64,000 nucleotides of DNA. Source: Membranipora membranacea (Eukaryota; Bryozoa; Gymnolaemata; Cheilostomatida; Membraniporidae). Positions 1 through 64,000 of this stretch are shown in pieces. Under the pieces are notes generated by a model. That model searched no databases. It was not told the origin of the DNA and was given only the letters and a program-made list of their open reading frames with translations. How positions within the stretch are numbered: position 1 is the first letter of the stretch; the number at the start of each line of letters is the position of its first letter. Location: positions 25,828,162 to 25,892,161 of the forward strand of contig OU612067.1 in the NCBI GenBank assembly GCA_914767715.1. The letters run 5' to 3'. A program made the position numbers and the translations under genes.

Positions 1-1222
1 GGAGTATTACCAGGCAAAGCTGATAAAGTCGTTCCATGAGATGGATCACAGTGGCATGGACAGGACGGAATCAAGGCTCAGATTATATTATTACTGGCAT
101 GGCCTGCAGGCTGATGTCAGATTATTCGTGCAATCATGCACAAGTTGCCAAAGGAGTAAAGTGACTAGAAATCATGTCAACCATCGGAATCTAGTAGTAG
201 GGACCATTATGGATCAGGTGAGCCTTGATTTCATTGGTCCCCTACAACGGACAACGAATGATAACACATACATATTAATGGCCGTAGAGCACTTTTCTCG
301 TTGGGCAGAGGCATATCCTCTTGCCCAACCTGATGCCGAGTCCTGTGCTAAAAGTTTATACAAGGGCCTGTTTGCCAATTTTGGCTATAGTCGAGTGCTG
401 CATTCTGACCGTGGCAGCGCCTTCATCTCTGAGCTGATGAAAGAGCTGAGCAATCTGGGCCAGGGTAAACAAACATTCTCGGCAAGGTATCATCCAATGG
501 GTAACTCCTATGCAGATCGAGTGATTGGGACGGTTACATCGCAGTTACGTACCTGTGTTGAGCATACCCAACTAGAGTGGGATGATCTCCTAGATACGGT
601 AATGTCCGCCTACAGAGCCACTCCTCACTCTGCTACGGGGTTCTCCCCAAACATGGTTATGTTAGGCAGAGAGGTGAGACTTTCAGCTGTGCTCTGTCCT
701 CCAGGTGACAATATACCTGTAACAGGTTACGTACGGAAGCTAAATGAAAAGATAAAGTATGTTTACAGCAAGTGTCTGGGGGCCCCAAACGTACAAATTG
801 AGGGTTATGACCACTTGATACACACCCCTCTAAAGGTCGGTGATCAAGCGCTGGTCAAAAAGATAACTCCCTCCAAGTTGGAAACAAAATTTAGTGGACC
901 TCACTCTATCATTAAAGTACTAGATTTTGACACCTATGTACTATCAGAGAAGGGAAAGGAGGTGATAGAGCATCACAGCAGATTGAAATTATATAGTCCT
1001 AACCCGACTGAAGTTGAACCTGACCTGGGTGACTTCATGTCTCAGCATGGGATGGACCAATCAGATGATGATCTTATCCTAGATCCAGATGATTTGGGTG
1101 ATGACTTCATGACTACAACTACAACCCAAGATAGATATAACTACTATGACAATATGGTGTCCCCAAGCCAAGGCCTATCATACAGCCTGATGGGTCAGAC
1201 GATAGCATTCCTCCTAACTTAG
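1..1222 (+). pseudogene. Ty3/gypsy pol 3' fragment (integrase), cut by window edge
   Basis: Integrase of an LTR retrotransposon. The reading frame is open from the window edge to a stop at 1220-1222. It holds the zinc-binding region (CTSCQRSK), then the catalytic core with LDFIGPL and HSDRGSAF, and a C-terminal region with many acidic residues. It aligns almost residue for residue with the integrase of the complete element at 37807-40506 (position 1 matches 39285). One difference matters: the catalytic glutamate of the DDE triad, present as YAERVIG in the other copy, is aspartate here (codon 515-517), so this copy is probably inactive. Gag, protease and RT lie outside the window if they exist. 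It is part of the large direct duplication. Confidence 0.9.
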
Positions 1223-2101
1223 GTCAAAACAACACTTCTCAATCACACAATAATAGTCACCCTGATGGGCCTGCTGTAAGTGTTGGTAGAAGGAGGGAGT
1301 TCATTGGAGAGAAAGGAGGCTGCCTTCAATCAAGGTATCAAGATTATTTATTTAATGGACTACTAGACTGAGTTGAACCTATCTATGTATATTATTTTAC
1401 ATTCATGGCTATTTATCCTTATAGTATTAGGCTACGACTATCTATTTCTCTGTCAGTCATTCAAATGTGTTGCTGAACACATGACACATAGAAAATATTA
1501 CTCACCTTAGTTATTATCAATTCCCACCAGACCAGCGACTCACAGGATTCACTTCAGCATGTAAAGAGCCACAGTAATGGAATTGGTAGTTTATGATAGC
1601 CAAAGTTCTTATCTGCTCGGCAGTAAAATAAAATAAATGATGTGTTTCACATAAATAATTTTATATTGAGGCAACTGAGGTAGTTTTGAGGCTATAGATA
1701 ATATAGCGAGCCCAGTATCACTCATTATTGAGGGGACAACTCAATATATTCAATATAAAGCTGTCTGCTAATATAATGGATGTATCATGCCTACTAATTT
1801 TGAATATTCTAAATATAGAATATTCAAACAGGGTAATTCTGATGTGAAAAGGGTTATCTACCCTGATTTAAACTTGAACATACGATACCAATATCATGTA
1901 GACGGCTTCAACTTATATATATTTATCGCAGAATCAATCTCACAGACATCATAAATATATATTCTATACACATTTAATCCTGGCAATTTTCAATATGGAA
2001 CTCAATATTAAGACGGCTGCATCGTCTTACAGTATTATCACAGACAGTCTATCGCATTTCCAATATTATTCTCACCAAGTGCGTTTCAGTGTCAAGGCTG
2101 A

Positions 2102-2625
2102 ATATTATAGTCAATTTCTCGGCCTATTGGCTAAGATCAAAGTGTCATGGCTGATTAGTGCCTGTTTCAGTTTCTGGCAGCTTGCTGCACACTTACGATT
2201 AGGAGGTCCACCATGGCCTCACCTCTAGGATGCATTCTAGTTTACTAGGATGTATCACACTCTCAGTACGAGGACTCCGGGCAACTTGCGTCCCTCTTTA
2301 GGGGCAGCCCACCCTCTGTTTTGTCATAAACAGGGGAATATTATAGTCAATTTTTATCACCCTCCCAGGGGTAATTTCTTCTCTTCTCGGCTTATTGGCT
2401 AAGATCGAAGTGTCATGGCCAATGGCTGATTAGTGCCTGTTTCAGTTTCTGGCAGCTTGCTGCACACTTACGATTAGGAGGTCCACCATGGCCTCGCCTC
2501 TAGGATGCATTCTAGTTTACTAGGATGTATCACACTCTCAGTACGAGGACTCCGGGCAACTTGCGTCCCTCTTTAGGGGCAGCCCACCCTCTGTTTTGTC
2601 ATAAACAGTGGAATATTATAGTCAA
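2102..2625 (+). repeat. Two-unit tandem duplication inside the left LTR
   Basis: A unit of about 276 bp occurs twice (for example CTGATTAGTGCCTG at about 2151 and 2427), bounded by GAATATTATAGTCAAT at both ends. The other two LTRs go straight from that boundary into CACCTCATATAGC, so this block is an insertion or expansion peculiar to this copy. No coding potential recognised. Confidence 0.7.
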
Positions 2626-2777
2626 TACACCTCATATAGCTAAGGCTACACAGTTAAGGTTCCGGGTGTGTCTCGCTTAATCTGCTCAGAGGGCAAGGTC
2701 AGGGTACATCCCGCTTCGCAACGTATACTATCAGATGTAAATGCACCCGCTACAAGCTCCGCTTGTAAGCTTCCCTA

Positions 2778-2956
2778 GACACCAGCTCTGCTGGGTTGGC
2801 TTCGCCACCAGTACGACCCTCAGTACACAGCTCTGTTAGGTTGGCTTTGCCACCAGTACGACCCTCAGTAAACAGCTCTGCTAGGTTGGCTTTGCCACCA
2901 GTACAACCCTCAGTAAACAGCTCTGCTAGGTTGGCTTGGCCACCAGCACGACCCTC
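2778..2956 (+). repeat. 43-bp minisatellite in LTR
   Basis: Four imperfect units built on ACAGCTCTGCTAGGTTGGC followed by CACCAGTACGACCCTCAGTA. The same array is seen in the other LTRs at about 34441-34590 and 41570-41745, with different unit numbers. Confidence 0.8.
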
Positions 2957-3115
2957 TCTAGGCTGAAGTTATCTATCCAGGAGTTCTCTACCCAGGAGTT
3001 ATCCTCTCTCGGCTCATTCATGGTGATTGTTTCGCTAGATACAGTTAGCCTGAAAACCAAACCTTAGCAAGGTAACGGCCAGGTGTTCCACCCTTTTGAT
3101 ATTTCCCGTACCACA

Positions 3116-3175
3116 ACAGCAATTTTCTGAGCTAGTCGATTCGACCAGCTTTAAGAAGTTATGAGCCATTGTGGT
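3116..3175 (+). repeat. 60-bp flank repeat X (copy 1)
   Basis: The 60 bp immediately after the left LTR (beginning ACAGCAATTTTCTGAGCTAG) recur right after the 3' LTR at 41909-41968 and, unexpectedly, right before the 5' LTR at 33770-33829. Far too long for a target-site duplication. Confidence 0.75.
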
Positions 3176-3229
3176 ATATTCAGTAACGTGAAAGTTGAAC
3201 AATGACAGAAAGATTGCAGATAAAATTAC

Positions 3230-3595
3230 TCACCACATGATTGGGTTAGGATGGTAGCACTTCCCATGTCTCATCCATGGAATCAGTTTCTTTTTAACTA
3301 AAACGTCTAGGTTTGAGGAATGATTTAGACCATATATGCTAGCTTTGTTGGCTCCATCTCCTGTAATACAGTCCTTTCTTTTTCTAGGAGTGTTTCCCTG
3401 TTTTACATCCAAACACTTGCACTGTAGGGGAATGTAGTCCTGCTGTTTTTCTAGATTTGGCTTGTTTGGATTTGTATTGTTTATCATAATAATATCACCT
3501 TGTTTTGATGAGTTTGAGCTTTCCCAGATTCTCAACCAGTGCTTGAAGGCAGGACCTAACTGTTCTGGAGTGCACCAACCAATCCGCGGATCCAT
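3230..3595 (-). CDS. Hypothetical conserved exon (unrecognised)
   Basis: Open frame of about 120 codons on the minus strand, Lys/Asn-rich with Cys and His scattered (QCKCLDVKQ, HGKCYHPNP). It ends ATC ATG TG followed directly by GTGAGT, a good donor, so it looks like an internal or first exon rather than a complete gene. The retrotransposon LTR begins about 115 bp downstream, so the next exon may have been cut off. It is kept open in the duplicate at 42023-42394, where a 21-bp (7-codon) in-frame difference occurs between short GCA repeats. I recognise no family; the start is not defined. It could be a fragment of a transposon gene. Confidence 0.35.
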   Translation of the reverse strand: MDPRIGWCTPEQLGPAFKHWLRIWESSNSSKQGDIIMINNTNPNKPNLEKQQDYIPLQCKCLDVKQGNTPRKRKDCITGDGANKASIYGLNHSSNLDVLVKKKLIPWMRHGKCYHPNPIMW

Positions 3596-4492
3596 AAACC
3601 AAAAGGTTTCGAAATTGTGGACAAAGTTTCACCAGCTGGGTGTGGTGGGTGGGTCTGTTCGTTTACAAGTGAGAATTGAATCTAACGAGATTTATGTGCA
3701 CGCATGCGTGAATTTATCAGGACTATACGGGGTACGACCAGTTGGCCCCAGCTAATAATTATAATAAATTTGCAGGAACTCGTTCTACATAATAATGTTT
3801 ATTCCAGGGCAAAATAATAGGAGTCGGTCAATGATAAGTGTGATGTACTATCAGAGGATTTTAATTGGCTGAGTCTTCAAGTAATTGCCAAGTACATAAA
3901 AGGTAACCTCGGTTTAAGCAGAACACACGTGCTTGAAAATGTGATTCGGAGAACTAAGTGAGGGTAACTCCTAGAAATATATACGAACCAAGTTACCAAA
4001 CTCAATATAATTTCTAGCAGGGAGGCCCCCACCATTCTCCCTGCCCCCACCCTCCCTGAGTCTTGCCATATTTTCTGATGATTTTTAAACAACAATTTTA
4101 TGAGAGAAAGAGGAGACGGTATGTGAAAGTATAACGCAGTGACAAAGATATATAGCAGGCTGCAGCTTGAATGCATGTTACTTCTTTTTACTAATTACTA
4201 TAACTGAATGAACATCTTGAAAGGATACTGGGGAGTATAAAATCCTGTGTGAAGACGTCAAATATGCTGAAAGGTGCCAATATTGAAGAGCGTAAGTATA
4301 AGTGATGGCAGAAGAATAATGTCACTATTTAGACTTCCATTATGGAATGGAAATAAGATGATGTTGTCATGCCAGCCAATGCACATGCACAATGCAGCTG
4401 CCTACTTGTTGTCTTTTGTTTTGCGAAAGGGGTTAAACATATGTTTTAGTGCATTGAAACGGAACCAGATGAAAATGTCACTGGAAGCTGTG

Positions 4493-4650
4493 AGCATACC
4501 TGACAAGTTAGCTGGGCGCTATATCTGGTGGTGCATCACCTTGCGGGTGGGATGGTCTGAGGGACACTGAAAGCCTCCCGCCGATGGCACAGGGCAGCAC
4601 CCAAGCCGCCAAAGCTCTTAGTGGTGGATAACTAAAATTTTCCCAATTCT
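4493..4650. repeat. GC-rich block identical in both duplicates
   Basis: A strikingly GC-rich stretch (CTGGGCGCTATATCTGGTGG ... GCCTCCCGCCGATGGCACAG) in otherwise AT-rich DNA. It looks unchanged, by eye, in the duplicate at about 43281-43440, while flanking DNA differs at several percent. It may be a SINE core or a structured RNA; no tRNA, 5S or snRNA signature was recognised. Confidence 0.35.
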
Positions 4651-4853
4651 AGCAAGTTAAACAACTTTCAAACTAAATGGAATTGGTAATAATAGGTTAT
4701 AATAGGTAGAAAACTAGACCTCATCTCAGTTGACTATGCAAACAAAATTTCGCTAAGCTCTTAGGCGCATAAGTGGGGTGGTTATATGGTTGTCTGGTAT
4801 CATATGGTAATCAGTTCAAATATCTGGTGATACCCTATCAAATAGGGCTGGAA

Positions 4854-4889
4854 GCAGGGAGGTTGGGACCAAGCTCCAAAACTCCCTGC
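4854..4889. repeat. Hairpin GCAGGGAG...CTCCCTGC (copy 1)
   Basis: Inverted repeat with arms GCAGGGAG and CTCCCTGC and an imperfect inner stem. The counterpart at 43640-43675 is a longer, nearly perfect 15-bp stem, and a related palindrome lies at 16989-17014, so this is a small dispersed palindrome family. Confidence 0.6.
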
Positions 4890-5928
4890 TCGAAGTGAGG
4901 ATCTGAGATTGCAGCATGTAGTTATCTACACATATCAAATGAAAGGATAACTCCAAAAATTATTAAAACCTCATAACCATAAGAATCCTTGTAGAAACCT
5001 GTATTTGACAGAGGTAAATCAAGTTTGTTCCCTCTGCGGTGGTGAAGTGATAATTGCAAAATTCATGTATCGAGGCGCTCTACCACAACACACTTATGTG
5101 GCTTTAAATATTCCTCCAGATCAGCAGAAGCACATGTTCTAGGATGGAGGCGCTTCTAGCATTTCAACATTTCTGTCTTTGGATCATGTTTTGGCAGTTT
5201 TGACATTGAAATTTCAAGGATGTTGCACTTAAGAACTGTGAGTGCCGTGCCAATAACTTATTACGTAAATGTAGCTTATTAAGGTCAGAAGGATAATTTT
5301 GTACATAAATTTGATTTCTGATTGGATATTTCAGCTGGCGTAGTATTAAGAAATAGTCTCAAATTCTGCGTGCATACCCTATTACCATTACCTTACCTAA
5401 GAGAAGCTATGTCAATGTTATGCTTATCCTAATATATTTTATTTGTTGTGGATAGAAATGACCAAAGTAATATCACATGATATGTAGTAGAAAGTAAAAC
5501 GATCAGATAGAAATAATTCTCAAACTTGGTCAATCTAATAAAAATGGATTCGATCCTGCTGATTGCTGGTCTGGTATGTTTGTGAGATATAAAGTATATA
5601 CATCATTACAGGGAACATCGTACAGTGATAGAGCCCCCATAAACATTTTCAGAAGTATGGTCAACAAGAGCAAGTGTAAAAAAAATGGTTTGCAGCATAT
5701 CGGCTAAGTAATTGATGGCGCCATAACATATATGAGCGGAGCAGTTATGCAGTGTAGCAATTATCAAAAAGTAAAAAACTACCTTTGAACAAAGCAACAA
5801 AAACATGGAGCTAAATGTCCAACTTATTACAGAGCACTCATAATAGAAGGATGTCACTGACAAAAATTGTGATTCAGTTTACAGTATGAATCACATTCAC
5901 TCTGAGTTGGCGAGTTTACTATACACAA

Positions 5929-6306
5929 TCACTTTGTTCTATAACCAAGCTTCTGAAGAAGACTTTCCTTAGTAGACTTATTGTTACACTTTGTAGTGTT
6001 TCGTTTGTCTACTGCTGGACGGAGTATGAGCATCTTCTGCAGAGTGCTTCGTTCTTCTGGGTCCTGGCTGTAACCTTTCTTCTTCATACACCTGATTGCA
6101 TTCGTTGTCATGTCACGCATTGATGTTTTGCCATCAGCTTGCTTAATCTGATCAGCAATAGCACCAAGGAATGCTCCTCTTTCTGACATTCCTCCAACTA
6201 CTGTTGAAATCAATAACAGAGTGTGCGCCCTGTCCAGTACTATGCTATTTCGCTGGCTTGTGGAGAGACCAGAATATACGGGTTGACAAGCCTGAATTAT
6301 GACCAC
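5929..6306 (-). CDS. Gene A last exon: caspase catalytic Cys and p10
   Basis: The exon starts right after an acceptor (TTTTACAG) at 6307 with codons reading VVIIQACQ, matching the caspase active-site segment IIQAC; the Cys codon is 6288-6286. The GTG here is an internal Val, not a start. A short linker ending SIVLDRAH leads into a p10-like part with LLLISTVVGGMSERGAF and a long helix (FLGAIADQIKQ), ending in a basic tail at a TGA stop at 5931-5929. Unlike most caspases there is no long interdomain linker, so it may act as a single chain. The usual QACRG is QACQP here. Arg in MSERG may correspond to the substrate-pocket Arg of caspases. Confidence 0.82.
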   Translation of the reverse strand: MVIIQACQPVYSGLSTSQRNSIVLDRAHTLLLISTVVGGMSERGAFLGAIADQIKQADGKTSMRDMTTNAIRCMKKKGYSQDPEERSTLQKMLILRPAVDKRNTTKCNNKSTKESLLQKLGYRTK

Positions 6307-9300
6307 CTGTAAAATTCAATCATAGATATGTGTTGAATTTGTTAAGTCTTCAGACTCAGACATCGTAGAGGTAAGTTCTAAGTCGAAGTGATAACTAAAA
6401 GTCTCAAACACAGGGGAGGACGATTAACGGATAGTAACATTGTAACTAATTTGTACTTTGATCCACACAGCGGATATCCTGGTGCTATCTCCACAATATC
6501 CAGTTATGATCCAATTTATGTAAATACATTCTAAGATAAACCTCACATTAACCTACCAATGGGATGTTTGCAGGTAGCCTCGCCTTCAGCAGATCTAGAA
6601 TATTCGATATCGGCATTTTAGAGTCATTGGCACCTGCTAGATTTCCAGCTTCTCCGTGTGACATCAGCGAGACAACAAGTAGTGAGAGGCCTTCAGATAG
6701 CAGCTTACAGAGCTCACTATCGATGATGGGAGGTAGCGTCTTCGCATCAGTCCATTCGAATAAGCTGGTCGTGATCCCAACATGCGTTAAGCTGTCTCCG
6801 ATGGCGTTAGCCTCCTCAGTAGCACCCTCTCTCTGATCTGTACTATACAGCACTAATCCAAACGACTTGACATGAGTCTGCATGATTGGTATGATGTACT
6901 GATCACTTCTATCAAAGAGCAGACTGATATCTTCTGTGTTTAGTGGGTGTTTCTCTACAAGCTCCTTCAGTGTCTTCGCCTCACCTGATCAAAATCACAT
7001 CATTCAAATGATAGTTTTAACCAGTTATATACTTCGTATAGCTCATCTGGGCATGGCCACAGTATAATAAGCGTATAATTCTCAGTTTTTTATTTTTTTA
7101 TCAAAATTGAAGACTGGAAAAGATATAAATAGCAGGGTACGATCAACATTGCTGCCCTTAATGCTGTAAATATTTTATGCATATTTTAAACTTACTTGAT
7201 AAGTTGATGTTTGAAACATACTGCTTGAGCACATCCTGTCCCTTTTCAACAACGACTGAACCTGAAGTGGAGATAATTGGGTGTTTAAAGCTGCTGATAG
7301 AGAGACCAAATATTCATTGATTCATTGTGTAGAGTGAGCAAAGCTTAGATGCGTGTTAACACATCGATTCTAAAGTGGAACACCGGAGCCACTCCCATAA
7401 ACCTCACATGTTCTCTATTCCATTCTAGTTCTTGTTCTGAAAATCGGCCCAGGGAGTGTGAAAATGAAGACCAATTACATTTTAGTGCAAAAATATAGAT
7501 CTTTTAGCACTCATGTCGGAATAAATCAGCAAATTTCGATACTCTTCAGGTATATTTGATTCATGAATATCTACTCACATGGATACCTCAGCGGTGTTGG
7601 GATATCAGCATCCTGTGCACAGCTGAAAACCTCATCCCCACTGTAGATGTTACGAGCTGGTTCATTGGCTGCTAGAGTTTCTGTTTGGGACCAGGAGGGA
7701 TCCACTTCTGTATGAGGAGACGGGTTGCTTGTAAGTAAGCAATGTGAACAATAGAAAACAGTCTCATAACGGACTCCTTTCCAAACAGATTTCAGCTCAG
7801 CAATCAGCTGTTGAAGAGAAGCCAGTTGTTTTGTCCAAGCCTCAGTGACGTTTTTAGGAAGAGCGAGAGTCAGTAGTGTGACACGGTTGTCAGAAGCATT
7901 GTGCAGCAGGTATTTCTGTATTCTGTTGCTTTGGGATACAACAGCACCATTAGTACCAACAGCAGGAGAAGAGAATAGCTCGGAATTTTTATCCAGATAT
8001 GCCGCTGTGATTAGTGAGAACACGTAGCCTGGAACTTTAAGACCACGCAGGTATAGATCTACTTTAAGAGGTATACGGTTAGTAAAATCCCCTGGCGCTT
8101 TGATCTCTCTAGAGGCAAAGTATGGTATGATGTATTTCTGATCACATGGTCTAGCATCTGGCCCACATAGATGGACTAGGTGAAATGATCTCAGAATTTC
8201 CACTGCAGCATCAGCTGGTAGTTGTGATTCTTTCTCCAACATATTTATGAGTAAAGCTGCTTCCATGACCCCAGACCTATTGTAAGTCGTTATCATATCC
8301 TGATATTTATATTCTCCTATTGACTTGCCGTCATGTTCAAAAGGGATAAAGTTATCCAAACGGGTCGACCAGTCTTTATCATGGGTGTGGCTATAGAGGA
8401 TTTCTATCAGGCCAGTTATGATCTGGTGGCGGTGGAAGACATAACAGGAGAGCTTAGGATTGTTTTTGAACCACATCAGTCGTCCGATTTCATGTAGATA
8501 TTCCAGGGTCACGTGATCAGGGTCATTGGGGAACTTGATATCAATCTCTGAAAGTTTGATAAACGGCTTGGTTGTTTCTGACTCGATATCAACAAGCATA
8601 ACATACCAGCTGCCAGGTATTTCAGTATTCAATACGGCGCCTACAGCTACCAGCATTTCTTTGAGTGAGTCAATATCAGGTTTAGATGATTTGGTCGAGA
8701 AACCTGAAATCATATTAACCCTTATCAGAAGCTCTGAAATGTCAGTGAAGCTTTTCATGATGAAAATTGGACTCAGGGATGATGCCACATGTGTTTCGGA
8801 CTTGATTATTTTGTGGCGTAATTTCTCGGTTGTGTCAATAAGCTGCTGTTTCCTCAGATTGTAGCACTCATCAGATATCTTATCACAGTGAGTCAGAACT
8901 ACTACTGGTCGACAGAGAGTAGGACAAGCTATGTACATGTGGGACAGCCAGTCGAGGCAAACATCCTGACATGCAGCTTCCTCTCCCTGCTGTACTACTA
9001 ATCTGTCAAACTCTGCAATGTCTATCACAAGGAGTGGAACACTTTGCGACTTAAATGACAGTTGGTAGGCAAAGTTATAGATTTTATGCCCTCCAAAGTC
9101 AACAAAGACCAGCTTAGTGTTTTGGTCGACAGCTGCCTCACAGACTTTGAATACTTTGGTAGCCTCATCTAACATCCCTCCAGTAGATAGTCGTGATGTG
9201 AGTACTCTTTTGTTCTGCTGAACACTCTTCACTAGACTTGTTTTCCCTGCTTCACTCTTTCCGATAACAGTCACAGGTATGAATCGCAGATTACTACCTT

Positions 9301-12300
9301 TTTCCAATTTTAGGTCTGAATAGTATTTTCTCACAGCAGTCACACCCAGTTTGCAGACAGCATATGGAGGAGATGTTAGTGCAGTACAGCCAACACAGTG
9401 AAAAGTTGTGAGTGTTTTGATGCTGAACAGGCTCTCAGGTAGTGTGATGAGTGATGAGTTATTACGGATAGCCAGTGTACGAAGGTTACTCAGCTCTCCT
9501 ACGCTGCAAAAATAAATTATGTTTTTTACTTAACGAGGAAAATCTACGATCTTCACTGTGTATGTATTTTTTACTTGCTGAACGAAAATCTCCATTTGCA
9601 TTTGCATCATTAAAACTCTTTTGCTTTTTTGTTCTTTACTTGTCGGATAACCATGTTTTGGTTATGGTAGGTAGTAATGAGTCAGAAAATATACTTAAGA
9701 CTGTCCGCTATATCTTTAGTCCTTAATTTAGCATATTGCCGAATCCTGGTGTCAAGTAGTGATGGGCGAGTTCGAGTTCAAAACTCGTTGGGGTGAGTTT
9801 GTGTGGGCGAGTTTGTGTGGATTCGATTTCGAGTTCAGGCCATTGGGCGAAAACATAGAGTTATTATATACTCTAGAGTGAACAATGTGTACAAAAAGAG
9901 CATCAGTTTTTGTCCTAATTAATGATTGCGAAATCCATGACACAACGCAATCTGGTTGTGCATGGCTAGTGCCTGCATCATATAACTTATCATTGAGAAT
10001 ATACGTAACGTGCATGGAAATTTAGATTTTTAGAACGCTTATAGCTATTTCTTTCGGAAATTTTTTTGTGTTACACTATGTGGATCACTTGCAGGTATTT
10101 TCACTCGCTGCCAGTGGAATATGTTTCAATGTTTTCCCATTGAAATAAGCCAAAATCTCAACCGCAAACACATCATTGTGATGAAATAGAAATTACCTGA
10201 CTTAGCTCATTTGATATTTGATTAAAAGAGGTACAAGTAGACTGTGTAGAGTGATCGGAGGTGTAAAAATAGTGTATATGATGTTGATGTTTACATTTAC
10301 AAATAAACAACCATCAAATAAAATTACATCACACCCATCTCCTCATCGGTGAGAGAGCGAAATTATATCGGCTTTCTCAGCACTTATATAACCATATTAA
10401 TATCTGTCTTGTTGGTAGAATTTTCTAAAAGTTGGTAGATCGCAGAGATTCGGACCAATGATAAGGCATCATTGGTTAAATGATTTTAATTCACATTGTA
10501 TACTAATATATGTACCTAAAGATGAAATATTATTAAAGCCTCTAATTACGCCCTCTGTACTCTTCTCAACTGAAGATTGGTGTTGCAAAGACGAAATATT
10601 ATGGTGTTCTCTCCATAATTTGTTGCAACTGATAACTGACTGCCATTTTCATATAATCAATCTTGACAGGTATGTATCTTGAGTTGTCCATTCGACGTTT
10701 TCTTGATATTCAGCGACTCAGCAGAAGAGTTTATGCATTTTTTGATGTGTTGGCTTGAATAGTTTCGGCAATAAAAAATCGAGTGGCCACCCCGGAGAGG
10801 GAATTAAGAGCTTTAAACGGCATAGCCAAACAAAAACGCGAGATCTTTGGGCAGAAAATTTTTGAACCACGGGTTACTTGCACGCCTTGTATAATTGGAA
10901 GTCATAATACTGGACAGATAAAATGAACTCACTGAGTGTAAAACATTTTAGTAAGAGATACAGGACACAGTTAAACTGGCAGGCAAGTGGCAGGGGCAAA
11001 AACCGGCTAACCTGGTATTGTGATTTTATCGCTATGATGTGTTGGCGGTTGAGATTTTGGTGTTTTAAGGGGATAACACAAATCTTTTTATCCCCTTACT
11101 GCTAAGAAACCAATTGCAAGTGGTCTTATAGTGTGACATGAAAAGTTTACAAATATATTGCTAAAAATGCTCTAAAAGCGATAAAGGCAAGCAGCAAGCT
11201 TTTTCACCTCCAATTGTTTTTCCACAGGCTACTTGTACCACATGTTATCACAAATCAATAGTATCAATCAGTAGCTGGAACTGAACAGTTAAAAAAAACC
11301 GACTGAGTGTGCAACAGACAGGACACAGTGGCAAGTGGCAGAAACGAGCTAGTCCTGTCATTGCGATTTAGCTCATGTGTTTGCGGTTGATAGTTGACTT
11401 ATTTTAATGGGGAATAGGAAAATTTTTATTCTGACTGGAAGAGAGAACACCTGCAGGTGATGTAAATGGTGTTAAATGTGAAATTCTCTGATGAAAATGG
11501 CTATTAGTGCTCCATAAACTAAATTTGTTTGTCCAATTCTAATATTTTCAATGGTTAAGTCAATGATTTGTCCACTATCCTATAGAGATTTTGGCTTATT
11601 TTTATGGGAAAAAATAGAAAAATTTTCCTCTGGCTGCGAGTGAAAATTCATGCAAGTGATCCACATAATGTCACTTGAAAAAAATTCCGAAAAAATAGCT
11701 ATAAAAGCTCTAAAAACCTATTTCTCTATTCTATTCTCAATGATAAGTTATACGATACAGGCACTAGCCGGCACAACCAGATTGCGTTGTGTCATGGATT
11801 TCGCAATAATTAAGTAGGACGTTTTTAGCACTGCGTTGTCCACTCTAGAGTATATAATAACTCTATGGGCAAAAATGACTTGGCAATTAATATATTCAAG
11901 ACTAACTTCTAGTTATATAGAAATAGAGGGCATTGGATATCCTACATTCCATTTCTACATTTATTCAAATTTATATTGATCATCAGACTGAGAATAGCAG
12001 GTACATACTCACCACTCAGGTAGTTGTTTGAGGGCACAGAAGCTCACACTCAACTTTCTCAGTGATCTCAGCTCACACAGCCACTCAGGTAATGTGTGTA
12101 GAGCTCCATTATCTGATACATCTAATACCTCCAGCTGAGTCAGTGACCTGATACTGTAATATATACATGTATATATATCATAATACATCATGTGAGATGA
12201 GGAGCAGGATCCACCCCATTTCTTCTATCTCATTTTCGCACCAGCCCGTTAGATAGTAACGGCTGAACAACATTAGTAATTATTCTACAGACAGATAATT

Positions 12301-15300
12301 TTTAGTTTGCATCCATACTATGCAGCCTTACAATACGTCATAGCTGGCAGGAAGGCAACCTATTTTTTCATCACTTTATTTTTTAAGTTATTTATGTATT
12401 TATTTTATGTATTCATTTTATTTTATGTAGTTATTTTAAGTTATTTATGTGATAATTTGAGTTATTTAAGCCATTTATGTCACATCATGAAAAACTGTCG
12501 AACAACTTGATTACTACATTAGTTATTAATGGAGGATTATAATTTTATATTTGAATCCTAAAATCTAAAATTCAGACAGATGTTTGGTAAATTCCAATGT
12601 GAAAGCTAATTTATTGGAATGTAGAAATAAAAGATAATATAGTTATCGTTATCAACCCTAGACATTATTCTTAAACTTGACAGATATCTCAAGTCTGAAT
12701 CCTTTTGATTATGTATCGCTGGTAAAAGACAACCTGTTTATTCACTTTAGCTTAGTTATTTATATTTCACAGCCTTTTCAAAGGTAAGGATTATTGAAGA
12801 AATAAAAAACAAATTATCAATCGACTCGACAGACTCACCACTCAGGTAGCTGTCTGAGATCACAATCTCTAACACGTAACTCCCTCAGTGCTCTCAGCCC
12901 ACACAGCCACACAGGTAATGTGTGTAGAGCTTTATTACCTGAGGATTATGCTGATTGACCTGAATTTTTAGAGCTACCTACTCTCTGTGATTCTATTTCT
13001 GAGATGTCTAAAACTGTTTTTAACAATATTGTGTCCAATGAAGACTATCCTCTTTTTAGTTGTGTTGTTTTTAACTGTGCAAAGGTATCCGCTTGCCTAC
13101 ATACCATCTATCGCCCACCAAAGTGCAGGACTCAAAAGCGTTTAAAGAGCTTTTTTCCTTACCACATGTCAGCTTTCAACAAAGTTTAAATTTCTCATTT
13201 TCATGTACCAATCCAATTTTATCGCTTGCTGATACATGGATTAAAATAATAAACCTAACCTAACCTAACCTAATGGCTGGTTCACATTGTCCCAGATGAC
13301 ATTGGGATGCCATCCCAGATGCTTATCCCAGATGGTCCCAGTCTTATGTTCACATTATAAAATTCATCCCTGACAAGCAGTTAGGTTTTTGTCTGGGATA
13401 GTGCTGGGATGATGTTCACATTGTTAAGGATGGTCCCAGATAGTCTCAGATCGACCCAGATCATCCAAATGTCTGGTTCACATAGCACCCAGATGCAAAA
13501 TGAGTCTGGGTATGTCTGGGACAGCATCGGGAAAGTTTGACGCTTACGAACTTTCCAGATACTGTCCCAGACGGACCCAGACAGTCTGGGATTGTGTCAT
13601 TTTCATGTTCACATTGACTGGGATGGCTATCTGGGATGGTCGTCTGGGACAATGTTCACCAGCCATTATGGCTGGTGCACATTGTCCCAGACGACCATTC
13701 CAGATAACCTAACCTAACCTAACCTAACCTGATACATTTAATACCTCCAGCTGGGTCAGTGAACTGATGATGTAATAAATATACATGTATATTAATACAT
13801 CATGTGAGATGAGGAGCCAGATCCGCCTCATTTCTTCTATCTCATTTTCGCACCAGGCCGTTATCCCACCTCCCGTTATCCCATGAAGCCATTTCCCCCT
13901 GGATGAGTTACCATGCTGCCATTTTCCTGCTTGGACAATTTCTCACCAATCCATTTTTCCAGCAAGACATTTTCAGTTTGGGCTGTTTTCCGAACAAGCC
14001 ATTTTTCCTCCAAGAAAAGATCCAAATGGACTGTTTTCTCACCAAGACAATTTATCACACCATGCAGTTTTTCCCGGCATAGTTTTTTTTAACATATATT
14101 AACAGTTTTCACGTCCAGCCAACGTTGTAAAAAGCAGTTTGGGTAATGGACCTGTGAGTTGATTTCATTGATATAGTTTGTGGATTTTGTTTCGAGTTTT
14201 CCAGCGCACAAGTAATTGTACAACTGACTGATTTCAACAAGATGGCCTCAATGTTATAAAATACTTTCTCAGCAAAACTTTATTGTGCCTATAGCCTTTT
14301 CTGTACCAGTCAGAGAAGAACTGCGAGATCATATTAGTGTAATTGAATAAATTACTGACCAATGGGCAGAATATAAATTAGGGCATTAGGCCATTTTTTC
14401 ACACGCCACTTTGCTACTACACATTGTTCAAAAGTTGTACAGCATTCTTCGAGCCATGTGTCTTGCTGAAGAGATATCTGGTAAGTGCTGACAAGGTTAT
14501 TGGCATAATCCCTCTTTAAAATGAAGCTTACACCATGTGTGTACACTGCATGGCTTGACCATGCATGTTAAAGTTTGTTGTACTAATTTTCAAGCTATTA
14601 TCAATAACCACCAAACAATGTAAGGAAAATTAAACTCCTTTTGGGGTTTGAGGCTACAATCTTTTCCGAGACAAGCTTTATCAAACTTTGAATTGTTTCC
14701 TCTTGTAAAGAGAAGAGATAACCGCTTAAAATCAGAAAGGCAATTTGTGAAGACCAATGAGCATGAGCATTAATAATTCCGTTGAAGAATCTGTCCTATC
14801 AAATAAGGGTGGCCATTTATTGTAGGCCAGACACAGATGATGTCTGGTAATCTATACTTACATAACTTGTCATTGAACTTTGCGAAGAGTTTTCCGAGTG
14901 GCAAATGGGATTTCGCCAAACAAAAATTAATAAACACCTTTAGAACAAAAAATATCAACCTAATTTTAAGTAATCGTCCGATCCTTCCAAATCACTTTGA
15001 AGTACATCAGACGACATCTGAAACTGAATCTCATGAAGATGAGAGGAGTTGAGAAATTTAGTGTATGAATTCAAAGCATCCAATTTTGAGAGATACAGCA
15101 GAAACTCATTTAAAACAACTTAGAGGGGTTCAATTACTTGTAATGACAGGTATTCTAAAAGTGAATCTTAGTGACCATAAAACTCTTTGTTTTCAAAAGA
15201 AAACATTTACAAAAAAGGGATAAAGAGGCACGTTACAGAGGGATGATTAATGCATGCCTTCTTGTTTACAAGAAAAGGCACAGCTGTGATCTATTTCTAT

Positions 15301-16798
15301 GAGAATTGTTCTACATGGTCACTGTGCTCGCTGTCTACCGGGATCCCTTGGGCTCTTCACCTGCTTCACTAGGAATTAAGCTATAGGTCTGCCCACTCTC
15401 CCCTAGAACTCACTCTGTATTGGTAACATTAATATTGATTGGATACAGAATATTATTTAGAGTCAATTCGCTCCAGAAGGAGGCTGTAGCGAGTTGATAA
15501 AAAACCAATGATTTTATAATCTCATTGGCGGATAAAAATATGAATTTTATGTAGATCACATTCATGTTAAAATACAATTCGGCATGTGTGTACATTTTTC
15601 GTTCACAAAAATCCTAGAGATATAAAGAGTAATTATTGATAATTTTATGACAAAGGCCCCTTAGGGATGAACACAACCAAACCTAACTATGCTTCATTAA
15701 AATGAATTGCACACAAGGTGTGGTAAAACAAGAATTATTCTTGAAATACTGCTAGGTGGGAGAATGACTTGCTGGGATGACGGGAGGTTGGAAAATGGCT
15801 TGGAAGGGAAAATGATATCGAAAAATTGTCCGAATACTGAAGAGCCATGCAAACAAATTTCATCGTATATCATTAGCATATACTAACAAGTTACCCAAAG
15901 TTGTACTTAACTGTGAAGTGGTTCAGTTACAAAGTAGAATATTTAGGAGCTTTCAATAATAAGGCAACAACAAAATTAAAGTTTACAGCCTTCTAAAACA
16001 TTTAACAGGAATAAATGGACAATATTAAGATCTTTCATCGGAAATAAAATCTATATTGATCAACAGACTGAAGATAACAGGTACAGACTCACCACTCAGG
16101 TAGGTGTTTGAGGTCACAGAAGCTCACACGTAACTCTCTCAGTGATCTCAGCTCACACAGCCACTCAGGTAATGTGTGTAGAGCTCTATTACGTGATACA
16201 TATAATACCTCCAGCTGAGTCAGTGACCTGATACTGCAATATACATATAGCTGATTGTATGAATATTAGTTTAATATTTCATTATCCTGACAAAAAAATG
16301 GGATCAGAGGACGATATCATCTATCAGGGTGTCTGTTACATCGTCATGCTCTCTGACCAGGATCATGAATTCTGTCTGGAGGTCAATTATGATAATGAGA
16401 TTCAAATTCATAATGATATCTATACAATCTGGGTAATTTCTAACCTTGGCAAATTGTCAGAAAATGAGTTTTCATGACGGTGTAATTTTGCCTTTTTTGA
16501 GAGTAATACAGGCATATCAAAAAGCGGAGTTGTCTCAGCACTGATACCATAACTCACTTCTGTAGCTGACCACTGTTTGGTATGTCTTCCAGTTTGATCT
16601 CTCTCAGGTTAGCGGCTATCTTATCTAGGTTAGGTGGGATATTACCCTTAATGTACATATGTGTGATCTCCAGTCCTTGTGTAGCTGCTGATAACTCATC
16701 AGGTGTATATGATATGAGATGTCTATCGCTTAATGTATAGGGAATGCGATCAATGTCTGGCTCTGAGGTATGACGGTACCAGATCTTATACTTAGAAC
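5929..16798 (-). CDS. Gene A: LRR-Roc-COR-caspase fusion (multi-exon)
   Basis: Exons in transcript order: 16798-16558 (LRR cap), 16233-16093, 13763-13729 with 12938-12839, 12153-12013 (LRR pairs), 9503-7579 (last LRRs, Roc, COR), 7261-7196, 6984-6557 (caspase p20), 6306-5929 (p10, stop). Every junction has GT-AG sites and matching phase, giving about 1150 codons. LRRs are expected to bind a ligand or partner, Roc-COR is a GTP-dependent dimerisation switch in ROCO proteins, and the caspase would be the effector; this functional chain is inference from the domains. No signal peptide or membrane segment was seen, so it is probably cytosolic. The true 5' end is unknown; two phase-compatible upstream exons may exist at 19426-19195. 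The tandem paralogue is gene B at 44730-61939. Confidence 0.8.
6557..6984 (-). CDS. Gene A exon: caspase p20 with catalytic His
   Basis: Begins GT GAG GCG after an acceptor and ends ATC CCA TTG before donor GTAGGT, phase 0. After a helical lead-in (TLKELVEKHPLNTEDISLLF) comes a caspase p20 fold: GLVLYSTDQ, then QREGATEEANAI, whose Arg sits where caspases carry the S1 Arg (SRSGTDxDA type), then LLVVSLMSHGEAG with the catalytic His (codon 6658-6656). The spacing to the QAC in the next exon, about 35 residues, is that of true caspases. Paracaspases and metacaspases look less alike here. Confidence 0.82.
7196..7261 (-). CDS. Gene A 66-bp linker exon
   Basis: A short exon between COR and caspase encoding SVVVEKGQDVLKQYVSNINL. 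Acceptor CTTCAG and donor A|GTAAGT are good, and it begins with two bases and ends with one, matching both neighbours. A second possible acceptor (GGTTCAG) six bases in would also keep frame. No domain recognised; the duplicate is 46063-45998. Confidence 0.7.
7579..9503 (-). CDS. Gene A exon: last LRRs, Roc GTPase and COR
   Basis: A 1925-bp exon. It opens (acceptor TTTTTGCAG) with VGELSNLRTL and a final LRR, then the linker SPPYAVCKLGVTAVRKYY that typically joins LRRs to Roc. Numbering from Val at 9343, Roc has the P-loop GKSEAGKT (28-35), DFGGH (82-86, switch II) and THCDK (151-155, base recognition). COR follows with GRLMWF, a winged-helix-like region, and ends around ETVFYCSHCLL. This is the ROCO family arrangement; no kinase follows. 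The donor is CCAT|GTGAGT, so the frame running into TGA after it is intron. The exon is almost identical to 48305-46381 in gene B. Confidence 0.93.
9757..11880. mobile_element. Left part of hAT-type element, right end lost
   Basis: Begins TAGTGATGGGCGAGTTCGAG preceded by GTGTCAAG (9749-9756), the same left terminus as at 48558. The matching right terminus (GCCCATCACTA) present at 53193 is absent here; after about 11880 the sequence switches to DNA related to 55735, so the element is truncated by a rearrangement. It sits in an intron of gene A and contains a nested foldback element. Confidence 0.6.
9854..11867. mobile_element. Foldback DNA element, copy 1 (8-bp TSD)
   Basis: About 2.0 kb. It starts CATAGAGTTATTATATACTC and ends with the inverted form. 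The arms stay complementary for several hundred bases, for example around GGATTTCGCAAT and the AATGATAAGTTAT region. Flanks are GGCGAAAA (9846-9853) and GGCAAAAA (11868-11875), an 8-bp target duplication with one mismatch. No transposase is seen, so it is non-autonomous. Confidence 0.8.
12013..12153 (-). CDS. Gene A two-LRR exon, intact
   Basis: 141 bp between acceptor TTACAG and donor TG|GTGAGT. It encodes one 24-residue LRR (IRSLTQLEVLDVSDN...LPEW) and one 23-residue LRR (LCELRSLRKLSVSF...LPEC). Both flanking introns are phase 2, so this exon can be duplicated or skipped without changing frame. Confidence 0.85.
12839..13763 (-). CDS. Gene A two-LRR exon split by intron-like insertion
   Basis: The 5' part (13763-13729) encodes SLTQLEVLNVS; the 3' part (12938-12839) encodes GNKALHTLPVW...LRQLPEC. 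Between them lies a 790-bp insert (13728-12939) starting GTTAGG and ending CCTCAG, so splicing would restore VSGN. In this copy the usual acceptor (TTACAG) is changed to TTACAT. The next AG, seven bases on, also keeps frame and loses two codons, giving 135 coding bases instead of 141. Confidence 0.65.
12939..13728. mobile_element. Inserted retroposon-like repeat acting as an intron
   Basis: On the plus strand the insert runs from GGATTATGCTGATTGACC through a conserved part of about 290 bp (ending AATAATAAA) into an (AACCT)n tail, a MITE, then more (AACCT)n. It is flanked by ACCTGA on both sides, which looks like a 5-6 bp target-site duplication. The tail, polyadenylation-like AATAAA and duplication suggest retroposition. 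A small plus-strand frame at 13004-13189 is kept in copies at 55022 and 61574 but matches nothing I recognise. Related inserts lie at 57392-57785 and 61509-61898. Confidence 0.6.
13271..13668. mobile_element. Palindromic MITE
   Basis: About 398 bp with terminal inverted repeats TAATGGCTGGT...ACATTGTCCCAGA and their complement, and many internal GTCTGGGA/TCCCAGAC motifs in both orientations. It lies inside the (CCTAA)n tail of the insert. A partial terminal copy follows at 13669-13706. The related inserts at 57.7 and 61.85 kb have only the short terminal fragment. Confidence 0.75.
13890..14075. repeat. Degenerate short tandem repeat
   Basis: Intronic run of imperfect CCATTTTTCC.CCAAGA-type units. 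It is preserved in the duplicated units at about 57950-58120 and 62060-62220, where it gives spurious open frames on both strands. The rest of 14080-16080 holds duplicated intron DNA without a recognised gene. Confidence 0.5.
16093..16233 (-). CDS. Gene A first two-LRR exon, intact
   Basis: 141 bp, acceptor TTGCAG, donor TG|GTGAGT, encoding IRSLTQLEVLYVSRN...LPEW and LCELRSLRELRVSFCDLKHLPEC. Same phase-2/phase-2 design as the other LRR exons. It follows the cap exon at 16798-16558. Confidence 0.85.
16558..16798 (-). CDS. Gene A exon: N-terminal cap before the LRRs
   Basis: 241 bp between acceptor TTTTACAG and donor AA|GTGAGT, encoding SKYKIWYRHTSEPDIDRIPY, then GLEITHMYIKGNIPPNL and LREIKLEDIPNSGQLQ, which has the look of an irregular first LRR or cap. 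It begins with two bases (phase 1 junction upstream) and ends phase 2, as the LRR exons require. Clean open frame. No counterpart for gene B is seen within the window. Confidence 0.7.
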
Positions 16799-16988
16799 CT
16801 GTAAAAGTGAGTCAATATATCACTGATTGGGATAGCAAGACTACAAATAATTCATACAATGAAACATTTTAAAAATAAAATTTCTGCCATGCGATCTGTT
16901 GGTTATCTCCACATCAACCACGGAGAGACAACTCACAATATTGATTTTAGGATAAGCAAAAACATCTAAATTAAAATCAATATCAGAG

Positions 16989-17014
16989 CAGGGAGTTTGG
17001 GACCAAACTCCCTG
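16989..17014. repeat. 26-bp perfect palindrome
   Basis: CAGGGAGTTTGG, GA, CCAAACTCCCTG: 12-bp arms, related to the hairpins at 4854-4889 and 43640-43675. Confidence 0.7.
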
Positions 17015-17019
17015 ATCAG

Positions 17020-19190
17020 AGCCACCTGATGTTTCTCTTCTTGTAGTTGCGCCTTCAAACGGTTGCTAGTTTGTGGTATCGGTTAGCAAAGTTTGATTAT
17101 GTGATACCACAAATTTGTACTCGCAACAGTGTGGGCAGTGGTGGCAGTAGTGTCACTGGTGATTATTATAATCCAGCATTATAATCAATCAAATATACAG
17201 CAGACTTCATAGGCTGTTATCATACCCACCAGTGGCCAATAGTCCGGCTCTACTGTCAACATGATTTCCTCTCTGGTTATGTGTTCCAAAATAATTCTCC
17301 ATAATACCTCAATCTGTCAATCTAATATCATCTAATAATTGTGGTTATCTGATTGTGACAGTGAGTGTCAGGTAAATTCTGAAATCTGCAAATTAGAACA
17401 TTTCATCTGTTTTTAAAATGCATTAAATCTGAGTGATGATAAAAGCGAATGACTAATGAATAGGATTTGTAAAATTAGTAAACCAGCCAAACACTTCCTA
17501 TTTGAATCATGAATAGGTTGGAAGTTATAAGTGAAATGTCAGGAAAATACTGATGTTACCATATTTAGACCAGGCCCAGGAGATGGACTCTCAATAGACC
17601 ACAGACCGTCATTCAGGGGTGTCATCCTCCCCACTCTACACACTCCTCACAAATGATTAACAAAAGGCACCTATATTGATCATGATCATGAAAATTTCCA
17701 TTGAAACAAAAAGTGTTCTGATATTAAAGGAAAAAACGAGAAAAACTCTGCATTCGTTAATGTCTCATCGATTAACCCGAAGGGGTTCTGTATCAGGCGG
17801 AATCTAGAGCAGAGTACGGGTTAGGTTCGGTGGTAATGTGGCCTTGTGGTATTGTAAAATACTTTTCATAAAACACTTAGATCTTGTAGATCACAAGCCA
17901 AGCAAATTTATGAGGGTCAGAGCCTTGTAATCGGTGTGACTTGATTTGTTGACACAGTAGAAGGCATCCAAATAACAGAGAATCTAGGAAATGAATCAGG
18001 CTAATGAGAAGCCACCTTGGTAATGCGCTCCTATCAAGCTAAGCAGATAGCCAACTCCTCATCATATTTTTTTGATATGAATAAGATATGAGAAATGTGG
18101 ATAGTCCAATGGGATCATGCCAGGATATGACCAGGTCACACTATCACACTATCATAGATATATAAAATAGAAATGAACCAAATTTTTAAAGAGGAGGTAG
18201 CGCTGACTTTAGAGGTAGGTAATCAGTGTTTAAGGCCAGGCAAGGGACACTTTCTGTTATAATTCCTAACCTCAATAATCTGTCAGCCAGATTTACTGTC
18301 CCCAGCTGCTACAACTATGGAAATAAATAAGAGCATAGGTAGGATATGTTATCATCATTGCACCATACGTATGATATGTGTAATATTAACATAGGCCTAC
18401 TTATAACAGAATGCCACAAAAGTGTTCTATTCATTGAGAAGTTGAGTAGTAAATATATTTGACGTTGAAAGATGGATTGGAAATAGTGGATACCAAATAG
18501 GTCTTTGCATATAAAGCATCCAGATACGAATTTGACAGAGGCGGGTGGGTTTCTAACAGAAGAGGATGGGTTGTAGATGTTGTGCTAAAAATGTGTCTGG
18601 TAATTGACCATCTGAAATTGATGGCCAGTAAACACTGACAGATGGGTATTTGTCATGAGCATGGGTATTTGTCATGAGCGGATGGCCCTTTTACACAGAT
18701 GTGTGCTAGATGGCCATTTGCAGGACATATTTTTAGCACAACAGGCGGTGGTTATAGAATAATTCGATTCTGAATAATTTGATTGTGGCCATGGATATAA
18801 GTTTTATGGTGAGTCAACCTTATTGAAAACGCTTCTATTCCTTATAACAATAGCACAGTGCGGCGATAGATTGTATCAGTATAAGGGTATTCATTGCACA
18901 TATTCACGTGGCTGGCTTCTAGTGCAATCTGGGTTATCGGATCTATTGATAATAAGAGTCAACCTGCCAGGCCCGGAAGTGGCCTCAATTTACAAAACTG
19001 TTTTCTAGCTCTCTTCTTGTGATTGCGACTCACTACACTACTAGACTTGATACACCCTGATAGTGACAGTCTAAGGACTACGAGTGGCTGAGCAGTCCCT
19101 GTACAGGGAATTCGTTGAGTTCCTTTTAAACTAAACAAATGACCTACTCGGACTATACCGGCAACAGTAAACACTGAATCATAGTGATGC
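17020..19190. other. No gene recognised, apart from a MITE
   Basis: AT-rich DNA. A short minus-strand frame around 17640-17570 (MTPLNDGLWSIESPSPGPG) could be a small exon, but no strong donor fits. A 19-bp tandem duplication (ATGGGTATTTGTCATGAGC) lies at about 18640-18680, inside the MITE at 18578-18743. Confidence 0.4.
18578..18743. mobile_element. Short MITE, 166 bp
   Basis: Terminal inverted repeats of about 36 bp: TGTTGTGCTAAAAATGTGTC... at the left and the complement of ...GGACATATTTTTAGCACAACA at the right, with a few mismatches. No clear target duplication and no coding capacity. Confidence 0.65.
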
Positions 19191-19194
19191 TCAC

Positions 19195-19426
19195 TTTGTG
19201 TTTGCCTGCAAATGTGAGGATTCAATATCACAAGACAAGCTTTAAACACTCGTAGTCGTATATCAGCATCAACAGGCCCCATCTCTGATATTTTCAGTAG
19301 TCTGGTGCACAGGATAATTTCTGTTATTGATTGGAAAGCACTTCAGCACTGCCTCAGCTTGTACCAGTTTATGTGACATTATACTCACTAGATAACTTCT
19401 CTTGTGGTGTCAGATTTACAGTCTGT
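19195..19426 (-). CDS. Possible 5' exons of gene A (or a separate gene)
   Basis: Two candidate exons. The first, 19426-19389 (38 bp), encodes QTVNLTPQEKLS with donor A|GTGAGT. The second, 19320-19195, has acceptor AATAACAG and donor A|GTGAGC and encodes IILCTRLLKISEMGPV followed by DADIRLRVFKACLVIL, with a helical, HEAT-like look. Phases match each other, and the second ends with one base, which fits the two-base start of the 16798 exon. No family recognised. Splice sites are by eye only. Confidence 0.35.
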
Positions 19427-19429
19427 CTA

Positions 19430-21570
19430 TGAGTTAGCAGTCAATCCTAGTCCAAACTCACTGAGGTGGCAACGCAATGATGTTCACCCAACTGCTAACA
19501 CTATAATGGTTTATACCGAAACTGCAGGGACCTGTCAATGCTGTCAAAACTTGATTTTCAGCATCTAAGGCTAAAGTAAATACTGATTTACAAGTGTCCT
19601 ATGTATCATAGGACTGCCGCAGTTCCTGATTTTGGGATTGGTGTGGAGTGGGGGGATGTACTAACCACAGTTAAAATGCTCAAACTTTGCATAACATTCC
19701 ATAACCAACCATGCGTAAATGGATGATCATGTTTTTCCACTCACGCTTTGACACTTTTATTACGTATAGATAGACATGTTAGGCAAGAGCAATGAAATGT
19801 CTGATCACGTAATTTCAATGTGAAAAAGAGAGATACCCTTGTTGAGAAAAGTATTAGCAGGATATAAACACAGAGTACTCTGTGATATAACTTGAAATCA
19901 GGGAGAATGTTGAAATAGAGCAATTTATTGCTCACATTAGACAAGCTCTCACCTAACTATAATCGCCAATATTTGATGCTAGCCAACATAAAGTCACTCC
20001 CAATCTAACTTAACTAAACTCTAGCTAATTTATTTACTCTCGTAAACCAGGTCTTTTATAACCATGCTCCAATGTATGATTGTTGGAGTGCCATCACTGC
20101 AATCTTATTCAACTTCACTGTCAGGTTGTGAAAACCCTGTCCTAATTTAATGGCAGATTTACTTATCAAGTATTTGTTGATGCAGACACCAATCTAATCT
20201 ACAGCATAAGTGTCATCCTAAGACATCCCATTGACATGCCAGAAAATATTCTCCAGGCATCATTCTAATAGTTTGCAGCGATTGCTGCAGACTTTGTATA
20301 AGTGGCAGATGTACTATAAGGCCTGGTTTATAGAATTTTCTATTTTGAGCATTAGCTTATTACTGCGTCCCCGCCTTCTTCAATATATAATGACCTGAGC
20401 TCCATAGCGATTGACAATATAACAATGGTGAGAAGATTGAAGTAGTATCATATCACATAAAGCACACCGTCTCTGATCACTACTGGTACCTGTACATCAC
20501 GCTCACAACTACTATCGTCACATTTAATAACAAAAGCAAGAGAAGACAACTACAAATTATCAACAACTACAATGACATTAATACAAAACTAATATCATCA
20601 AAGTGAAACTACCTGCCAAAGCTGCATCATGTAAACACCATTAGCGCATCAATAAGTATATGCAGCAGCTAGAGCTTGAGTCAGTGGAATTTAGACTGTC
20701 AAGAAGTACAGTAGCAGCATCAGGATCATCGTTCTGTCAAGTAGTGTTTTGAACGACGAAGCAGAGCACATCGACAGCATCAGAGCTAATATAGAGAGCA
20801 TAAATACTAATGACTAAAGGACTAAAGACTAAAGGAATTTACATTCTTGGTAATGCAGGGGTTAGATCATTTTAAATGAAAGCACAACAGGCAAGTAATT
20901 AAGTTTGAGGTTTCACAATTAGTTTCTTCATTGAACATGAAAAACTATAAAGGTATTGACACAATATACCGTCCAAGAAATCTGAGAAATATGTACAAAC
21001 CGAAGACTTAATAATAAGAATTATAAAAGTGATAAGTTTATTATTATTGAATCTATTATACAAACCAATAATATTCAATAGTTTCTGAATATATGTATAT
21101 ATGGGAATCAAAAATAAAATTGTAATACAAAGCGGGGACAAGGTCAAAATATTCAAACCAAAGTAATATATACTATTGGAGGCTGCAAGATACACATGCA
21201 TATGTATGTGCGTATGAATACATCAACAGAACTGAAAGAGAAAATGGAGCAATGATTCAGAAGATCTAAAGCATATGTAAAGTTAGCATATCTTGACAAG
21301 CCCCTACCGAACAAAGCTTGTCAAGACATGTAAAGTATATCTGCAAAGTTGACATCCATACTAAAATTGTGAAGATACTAGGAGTGTGATTTTGTTTTTT
21401 ACATGTCTGTGTTTTTCAAATTCACAATTCATGACCTGAGAAATGACAGCCACGGGTGAGTGAATGAATAAGGTAATGTTAATCCAGTGGAAAATCAGCC
21501 CCAAGTTTCTATGTGTAAGAATTGTTTTGTGCGGGATTACCTTCCCCGTTTCGCAGAACAAGAGATATAT
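19430..21570. other. Intergenic, nothing recognised
   Basis: AT-rich sequence with only short open frames that look random. Several nearby AAACAA/CTACAA-rich stretches at 20500-20650. No RNA gene, repeat terminus or exon chain could be supported. Confidence 0.4.
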
Positions 21571-21764
21571 TCAGACTAGAAAGCTCGGGAGTTCTGATTC
21601 GTCTCTGATGTCAGCAGGTTTAATTTGTTTCTCCCCTTCTATTAATAAAATACCGTAAGCTTTTCTCAGTAGGTCAGAACCGACGAGTCTCTTCTTCTTA
21701 ATATCCCATGTGGAGGCGACTCCATAATAATTACATTGCGCAATGTTAGTCAGATTCTTCAAAC
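21571..21764 (-). CDS. ANKLE1: ANKLE1-like last exon
   Basis: Acceptor TTGTAG, then GT TTG AAG reading LKNLTNIAQCNYYGVASTW and GSDLLRKAYGILLIEGEKQI, ending at a TGA at 21573-21571. This corresponds to the C-terminal end of the ANKLE1 GIY-YIG region. It splices in phase with 22513 without any catalytic segment between. Confidence 0.7.
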
Positions 21765-24700
21765 CTACAACAGATACATGTACAGTTTTAAAATTTGTGT
21801 TTGTGATTGTTAAATAGGACAGAGGTTTTGTATGGGAAAATACTCATTTGGGAGGTTATGTCATGGCTTATACAACTACAATACAAATAATATCCGCTGC
21901 TTTGGTATTTGGTAGCGTGTAACATTGTGTCTGTGCTGGAAAAAGGGGTGCAATCATAGAGTTAATAATAAGCCTAAACAGGACACTATATACAGCTGAA
22001 GTGAGGCGCCTGATTGTGGGGCGATGTAACGTTATTGGAAGGTGTAGAAACAATGATGCGATGATTGATTTACTGTCTACAATCCAGGTTTTTTGTTCAT
22101 AACTCGATCAATTTTGATCGGATTTTGAGTTATTTTTGTAAAATTACAACAAATTTTACAGCTTGTCGTGAACAGTTTAATAGTAATTTTAAGCAAAGAA
22201 ATGTTTAGAGGAGAAATAACATCAAGTTTATAACAAGATGCTTCTGATTGCTATAGTAAAGCATCGCTCTTTCTAATTGGAAGACCCCCAGACTGATACG
22301 CGTAATTCTATTGTGTGGCATGAAAGTTGGCAAAAGTTTAATACCACCTGCTACAGCGGTTATAATAAGAAGAAGACTTGCTAGATTGAATGCCATCGTT
22401 TGACGGTGATTGTGTAGGCTTATTACACACAGTTTTAGGGTTATCTCTATATACATCACAATATAATCACAAGATAAACTTAGTCCTGTCATCAAGTAAA
22501 CACACCACTCACCTAACAGATGGTGTCTAGCTGGCAGATTTTTAGTAGTTCGTGGATCGAGTAATAAATAAGTAAATGACATTTTAGAGTTGCCTTCTCT
22601 CCATTTTCGTCCACCAGCCTCAAAGTGAGAGACCATGTCGTCTTGTAACTGAGCAATACTTTGATGTGAGACACTGCCTTTCATAAACTGCTGAAGCTCT
22701 CGAGAAAAAGCTACAAATCATTAAGATATGAGTATTGTGTCATTCATGTTTAATGTATGCTGAAATAATGGTTATAATAGAACAACTGAAAATTCTCAGA
22801 AATTAACAGCTAGTGACAGCTTTCGGTGTTGTGAACCTTCATCCAGCAAGGCCCTAGCTTTGCTTCAAAATTAATATATCCAGAGTTTGTTCACTGTACT
22901 TCTAACAAAAAACATGACCCACTTACTTTAATAAATAACAAACTGAAGCGCTGTGAACACATACCCACAAGGATAAAAATATTCGCCAATTTGCACAGGC
23001 TGGATGGACAGTTATGCAGTTGATGGGTACCAGGCTTTAGTGATACAACTTTAACTTGTATTAAGCCTTCTCACTTACAGCATTGCTGACTGGGGGTGCA
23101 GAGATCTGGATTTTCTCTCAGCTTGAGAAGTCTAAGCTGATAGACTCGGCGCGTAGCTGAAGTAATCGGCCCAGGAACATCTCCTAACTGTGTTAGCTCT
23201 GCATGTAGCTCCACATCAGACAGGTATAAAATCTCTCTGGGTATCACTACTTGGGCTATACTGAAAACATTTACAAAGCTTGCAGTTACTGGTTTATGCT
23301 GATTAACCCAATATGTCTGTCATCAGAACCATGCAGATATCTGCTGCTGGCAGGTTCATTTGATTAAAACAAATCCTCTATGACTTGGCAAGATATCTTG
23401 GTGTACACTAATTTCTCTTAGTTTGCAACGCTACTTATGTAATATTATTTAAATGATTAAAAGCGAGGACCAACATTAGCCTAGGACCTAAGTTGGCCTG
23501 GTCTCTCCCATACTATATTAGATATAACTCACCTTGTATCTTTATCATCACTGCACGTGGAGAGTTGACTGAATGATTTCCAGTCTATAGAGCGCCTGCT
23601 GGAGTTGTCAGATAATGACAGGTCTGTACAGGTGATTGGATATCTCGTCTCACATAGAGTTATATCAGTCTCTAGATCTGTATGTAAGTATTCTACTACT
23701 GAACCATCTCCGGCGCATATCAGAGACTCACGTACCGATACACTGTTAAGTAGTATAAATATTACAGAGTGTCAAATATCAACTCAGCACAGACCATTAA
23801 AGGAGAAACTGAATGTTGAGACGTAACAGGGAATATCCATCCAGCCGTTTAGCATTCATTATGCGATTAGGCTCAACTGTGACATGCGGTCTTTTTATCT
23901 GGATAAGTAAAAATTGGATCTACTGTAAATTTGGAGCATGTTGGTTCTGGCGTAATAGTGGATTTAAATATATATGAAGATTTTGTTAACAGTAACAAAT
24001 AATGTATCATTTCAATGTTTAAAATGTTAAGTCGTACCCCACTCCACTGGAGAATCACATGTGATACGAGCGATCATAAGTGAGCCAAGTTATTGTTTTT
24101 TGGAGAGGGGGAATTAGAAGGCTAGAAGACATTGACCAGGACCTGATGTGCCAATAAAACTAAAAGATGATAGATGTAGCATCTTCACTGTAAGATTATG
24201 ATATAGCACTTATTGGCCTATCTCACATACTGTTTACATATAAAACACAACCGGATCATCATATATCTTCACATTGTGATGTTGAAAACTCATTACCTTG
24301 CAAAATTAATTATGTCAATGACTTGCACAATTTTTTACACAAAACATATTCTTGGCAATAACACCATGTGGGTACATGGAGTAATTAATAATTGTACTGT
24401 CAAGTGTCAATTTCTAGTTGTACTGTCAAATGGTTTCCGGGCGTTAAGCCCTCCCCACTATGACTTAGCATAACATGACCGGGTTATCCTTGTTTATAAC
24501 CATATGAAAAACACAATAGGAATCATAAGTTAAGATTATCTGTGTACCATCAACTACACACATGAGCTAAACAGTTCAAAAAATATACATCAGTAAGGTT
24601 TGGTCTGGACTAGGCCTACTAATTAGGAGCAAAAGTGTGACATCATTCTCAACAGCAGCAAACGGTAAGAACCTTTACTACCATTATCTCACAAGCGAGC

Positions 24701-27700
24701 AACCTCTTCAGCTGAGGGGAACATTTTCTGTGACGACTGTAGTAATTTGTGAATTAAGAAGATAGATTTGAAAGTCTGGCACCCGGCTGTCTCAGGCTTG
24801 CCTCCTACGGTTCCATAATCCCTTTCCGACTTGAATTTGAGAGGCTATATTATGGATATTTGTCTTTATATATTTACACATCACAATAGTCTGGGCTTTA
24901 ACACTTCAGTAGTGATTCTGAGCCCGTTGCAACTATCAAAATCATAGGCTTGTTTTATGTCTACAAACTAAGAAAACTTCATTGGACCAAAAACGGTGAA
25001 GTCTGATTCTAGTGAGTTCTCTTCGGGAAATTTGATGACTATGGAAATGTTTATTTTTAGAAAAGACTAATGTCAGCACAGGCAGCCTTAGAATAAGTTA
25101 TCCTACTACATAACGGAGAAGCTTCTTCTACACAACATGATGTAACATCACATAACAATGATACTGATACAGTCAACACAGCGGCACACCGACAGCCTTA
25201 CAGTATATATGATACTGCTGGGATATTTATAGCTATTACGGCTCTATGTTTATCACATCATATTAAACTATGGTAGACTCAGAGACTAGACAGAGACTGG
25301 TTGGATACTAGCCAGATAATATAGATATCTATTGTCTCTGGGAGAGCTATGACAATGCCATGCATGGAGAATTGTGGACTAAACTGTCAGTGACTACATC
25401 TCTGTCGCTTAGGGTCAATAGCTCTTGGTGCTCTAGATTGCAGTGCTTTTCTAATTGGCACCTAAATGAGATCATAACCCCTTCTATCTATGAAGTTGGA
25501 ACCATTTAGTTTACATCAACCATTGCATATTGCTGATGGCAACTTAGTAACAAGATCTCATAAGACATTGTTGGCATCACTAGAAATCATTGGATGTTTT
25601 TTTCATAATGACAGCGTTTCATACTATTCAGTGCTGCTTAATACTGTTTCCTTCCGATCTTTTACACTCAAAAAATATAACCGGCGTTTTTCAGTACGGT
25701 TCTACAGTTAGCTATGAATATCTTCTGACACAGAAATTCCATTTAGAAGTCGGAAGAGACACATATATATATATTAACTCTAATTCCATATCGCCATGTA
25801 AGGCCAATAACCCTAACACGTACGCTGTGTTTCATAGGGTGGCAATGGTGGATTGGAATGTGCTGTGGGATGAGAGAACACGACTCCGAGTAGTGAATAG
25901 CGGGCTATCTAATTAGCGTCATCGACCCATTCTTTTTTGGGGATGATGAGATGGCGTAATCGGTTCGCACGCTTGCTATTCACTGCCAGGCGATTAGTGC
26001 CGCAGGAGTTGTGGGTTCGAGTCCCACTGGGGGAGCTTTCATTGATGATTGTTCCAGCCCCCAGCATCCTCGGTTGTATACCTCTCCTACCATAACAAGA
26101 TGATATAAAGGAACACTAGTCACCCTACACTTTCTAGTTACCTTAATTACACTTCTTAGTCACCCAACACTTTCTAAGGTACTGAACTGCTAATAGCATT
26201 GGGTCTCTTCATGCGAAAAAGTTAACAAAGCCAGAGAAACAGAAACCTCAGCCACCATGGATTCACCCAATCAACAGGGTTAGTTTATCAGAATACTTGA
26301 CTGACTCACCATAACTTGTCTTCATCTTGCTCTTCCTCTCCATCAGCGATTATCCCAGAACTCCCTGCATACTTCTCGGTGTTATCTCCACTTGACTTGA
26401 CATAATTATCCACAGCCTCATCGTCAGAGCTGTTATCTGAGGTCATCAAGCTAAACTCCTCCAGATTCATCCTCAGTAACTTAGCCTCTAAATCCTCAAC
26501 CTCTGTGGGCAGAGGGGACGAGGACAGGGCCACCTGCTGCACACTGCAAAATGTGTCATAAAATTACTTTTTGTTATATGTTAGTGTAAGGGGTAAACTT
26601 TCAGAAAACCTCGTCAAATAAACAATATAAACAAATAATACAGGCCATGATAGTAAGGTGCTGTTCTATATTACAAGGCATGATGGTAAGGTGCTGTTCT
26701 ATATTACAAGGCATGATGGTAAGGTGCTGTTCTATATTACAAGGCATGATGGTAAGGTGCTGCCTTATAATACAAGTAATGAGGGTGGGATACTGCTGTA
26801 TACTATAAACCAGTCATACCTGAGTAGTGTGTTAGCAGCCGGCTGGGTAGATCTTAGACTAGCACATGTATGGAATGATTCATCACTATCACTGCTGTGA
26901 CGAGGACCAGCAGATTTCTTATTCACTGATGATGTCATGTTGCTCTCAATTCCCGAGTCTTTACTAACGCTCTGTCTAGCAGCCTAAAATCAATCATCAA
27001 GTAAAAAAATATTTGAGGAAAATCAACTCTACAACTAAGAAATCTCAAACAGCGGCTTTACCTTACCACTGAATTTCTTCCTGACTATACAAGTGCATTT
27101 TTTGGTATGATGAAGCACATAGCTATTTGAAGAGGGTGGTAGTTATCAAGATAACCCTCTTTCAGCTGGTTTTTCCTATGCGGTATGGATTAAAAGTACC
27201 AAACTGGAGAGAGGACAACTCCGAATTGAGGCATAAATCAGAGCTCAGATACCTGTATATTACCAGTCATAACCAGTATTACGATTATCGAGTTAGCCTG
27301 ACAACTGTAAATGAAATGAAAGGTATCTGATAAGTCATTACCTCATCTTTCTTGGTGGGATCTCCACCGTTGCGCAGTAAAAGCTGTTAAACTTTGGCAT
27401 TCCCTCTAATTACAGCTACATGTGTGGGTGTTAGCTTTTCTTCATCCCTGTAAAATATCAACTAATCACTGACATACAGACATATCTCATTGTACCAAAA
27501 CATTCACTAAATAAAGCATTATCTGACATAACCTAAAGAGATGAGGGAGGCAACGTATTAGAGATCAATTTGTCTTTGATCGACTCTCTATTGGGCTCTT
27601 TGGAATTGGACACCATCAAATTTGACAGGCCCTAGCATGGAGTTATTATATAATAACTCTTTAGGCTCTAGTCACTCAAATTGCTACATTAGCTTAGGCC

Positions 27701-28548
27701 CCAGGCCTACTCATTTATACAAGGTAATTTAATACTCACTCAACATTAGGATCGCCTCCATCCTGCAGTAAAACTTTGGTGAGCTTGAGAGCATTACTTA
27801 TGTGCATACTGACTACGATATGCATAGCAGAGGCTCCATCTTCTAGACTGTTAGGTGATGCTCCGCTTACACATATCGTCTCCACTAACCTGATAATAAA
27901 TCGGTATGAGTATCAGAGAGAGATTCATCAACTGTCTACTGGACAACTGAATATACCTATGGGAGGTCATGAACCCTAACCCTATGCAAGTTGATCCTTT
28001 AACATTGGTAGTATCCAAAGTGTAAGGCTAAATAACTTTTAATTTTTTGGGTTTTTTTCAATTTGGATGAGCGATGCTTTACTAAAGCAAATTGTCACTA
28101 TCACATCTCTCAAAATTATCGCTCATGTGGTGTTTTAATTTGACAAATTCGTTAAGATTATTCCCAAAATGTAAGTCACTGTAGATAGAGAAATAACTCT
28201 CTGCCTAAGCATGGCCTGTTCAGAAACCTCTCATTGGTTATATGGATGGTGGCTCGTGTAATTCTCACATGATTCTCATTTCCGCAACATTGAAAATGTT
28301 TTACATGTGTTACACTCTATGTGTATCTCTATGAGTTACAAATTAGCGAACAGGAGTAACGTAGCCTATGGCCCATTAGCTATCCCTTCCACCATGATTC
28401 CTCTGAAACCCGACGCATACAGATACATTCCCCGTTGCAGTGATGGGAGGCCACAACAGGTAGTGTGAGCCTCACTAGGTTACTCCATCCCATCTCTTAC
28501 CATTAACCCATCTAGTACATCAATATCACATGATGGGTTACTCTCCAT
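21571..28548 (-). CDS. ANKLE1: ANKLE1-like gene (ankyrin + LEM; GIY-YIG core missing)
   Basis: Exons in transcript order: tentative 28548-28508, then 27889-27740 and 27447-27342 (ankyrin), 26983-26820 and 26543-26310 (Ser/Asp-rich linker), 23742-23533, 23260-23079 (LEM), 22710-22513 and 21764-21571 (flanks of the GIY-YIG domain, stop). All junctions from 27889 on are phase-compatible. ANKLE1 is a nuclease of the LEM/GIY-YIG family that cuts chromatin bridges or branched DNA. Order and wording match that family: SLEDGASAMHIVV and VLLQDGGDPN, the LEM motif, SFTYLLLDPRTTKNLPAR, and YYGVASTW...LLIEGEKQIKPADI. The block that should hold the YIG catalytic residues is absent, and the second ankyrin exon has an in-frame stop (27389-27387), so it may be a pseudogene or catalytically dead. 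Confidence 0.75.
22513..22710 (-). CDS. ANKLE1: ANKLE1-like exon: start of GIY-YIG region
   Basis: Acceptor GTAG, coding FSRELQQFMKGSVSHQ, then RKWREGNSKMSFTYLLLDPR and TTKNLPARHHLL, ending TTA G|GTGAGT. The SFTYLLLDPR stretch is characteristic of the ANKLE1 nuclease domain start. The next expected segment (residues like FYVGKG) is not found in the following 748 bp. Confidence 0.75.
23079..23260 (-). CDS. ANKLE1: ANKLE1-like LEM-domain exon
   Basis: Acceptor TTTTCAG, donor T|GTAAGT. It encodes REILYLSDVELHAELTQLGD and VPGPITSATRRVYQLRLLKL, a textbook LEM domain (LSD...EL...LG...GPIT..TR..Y...L). LEM domains bind BAF and tether proteins to chromatin. Confidence 0.85.
23533..23742 (-). CDS. 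ANKLE1: ANKLE1-like linker exon
   Basis: Acceptor TTAACAG, donor AG|GTGAGT; 70 codons rich in Ser, Thr and Asp (VSVRESLICAGDGSVVEYL ... DLSLSDNSSRRSIDW). Phase 2 at both ends, matching the neighbours. No domain recognised. Confidence 0.6.
23745..26305. other. 2.5-kb intron of ANKLE1-like gene
   Basis: Holds a tRNA-like repeat at 25945-26038. Two plus-strand open stretches at 25047-25271 (ending in a hydrophobic segment, GIFIAITALCL) and 25590-25916 (VDWNVLWDERTRLRVV) look somewhat coding, but no family is recognised and no exon chain was found. Confidence 0.4.
25945..26038 (+). repeat. tRNA-derived Pol III unit (SINE head or tRNA relic)
   Basis: An A-box-like TGGCGTAATCGG and a good B box in GTGGGTTCGAGTCCCAC with a perfect 5-bp T-arm, spaced as in a tRNA with a long variable arm. 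The acceptor stem does not pair well, so a functional tRNA is unlikely. Confidence 0.6.
26310..26543 (-). CDS. ANKLE1: ANKLE1-like acidic linker exon
   Basis: Acceptor TTTTGCAG, donor TG|GTGAGT; encodes VEDLEAKLLRMNLEEFSLM and a strongly acidic, Ser-rich tail (DNSSDDEAVDN ... GEEEQDEDKL). Phase fits both neighbours. Likely disordered. Confidence 0.65.
26645..26780 (+). repeat. 33-bp minisatellite
   Basis: Four near-identical units (GGTAAGGTGCTGTTCTATAT + TACAAGGCATGAT) in an intron of the ANKLE1-like gene. The unit length, divisible by three, creates a spurious repetitive frame. Confidence 0.85.
26820..26983 (-). CDS. ANKLE1: ANKLE1-like Ser-rich exon
   Basis: Acceptor ATTTTAG, donor AG|GTATGA; encodes ARQSVSKDSGIESNMTSSV and HSSDSDESFHTCASLRS, a low-complexity linker. 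It starts in phase 0 after the ankyrin exon and ends in phase 2. Confidence 0.6.
27342..27447 (-). pseudogene. ANKLE1: ANKLE1-like second ankyrin exon with in-frame stop
   Basis: Acceptor TTTTACAG, donor GAG|GTAATG. Encodes DEEKLTPTHVAVIRGNAKV, then TAA (27389-27387), then QLLLRNGGDPTKKDE. Both sides of the stop are clear ankyrin repeat in the same frame, so this is one point change away from an open exon, or a sequencing error. Confidence 0.75.
27640..27659. repeat. 20-bp perfect palindrome resembling fused foldback ends
   Basis: GAGTTATTATATAATAACTC, within CATGG...CTTTAGG, resembles the two termini of the CATAGAG foldback family joined tip to tip. Confidence 0.6.
27740..27889 (-). CDS. 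ANKLE1: ANKLE1-like first ankyrin exon
   Basis: Acceptor ATTATCAG, donor GA|GTGAGT. Encodes LVETICVSGASPNSLEDGAS, AMHIVVSMH and LTKVLLQDGGDPNV, an ankyrin repeat and the start of the next, as at the ANKLE1 N-terminus. The preceding exon should end in phase 2. Confidence 0.75.
28508..28548 (-). CDS. ANKLE1: Tentative first exon of ANKLE1-like gene
   Basis: ATG at 28548-28546 opens MESNPSCDIDVLDG. Ending at GATGG|GTTAAT (28508) gives the phase 2 needed for the 27889 exon, though GTTAAT is a weak donor; the better GTAAGA, seven bases on, is out of phase. It begins only 40 bp from the end of the last TENT4-like exon. Confidence 0.35.
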
Positions 28549-28581
28549 AGGTCTCATAACAGATATAACTGTGCTTATTTA

Positions 28582-33370
<4,789 letters not shown>

Positions 33371-33769
33371 CTTAAAAATCTTTTATCTCTTCATTCAAAC
33401 TAAAAAAAAAGAAATATGCGTATATAAGAAAAGCCTAAAGACATTATGAATGGAATATTGCATTGGTAAGATGGGTAAATGAGCTAAAGGGACTCTCCCT
33501 CCCTCCCCCCCCCCCCCCAAACACAGCAGATGAAGCTGTCAATGAAATCTTTAAATTGCAAAGCTCAACTTTCAGTCAGTCAGGTACTAGGCAAAATTTG
33601 ATCTTATCATGAACGTGAAATAAAAGGCCAAAAGGCAAGACAGGTAAGAAAGGCCGCGCTCTGTACCACAAGGTCTAAGATGGACCCAGTTTAATAACTA
33701 TGGTTTTAACTACTACTTTCTTTCCCCAACAAAATTAATACAATAGACAAGTAAGTAGTTACACATAAG
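33371..33769. other. No exon recognised; C homopolymer
   Basis: Expected location of earlier TENT4 exons, but none is seen. Contains a C run of about 15 at 33507-33520. The retrotransposon follows. Confidence 0.4.
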
Positions 33770-33829
33770 ACAGCAATTTTCTGAGCTAGTCGATTCGACC
33801 GGCTTTATGAAGTTATGAGCCATTATGGC
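33770..33829 (+). repeat. 60-bp flank repeat X before the 5' LTR
   Basis: ACAGCAATTTTCTGAGCTAG onward, nearly the same as the 60 bp after the 3' LTR (41909-41968) and after the left LTR (3116-3175). Confidence 0.8.
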
Positions 33830-34734
33830 TGAGGTAGTTTTGAGGCTATGCATAATATAACGAGCCCAGTAACACTTATTATTGAGGGGACAACTCTTGC
33901 AAAACCAATATAAAGCTGTCTGCTAATATAATGGATGTATCATACCTACTAATTTTGAATATTCTAAATATAGAATATTCAAACAGAGTAATTCTGATGT
34001 GAAAAGGGTTATCTACCCTGATTTAAACTTGAACATATTACACCAATATTATGTAGACGGCTTCAACTTATATATATTTATCGCAGAATCAATCTCACAG
34101 ACATCATAAATATATATTCTATACACATTTAATCTTGGCAATTATCGACATGGAACATGGAATATGGAACATGGAATATTAAGACGGCTGCACCGTCTTA
34201 CAGTATTATCACAGACAGTCTATCGCATTTCCAATAATATCCTCACCAAGTGCGTTTCAGTGTCAAGTCTGAAAATTATAGTCAATACACCTCATATAGC
34301 TAAGGCTACACATATAAGGTTCCGGGTGGGTCCTGCTTAATCTGCTCAGAGGGCAAGGTCAGGGTACATCCAGCTTCGCAACGTATACTATCAGATGTAA
34401 ATGTACCCGCTACAAGCTCCGCCTGTAAGCTACTCGCCACCAGTACGACCCTCAGTAAACAGCTCTGCTAGGTTGGCTTAGCCACCAGTACGACCCTCAG
34501 TAAACAGCTCTGCTAGGTTCACTTAGCAACCAGTACGACCCTCAGTAAACAGCTCTGCTAGGTTGGCTTGGCCACCAGCACGACCCTCTCCAGGCTGAAG
34601 TTATCTATCCAGGAGTTATCCTCTCTCGGCTCATTCATGGTGAGTTTGTTTTGCTAGATACAGCTAGCCTGAAAACCCAACCCTAGCCAGGTAACGGCCA
34701 GGTGTTTCACCCTTTTGATATTTCCCGTACCACA
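33830..34734 (+). repeat. 5' LTR of gypsy element
   Basis: 905 bp, starting TGAGGTAGTTTTGAGG and ending CCCGTACCACA. Shares the 43-bp minisatellite and other blocks with 40976-41908, but differs at many positions and by small indels, so the insertion is not very recent. Confidence 0.85.
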
Positions 34735-34739
34735 GCCTT

Positions 34740-34756
34740 TGGCGTCCTCGGGTGGG
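34740..34756 (+). promoter_or_regulatory. Primer-binding site candidate
   Basis: TGGCGTCCTCGGGTGGG starts five bases after the 5' LTR end; the TGG start is as expected for pairing with a tRNA 3' CCA. The tRNA was not identified. Confidence 0.6.
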
Positions 34757-34851
34757 CATAATTACAAAGGCACGGAGGTTATCGTTGGAGCGGACTCGAC
34801 GATACCCGCCCTCAGCCAGGTCGCTTATTCGAACAATCCACTACTGTCAGC

Positions 34852-35937
34852 TTGACGGACCTGTCAGCCAATTTATCAGCTTCCATTGAGTGGAATCATG
34901 GCGAGATGATGGCGGCCATGGAAAGAAATAAGGCACATACAAAAGAAATACAGGAATACATGGATAGACGGATGACTGACCTGTCATCCATAGTATATGG
35001 GTTAGCTAGTGCTGACCATCAGCATCAGTCGTCGCCTATCCACAGAGAGCCTGACACCGTTTATCAGACTCTTGCACCTAGTTCTGCGAGTCCGCATCCT
35101 GTGCCTGCTCCTAGGAGACGGCCATGTGAAATTCCAGTTGTTGACCTGCCAAGAACAGCCAGAGCTTTTAAACCACTTGGCAACTTGCCTAAGTTTGATG
35201 GTTCTGGTGATCTCACCGCATTCAAACTGTTGTATGCTGAATGTGTAGAGCTAAACGGCTGGGAGGATGAGAAGATCATCACTCAATGGCTTAAACAGTG
35301 CCTAACTGGTGCTGCTAAAGAGTGTATCCTCTATGAGCAGGTCTCAGATTCCAGGACAGTATTTGAAAAATTAGAGAACAGATATGGTAACCATTTATTG
35401 GTGCAAAAATATACAGTGTTGCTAGATAGCCGGAAAAAGGGGCAGCATGAGTCCATCTCCGACCTAGCCAATGACATAAGGAAGATGGTAGAAGTTGTCT
35501 ATCATGACTGTGACAAATTTACAAGGGAGAAAATTACCATCAGTGATTTCATTCGCTCCTTGCCCAGTGTACATATCAAGTACGAGCTGAATCGGGAGTG
35601 CCCGAAAACTCTTGAGGAGGCCGTACAGAGAGCTGCCATCCATGATGTATGGTACGGTCATGACTCGCCCTCCAGGCGTAATCAGAGTCAAATATCTCAG
35701 CCTCCTAGATCCTCACCAGTTGTGCCACTGTCTACAATAGAGCAAAAGAATGTATCACCTCCTATCCCAACCGCTGGTACTCAACCAAGAATAACACGAC
35801 CGTGTAAACACTGTGGTGCGGCTCATATTCCATATGTGTGTCAGCCTTGTCGACACTGTGGAGGCCCCCACTTTGATAACAAGTGTGACCGCCAGGGAAA
35901 TGGGTTACCCATTCCCGGACAATCAATCAGGCAGTAA
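34852..35937 (+). CDS. Gag-like protein with two zinc knuckles
   Basis: Capsid/nucleocapsid precursor of the retrotransposon. Residues of about 120-240 form an LTR-element gag capsid region (FDGSGDLTAFKLLYAECVEL, then QWLKQCLTGAAKE). Near the end are two knuckles, CKHCGAAHIPYVC and CRHCGGPHFDNKC, with spacing CX2CX3HX4C, one residue shorter than the retroviral CX2CX4HX4C. The frame is open from 34762 without an early ATG; the codon at 34852 is TTG, and the first in-frame ATG is at 34906. The start is therefore uncertain. Confidence 0.85.
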   Translation: MTDLSANLSASIEWNHGEMMAAMERNKAHTKEIQEYMDRRMTDLSSIVYGLASADHQHQSSPIHREPDTVYQTLAPSSASPHPVPAPRRRPCEIPVVDLPRTARAFKPLGNLPKFDGSGDLTAFKLLYAECVELNGWEDEKIITQWLKQCLTGAAKECILYEQVSDSRTVFEKLENRYGNHLLVQKYTVLLDSRKKGQHESISDLANDIRKMVEVVYHDCDKFTREKITISDFIRSLPSVHIKYELNRECPKTLEEAVQRAAIHDVWYGHDSPSRRNQSQISQPPRSSPVVPLSTIEQKNVSPPIPTAGTQPRITRPCKHCGAAHIPYVCQPCRHCGGPHFDNKCDRQGNGLPIPGQSIRQ

Positions 35938-35969
35938 TAGGGAATGGGACTCAGAAACATAAACTGTCT

Positions 35970-36600
35970 GAAAAGCCAACCAAGGAATTATTGTATCAAC
36001 ATGGCTATGATGTGACAAAAACTGATATGTTTGAGGTCACCTCACTGAAACCTGCTAACATTGTTAGAAGAGTTATACAGGTACTCACCCTGCCATATAG
36101 TGGACCAGCAAAGGTCACACAGTTCTGTAAACCTAGTATACATACTTCAAAGACTCGCTTAGTTGATCATGGTCTTGGTACTTCAGTATCTCAGCAGTGA
36201 GCTCAGTCTAAAAAGGTAAACATTGAACCGGCCATTGCTATGGTTAGTGAGATGGGATCTAAGCTAGCAGAATTAGAATTGGAGTCTAGCAACACAGGTC
36301 CATCTCAAGGTTATGTTATACCAGATAAGAGTGAATTACCTTCCGCGGAGTTATTGTATCAAAAAGGCTACGAAGTGACAAAAACTGATATGTTTGAGGT
36401 CACCTCATTGAAACCTACTAATATTGTTAAAAGAGTAATACAGGTACTCACTTTGCCTTATAGTGGTCCTGCAAAGGTCACCAGGTTTCATGTACCCAGT
36501 AGGTACGACTCTTCAAGTAGTCGATTAGTGGATCCTGATATGGATAACCCAGTAGTTCAGCAGTACGCTCCGTCTGACAAAGTAAACATTGAACCGGCCA
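35970..36600 (+). repeat. Internal tandem duplication in the gag-pol region
   Basis: A segment of about 365 bp is present twice, coding GYxVTKTDMFEVTSLKP and VIQVLTLPYSGPAKVT in both (35991-36200 and 36351-36490), with the linking part INIEPAIAMVSEMGSKLAE-like also repeated. The first copy ends at a TGA (36198-36200). Confidence 0.8.
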
Positions 36601-37178
36601 TTGCTATGGTTAGTGAGATGGGATCTAAGCTAGCAGAATTTGAATTGGAGTCTAGCATCACAGGTCCATCTCCAGGTTATGTTATACCAGATAAGATTGA
36701 TTTACATGCATCAGGTTTAACTCTTGAAAAAGAGGAGACAACTCTGAACTTATTATTAGAAGTATTACCATATCAGCAATCAGATCCTTCTGATGATCAA
36801 TTAATCGATGTAAGCAGAATACGTCGATCAGATTTATACTCACCTTATGTACCGGTTGAGGTAAATGGGTACAAAACTGTGTTTTTGCTTGACACGGGTG
36901 CTACCACCTCCATATTGAGTAAAGTACATGCTATCAAGCTAGGTATCCTAGATGGTCAGTGTGAACCTGGAAAACCGAAGGGTAAAACTGCAACTGGCAG
37001 TCCTATATCTTGTTATGGCCAGCATGAGGTGAATGTCAAGTTGGGCAGTGAAAACTTGGTAGGACTTATGGAGGTGACTGACATTACTGAAAATGGTTTC
37101 ATTGGCATGGATTTTCTGGTGGCATCTGGATGTGTACTGGACCTTAATGAAATGAACCTCGGCAATCTATACCTCTAG
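36240..37178 (+). CDS. Retroelement aspartic protease region
   Basis: After the duplicated spacer, residues of about 200-310 read VEVNGYKTVFLLDTGATTSI, with the DTG(A) catalytic motif, and later GFIGMDFLVASGC, the second conserved element of retropepsins. The frame closes with TAG at 37176-37178; the continuation lies in another frame (37178-37582), overlapping by one base. Confidence 0.85.
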   Translation: MVSEMGSKLAELELESSNTGPSQGYVIPDKSELPSAELLYQKGYEVTKTDMFEVTSLKPTNIVKRVIQVLTLPYSGPAKVTRFHVPSRYDSSSSRLVDPDMDNPVVQQYAPSDKVNIEPAIAMVSEMGSKLAEFELESSITGPSPGYVIPDKIDLHASGLTLEKEETTLNLLLEVLPYQQSDPSDDQLIDVSRIRRSDLYSPYVPVEVNGYKTVFLLDTGATTSILSKVHAIKLGILDGQCEPGKPKGKTATGSPISCYGQHEVNVKLGSENLVGLMEVTDITENGFIGMDFLVASGCVLDLNEMNLGNLYL

Positions 37179-37582
37179 TGAACAGTAGTGGTAACAGGCT
37201 AGCGTGTGCATGCTACTCAGCTCGGTCAGTGACCATTGAGGTCTACTCAGAAAGAGTTATACCTATGTATGCTCACACCACCATAGAAGGCGGAGGACTC
37301 ATAGAGCCAAACTTCAGGGTAGTCGATTCGTACAATCTAATTGCATCAAGATGCTACGTGAATCAGTGTTTGGTACTCAGAGTTGCCAACGTAACCGCAG
37401 AAGCCATCCACATTGCCCAAGACACACCAATAGCTTTCCTCACTGATGGAAACATTATTGACATACATGAACCTGAGGTACTAGACTGGAATGGCACAAC
37501 CATCCAGAATTGTGATGTCACAATTGACTCAGAACCGGTCTTACCAGACCATGTCAAAACCCCTATTCGACACCTTACCTGA
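37178..37582 (+). CDS. Pol spacer between protease and RT
   Basis: Open frame coding YSERVIPMYAHTTIEGGGLI and RVANVTAEAIHIAQDTPIAF, typical of the region between protease and RT in gypsy elements. It ends in a stop just where the next frame takes over (around 37560), suggesting a one-base frame change. Confidence 0.65.
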   Translation: MNSSGNRLACACYSARSVTIEVYSERVIPMYAHTTIEGGGLIEPNFRVVDSYNLIASRCYVNQCLVLRVANVTAEAIHIAQDTPIAFLTDGNIIDIHEPEVLDWNGTTIQNCDVTIDSEPVLPDHVKTPIRHLT

Positions 37583-37835
37583 ATATATCTCAGTTGACAG
37601 TAAGTCAAAGATGAGACAACTCCTCGTCAAATATCAGGATGTGTTTTCTAAGGATGCATATGACATTGGTTATTGTGATCTGGTTCCCGATGGAATCACG
37701 CTCAAACCTGGCACCCAACCAATCAGGCTCCCTCCATATAGAGTAGGATATCATGCTATCCTAGAAATAGAAAAGCATGTAGATGAACTATTGAAAAAGG
37801 GCATCATTGAACGTACCTACAGTGTCACCATATAG
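37550..37835 (+). CDS. Pol: N-terminal part of RT
   Basis: Codes LLVKYQDVFSKDAYDIGYCD and RLPPYRVGYH, then VDELLKKGIIE, the standard RT entry region. It then reads a few unmatched residues to a stop at 37833-37835, while the true continuation (SPYSAPVLLIAKKDG) is in the frame starting 37807. Confidence 0.75.
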
Positions 37836-40506
37836 TGCTCCTGTTTTACTGATAGCTAAGAAAGATGGAACCAGTCGGTTTGTCCAGGACTACCGCAAGC
37901 TAAATAAAGCAACTTATATTCCATCACAACCCCTACCACGTATTGATGACTCATTAGAGGCACTGAGAGGTGCAACTCTTTTCAGCACATTTGACCTTTT
38001 ATCGGGTTATTGGCAGTGCTCCCTAAGCCCTGACGCTAAAGAAATGGTAGCTTTTTGCACCAAAAGCGGAGTCTATACATGGCGTGTACTCGGTATGGGA
38101 TTGTGTGGTGCTCCAGCCACCTTCGAAAGGTTGATGGAGAAAGTGTTACAAGGATTGCAATGGCAATCACTACTAGTGTATCTCGACGACATAATTGTCT
38201 TCAGTTCAGATGAAGAAACACATCTGACCAGGTTGGATACCATGTTGGAGCGGCTGCAAAAAGCCAATCTAAAAATCAAAGTGTCTAAGACACATTTACT
38301 CAAACAGGAAGTTGAGTTTTTGGGCCATATTTTTAATCAGGATGGCATTCATACAGACCCAGCCAAAGTAAAGGCAATTCAGGAAGTGTCCACTCCTACC
38401 TGCATAAAAGAGCTGAGAAGTTTCCTTGGTCTCACAGGGTATTACAGGAAGTTTGTGGAGAGGTTTGCAGAGATTGCTGTCCCTCTGTTCGACCTGTTGA
38501 AAAAGAAAAACCAGACAAGGAAACTTGCATGGAATGAGGAATGCCAAAATGCATTCCAGACATTAAAGGACAGTTTAGCGAGTTTCACATCTCTGTCATT
38601 CCCAGACTGGACAATACCTTTCATTTTGGACACTGACTGTAGTGGTGAAGCTATGGGAGCTGTACTGGCTCAGATTGATAAGGATGGGGATGAAAAACCC
38701 ATCGCATTCTTTAGTAAAAGACTCTCAGATAGTCAAAAGAAATATCCAGTGACTAAACAGGAAATGCTAGCACTAGTGTCTGCCGTAAGACATTTCCATA
38801 CATACCTGTATGGGTCAGAATTTGTATGTCGAGTTGACCATCACTCTCTGATATGGTTACACAATCTCAAGAATCCACAGGGAATTCTAGCCAGATGGTT
38901 GGAGGTCCTGGGATCATATAAATTTGATGTGATTCATAGACCAGGTCGCCAGCACTCTAATGCTGATGCTTTATCTCGACTTCCTTCAGCATCGCAGCAA
39001 CCTCTCAGCGAGGAACCTGAGGATGAATGTGGTTTCACATTCCGGTCAGTTGACTTCTCCGTTGGTCTATCCACGGATGAACTAGTGCTGGCTCAAGCTG
39101 AAGATCCACATCTTATGCCTATAATTCAGAGTCTAAAAGAGAATAAAAATATATCACATAAGAACTGCAAGCAATTACCTCGAATTACTCGATTCTATAT
39201 TGGTAAAGTGCCCTCAATGAAATTCCAGGACGGTATATTAATGTTCACCACTCATCCTGAGAACGAAGATAAAATTTTGGTGCCGGAGTATAACCAGGCA
39301 AAGCTGATAAAGTCGTTCCATGAGATGGATCACAGCGGCATGGACAGGACGGAATCAAGGCTCAGATTATATTATTACTGGCATGGCCTGCAGGCTGATG
39401 TCAGATTATTCGTGCAATCATGCACAAGTTGCCAAAGGAGTAAAGTGACTAGAAATCATGTCAACCATCGGAATCTAGTAGTAGGGACCATTATGGATCA
39501 GGTGAGCCTTGATTTCATTGGTCCCCTACAACGGACAACGAATGATAACACATACATATTAATGGCCGTAGAGCACTTTTCTCGTTGGGCAGAGGCATAT
39601 CCTCTTGCCCAACCTGATGCCGGGTCCTGTGCTAAAAGTTTATACAAGGGCCTGTTTGCCAATTTTGGCTATAGTCGAGTGCTGCATTCTGACCGTGGCA
39701 GCGCCTTCATCTCTGAGCTGATGAAAGAGCTGAGCAATCTGGGCCAGTGTAAACAAACATTCTCGGCAAGGTATCATCCAATGGGTAACTCCTATGCAGA
39801 ACGAGTGATTGGGACGGTTACATCGCAGTTACGTACCTGTGTTGAGCATACCCAACTAGAGTGGGATGATCTCCTAGATACGGTAATATCCGCCTACAGA
39901 GCCACTCCTCACTCTGCTACGGGGTTCTCCCCAAACATGGTTATATTAGGCAGAGAGGTGAGACTTTCAGCTGTGCTCTGTCCTCCAGGTGACAATATAC
40001 CTGTAACAGATTACGTACGGAAGCTAAATGAAAAGATAAAGTATGTTTACAGCAAGTGTCTGGGGGCCCCAAACGTACAAATTGAGGGTTATGACCACTT
40101 GATACACACCCCTCTAAAGGTCGGTGATCAAGCGCTGGTCAAAAAGATAAATCCCTCCAATATGGAAACAAAATTTAGTGGACCTCACTCTATCATTAAA
40201 GTACTAGATTTTGACACCTATGTACTATCAGAGAAGGGAAAGGAGGTGATAGAGCATCACAGCAGATTGAAATTATATAATCCTAACCCGACTGAAGTTG
40301 AACCTGACCTGGGTGACTTCATGTCTCAGCATGGGATGGACCAATCAGATGATGATCTTATCCTAGATCCAGATGATCTGGGTGATGACTTCATGACTAC
40401 AACTACAACCCAAGATAGATATAACTACTATGACAATATGGTGTCCCCAAGCCAAGGCCTATCATACAGCCTGATGGGTCAGACGATAGCATTCCTCCTG
40501 ACTTAG
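37807..40506 (+). CDS. Pol: reverse transcriptase, RNase H, integrase
   Basis: Nearly 900 codons. RT has APVLLIAKKDG, FDLLSGYWQ and the catalytic YLDD (residues 125-128). RNase H follows with LDTDCSGEAMGAVL (about 274) and ends near HSNADALSRLP. Integrase has the zinc region (HEMDHSGMDR ... CTSCQRSK, about 504-545) and the DDE triad in LDFIGPL, HSDRGSAF and YAERVIG (about 568, 629, 665), followed by an acidic tail. All catalytic residues appear intact here. The first codons before VSPYSAPV are not a real start; the protein needs the upstream frame. Confidence 0.93.
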   Translation: MNVPTVSPYSAPVLLIAKKDGTSRFVQDYRKLNKATYIPSQPLPRIDDSLEALRGATLFSTFDLLSGYWQCSLSPDAKEMVAFCTKSGVYTWRVLGMGLCGAPATFERLMEKVLQGLQWQSLLVYLDDIIVFSSDEETHLTRLDTMLERLQKANLKIKVSKTHLLKQEVEFLGHIFNQDGIHTDPAKVKAIQEVSTPTCIKELRSFLGLTGYYRKFVERFAEIAVPLFDLLKKKNQTRKLAWNEECQNAFQTLKDSLASFTSLSFPDWTIPFILDTDCSGEAMGAVLAQIDKDGDEKPIAFFSKRLSDSQKKYPVTKQEMLALVSAVRHFHTYLYGSEFVCRVDHHSLIWLHNLKNPQGILARWLEVLGSYKFDVIHRPGRQHSNADALSRLPSASQQPLSEEPEDECGFTFRSVDFSVGLSTDELVLAQAEDPHLMPIIQSLKENKNISHKNCKQLPRITRFYIGKVPSMKFQDGILMFTTHPENEDKILVPEYNQAKLIKSFHEMDHSGMDRTESRLRLYYYWHGLQADVRLFVQSCTSCQRSKVTRNHVNHRNLVVGTIMDQVSLDFIGPLQRTTNDNTYILMAVEHFSRWAEAYPLAQPDAGSCAKSLYKGLFANFGYSRVLHSDRGSAFISELMKELSNLGQCKQTFSARYHPMGNSYAERVIGTVTSQLRTCVEHTQLEWDDLLDTVISAYRATPHSATGFSPNMVILGREVRLSAVLCPPGDNIPVTDYVRKLNEKIKYVYSKCLGAPNVQIEGYDHLIHTPLKVGDQALVKKINPSNMETKFSGPHSIIKVLDFDTYVLSEKGKEVIEHHSRLKLYNPNPTEVEPDLGDFMSQHGMDQSDDDLILDPDDLGDDFMTTTTTQDRYNYYDNMVSPSQGLSYSLMGQTIAFLLT

Positions 40507-40584
40507 GTCAAAACAACACTTCTCAATCACACAATAATAGTCACCCTGATGGGCCTGCTGTAAGTGTTGGTAGAAGGAGAGAAA

Positions 40585-40657
40585 GGAGGCTGCCTTCAAG
40601 GTATCAAGATTATTTAATCATTAAATAATCTTGATTGATACATTGAAGGCAGCCTCC
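40585..40657. repeat. 73-bp near-perfect hairpin in element 3' region
   Basis: GGAGGCTGCCTTCAA ... TTGAAGGCAGCCTCC with an inner stem on TCAAGATTATTTAAT. The left copy (about 1315-1360) has only the first arm. Confidence 0.85.
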
Positions 40658-40975
40658 TTAATGGACTAGACTGAGTTGAACCTATCTATGTATATTATTA
40701 TACATTCATGGCTATTTATCCTTATATTATAAGGCTATGACTATCTATTTCTCTGTCAGTCATTCAAATGTGTTGCTGAACACATGACACATAGAAATAT
40801 TACTCACCTTAGATATTATCAATTCCCACCAGACCAGTGACTCACAGGATTCACATCAGCATGTAAAGAGCCACAGAGATGGAATTGGTAGTTTATGATA
40901 GCCAAAGTTCTTATCTGCTCGGCAGTAAAATAAAATATATGATGTGTTTCACATGAAATTTTATATTGAGGCAAC

Positions 40976-41908
40976 TGAGGTAGTTTTGAGGCTATAAAAA
41001 GTATAGCGAGCCCAGTAACACTCATTATTGAGGGGACAACTCAATATATTCAATATAAAGCTGTCTGCTAATATAATGGATGTATCATGCCTACTAATTT
41101 TGAATATTCTAAATATAGAATATTCAAACAGGGTAATTCTGATGTGAAAAGGGTTATCTACCCTGATTTAAACTTGAACATACGATACCAATATCATGTA
41201 GACGGCTTCAACTTATATATATATTTATCGCAGAATCAATCTCACAGACATCATAAATACATAATCTATACACATTTAATCTTGGCAATTTTCAACATGG
41301 AACTCAATATTAAGACGGCTGCACCGTCTTACAGTATTATCACAGACAGTCTATCGCATTTCCAATATTATTCTCACCAAGTGCGTTTCAGTGTCAAGGC
41401 TGAATATTATAGTCAATACACCTCATATAGCTAAGGCTACACGGTTAAGGTTCCGGATGTGTCTCGCTTAATCTGCTCAGAGGGCAAGGTCAGGGTACAT
41501 CCCGCTTCGCAACGTATACTATCAGATGTAAATGCACCCGCTACAAGCTCCGCTTGTAAGCTTCCCAAGACACCAGCTCTGCTGGGTTGGCTTCGCCACC
41601 AGTACGACCCTCAGTACACAGCTCTGCTAGGTTGGCTTTGCCACCAGTACGACCCTCAGTAAACAGCTCTGCTAGGTTGGCTTTGCCACCAGTACAACCC
41701 TCAGTAAACAGCTCTGCTAGGTTGGCTTGGCCACCAGCACGACCCTCTCTAGGCTGAAGTTATCTATCCAGGAGTTCTCTACCCAGGAGTTATCCTCTCT
41801 CGGCTCATTCATGGTGAGTTTGTTTCGTTAGATACAGTTAGCCTGAAAACCAAACCCTAGCAAGGTAACGGCCAGGTGTTCCACCCTTTTGATATTTCCC
41901 GTACCACA
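40976..41908 (+). repeat. 3' LTR of gypsy element
   Basis: 933 bp, TGAGGTAGTTTTGAGG to CCCGTACCACA. Closer to the left LTR (1676-3115) than to its own 5' LTR in several stretches, as expected if the duplication is younger than the insertion. Confidence 0.87.
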
Positions 41909-41968
41909 ACAGCAATTTTCTGAGCTAGTCGATTCGACCAGCTTTAAGAAGTTATGAGCCATTATGGC
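41909..41968 (+). repeat. 60-bp flank repeat X after the 3' LTR
   Basis: Counterpart of 33770-33829 and 3116-3175. Confidence 0.8.
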
Positions 41969-42022
41969 ATATTCAGTAACGTTAAAGTTGAACAATGACA
42001 GAAAGATTGCAGATAAAATTAC

Positions 42023-42394
42023 TCACCACATGATTGGGTTAGGATGGTAGTACTTCCCATGTCTCATCCATGGAATCAGTTTATTTTTAACTAAAACGTC
42101 TAGGTTTGAGGAATGATTTAGACCATATATGCTAGCTTTGTTGGCACCATCTCCTGTAATACAGTCCTTTCTTTTTCTAGGAGTGTTTTCCTGTTTTACA
42201 TCCAAACACTTGCACTGTAGGGGAATGTAGTCCTGCTGTTTTTCTAGATTTGGCTTGTTTGGATTTGTATTGTTTATCATAATAATATCACCTTGTTTTG
42301 ATGAGTTTGAGCTTTCCCAGATTCTCAACCAGTGCTTGAAGGCACCAACCAATCCGCGGATCCATAAACCAAAAGGTTTCGAAATTGTGGACAA
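42023..42394 (-). CDS. Hypothetical exon, duplicate of 3230-3595
   Basis: Same frame and same donor (TG|GTGAGT) as the left copy, with a 21-bp in-frame deletion near the upstream end and scattered substitutions (CKCLDVKQENTPRKRKDCIT here). Being kept open in both copies is mild evidence for coding. No family recognised. Confidence 0.35.
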   Translation of the reverse strand: MSTISKPFGLWIRGLVGAFKHWLRIWESSNSSKQGDIIMINNTNPNKPNLEKQQDYIPLQCKCLDVKQENTPRKRKDCITGDGANKASIYGLNHSSNLDVLVKNKLIPWMRHGKYYHPNPIMW

Positions 42395-43639
42395 AGTTTC
42401 ACCAGCTGGGTGTGGTGGGTGGGTCTGTTCGGTTACAAGTGAGAATTGAATCTAACGAGATTTATGTGCATGCATGCGTGAATTTATCAGGACTATACGG
42501 GGTACGACCAGTGGGCCCCGCTAATAATTATAATAAATTTGCAGGAACTCGTTCTACATAATAATGTTTATTCCAGGGCAAAATAATAGGAGTCGGTCAA
42601 TGATAAGTGCGATGTACTATCAGAGGATTTTAATTGGCTGAGTCTTCAAGTAATTGCCAAGTAGATAAAAGGTAACCTCGGTTTAAGCAGAACACACGTG
42701 CTTGAAAATGTGATTCGGAGAACTAAGTGAGGGTAACACCTAGAAATATATACGAACCAAGTTACCAAACTCTATATAATTTCTAGCAGGGAGGCCCCCA
42801 CCATTCTCCCTGCCCCCACCCTCCCTGATTCTAGTCAGAGTCTTGCCATATTTTCTGATGATTTTCAAACAACAATTTTATGAGAGAAAGAGGAGACGGT
42901 ATGTGAAAGTATAACGCAGTGACAAAGATATATAGCAGGCTGCAGCTTGAATGCATGTTACTTCTTTTTACTAATTACTATAACTGAATGAACATCTTGA
43001 AAGGATACTGGGGAGTATAAAATCCTGTGTGAAGACGTCAAATATGCTGAAAGGTGCCAAAATTGAAGAGCGTAAGTATAAGTGATGGCAGAAGAATAAT
43101 GTCTCTATTTAGACATCCATTATGGAATGGAAATAAGATGATGTTGTCATGCCAGCCAAGTCCCATCTGACCTCACAATGCAGCTGCCTACTTGTTGTCT
43201 TTTGTTTTGCGAAAGGGGTTAAACATATGTTTTAGTGCATTAAAACGGAACCAGATGAAAATGTCACTGGAAGCTGTGAGCATACCTGACAAGTTAGCTG
43301 GGCGCTATATCTGGTGGTGCATCACCTTGCGGGTGGGATGGTCTGAGGGACACTGAAAGCCTCCCGCCGATGGCACAGGGCAGCACCCAAGCCGCCAAAG
43401 CTCTTAGTGGTGGATAACTAAAATTTTCCCAATTCTAGCAAGTTAAACAACTTTCAAACTAAATGGAATTGGTAATAATAGGTTATAATAGGTGGAAAAC
43501 TAGACCTCATCTCAGTTGACTATGCAAACAAAACTTCGCTAAGCTCTTAGGCGTATAAGTGATGTGGTTATATGGTTGTCTGGTAACATATGGTAATCAG
43601 TTCAAATATCTGGTGATACCCTATCAAATAGGGCTGGAA

Positions 43640-43675
43640 GCAGGGAGTTTGGGACCAAGCTCCCAAACTCCCTGC
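43640..43675. repeat. 15-bp-stem hairpin
   Basis: GCAGGGAGTTTGGGA, CCAAGC, TCCCAAACTCCCTGC: a perfect stem where the left copy (4854-4889) is imperfect. Confidence 0.75.
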
Positions 43676-44729
43676 TCGAAGTGAGGATCTGAGATTGCAG
43701 CATGTAGTTATCTACACATATCAAATAAAAGGATAACTCCAAAAATTATTAAAACCTCATAACCATAAGAATCCTTGTAGAAACCTGTATTTGACAGAGG
43801 TAAATCAAGTTTGTTCCCTCTGCGGTGGTGAAGTGATAATTGCAAAACTCACGTATCGAGGCCCTGTACCACAACACACATATGTGGCTTTAAATATTCC
43901 TCCAGATCAGCAGAAGCACATGTTCTAGGATGGAGGCGCTTCTAGCATTTCAACATTTCGGTCTTTGGATCATGTTTTGGCAGTTTTGACATTGAAATTT
44001 CAAGGATGTTGCACTTAAGAACTGTGAGTGCCGTGCCAATAACTTATTACGTAAATGTAGCTTATTGAGGTCAGAAGGATAATTTTGTACATAAATTTGA
44101 TTACTGATTGGATATTTCAGCTAGCGTAGTATTAAGAAATAGTCTCAAACTCTGCGCGCATACCATATTACCATTACCTTACCTTAGAGAAGCTATGTCA
44201 ATGTTATGCTTATCCTAATATATTTTATTTGTTGTGGATAGAAATGACCGAAGTAATATCACATGATATTGATTAGCCATATATGTAGTAAAAAGTAAAA
44301 CGACCAGATTGAAATAATTCTCAAACTTGGTCAATCTAATAAAAATGGATTCGATCCTGCCGATTGCTGGTCTGGTATGTTTGTAAGATATAAAGTATAT
44401 ACATCATTACAGGGAACATCGTACAGTGATAGAGCCCCCATAAACATTTTCAGAAGTATGGTCAACAAGAGCAAGTGTAAAAAAAATGGTTTGCAGCACA
44501 TCGGCTTAGTACGATGGCGCCATAACATATATGAGCGGAACAGTTATGCAGTGTAGCAATTATCAAAAAGTTAAAAACTACCTTTGAACAAAGCAACATA
44601 GACATGGAGCTAAATGTCCAACTCATTACAGAGCACTCATAATAGAAGGATATGTCACCGACAAAAATTGTGATTCAGTTTACAGTATGAATCACATTCA
44701 CTCTGAGTTGGCGAGTTTACTATACACAA

Positions 44730-45107
44730 TCACTTTGTACTATAACCGAGCTTCTGAAGAAGACTTTCCTTAGTAGACTTATTGTTACACTTTGTAGTGT
44801 CTCGTTTGTCTACTGCTGGATGGAGTATGAGCATCTTCTGCAGAGTGCTTCGTACTTCTGGGTCCTGGCTGTAACCTTTCTTCTTCATACACCAGATTGC
44901 ATTCGTTGTCATGTCATGCATTGATGTTTTGCCATCAGCTTGCTTAATCTGATCAGCAATAGCACCAAGGAATGCTCCTCTTTCTGACATTCCTCCAACT
45001 ACTGTTGAAATCAATAACAGAGTGTGCGCCCTGTCCAGTACTATGCTATTTCGCTGGCTGGTGGGGAGTCCAGAATATACAGGTTGACAAGCCTGAATTA
45101 TGACCAC
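44730..45107 (-). CDS. Gene B last exon: caspase catalytic Cys and p10
   Basis: VVIIQACQPVYSGLPTSQ; Cys codon 45089-45087. By eye about seven amino-acid and four silent differences from gene A across 378 bp, including Arg-to-Trp in NAIWCMKKK. Same stop. Confidence 0.82.
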   Translation of the reverse strand: MVIIQACQPVYSGLPTSQRNSIVLDRAHTLLLISTVVGGMSERGAFLGAIADQIKQADGKTSMHDMTTNAIWCMKKKGYSQDPEVRSTLQKMLILHPAVDKRDTTKCNNKSTKESLLQKLGYSTK

Positions 45108-48100
45108 CTGTAAAATTCAATCATAGATATGTGTTGAATTTGCAAAGTCTTCAGACTCAGACATCGTAGAGGTAAGTTCTAAGTTGAAGTGATAACTAAA
45201 AGTCTCAAACACAGGGGAGAACGATTAACGGATAGTAACATTGTAACTAATTTGTACTTTGATCCACACAGCGGATATCCTGGTGCTATCTCCAGAATAT
45301 CCAGTTATGATCCAATCTATGTAATATACATTCTAAGATAAACCTCACATTAACCTACCAATGGGATGTTTGCAGGTAGCCTCGCCTTCAGCAGATCTAG
45401 AATATTCGATATCGGCATTTTAGAGTCATTGGCACCTGCTAGATTTCCGGCTTCTCCGTGTGACATCAGCGAGACAACAAGTAGTGAGAGGCCTTCAGAT
45501 AGCAGCTTTCTGAGCTCACTATCGATGATGGGAGGTAGCGTCTTCGCATCAGTCCATTCGAATAAGCTGGTCGTGATCCCAACATGTGTTAAGCTGTCTC
45601 TGATGGCGTTTGCCTCCTCAGTAGCACCCTTTCTCTGATCTGTGCTATACAGCACTAATCCACATGGCTTTACATGAGTCTGCATGATTGGTATGATGTA
45701 CTGATCACTTCTATCAAAGAGCAGACTAATATCTTCTGTGTTTAGTGGGTGTTTCTGTACAAGCTCCTTCAGTGTCTTCGCCTCACCTTATCAAAAACAC
45801 ATCATTCAAATGATAGTTTTAACCAGTTATATACTTCGTATAGCTCATTTGGGCATGGCCACAGTATAATAAGCGGATAATTCTCAGTTTTTTATTTTTT
45901 TATCAAAATTGAAGACTGGACGAGATATTAATCGCAGGGTACGATCAACATTGCTGCCCTTAATGCTGTACATATTTTATGCATATTTTAAACTTACTTG
46001 ATAAGTTGATGTTTGAAACATACTGCTTGAGCACATCCTGTCCCTTTTCAACAACGACTGAACCTGAAATGGAGATAATTGGGTGTTTAAAGCTGCTGAT
46101 AGAGAGACCAAATATTCATTGATTCATTGTGTAGAGTGAGCAAAGCTTAGATGCATGTTAACACATCGATTCTAAAGTGGAACACAGGGGGCACTCCCAT
46201 AAACCTCACATGTTCTCTATTCCATTCTAGTTCTCGTTCTAAAAATCGGCCCAAGGAGTGTGAAAATGAAGACCAATTACATTTTAGTGCAAAAATATAG
46301 ATCTTTTAGCACTCATGTCGGAATAAATCAGCAAATTTCGATACTCTTCAGGTATATTTGATTCATGAATATCTACTCACATGGATACCTCAGCGGTGTT
46401 GGGATATCAGCATCCTGTGCACAGCTGAAAACCTCATCCCCACTGTAGATGTTACGAGCCGGTTCATTGGCTGCTAGAGTTTCTGTTTGGGACCAGGAGG
46501 GATCCACTTCTGTATGAGGAGACGGGTTGCTTGTAAGTAAGCAATGTGAACAATAGAAAACAGTCTCATAACGGACTCCTTTCCAAACAGATTTCAGCTC
46601 AGCAATCAGCTGTTGAAGAGAAGCCAGTTGTTTTGTCCAAGCCTCAGTGACGTTTTTAGGAAGAGCGAGAGTCAGTAGTGTGACACGGTTGTCAGAAGCA
46701 TTGTGCAGCAGGTATTTCTGTATTCTGTTGCTTTGGGATACAACAGCACCATTAGTACCAACAGCAGGAGAAGAGAATGGCTCGGAATTTTTATCCAGAT
46801 ATGCCGCTGTGATTAGTGAGAACACGTAGCCTGGAACTTTAAGACCACGCAGGTATAGATCTACTTTAAGAGGTATACGGTTAGTAAAATCCCCTGGCGC
46901 TTTGATCTCTCTAGAGGCAAAGTATGGTATGATGTATTTCTGATCACATGGTCTAGCATCTGGCCCACATAGATGGACTAGGTGAAATGATCTCAGAATT
47001 TCCACTGCAGCATCAGCTGGTAGTTGTGATTCTTTCTCCAACATATTTATGAGTAAAGCTGCTTCCATGACCCCAGACCTATTGTAAGTCGTTATCATAT
47101 CCTGATATTTATATTCTCCTATTGACTTGCCGTCATGTTCAAAAGGGATAAAGTTATCCAAACGGGTCGACCAGTCTTTATCATGGGTGTGGCTATAGAG
47201 GATTTCTATCAGGCCAGTTATGATCTGGTGGCGGTGGAAGACATAACAGGAGAGCTTAGGATTGTTTTTGAACCACATCAGTCGTCCGATTTCATGTAGA
47301 TATTCCAGGGTCACGTGATCAGGGTCATTGGGAAACTTGATATCAATCTCTGAAAGTTTGATAAACGGCTTGGTTGTTTCTGACTCGATATCAACAAGCA
47401 TAACATACCAGCTGCCAGGTATTTCAGTATTCAATACGGCGCCTACAGCTACCAGCATTTCTTTAAGTGAGTCAATATCAGGTTTAGATGATTTGGTCGA
47501 GAAACCTGAAATCATATTAACCCTTATCAGAAGCTCTGAAATGTCAGTGAAGCTTTTCATGATGAAAATTGGACTCAGGGATGATGCCACATGTGTTTCG
47601 GACTTGATTATTTTGTGGCGTAATTTCTCGGTTGTGTCAATAAGCTGCTGTTTCCTCAGATTGTAGCACTCATCAGATATCTTATCACAGTGAGTCAGAA
47701 CTACTACTGGTCGACAGAGAGTAGGACAAGCTATGTACATGTGGGACAGCCAGTCGAGGCAAACATCCTGACATGCAGCTTCCTCTCCCTGCTGTACTAC
47801 TAATCTGTCAAACTCTGCAATGTCTATCACAAGGAGTGGAACACTTTGCGACTTAAATGACAGTTGGTAGGCAAAGTTATAGATTTTATGCCCTCCAAAG
47901 TCAACAAAGACCAGCTTAGTGTTTTGGTCGACAGCTGCCTCACAGACTTTGAATACTTTGGTAGCCTCATCTAACATCCCTTCAGTAGATGTTCGTAATG
48001 TGAGTACTCTTTTGTTTTGCTGAACACTCTTCACTAGACTTGTTTTCCCTGCTTCACTCTTCCCGATAACAGTCACAGGTATGAATCGCAGATTATTACC

Positions 48101-51100
48101 TTTTTCCAATTTTAGGTCTGAATAGTATTTTCTCACAGCAGTCACACCCAGTTTGCAGACAGCATATGGAGGAGATGTTAGTGCAGTACAGCCATAACAG
48201 TAAAAATCTGTGAGTGTTTTGATGCTGAACAGGCTCTCAGGTAGTGTGGTGAGTGATGAGTTATAACTGATAGCCAGTGTACGAAGGTTACTCAGCTCTC
48301 CTACGCTGCAAAAATAATTTATATTTTTTATTTAATGAGGAAAATCTACGATTTTCACTGTGTATGTTTTTTTTACTTGCTGAACGAAAATCTCCATTTG
48401 CATTAGCATCATTCAAACTCTTTTGCTTTTTTGTTCTTTACTTGTCGGATAACCATGTTTGGTTATGGTAGGTAGTAATGAGTCAGAAAATATACTAAAG
48501 ACTGTCCGCTATATCTTTAGTCCTTAATTTAGCATATTGCCGAATCCTGGTGTAAAGTAGTGATGGGCGAGTTCGAGTTCAAAACTCGTTGGGGTGAGTT
48601 TGTGTGGGCGAGTTTGTGTGGATTCGATTTCGAGTTCAGGCCATTGGGCAAAAACATAGAGTTATTATATACTCTAGAGTGAACAATGTGTACAAAAAGA
48701 GCATCAGTTTTTGTCCTAATTAATGATTGCGAAATCCATGACACAACGCAATCTGGTTGTGCATGGCTAGTGCCTGCATCATATAACTTATCATTGAGAA
48801 TATACGTAACGTGCATGGAAATTTAGATTTTTAGAACGCTTATAGCTATTTTTTTCGGAAATTTTTTTGTGTTACACTATGTGGATCACTTGCAGGTATT
48901 TTCACTCGCTGCCAGTGGAATATGTTTCAATGTTTTCCCATTGAAATAAGCCAAAATCTCAACCGCAAACACATCATTGTGATGAAATAGAAATTACCTG
49001 ACTTAGCTCATTTGATATTTGATTAAAAGAGGTACAAGTAGACTGTGTAGAGTGATCGGAAGTGTAAAAATAGTGTATATGATGTTGATGTTTACATTTA
49101 CAAATAAACAACCATCAAATAAAATTACATCACACCCATCTCCTCATCGGTGAGAGAGCGAAATTATATCGGCTTTCTCAGCACTAATATAACCATGTTA
49201 ATATCTGTCTTGTTGGTAGAATTTTCTAAAAGTTGGTAGATCGCAGAGGTGAGTGCAAATAAAAAGATTCGGACCAATGATAAGGCATCATTGGTTAAAT
49301 GATTTTAATTCACATTGTATACTAATATATGTATATGTATGTGTTCTCTCCATAATTTGTTGCAACTGATAACTGACTGTCATTTTCATATAATCAATCT
49401 TGACAGGTATGTATCTTGAGTTGTCCATTCGACGTTTTCTTGATATTCAGCGACTCAGCAGAAGAGTTTATGCATTTTTTGATGTGTTGGCTTGAATAGT
49501 TTCGGCAATAAAAAATCGAGTGGCCACCCCGGAGAGAGAATTAAGAGCTTTAAACGGCATAGCCAAATATCTTTGGGCAGAAAATTTTTGAACCGCGGGT
49601 TACTTGCACGCCTTGTATAATTGGAAGTCATAATATTGGACAGATAAAATGAACTCACTGAGTGGAAAAAATTTTTAGTAAGAGATACAGGACACAGTTA
49701 AACTGGCATGCAAGTGGCAGGGGCAAAAACCGGCTAGCCTGGTATTGTGATTTTATCGCTATGATGTGTTGGCGGTTGAGATTCTGGTGATTTAAGGGGA
49801 TAACACAAATCTTTTTATCCCCTTACTGCTAAGAAACCAATAATTTGCAAGTCGTCTTATAGTGTGACATGAAACGTTTACAAATACATTGCTAAAAATG
49901 CTCTAAAAGCGATAAAGGCAAGCAGCAAGCTTTTTCACCTCCAATTGTTTTTCCACAGGCTACTTGTACCACATGTTATCACAAATCAATAGCATCAATC
50001 AGTAGCTGGAACTGAACAGTTAAAAAAACAGCTGACAGGACACAGTGGCAAGTGGCAGAAACGAGCTAGTCCTGTCATTGCGATTTAGCTGATGTGTTTG
50101 CGGTTGATAGTTGACTTATTTAAATTGGGGAATAGGACAATTTTTATACTGACTGGAAGAGAGAACACCTGCAGGTGATGTAAATGGTGTTAAATGTGAA
50201 ATTCTCTGATGAAAATGGCTATTAGTGCTCCATAAACTAAATTTGTTTGTCCAATTCTAATATTTTCAATGGTTAAGTCAATGATTTGTCCACTATCCGA
50301 TAGAGATTTTGGCTTATTTTTACGGGAAAAAATAGAAACATTTTCCTCTGGCTGCGAGTGAAAATTCATGCAAGTGATCCACATAATGTCACTTGAAAAA
50401 AATTCCGAAAAAATAGCTATAAAAGCTCATACCCGATATGTATATTCTCAATGATAAGTTATACGATACAGGCACTAGCCATGCACAACCAGATTGCGTT
50501 GTGTCATGGATTTCGCAATATTTAAGTAGGATGTTTTTAGCACGGCATTGTCCACTCTCGAGTATATAATAACTCTATGGGCAAAAATGAGTTGGCAATA
50601 ATAGGAGTTATCATTGCATGGATATTGAGGGAGTGACTCCAAAAAGGATGTTGGCAATAATGGGAGTTATTATCATAGAGTTATTATATACTCTAGAGTG
50701 GACAATGCAGTGCTAAAAACGTCCTACTTAATTATTGCGAAATCCATGACACAACGCAATCTGGTTGTGCATGGCTAGAGCCTGTATCATATAACTTATC
50801 ATTGAGAATTTACGTACTGGGTATGGCAATTTAGATTTTTAGAGCGCTTATAGCCATTTTTTCGGGAAAAAATTTTTGTGACACCATGTGGATCACTTGC
50901 AGGTACTTTCACTTTCAATTTCATGACGCAAAAAAATCTGGTTGTGCGTGGATAGTGCATGAATCGTTGACTTTTTCATTTAAAAGATTAGAATTGGACA
51001 TACAAATTTAGTTTATGGAGCACTTATAGCCATTTTTTCAGAGAATTTCACATGTAACACCATTTACATTTAGATCACCTGCAGGTATTTCATCTTCCAG

Positions 51101-54100
51101 TCAGTATAGAAATTTTCTTATTCGCCCATTAAAATAAGTAAATATCAACTGCAAACACATGAGCTTAAATCGCAATGACAGGGCTTCGACTGTGTCCTGT
51201 CGCTCAAACTAATATGTCGCACACTCAGTCAGTTTATTTTATCTGTTCAGTTCCAGCTACTGAGGATGATTTGTTTTAACATGGGGTACAAGTAGCATGT
51301 GGAAAAGCGATTGGAGGTGAAAAAGTTCGCTGCATGCCTTTATCGTCTTTAGATTTTTTTCTTTGTAAAACTTTTCATGTCACACTATTAGATGACTTGC
51401 AAGTGATTTCTTTACTAGTCAGGGGACAAAATGATTTGTGTTATTACTAAAAATCTCAAACGCAAATACATCATCAGGATAAAATCCGAATTATCTGGCT
51501 AGCCGGTTTTTGCCCCTACCACTTGCCTGCCAGTTTGACTGTGTCCTTTCTCTCTAACTAAAATGTTACACACCCAGTGAGTTCATTTTATCCGTCCAGT
51601 ATTATAACTTCCAATTATACAATGCGTATAAGTAACCAGGGGTTCAAAAATTTTGAGCTTGAAGATCTCGGGATTTGGTTTGGCTATGTCATTTAACGCT
51701 CTAAATTCCTTCTCCAGAGTGGCCACTCGTGTTTGTATTGCCGAAACTATTCAAGCCAACACAGCAGGTTAAATCAATAAATACATAAACTCTTCTGCTG
51801 AGAATAGCAAAAAACGTCAAACGGAAAACTCGAGATTAATACTTGTCCAGATTGACTCTAGATTTTCTTAAATTCCCTAACTCAGTCTGGAAAATTGTAT
51901 GAAAATTGCAGTAAGTTATCAGTTGCAACACATTATGTAGAAAACACCATAACATTGTGTCTTTGCAACTCCAATCTTCAATTGAGAAGAGTACAGAGGG
52001 CGTAATGTGAGACTTAAATAATTTATTTCATCTTTAAACCACCTATAATAGTATACAATGTGAATTAAGATCTTTTAACCAAATTAATATATATCATTGG
52101 ATCAAATCTTTTTATTTGCACCCACCCTCTGCGTTCTACCAACTTTCAGAAAATTCTACCCACACAACTGATATTAAGATGGTTATATGAGTGCTGAGAA
52201 AGCCAATATAATTTCGCATTCTCACCGATGTGACATTTGGTTTGCAGATATTTCAGATTTTTCACCATACTCAAAAAAAGAGATCACTTGGTTCAGGGGG
52301 GGGGGGGGGGGGTGGTGTGATGCAATTTTCTCTGATTGTTGTTTATTTGTAAATGTAAAACATCAACATCATATACAATACTTTTACACCTCCGCATCCG
52401 ATCATTCCTACACAGTCTGCTTGTACTTAAATCAAAAATAAAATAAGCCCCTTGAGTGTGTAACATATAAGTAAGAGAGACAGGAAACAGCTAATATGGC
52501 TGGCAAGTGGCAGTGAAAAAAATTAAGCTAGCCCGGTAGTTTCTAGTTCATCACAATGATGTGTTTGCGGTTGAGATTTTGGCTTATTTTAATGGGAAAA
52601 CATAGAAATATTTTCTAATGGCTGCGAGTGAAAATACCTGCAAGTGATCCACATAGTGTCACATAAAATTTTTTCCAAAAAATTGGGTATAAGCGCTCTA
52701 AAAATCTAAATTTCCACGCCCAATACGTACATTCTCAATGATAAGTTATATGATATATGCACTAGCCATGCACAACCAGATTGCGTTGTGTTATGGATTT
52801 CGCAATAATTAAGTAGGACAAAAACTGATGCTATTTTTGTACACATTGTCCACTCTAGAGTATATAATAACTCTATGGTTATTATACACTAATATTGAGG
52901 AAGTAACTCAAAAAAGGATGTTTAACTAAGAAAATGATGTTTCACAACTAATAGACCCAGAGGGTAAAACATTGACCTACTGTATTAATGAATATTTATA
53001 GCACCCAACCAAACTGGTGAACCAACTAGTTGAATGCATATTCACAGTAGACATGGACATACATTAACACGCTGTATCTCGAAAACCGCAATATTTGTAT
53101 GATTATACAGAACTCGAACTCGCTCGAACTCGACTCGAAAATTTCGGTATAAGCTCGACTCGATCGTCATCACTGCTGATTTGCCCATCACTAGTGTCAA
53201 ATTCTCAAACTCCTACTCATTAATGTAAGAACCCAGTTTTGCTGGTAATTGCCAATAAAACCTTCAGGTGGTAGTGGGTAGACAACTAGCGCTAGAACAA
53301 AGAGGATTCTCACTCTCCCCTAAATCCCCTAAATTCCATTAGATCAGCAGTTGTAAGTTTTATTAACAAAGTCACAAAAAAACCTCCCATTCCAATATAC
53401 CTATATATACATTAACTTGCAAACAGATGAGATATATATACTCTGCTTCACCACAGAATAACCACATACATTAAATGCAGTCAGAGCCATTTTGATATTT
53501 GATTTGCAATTTAGTAGATGGCTAAATTTTAACTGTGACCAACTAGTAAAAAATTATTATAAAAAAAAAATTTTCTTGATATTAGTATATACCAGTTCAT
53601 CATGTCATGTGAGATGTGATGATGACCATTGTAAATAAATTATATTGTTTATCAAAAACGCAAATCACTCAAAATTACAGTAATTATGTTGATGTACTTG
53701 CAGTATCTTTTTAATACATTTATCTAAAGTGATGAAATGATATTTCAACCAAAATTTCATTAGCCATAGACTGACTTCCTTGTGATCCAATATACATCTT
53801 TCATCAAAAAGATTTGATAGGTAAATGTTAGATTGTTTTGCAGACTGAGACTAAGTATAGGATGTCACACTCACCACTCAGGTAGCTGTTTGAGATCACA
53901 TCCGACCACACGTAACTTTCCCAGTGATCTCAGCTCACACAGCCACCCAGGTAATGTGTGTAGAGCTCCATTACCTGATACATCTAATACCTCCAGCTGA
54001 GTCAGTGACCTGATACTGTAATATATACATGTATATATAATAATACATCATGTGAGATGAGGAGCAGGATCCACCCCATTTCTTCTATCTCATTTTCGCA

Positions 54101-57100
54101 CCAGGCTGTTAGATAGTCACGGCTGAACAACATTAGTAATTATTCTTGAGACATATAATTTTTAGTCTGCATCCGTACTATGCAGCCTTATACAATAAGT
54201 CATAGTTGGCAGGAAGGCAACCTAATTTTTCATCACTTTATTTTTAAGTTATTTATGTATTTATTTTATTTTATGTAGTTATTTTAAGTTATTTAAGCCA
54301 TTTATGTCACATCATGAAAAACATTAGTAATAATGAATTGTTGCTGACACTAAAGGGATATATTTATATAGAAGTTAATATTTCAACAAATTGAGGACTA
54401 CGGATTGCAAATATCTTTTATCAGTGACAGTGCCGTAGTAAATAATAGACTGAGATTAAGAGATACAGACTCACTGTCAAACAACTAGCTATGATGGAAT
54501 TTTCTACACTTAATTACTACATTAGTTATCAATGGAGGATTTTAATTTTATATTTGAATCCTTAAATCTAAAACTCAGACGGAAGTTTGGCAAATTCCAA
54601 TGTGAAAGCTAATTTATTGGAATGTAGGGATAAAAGATAATATAGTTATCGTTATCGACGTAAGACATTATTCTTACTTAAACTTGACCGATTTCTCAAG
54701 TCTGAATCCTTATAACACAGCCTTTTGATAATGTATCGCTGGTAAAAAGACAACCTGTTTGTTCACTTTAGCTTAGTTATTTATATTTCACAGCCTCTTC
54801 AAAGGTAAGGATTATTGAAGAAATAAAAACAAAATATGAATTGACTCGACAGCCTCACCACTCAGGTAGCTGTCTGAGATCACTATCTCTAACACTTAAC
54901 TCCCTCGGTGCTCCCAGCTCACACAGCCACACAGGCAATGTGTGTAGCTTTATTACCTGAGGATTATGCTGATTGACTTGAATTTTTATAGCTGCCTACT
55001 CGCTGTGATTTTATTTCTGAGATGTCTAAAACTGTTTTTAACAATATTGCGTCCAATGAAGACCATCCTCTTTTTAGTTGTGTTGTTTTTAACTGTGCAA
55101 AGGTATCCTCTTGCCTACATACCATCTATCGCCCACCAAAGTGCAGGACTCAAAAGCCTTTAAAGAGCTTTTTTCCTTACCACATGTCAGCTTTCAACAA
55201 AGTTTAAATTTCTCATTTCATGTACCAATCAAATTTTATCGCCTGTTCATACATGGATTAAAATAATAAACCTAACCTGACCTAACCTAACCTAATCTAA
55301 CCTAACCTAACCTAACCTAACCTAACCTAACCTAACCTAACCTAACCTAACCTAACCTAACCTAACCTAACCTAACCTAACCTAACCTAACCTAACCTAA
55401 CCTAACCTAACCTAACCTAACCTAACCGAACCGAACCGAACCGAACCGAACCGAACCGAACCTAACCTAACCTAACCTAACCTAACCTAACCTAACCTAA
55501 CCTAACCTAACCTAACCTAACCTAACCTAATATATATATATCATAAGGATCTAATGGCAGCCCCTCAGTACGTAATCTTGTGTTTATAAAATCATCTCAA
55601 AAGTATAATTTCCTTAGCACCGATCTCTCTGCGACCGGGGGAATTCTCCCTGCTGTGACAGATATATGACAACAAGAAGTGAAACGACAAATAATTATTT
55701 GCATGTCATACGCTATATGATATAAGAATTCAAGACTAACTTCTAGTTATATAGAAATAGAGGGCATTGGATATCCTACATTCCAATTCTACATTGATTA
55801 ACAATCGAGGATAACAACTTCATATCTGAATCCAAAGATCAAAATTCAATAATAGCAAAAGCTCGAATTTAAATATGAAATGCTCATTCATTGAATGTGA
55901 AGAAAAATGATAGATAGTCACGGCTGAACAATATAAGTAATCATTTTAGAAAAAAATTAATTTTAGTCTGCATCCGTACTATGCAGCCTTACAATAAGTC
56001 ATAGCTGGCAGGAAGGTAACCTATTTTTTCATCACTTTATTTTTTAAGTTAACATTTCAAAAAATTGAAGATTATTGCAAAAATCTTTTATCAGTGACAA
56101 TGCTGTAGTAATTGATAGACTGAGAAAAGCAGGTACAGACTCATCACTCAGGTAGCTGTTTGAGATCACATTGGCACACATATAACACTCTCAGTGATGC
56201 CAGCTCACACAGCCACAGCTGAACAACACTAGTAATTATTCTTGAGACATATAATTTTTAGTCTGCGTCCTTACTATGCAGCCACTAAGTCATAGCTGGC
56301 AAGAAGGTAACCTATTTTTTCATCACTTTATTTTTTAAGTTAACATTTCAAAAAATTGAAGATTATTGCAAAAATCTTTTATCAGTGACAATGCTGTAGT
56401 AATTGATAGACTGAGAAAAGCAGGTACAGACTCACCACTCAGGTAGCTGTTTGAGATCACATTGGCACACATATAACACTCTCAGTGATGCCAGCTCACA
56501 CAGCCACGGCTGAACAACACTAGTAATTATTCTTGAGACATATAATTTTTAGTCTGCATCCGTACTATGCAGCCTTTCAATAAGTCATAGCTGGCAGGAA
56601 GGCAACCTATTTTTTCATCACTTTATTTTTTAAGTTATTTATGTATTTATTTTATGTATTTATTTTATTTTATGTAGTTATTTTAAGTTATTTATGTGAT
56701 TATTTAAGTTATTTAAGCCATTTATGTCACATCATGAAAAACATTAGTAATAATGAATTGTTGCTGACACTAAAAGTATGTATTTATATAGAAGTTAATA
56801 TTTCAAAAAATTGAGGACTACGGATTGCAAATATCTTTTATCAGTGACAATGCTGTAGTAAATAATAGACTGAGATTAAGAGATACAGACTCACTGTCAA
56901 ACAACTAGCTATAATGGAATTTTCTACACTTAATTACTAAATTAGTTATCAATTGAGGATTTTAATTTTATAATTGAATCCTAAAATCTAAAACTCAGAC
57001 GGAAGTTTGGCAAATTCCAATGTGAAAGCTAATTTATTGGAATGTAGGGATAAAAGATAATATAGTTATCGTTATCAACGTAAGACATTATTCTTACTTA

Positions 57101-60100
57101 AACTTGACCGATTTCTCAAGTCTGAATCCTTATAACACAGCCTTTTGATAATGTATCGCTGGTAAAAGAAAACCTGTTTATTCACTTTAGCTTAGTTATT
57201 TATATTTCACAGCCTCTTCAAAGGTAAGGATTATTGAAGAAATAAAAAACAAAATATGAATTGACGCGACGCGACGCGACATGACGTGACGTGACAGCCT
57301 CACCACTCAGGTAGCTGTCTGAGATCCAATAACTCCCTCGGTGCTCTCAGCTCACACAGCCACACAGGTAATGTGTGTAGAGCTTTATTACCTGAGGATT
57401 ATGCTAATTGACTTGAAATTTTAGAGCTGCCTACTCTATGTGATTTTATTTCTGAGATGTCTAAAACTGTTTTTAACAATATTGCGTCCAATGAAGACCA
57501 TCCCTTTTTTGTTGTGTTGTTTTTAACTGTGCAAAGGTATCCTCTTGCCTACATACCATCTATCGCCCACCAAAGTGCAAGACTCAAAAGCGTTTAAAGA
57601 GCTTTTTTCCTTACCACATGACAGCTTTCAACAAAGTTTAAATTTCTCATTTTCATGTACCAATCCAATATTACCGCTTGCTGATACATGGATTAAAATA
57701 ATAAATCTCCCCTAACCTAACCTAATGGCTGGTTCACATTGTCCCAGACGACCATCCCAGATAACCTAACCTAACCTAACCTAACCTGATACATTTAATA
57801 CCTCCAGCTGAGTCAGTGAACTGATGCTGTAATAAATATACATGTATATTAATACATAATGTGAGATGAGGAACCAGATCCGCCTCATTTCTTCTATCTC
57901 ATTTTCGCACCAGGCCGTTATCCCACCTCGCAATATCCCATGAAGCCATTTCCTCCCTGGATGAGTTACCATGCTGCCATTTTCCTGCTTGAACAATTTC
58001 TCACCAATCCATTTTCCACCGAGACGTTTTCAGTTTGAACTGTTTTCCGAGCAAGCCATTTTTCCTCCAAGAAAAATTCCAAATGGACTGTGTTCCCACC
58101 AAGACCATTTATCACACCATGCAGTTTTAACGGCATCGGTTTTTTTAACATTTATTAACTGTTTTCACGTCCAGCCAATGTTGTAAAAAGAAGTTTGGGT
58201 AATGGACCTGTGAGTTGATTTCATTGTTATAGTTTGTGGATTTTGTTTTGAGTTTTCCAACGCACAAGTAATTGTACAAATGACTAATTTCAACAAGGTG
58301 GTCTCAATGTTATAAAATACTTTTTCAGCAAAAGAACTTCGTTGTGCCTATAGCCTTTTCTGTACCAATCAGAGAAGAACTGCGAGATCATATAAATGTA
58401 AGTGAATAAATTACTGACCAATGGGCAGAACATAAATTAGAACATTGGGACATTTTTTCACATGTCATTTTGCTACTACACATTATTCAAAAGTCGAACA
58501 GCATTCTTCTAGCCATATGACTTGCTGAAGAGATATCTTGTAAACGCTGACAAGGTTATTAGCAAAATCCCTCTATAAAATGAAGCTTACACCATGTGTG
58601 TACACTGCATGGCCTGACCATGCGTGTTAAAGTTTTTCGTACTAATTTTCAAGCTATTATCAATAACCACCAAACAATGTAAAGAAAATCAAACTCTTTT
58701 TGGGGTTTGAGGCTACAATTTTTACCGACATAATTTCATAATATTCAAGCTTTATCAAACTTTGGAATTGTTTCCTCTTGTAAAGAGAAGAGACAACCGC
58801 TTAAGATCAGAGATGCAATTCGTGAAGACCAATGAGCATGAACATTAATAATTCCATTGAAGAATCTGTCCTATCAAATAAGGGTGGCCATTTATTGTAG
58901 GCCAGACACAGATGATGTCTGGTAAACTGTACTTACATAACTTGTCATTGAACTTTGCGAAGAGTTTTTCGAGTGCCAAATGGGATTTCAGCAACCAAAA
59001 ATTAATAAACACCTTTAGAACAAAAAATATCAACCTAATTTTAAGTAATCGTCCTATCCTTCCAAATCACTTTGAAGTACATCAGACCATTCTCCCTGAT
59101 CAGACGACATCTGAAACTGAATCTCATGAAGATGAGAGGGGTTAAGAAATTAAGTGTATGAATTCAAAGCATCCAATTTTGAGAGATACAGCAGAAACTC
59201 ATTTAAAACAAGTTAGAGGGGTTCAATTACTTGTAATGACAGGTATTCTAAAAGTGAATCTTAGTGACCAAAAAACTCTTTGTTTTCAAAAGAAAACATT
59301 TACAAAAAAGGGATAAAGAAGCACATTGCAGAGAGATGATTGATACATGCCTTCTTGTTTACAAGAAAAGGCAAAGCTGTCATCTATTTCTATGAGAATT
59401 GTTCCACATGCGCACTGTACTCGCTATCTACCGGGGGCCCTTGAGCTCTTCGCCAGCTTCACTAGGAACTAGGCTAAAGATCTGCCCACTCTCCTCTAGA
59501 ACTCACATTGTATTGGTTAAATTAATACTGATTGAATGCAAAACATCATTTACAATAATGAACTATTGTGGGGATATGGCTAAGTGGGAAAATCACTTGC
59601 TTGGATGACGGGACGTGGGAAAATGACATTGAGAAGTTTTCCTATACTATAATACTAACTGGAAATGCAGGCGTGTATATTAAGAGATGTAATAGAGATG
59701 TAAATAAAGTCTGGCTTCACCAGGATTTGAACTCAGGCCTCTCGCGCAAAGCCATCTAATCCAGGTGTTTAAATATAATGATGTAGTGGGTGTAAGTAGT
59801 AATAAATAGAAAAGTAAACCTCATAGTAGTGGTGTTACTCCTCCTTTGTCACTATGGTCTAAGAACCACTTTGGCTTAACCAAGAATTAAACTTGGGCCT
59901 CTTGAGCTGTGATCAAGCACACTAGCCACTCAGCCACGCCTGCCCACTGGAGCTCACGGATTTAAACTGAATATGAATTGGAAAAGTAACCTGTTGTGTA
60001 ATTTTGCTAAAATTTTCTTTTTTTCAAGCGTTCATGGCAGGGGTCAGGCAAAAATAGTGTAAAATATATTATATGCACACCCTCACCTGGTTTTACTATA

Positions 60101-61939
60101 CATTTGTGGTTGAAGACAGGGCTTTGATTTGGCCATTTCTTCTATTTTTTAAAAAAAACGTTTTGAAAAAGTGTTATGAGGCACTGGATACGGGTCTCTT
60201 TTATTTTATATACATATACATTTATCATAAACACAGAACTTAAAATTTGTGGACAAGTTACCCAAAGTTGTACTTTACTGTGAAGTGGTTCAGTTACAAA
60301 GTTGAATATTTAGGAGCTAGCTGGCAATAATTATGCGAGAACCAAAATTAAATCTTACACCCTTCTAATATAAAAATACAAAAATAAATTTACCCTTTTA
60401 TCATCTTTTTTGTCCAAAATAAAATTTATATTGATCATCAGACTGAGAATAGCAGGTACAGACTCACCACTCAGGTAGGTGTTTGAGACCACAGTCGCCC
60501 ACACGTAACTCTCTCAGTGATCTCAGCTCACACAGCCACTCAGGTAATGTGTGTAGAGCTTTATTATCTGATACATCTAATACCTCCAGCTGAGTCAGTG
60601 ACCTGATACTGTAATATATACATGTATATATATAATAATACATCATGTGAGATGAGGAGCAGGATCCACCCCATTTCTTCTATCTCATTTTCGCACCAGG
60701 CCGTTAGATAGTCACGGTTGAACAACATTAGTAATTATTCTTGAGACATATAATTTTTAGTCTGCATCCGTACTATGCAGCCTTACAATAAGTCATAGCT
60801 GGCAAGAAGGCAACCTAATATTCATCACTTTATTTTTTAAGTTATTTATGTATTTAATTTATGTATTCATTTTATTTTATGTAGTTATTTTGAGTTATTT
60901 ATGTGATTATTAAAAGTATATATTTATATATAAGTTAATATTTCAACAAATTGAGGATTGCAAATATCTTTTATCAGTGACAATGCTGTAGTAAATAATA
61001 GAGTGAGATTAAGATATACAGACTCACTGTCTAACAACTAGCTATGATGGAATTTTCTACACTTGATTACTACATTAGTTATCAATTGCGGATTATAATT
61101 TTATATTTGAATCCTAAAGGCTAAAATTCAGACAGATGTTTGGCAAATTCCAATGTGAAAGCTATTTTATTGGAATGTAGAAATAAAACATAAATATAGT
61201 TATCGTTATCAATGTTAGACATTATTCTCAAACTTGACAGATTTCTCAAGTCTGAATCCTTATAACACAGCCTTATGATAATGTATCGCTGGTAAAAGAC
61301 AACCTGTTTATTCACTTTAGCTTAGTTATTAATATTTCACAGCCTCTTCAAAGGTAAGGATTATTGAAGAAATAAAAAACAAAATATGAATCAACTCGAC
61401 AGACTCACCACTCAGGTAGCTGTCTGAGATCACAATCTCTAACACGTAACTCCCTCAGTGCTCTCAGCTCACACAGCCACATAGGTAATGTGTGTAGAGC
61501 TTTATTACCTGAGGATTATGCTGATTGACTTGAATTTTTAGAGCTGCCTACTCTCTGTGATTTTATTTCTGAGATGTCTAAAACTGTTTTTAACAATATT
61601 GCGTCCAATGAAGACCATCCTCTTTTTAGTTGTGTTGTTTTTAACTGTGCAAAGGTATCCTCTTGCCTACATACCATCTATCGCCCACCAAAGTGCAGGG
61701 CTCAAAAGCGTTTAAAGAGATTTTTTCCTTACCACATGTCAGCTTTCAACAAAGTTTAAATTTCACATTTTCATGTACCGATCCAATTATATCGCTTGCT
61801 GATACATGGATTAAAATAATATACCTAACCTAACCTTACCTAATGGCTGGTTCACATTGTCCCAGACGACCATCCCAGATAACCTAACCTAACCTAACCT
61901 GATACAGTTAATACCTCCAGCTGAGTCAGTGAACTGATG
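44730..61939 (-). CDS. Gene B: second LRR-Roc-COR-caspase gene, 5' end not in window
   Basis: Paralogue of gene A. Exons: 61939-61899 with 61508-61409 (split LRR exon), 60608-60468 (LRR), 57826-57786 with 57391-57304 (split LRR exon), 54015-53875 (LRR), 48305-46381 (Roc-COR), 46063-45998, 45786-45359 (p20), 45107-44730 (p10). Catalytic His, Cys and GTPase motifs are kept and phases match, so it could be functional. Three further LRR pieces (54956-54859, 56216-56145, 56508-56436) are decayed. A cap exon like 16798-16558 is not seen up to 64000, so the gene probably continues beyond the window. Which LRR exons are used in the mRNA is unknown. Confidence 0.75.
45359..45786 (-). CDS. Gene B exon: caspase p20 with catalytic His
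   Basis: As gene A: GLVLYSTDQRKGATEEANAI and VVSLMSHGEAG, His codon 45460-45458. The acceptor is AAG instead of CAG but still usable. Five replacements in the 111 codons following MQTHVK relative to gene A. Confidence 0.82.
45998..46063 (-). CDS. Gene B 66-bp linker exon
   Basis: Same length, sites and phase as 7261-7196, coding SVVVEKGQDVLKQYVSNINL. Confidence 0.7.
46381..48305 (-). CDS. Gene B exon: last LRRs, Roc GTPase and COR
   Basis: Same 1925-bp structure as 9503-7579 with all Roc motifs (GKSEAGKT, DFGGH, THCDK). Only about five amino-acid differences in 590 codons, clustered near the N-terminal end of Roc (LRTSTEG versus SRLSTGG); from about 46270 to 47970 it is almost identical at DNA level. 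Confidence 0.93.
48655..50579. mobile_element. Foldback element, copy 2 (shared with 9854-11867)
   Basis: Termini CATAGAGTTATTATATACTC and complement, flanked by identical 8-bp GGCAAAAA at 48647-48654 and 50580-50587. Same site as in the left duplicate, so insertion predates the duplication. Confidence 0.85.
50674..52877. mobile_element. Foldback element, copy 3 (gene B side only)
   Basis: Same termini, 2.2 kb, perfect 8-bp duplication GTTATTAT at 50666-50673 and 52878-52885. Absent from the left copy, which breaks off near 11880, so presence there cannot be tested. Contains a G run of about 18 at 52296-52313. Confidence 0.85.
53202..53870. other. Gene B intron, nothing recognised
   Basis: AT-rich; short A and T runs, no repeat termini or exon seen. 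Confidence 0.4.
53875..54015 (-). CDS. Gene B two-LRR exon, intact
   Basis: 141 bp, acceptor TTACAG, donor TG|GTGAGT; IRSLTQLEVLDVSGN...LPGW and LCELRSLGKLRVVGCDLKQLPEC. It keeps the uninterrupted GTATCAGGTAATGG site into which other exons received the insert. Confidence 0.85.
54859..54956 (-). pseudogene. Decayed half of a split LRR exon
   Basis: Corresponds to 12938-12839 but has a 2-bp deletion (GTGTAGCTTT for GTGTAGAGCTTT) that shifts frame. No matching 5' half follows the (CCTAA)n array, so this unit is a relic. Confidence 0.7.
54961..55270. mobile_element. Inserted repeat body, copy next to the long (CCTAA)n array
   Basis: Same plus-strand body as 12944-13260 (GGATTATGCTGATTGAC ... 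AATAATAAA), with the small frame MSKTVFNNI kept. Confidence 0.6.
55271..55530 (+). repeat. (CCTAA)n array with a (CCGAA)n island
   Basis: 260 bp, about 52 pentamers. A block of about seven CCGAA units lies inside at roughly 55427-55462. On the gene strand this reads TTAGG, the arthropod-type telomere unit, but it sits as the expanded tail of an inserted repeat in an intron. Confidence 0.95.
56145..56216 (-). pseudogene. Half LRR exon relic, donor destroyed
   Basis: Codes WLCELASLRVLYVCQCDLKQ and LPE, then TGATGAGT: the donor GTGAGT is changed to ATGAGT, giving a stop. The 5' half and acceptor are missing, replaced by intron DNA. Confidence 0.7.
56436..56508 (-). pseudogene. Half LRR exon relic, donor intact
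   Basis: Same coding fragment as 56216-56145 but with TG|GTGAGT preserved. Lacks the first LRR and acceptor, so it cannot be a normal exon. Confidence 0.7.
57304..57826 (-). CDS. Gene B split LRR exon with 4-codon deletion
   Basis: 5' part 57826-57786 (ISSLTQLEVLNVS) and 3' part 57391-57304 (NKALHTLPVWLCELRAPREL, then LDLRQLPEC), separated by a 394-bp insert 57785-57392 with GTTAGG and CCTCAG ends. Coding total 129 bp, in frame; the deleted codons are in the second LRR core, so the repeat may not fold. A GACGC/GACGT tandem lies next to it at about 57264-57295. Confidence 0.6.
57392..57785. mobile_element. Inserted repeat/intron, copy in gene B
   Basis: Same plus-strand body as 12939-13728, with short (CCTAA)n and only a terminal MITE fragment (ATGGCTGGTTCACATTGTCC). 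Confidence 0.65.
59711..59764 (-). repeat. tRNA-like fragment with B box
   Basis: On the minus strand: GGATTAGATGGC, then GAGTTCAAATCCTGG (B box) and a complementary 3' stem. A box weak; likely a SINE head relic. Confidence 0.5.
59866..59950 (-). repeat. tRNA-derived SINE head (Ser/Leu-like)
   Basis: On the minus strand GGCAGGCGTGGCTGAGTGG (perfect A box, TGGCTGAGTGG), then AAGTTTAATTCTTGG (B box with substitutions), in tRNA-like spacing. It lies next to the preceding unit in the same orientation. Confidence 0.65.
60468..60608 (-). CDS. Gene B two-LRR exon, intact
   Basis: 141 bp, phase 2 at both ends: IRSLTQLEVLDVSDN...LPEW and LCELRSLRELRVGDCGLKHLPEC. Closest in flanking DNA to the gene A exon 12153-12013. 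Confidence 0.85.
61409..61939 (-). CDS. Gene B split LRR exon, full coding length
   Basis: 5' part 61939-61899 (acceptor TTACAG; ISSLTQLEVLTVS) and 3' part 61508-61409 (NKALHTLPMWLCELRALREL, then VRDCDLRQLPEC). Joined across a 390-bp insert (61898-61509) they give exactly 141 bp and two complete LRRs, the cleanest case for the insert being spliced as an intron. Confidence 0.75.
61509..61898. mobile_element. Inserted repeat/intron, second copy in gene B
   Basis: Body with MSKTVFNNI frame at 61574-61759, AATAATATA in place of AATAATAAA, short (CCTAA)n, MITE fragment, (CCTAA)n. Flanked by ACCTGA on both sides. Confidence 0.65.
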
Positions 61940-63539
61940 CTGTAATTAATATACATGTATATTAATACATCATGTCAGATCAGGAGCCAGATCCGCCTCA
62001 TTTCTTCTATCTCATTTTCGCACCAGGCCGTTATCCTACCTCCCACTAACTCATGAAGCCATTTCCCCCCTGGATGAGTTACCATGCTGCCATTTTCCTG
62101 CTTGGACAATTTCTCACCAATCCATTTTTCCACCAAGACATTTTCAGTTTGGGCTGTTTTCCGAACAAGCCATTCTTCCTCCAAGAAAAGTTCCAAATGG
62201 ACAATTTCCCATTTATCACACCATGCAGTTTTCCCGGCTTAGTTTTTTTTTAACATATATGAACAGTCTTCACGTCCAGCCAATGTTGTAAAAAGCAGTT
62301 TGGGTAATGGACCTGTGAGTTGATTTCATTGTTATAGTTTGTGGATTTTGCTTTGAGTTTCCAGCGCACAAGTAATTGTACAACTGACTGATTTCAACAA
62401 GATGGTCTCAATGTTATAAAATACTCTTTCAGCAAAAGAACTTTGTTGTGCCTATAGCCTTTTCTGTACCAATCAGAGAAGAACTGCGAGATCATATTAA
62501 TGTAATTGAATGAATTACTGGGCATTGGGACATTTTTTCACACGCCATTTTGCTACTACACATGAGCCAAAAGTCGTACAGCATTCTTCGAGCCAAATGT
62601 CTTCCTGAATAGATATCTGGTAAACGCTGACAAGGTTATTGGCAATATCCCTCTTTAAAATGAAGCTTACACCATGTGTACACTGCATGGCCTGACTATG
62701 CATGTTAAAATTTGCTGTACTAAATTTCAAGCTATTATCAATAACCACCAAACAATGTAAAGAAAATTAAACTCCTTTTGGGGTTTGAGGCTACAATTTT
62801 TTCCGAGACAATTTCATAATATTCAAGCTTTATCAAACTTTGGAATTGTTTCCTCTTGTAAAGAGAAGAAACAACCGCTTAAAATCAGAAAGGCAATCCG
62901 TGAAGACCAATGAGCATGAACATTAATAATTCCATTGAAGAATCTGTCCTATCAAATAAGGGTGGTCATTCATTGTAGGCCAGACATAGATGATGTCTGG
63001 TAATCTATACTTACATAACTTGTCATTGAACTTTGCGAAGAGTTTTCCGAGTGCCAAATGGGATTTCGTCAAACAAAAATTAATAAACACCTTGAGAACA
63101 AAACATATCAACCTGATTTTAAGTAATCGTCCTATTCTTCCAAATCTCTTTGAAGTACATCAGACGACATCTGAAACTGAATCTCATGAAGATGAGAGGA
63201 GTTAAGAAATTTAGTGTATGAATTCATAGCATCCAATTTTGAGAGATACAGCAGAAACTCATTTAAAACAACTTAGAGGGGTTCAATTACTTGTAATGAC
63301 AGGTATTCTAAAAGTGAATCTTAGTGACCATAAAACTCTTTGTTTTCAAAAAACGACATTTACAAAAAAGGGATAAAGAGGCACATTGCAGAGAGATGAT
63401 TAATCCATGTCTTCCTGTTTACAAGAAAAGGCAAAGCTGTCATCTATTTCTATGAGAATTGTTCCACATGCGCACTGTACTCGCTGTCTACCGGGGGCCC
63501 TTGGGCTCTTCGCCAGCATCACTAGGAATTAGGCTAAAG

Positions 63540-64000
63540 ATCTGTTATAGGATTTCTGTTATATTAAAGCATTCTGAAATTGATTCGCCTCAACTCAAGC
63601 CTGGTAATGTGGAGGTACGTAATTTTTGCTACAATAATTGTGGAATTTCTGTGGCGGGGATCCAACATCAGAAGATAAAATATAGTGGTTGTGGTCTGAG
63701 AAAACTACCTGGCGTTATTCGGGGCCTTAGATATCCTATCTTCTCAAAACCAACAGTGATGCCATAACCCTTCCATCAGTGGTGTAAGGAAGATGAAAAG
63801 ATAGTTGGGACATTAAACTGGATAACGAGTCATACATCTTTCGATCATTAAGTGAGTGCCCCAGGTTTTTCCATTACCATCCCTTGTGCACAACAGGAAT
63901 TCTAAATTTTCGGCAGCAAAAAAACACAAATCTTCTTGGTGTAATGAACCCAAAAATGACCAAAAGTGTAATTGATTGAATTTCCTACTTGAGGCCCAGT
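63540..64000. other. Window end, unrecognised
   Basis: Departs from the duplicated unit at about 63545. A plus-strand stretch to 63767 (NNCGISVAGIQHQKIKYSGC, then GLRKLPGVIRG) is open but matches nothing I recognise. Confidence 0.3.

Follow-up and report, generated by a model that had tools for sequence, protein, structure and literature searches.

The window analysed here, 64,000 nucleotides of the genome of the bryozoan Membranipora membranacea, carries on its minus strand (chr3, OU612067.1:25834090-25844959) a series of exons (Table 1) which in-phase GT-AG junctions join into one predicted frame of 1154 residues, in a spliced model that lacks the first exon. The exon coordinates and motifs of the first-pass annotation proved right, and its junctions are GT-AG with matching phases. 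The P-loop GKSEAGKTS, DFGGH and THCDK all lie in exon B together with an LRR and COR, and SHGEAG and IIQAC lie in exons D and E, as had been claimed. The phases are 1 for B-C and C-D and 0 for D-E, and the exons upstream of B (16798-16558 through 12153-12013) also chain in phase into B. Both LRR cassettes were recovered by script, and a further LRR exon is split by a 790-bp insertion (13728-12939) that behaves as an intron. The N-terminal exon has a relative in paralog L017 (40% identity over 77 residues); no first coding exon or start codon was found upstream of 16798. Exon C was found by tblastn only in the six-copy clade of the window. A chance ORF is ruled out by the splice phases and the HMM matches, and a pseudogene at this position by the open frames and selection.

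Table 1. Exons of the predicted ROCO-caspase gene and of its second copy in the window.
Feature	Position	Strand	Basis
N-terminal exon of 80 codons (entry phase 1, exit phase 2) without a Pfam family	16558..16798	-	sequence reading
Cassette exon of 141 bp with two LRRs, phase 2-2	16093..16233	-	script recovery; Pfam LRR_8/LRR_4 in spliced protein
LRR exon, first part	13729..13763	-	sequence reading
LRR exon, second part	12839..12938	-	sequence reading
LRR cassette exon, 141 bp, phase 2-2	12013..12153	-	sequence reading and script recovery
Large exon B: last LRR, Roc GTPase, COR, Cys/His cluster (C..HC..C..C), phase 1 end	7579..9503	-	Pfam, structure model
Linker exon C, 66 bp, phase 1-1	7196..7261	-	sequence reading
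Caspase exon D: p20 part, S1 Arg (QREGA), catalytic His (SHGEAG)	6557..6984	-	sequence, Pfam
Caspase exon E: catalytic Cys (IIQACQ), intersubunit linker, p10 part, S1 Arg (SERG), stop	5929..6306	-	
Second ROCO-caspase copy, LRR-Roc-COR exon, 98% identical	46379..48304	-	tblastn coordinates
Second copy, exons C (46061-45999), D (45784-45359), E (45107-44733)	44733..46061	-	tblastn coordinates

The ROCO and caspase domains

LRR_8 is matched by Pfam in the spliced protein at 63.6 bits. Roc scores 28.1 and 27.4 bits (the latter in the spliced protein), barely over the cut-off of 27, with one modelled relative slightly below it at 26.1 bits, and COR-A falls below its own cut-off (15.7 vs 35.3 bits). 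A structure model of exon B (pLDDT 85) matches LRR-Roc-COR 6hlu (E 1.7e-17), RocCOR 3dpu and COR 3dpt in a fold search, and its best 22 PDB matches are all Roco, LRRK1 or LRRK2, with TM-scores of 0.30-0.54 by query length. On the strength of this model, COR appears to follow directly after Roc, placing the predicted protein among the Roco (LRR-Roc-COR) proteins. Judged by its P-loop and switch motifs a Roc domain is present, for which GTP binding and hydrolysis are predicted. At a limit of E <= 0.01 the spliced protein matches neither NACHT nor NB-ARC and by this test is not an NLR; its NTPase is Roc.

The first-pass assignment of the downstream exons to peptidase C14 was accepted by the HMM check: PF00656 scores 42.5 bits in the spliced protein against a cut-off of 21.4, covering profile positions 15-232 of 233, and of the two exons taken singly E passes (24.5) and D does not (16.5). 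A profile of five family caspases matches caspase-8 (E 3.3e-8), and in that alignment the S1 Arg of p10 falls on caspase-8 SYRN. In caspases, the S1 arginines and a Gln hold the P1 Asp, whereas an acidic pocket is the mark of metacaspases. All 20 sequences retain the [ST]HG and QAC motifs with their catalytic His and Cys, as well as the residues of the P1-Asp pocket, namely the Arg after GLVL[YF]xx[DE]x, the Arg in [SA]xRG and the Gln of QACQ. Profile, catalytic residues and S1 residues together point to a caspase (peptidase C14A) with predicted cleavage after Asp. The caspase exons are under purifying selection (dN/dS 0.15-0.40 in 19 of 19 comparisons). In the six-copy clade of the window, the intersubunit linker is 9-16 residues shorter than in relatives and lacks the D-A pair seen in 12 of 14 of them; the window-type p10 loop is shortened and its usual Trp is missing. 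Processing and activity may differ as a result. A search of the spliced protein, from which the first exon is absent, for CARD, DED, DD and PYD gave nothing at E <= 0.01, and with no death-fold prodomain in this model the protein does not look like a CARD/DED initiator caspase.

A large family and the question of one gene or two

The ROCO-caspase family is large and tandemly duplicated. The 69 scored copies of the ROCO exon are a lower bound, and the family comprises about 70 to 110 loci. A window-type last caspase exon lies downstream on the same strand in 48 of the 69 copies. Each of the 24 loci examined at the DNA level has a caspase after its ROCO exon; it is of the window type in 20 and of a second, more classical type in four, the evidence for this type being confined to these four sampled loci. 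The second type scores 106.7 bits for C14 and matches CED-3 (E 1.6e-19), and in the one such locus modelled it is joined to its own ROCO exon by seven in-phase junctions. LRR arrays differ greatly in length among copies, with open frames of up to 2442 aa. The second copy in the window (L024) is free of stops in its model, and in-frame stops occur in two of 19 paralog models (L023 and L036).

Computational analysis of these loci shows one gene that runs from an N-domain and LRRs through Roc, COR and a Cys/His cluster to a caspase at the C-terminus, in which the catalytic and P1-Asp-binding residues are intact. Nineteen paralogous loci contain both D and E. In each of them exons B and D are followed by a GT donor of the expected phase, and D and E are preceded at short distance by an in-phase AG (sought within 31 and 40 bases), while the B-D and D-E lengths take all three classes modulo 3, so that the agreement of phases exceeds chance. 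The single-gene reading of the first-pass annotation is thereby backed, as it is by the caspase in 24 of 24 loci and by six of the 19 D exons, whose open stretch has no Met ahead of the catalytic core. Two co-duplicated neighbouring genes, separately transcribed, would have to accommodate these observations, together with the one modelled locus where a ROCO exon is followed, in the same phase, by a caspase of the other type. In favour of two genes, an unspliced exon B runs into a stop after at most 2 codons in 16 of the 19 loci (4, 6 and 19 in the others), making a ROCO-only protein possible; the remaining 13 D exons do carry a Met ahead of the core; and the nearest annotated ROCO, from the bryozoan Watersipora subatra, stops near the exon B end with no C14 match. 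ROCO and caspase distances are closely correlated (r = 0.979 over 190 pairs), which fits a single gene but is also expected of linked neighbours. Overall, we regard two genes as very unlikely. The same low probability is given to a real fusion whose main product is a protease-free ROCO, with the caspase form as a minor isoform. In its favour, read-through past exon B soon meets a stop, after 19 codons in L018 and 2 to 6 in the other 18 loci; against it, selection on the caspase exons was purifying in each of the 19 comparisons and a caspase has been kept in all 24 loci examined.

Comparison with known architectures

The first-pass annotation knew of no ROCO with its own full caspase, and neither the protein searches nor the accessible open-licence literature supplied one. 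A full-length protein search returned 43 matches, none of them spanning more than 72% of the query or representing another ROCO-caspase, none of 2043 candidates scored in a search with the caspase region, and PF00656 was among the listed domains in none of 54 profile matches; these protein searches require shared 5-residue words, which leaves absence elsewhere unproven. In 15 aligned matches the ROCO part stops at or soon after the end of exon B, and P0001, P0006 and P0009 are 94-99% identical to Membranipora loci. No relative was found in viral contigs and no family in NCBIfam. In the accessible text of open-licence PMC papers on ROCO with caspase or on bryozoan ROCO, no ROCO-caspase fusion appears. 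We regard the predicted LRR-ROCO-caspase as a further ROCO topology.

In the MFHAS1-like first Roco group, and in the nearest annotated match, W. subatra P0034, LRRs are likewise followed by Roc-COR. P0034 shares 31-33% core identity, the Cys/His cluster and a ...PC end with the Membranipora family, which however runs on into the caspase. LRRK1/LRRK2 and DAPK1, of the second and third Roco groups, also combine the Roc-COR fold with an enzyme on the same chain, a kinase instead of a caspase; none of the three Roco topologies in the available portion of that source has a protease, and its text uses neither "caspase" nor "peptidase" (PMC6337361). The amphioxus TNFR-caspase, confirmed by cDNA, and LRRs-caspase hybrids similarly fuse a receptor-type domain straight to a caspase, but the text available reports no ROCO among them (ROC/COR, 0 occurrences) and no comparably large family (PMC2575513). 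In Aplysia, as far as the accessible text goes, ROCO is joined to TIR/MyD88-type proteins (PMC9334734), an adaptor domain and not a protease, and Mercenaria P0065 (Roc-COR-Death) carries a death signalling domain on a ROCO, again an adaptor instead of a protease. The NLR repertoire of the sponge Dysidea avara has CASc and COR in the domain list of a figure legend, but it is NACHT-based and the portion of the text available describes no LRR-Roc-COR-caspase (PMC12909245).

Possible function and its alternatives

The NLR inflammasome combines an LRR sensor, NTPase-driven assembly and a caspase-1 output in several proteins linked by CARD/PYD contacts, with a NACHT ATPase where the Membranipora family has Roc-COR. 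Caspases activate by proximity. We think it rather likely that the gene encodes a single-chain receptor-protease, probably cytosolic, with a sensor, a Roc-COR switch and a fused caspase; the first-pass annotation proposed such a chain, with a possible immune or cell-death role. In such a protein, the LRRs would bind a ligand of microbial, viral or self origin, this would alter the nucleotide state of Roc and hence the COR-driven oligomeric state, and the fused caspase domains, once drawn together, would be activated and could cut death or inflammatory substrates at Asp sites. One chain would thus do the job of an assembled inflammasome (NLR, adaptor and caspase-1). Bacterial Roco is, in the available part of the source, mainly a dimer when nucleotide-free or with GDP and a monomer with GTP (PMC5714945), so the coupling could run in either direction.

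The window-type caspase domain might instead be an inactive, regulatory relative. Its Pfam scores are weaker (42.5 bits in the window protein and 59.2 in L017, vs 106.7 for the second type), the Trp is lost and the loop and linker are shortened; the catalytic dyad and both S1 arginines are nevertheless present in 20 of 20 sequences, and we consider an inactive domain quite improbable. Bryozoan colonies regularly break down their polypides (cyclic degeneration), and a caspase output in a colonial animal of this kind would suit a role in programmed death during development, such as polypide breakdown, in place of defence. Family size and the variable length of the LRR array look more like recognition of changing ligands, which makes the developmental role unlikely, if less so than an inactive domain.

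If transcripts and protease activity are confirmed for the receptor-protease, each gene would be a self-contained alarm and executioner, giving the Roco family (LRRK2, MFHAS1, DAPK1) a protease-bearing topology and suggesting a route from sensor to death protease without adaptor domains. How the GTP cycle of Roco proteins is linked to output is debated, and a fused caspase would report the Roc-COR state directly. Bryozoan immune receptors seem little described: among the papers retrieved on bryozoan caspases and immune families none was on the subject by title, and those retrieved on bryozoan allorecognition name no gene in titles or abstract openings. The size of the family and the variability of its LRRs make it a candidate recognition repertoire. 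A bolder version, which we hold with as little confidence as the developmental role, is that bryozoans evolved ~70 to >100 tandemly duplicated single-chain inflammasomes with variable LRRs, built by shuffling LRR cassettes and caspase modules, as a main intracellular recognition system. In a colonial animal, such a system might also recognise foreign colonies once fusion has occurred.

Exon chain of the window gene and the question of one gene or two

The window gene lies on the minus strand and its exon chain was obtained by reading and splicing the genomic sequence, with every junction GT-AG and in phase. The spliced protein, 1154 residues long without the first exon, scores above the Pfam cut-off for Roc (27.4 bits against 27) and for Peptidase_C14 (42.5 bits against 21.4, profile positions 15-232 of 233); its LRR_8 match reaches 63.6 bits.

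Exons of the window gene (window coordinates)
Feature	Position	Strand	Basis
N-exon	16798-16558	-	read from sequence
LRR cassette exon	16233-16093	-	read from sequence
LRR exon, two parts	13763-13729 + 12938-12839	-	read from sequence
LRR cassette exon	12153-12013	-	read from sequence
Exon B, large	9503-7579	-	read and spliced
Exon C	7261-7196	-	read and spliced
Exon D	6984-6557	-	read and spliced
Exon E, terminates in stop codon	6306-5929	-	read and spliced

COR-A scored 15.7 on exon B, under the Pfam cut-off of 35.3. An AlphaFold2 model of this exon, built on a 43-sequence alignment, reached a mean pLDDT of 85.0 and a pTM of 0.83, and its best 22 PDB matches are all Roco, LRRK1 or LRRK2 chains. 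The top-ranked one is 6hlu, the Chlorobium tepidum LRR-Roc-COR protein, with E 1.7e-17 and a TM-score, normalised to the query length, of 0.51. C-terminal to COR lies a conserved C..HC..C..C cluster, common to the family and the nearest annotated ROCO match (P0034 of the bryozoan Watersipora subatra), which may bind zinc. A 790-bp insertion (13728-12939) with ggttaggtt-type repeats at its borders splits one LRR exon; judged from the sequence, splicing looks to remove it exactly, from GT to AG and without loss of frame. In the second copy, whose LRR-Roc-COR exon is 98% identical, LRR frames start at the same residue as after this split, which suggests that it is split likewise.

That the ROCO and caspase parts belong to two genes instead of one is the less likely reading. 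Read unspliced, exon B runs into a stop 2 to 6 codons on (19 codons at locus L018), and 13 of 19 D exons have a Met before the catalytic core, but in the other six it is missing. Against two genes, exon B ends in phase 1 at all 19 loci, with an in-phase acceptor before D and phase 0 between D and E, although acceptors were sought under the expected phase, over stretches of 31 and 40 bases, and this test was thus not blind. The phases match even though the B-D and D-E lengths across the 19 loci take every value modulo 3 (B-D counts exon C in the window clade, a group of six copies including the window gene). Exon C is phase-neutral, and tblastn with its 21 residues found matches solely in that clade; in the model of a locus with the second caspase type, an exon of the same phase occupies its position.

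Two caspase types behind the ROCO exons

A genome search with exon B scored 69 of 338 candidates, and every one of the 69 matched along all or almost all of the exon, with identities of 48-100%; the figure is a lower bound. Searching for the Roc family yielded 148 matches, many short and non-ROCO; by hand count ~43 of them do not overlap the 69 and have an open frame of 350 codons or more, which brings the total to ~110 ROCO-type exons. Judged by the best 58 of 150 exon-E matches, 48 of the 69 copies are followed on their own strand by such a match at up to 12 kb, in 46 cases at up to 4 kb, and 21 are not. Exons D and E follow the ROCO exon in order at 19 of 20 fetched paralogous loci, and a caspase of either type was present at all 24 loci examined, which include the window copy, 3 of the 21 copies and one distant copy.

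Exon D carries the p20 part with SHGEAG, and exon E IIQACQ and the p10 part; exon D alone did not reach the Pfam C14 cut-off. The catalytic His, QACQ and both predicted P1-Asp-binding arginines are kept in all 20 sequences (window and 19 paralogs). A five-sequence family profile matched caspase-8 (E 3.3e-8), its p10 Arg aligned with the Arg of SYRN. Departures from a textbook caspase include a shortened p10 loop and the loss of the usual Trp. The QACQ-p10 linker is 15 residues long in the six members of the window clade versus 24-31 in the other 14, and a D-A pair within it occurs in 12 of those 14 and in none of the six. At locus L031 the caspase ends in a hydrophobic stretch, which could be a membrane anchor.

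A different, more classical caspase lies downstream of the ROCO exon at all four loci sampled (L045 to L048), which lack the window-type caspase: the twentieth fetched paralog, two more of the 21 copies and one distant copy on chromosome C9, whose ROCO part shows 29% identity across 320 residues. Exons c3 to c7 of this caspase type occur in order at all four, the C9 copy included. The single locus modelled has seven exons behind the ROCO exon and seven in-phase junctions, and its protein scores 106.7 bits for C14 and matches CED-3 (E 1.6e-19).

The caspase exons are under purifying selection: their dN/dS was 0.15-0.26 in comparisons with 14 distant copies, where dS is saturated, and 0.30-0.40 in those with 5 close copies. 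For exon B it was 0.09-0.18 in 12 of 14 distant comparisons, the other two not being computable, and 0.46-0.90 among close copies, reflecting weak constraint or too few changes.

Relation to known receptors and a proposed mechanism

In the accessible text of the sources, a Roco review lists three topologies, none with a protease (PMC6337361), amphioxus has TNFR-caspase hybrids, backed by cDNA, and LRRs-caspase hybrids, which are suggested to link recognition to cell death by a shortcut (PMC2575513), Aplysia has ROCO fused to TIR proteins (PMC9334734), and bacterial conflict systems contain caspases and COR-bearing GTPases (PMC7159879; PMC8195603). Because no ROCO-caspase fusion was found in the accessible text of the literature searched for it or in protein-sequence searches, we rate the Membranipora protein as an additional Roco topology and as a receptor-caspase hybrid of a new kind, in one species so far.

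Caspases become active once brought together. According to the available text of one study, bacterial Roco is mainly a dimer when empty or GDP-bound and a monomer with GTP (PMC5714945). Combining the two gives a model in which a ligand would bind the LRRs, the Roc state would change, assembly would proceed through COR, and the activated caspase would cleave death or inflammatory substrates; the ligand, the direction of switch coupling, the activity, the substrates and an immune role are presumed in this model, whereas the component domains and their order, the retained active-site residues, the selection and the size of the family come from the sequence analysis.

Duplication and possible module shuffling across the genome

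The window lies on chromosome 3 (25828162-25892161). The genome note, in its accessible text, gives 339.4 Mb, 21 scaffolds and a 14.7-kb mitochondrial genome (PMC10290214); the assembly copy searched has 18 contigs and 339.3 Mb. Of 237 candidate relatives of exon E, 150 were scored; they occur on all eleven chromosomes, many away from ROCO exons, and amount to a large expansion of caspases in this species. LRR architecture varies between copies: window copies use 141-bp cassettes of two repeats each, and at six other loci the LRRs share one open frame with exon B (749 to 2442 aa). Window-type caspase exons also lie downstream of clear ankyrin repeats at locus L051 (Ank_2, 49 bits) and of a weak ankyrin match at L050 (17.4 bits, under the cut-off), read as adjacent, unspliced frames, making both possible ANK-caspase proteins. 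Since these frames are neighbours and not spliced models, module shuffling is an inference.

Within the window, 1-15459 and 39285-63544 form a tandem segmental duplication in pieces (e.g., 2611-10514 and 41402-49333 share 97% identity). Plus-strand frames at 34762-40503 and 2-1219, downstream of the two gene copies, are taken to be LTR-retrotransposon-like, with putative reverse transcriptase and integrase assigned by motif. Repeats may help the tandem duplication. Within the second copy, 55269-55530 is an (AACCT)n array of ~52 units that resembles an interstitial telomere-type repeat.
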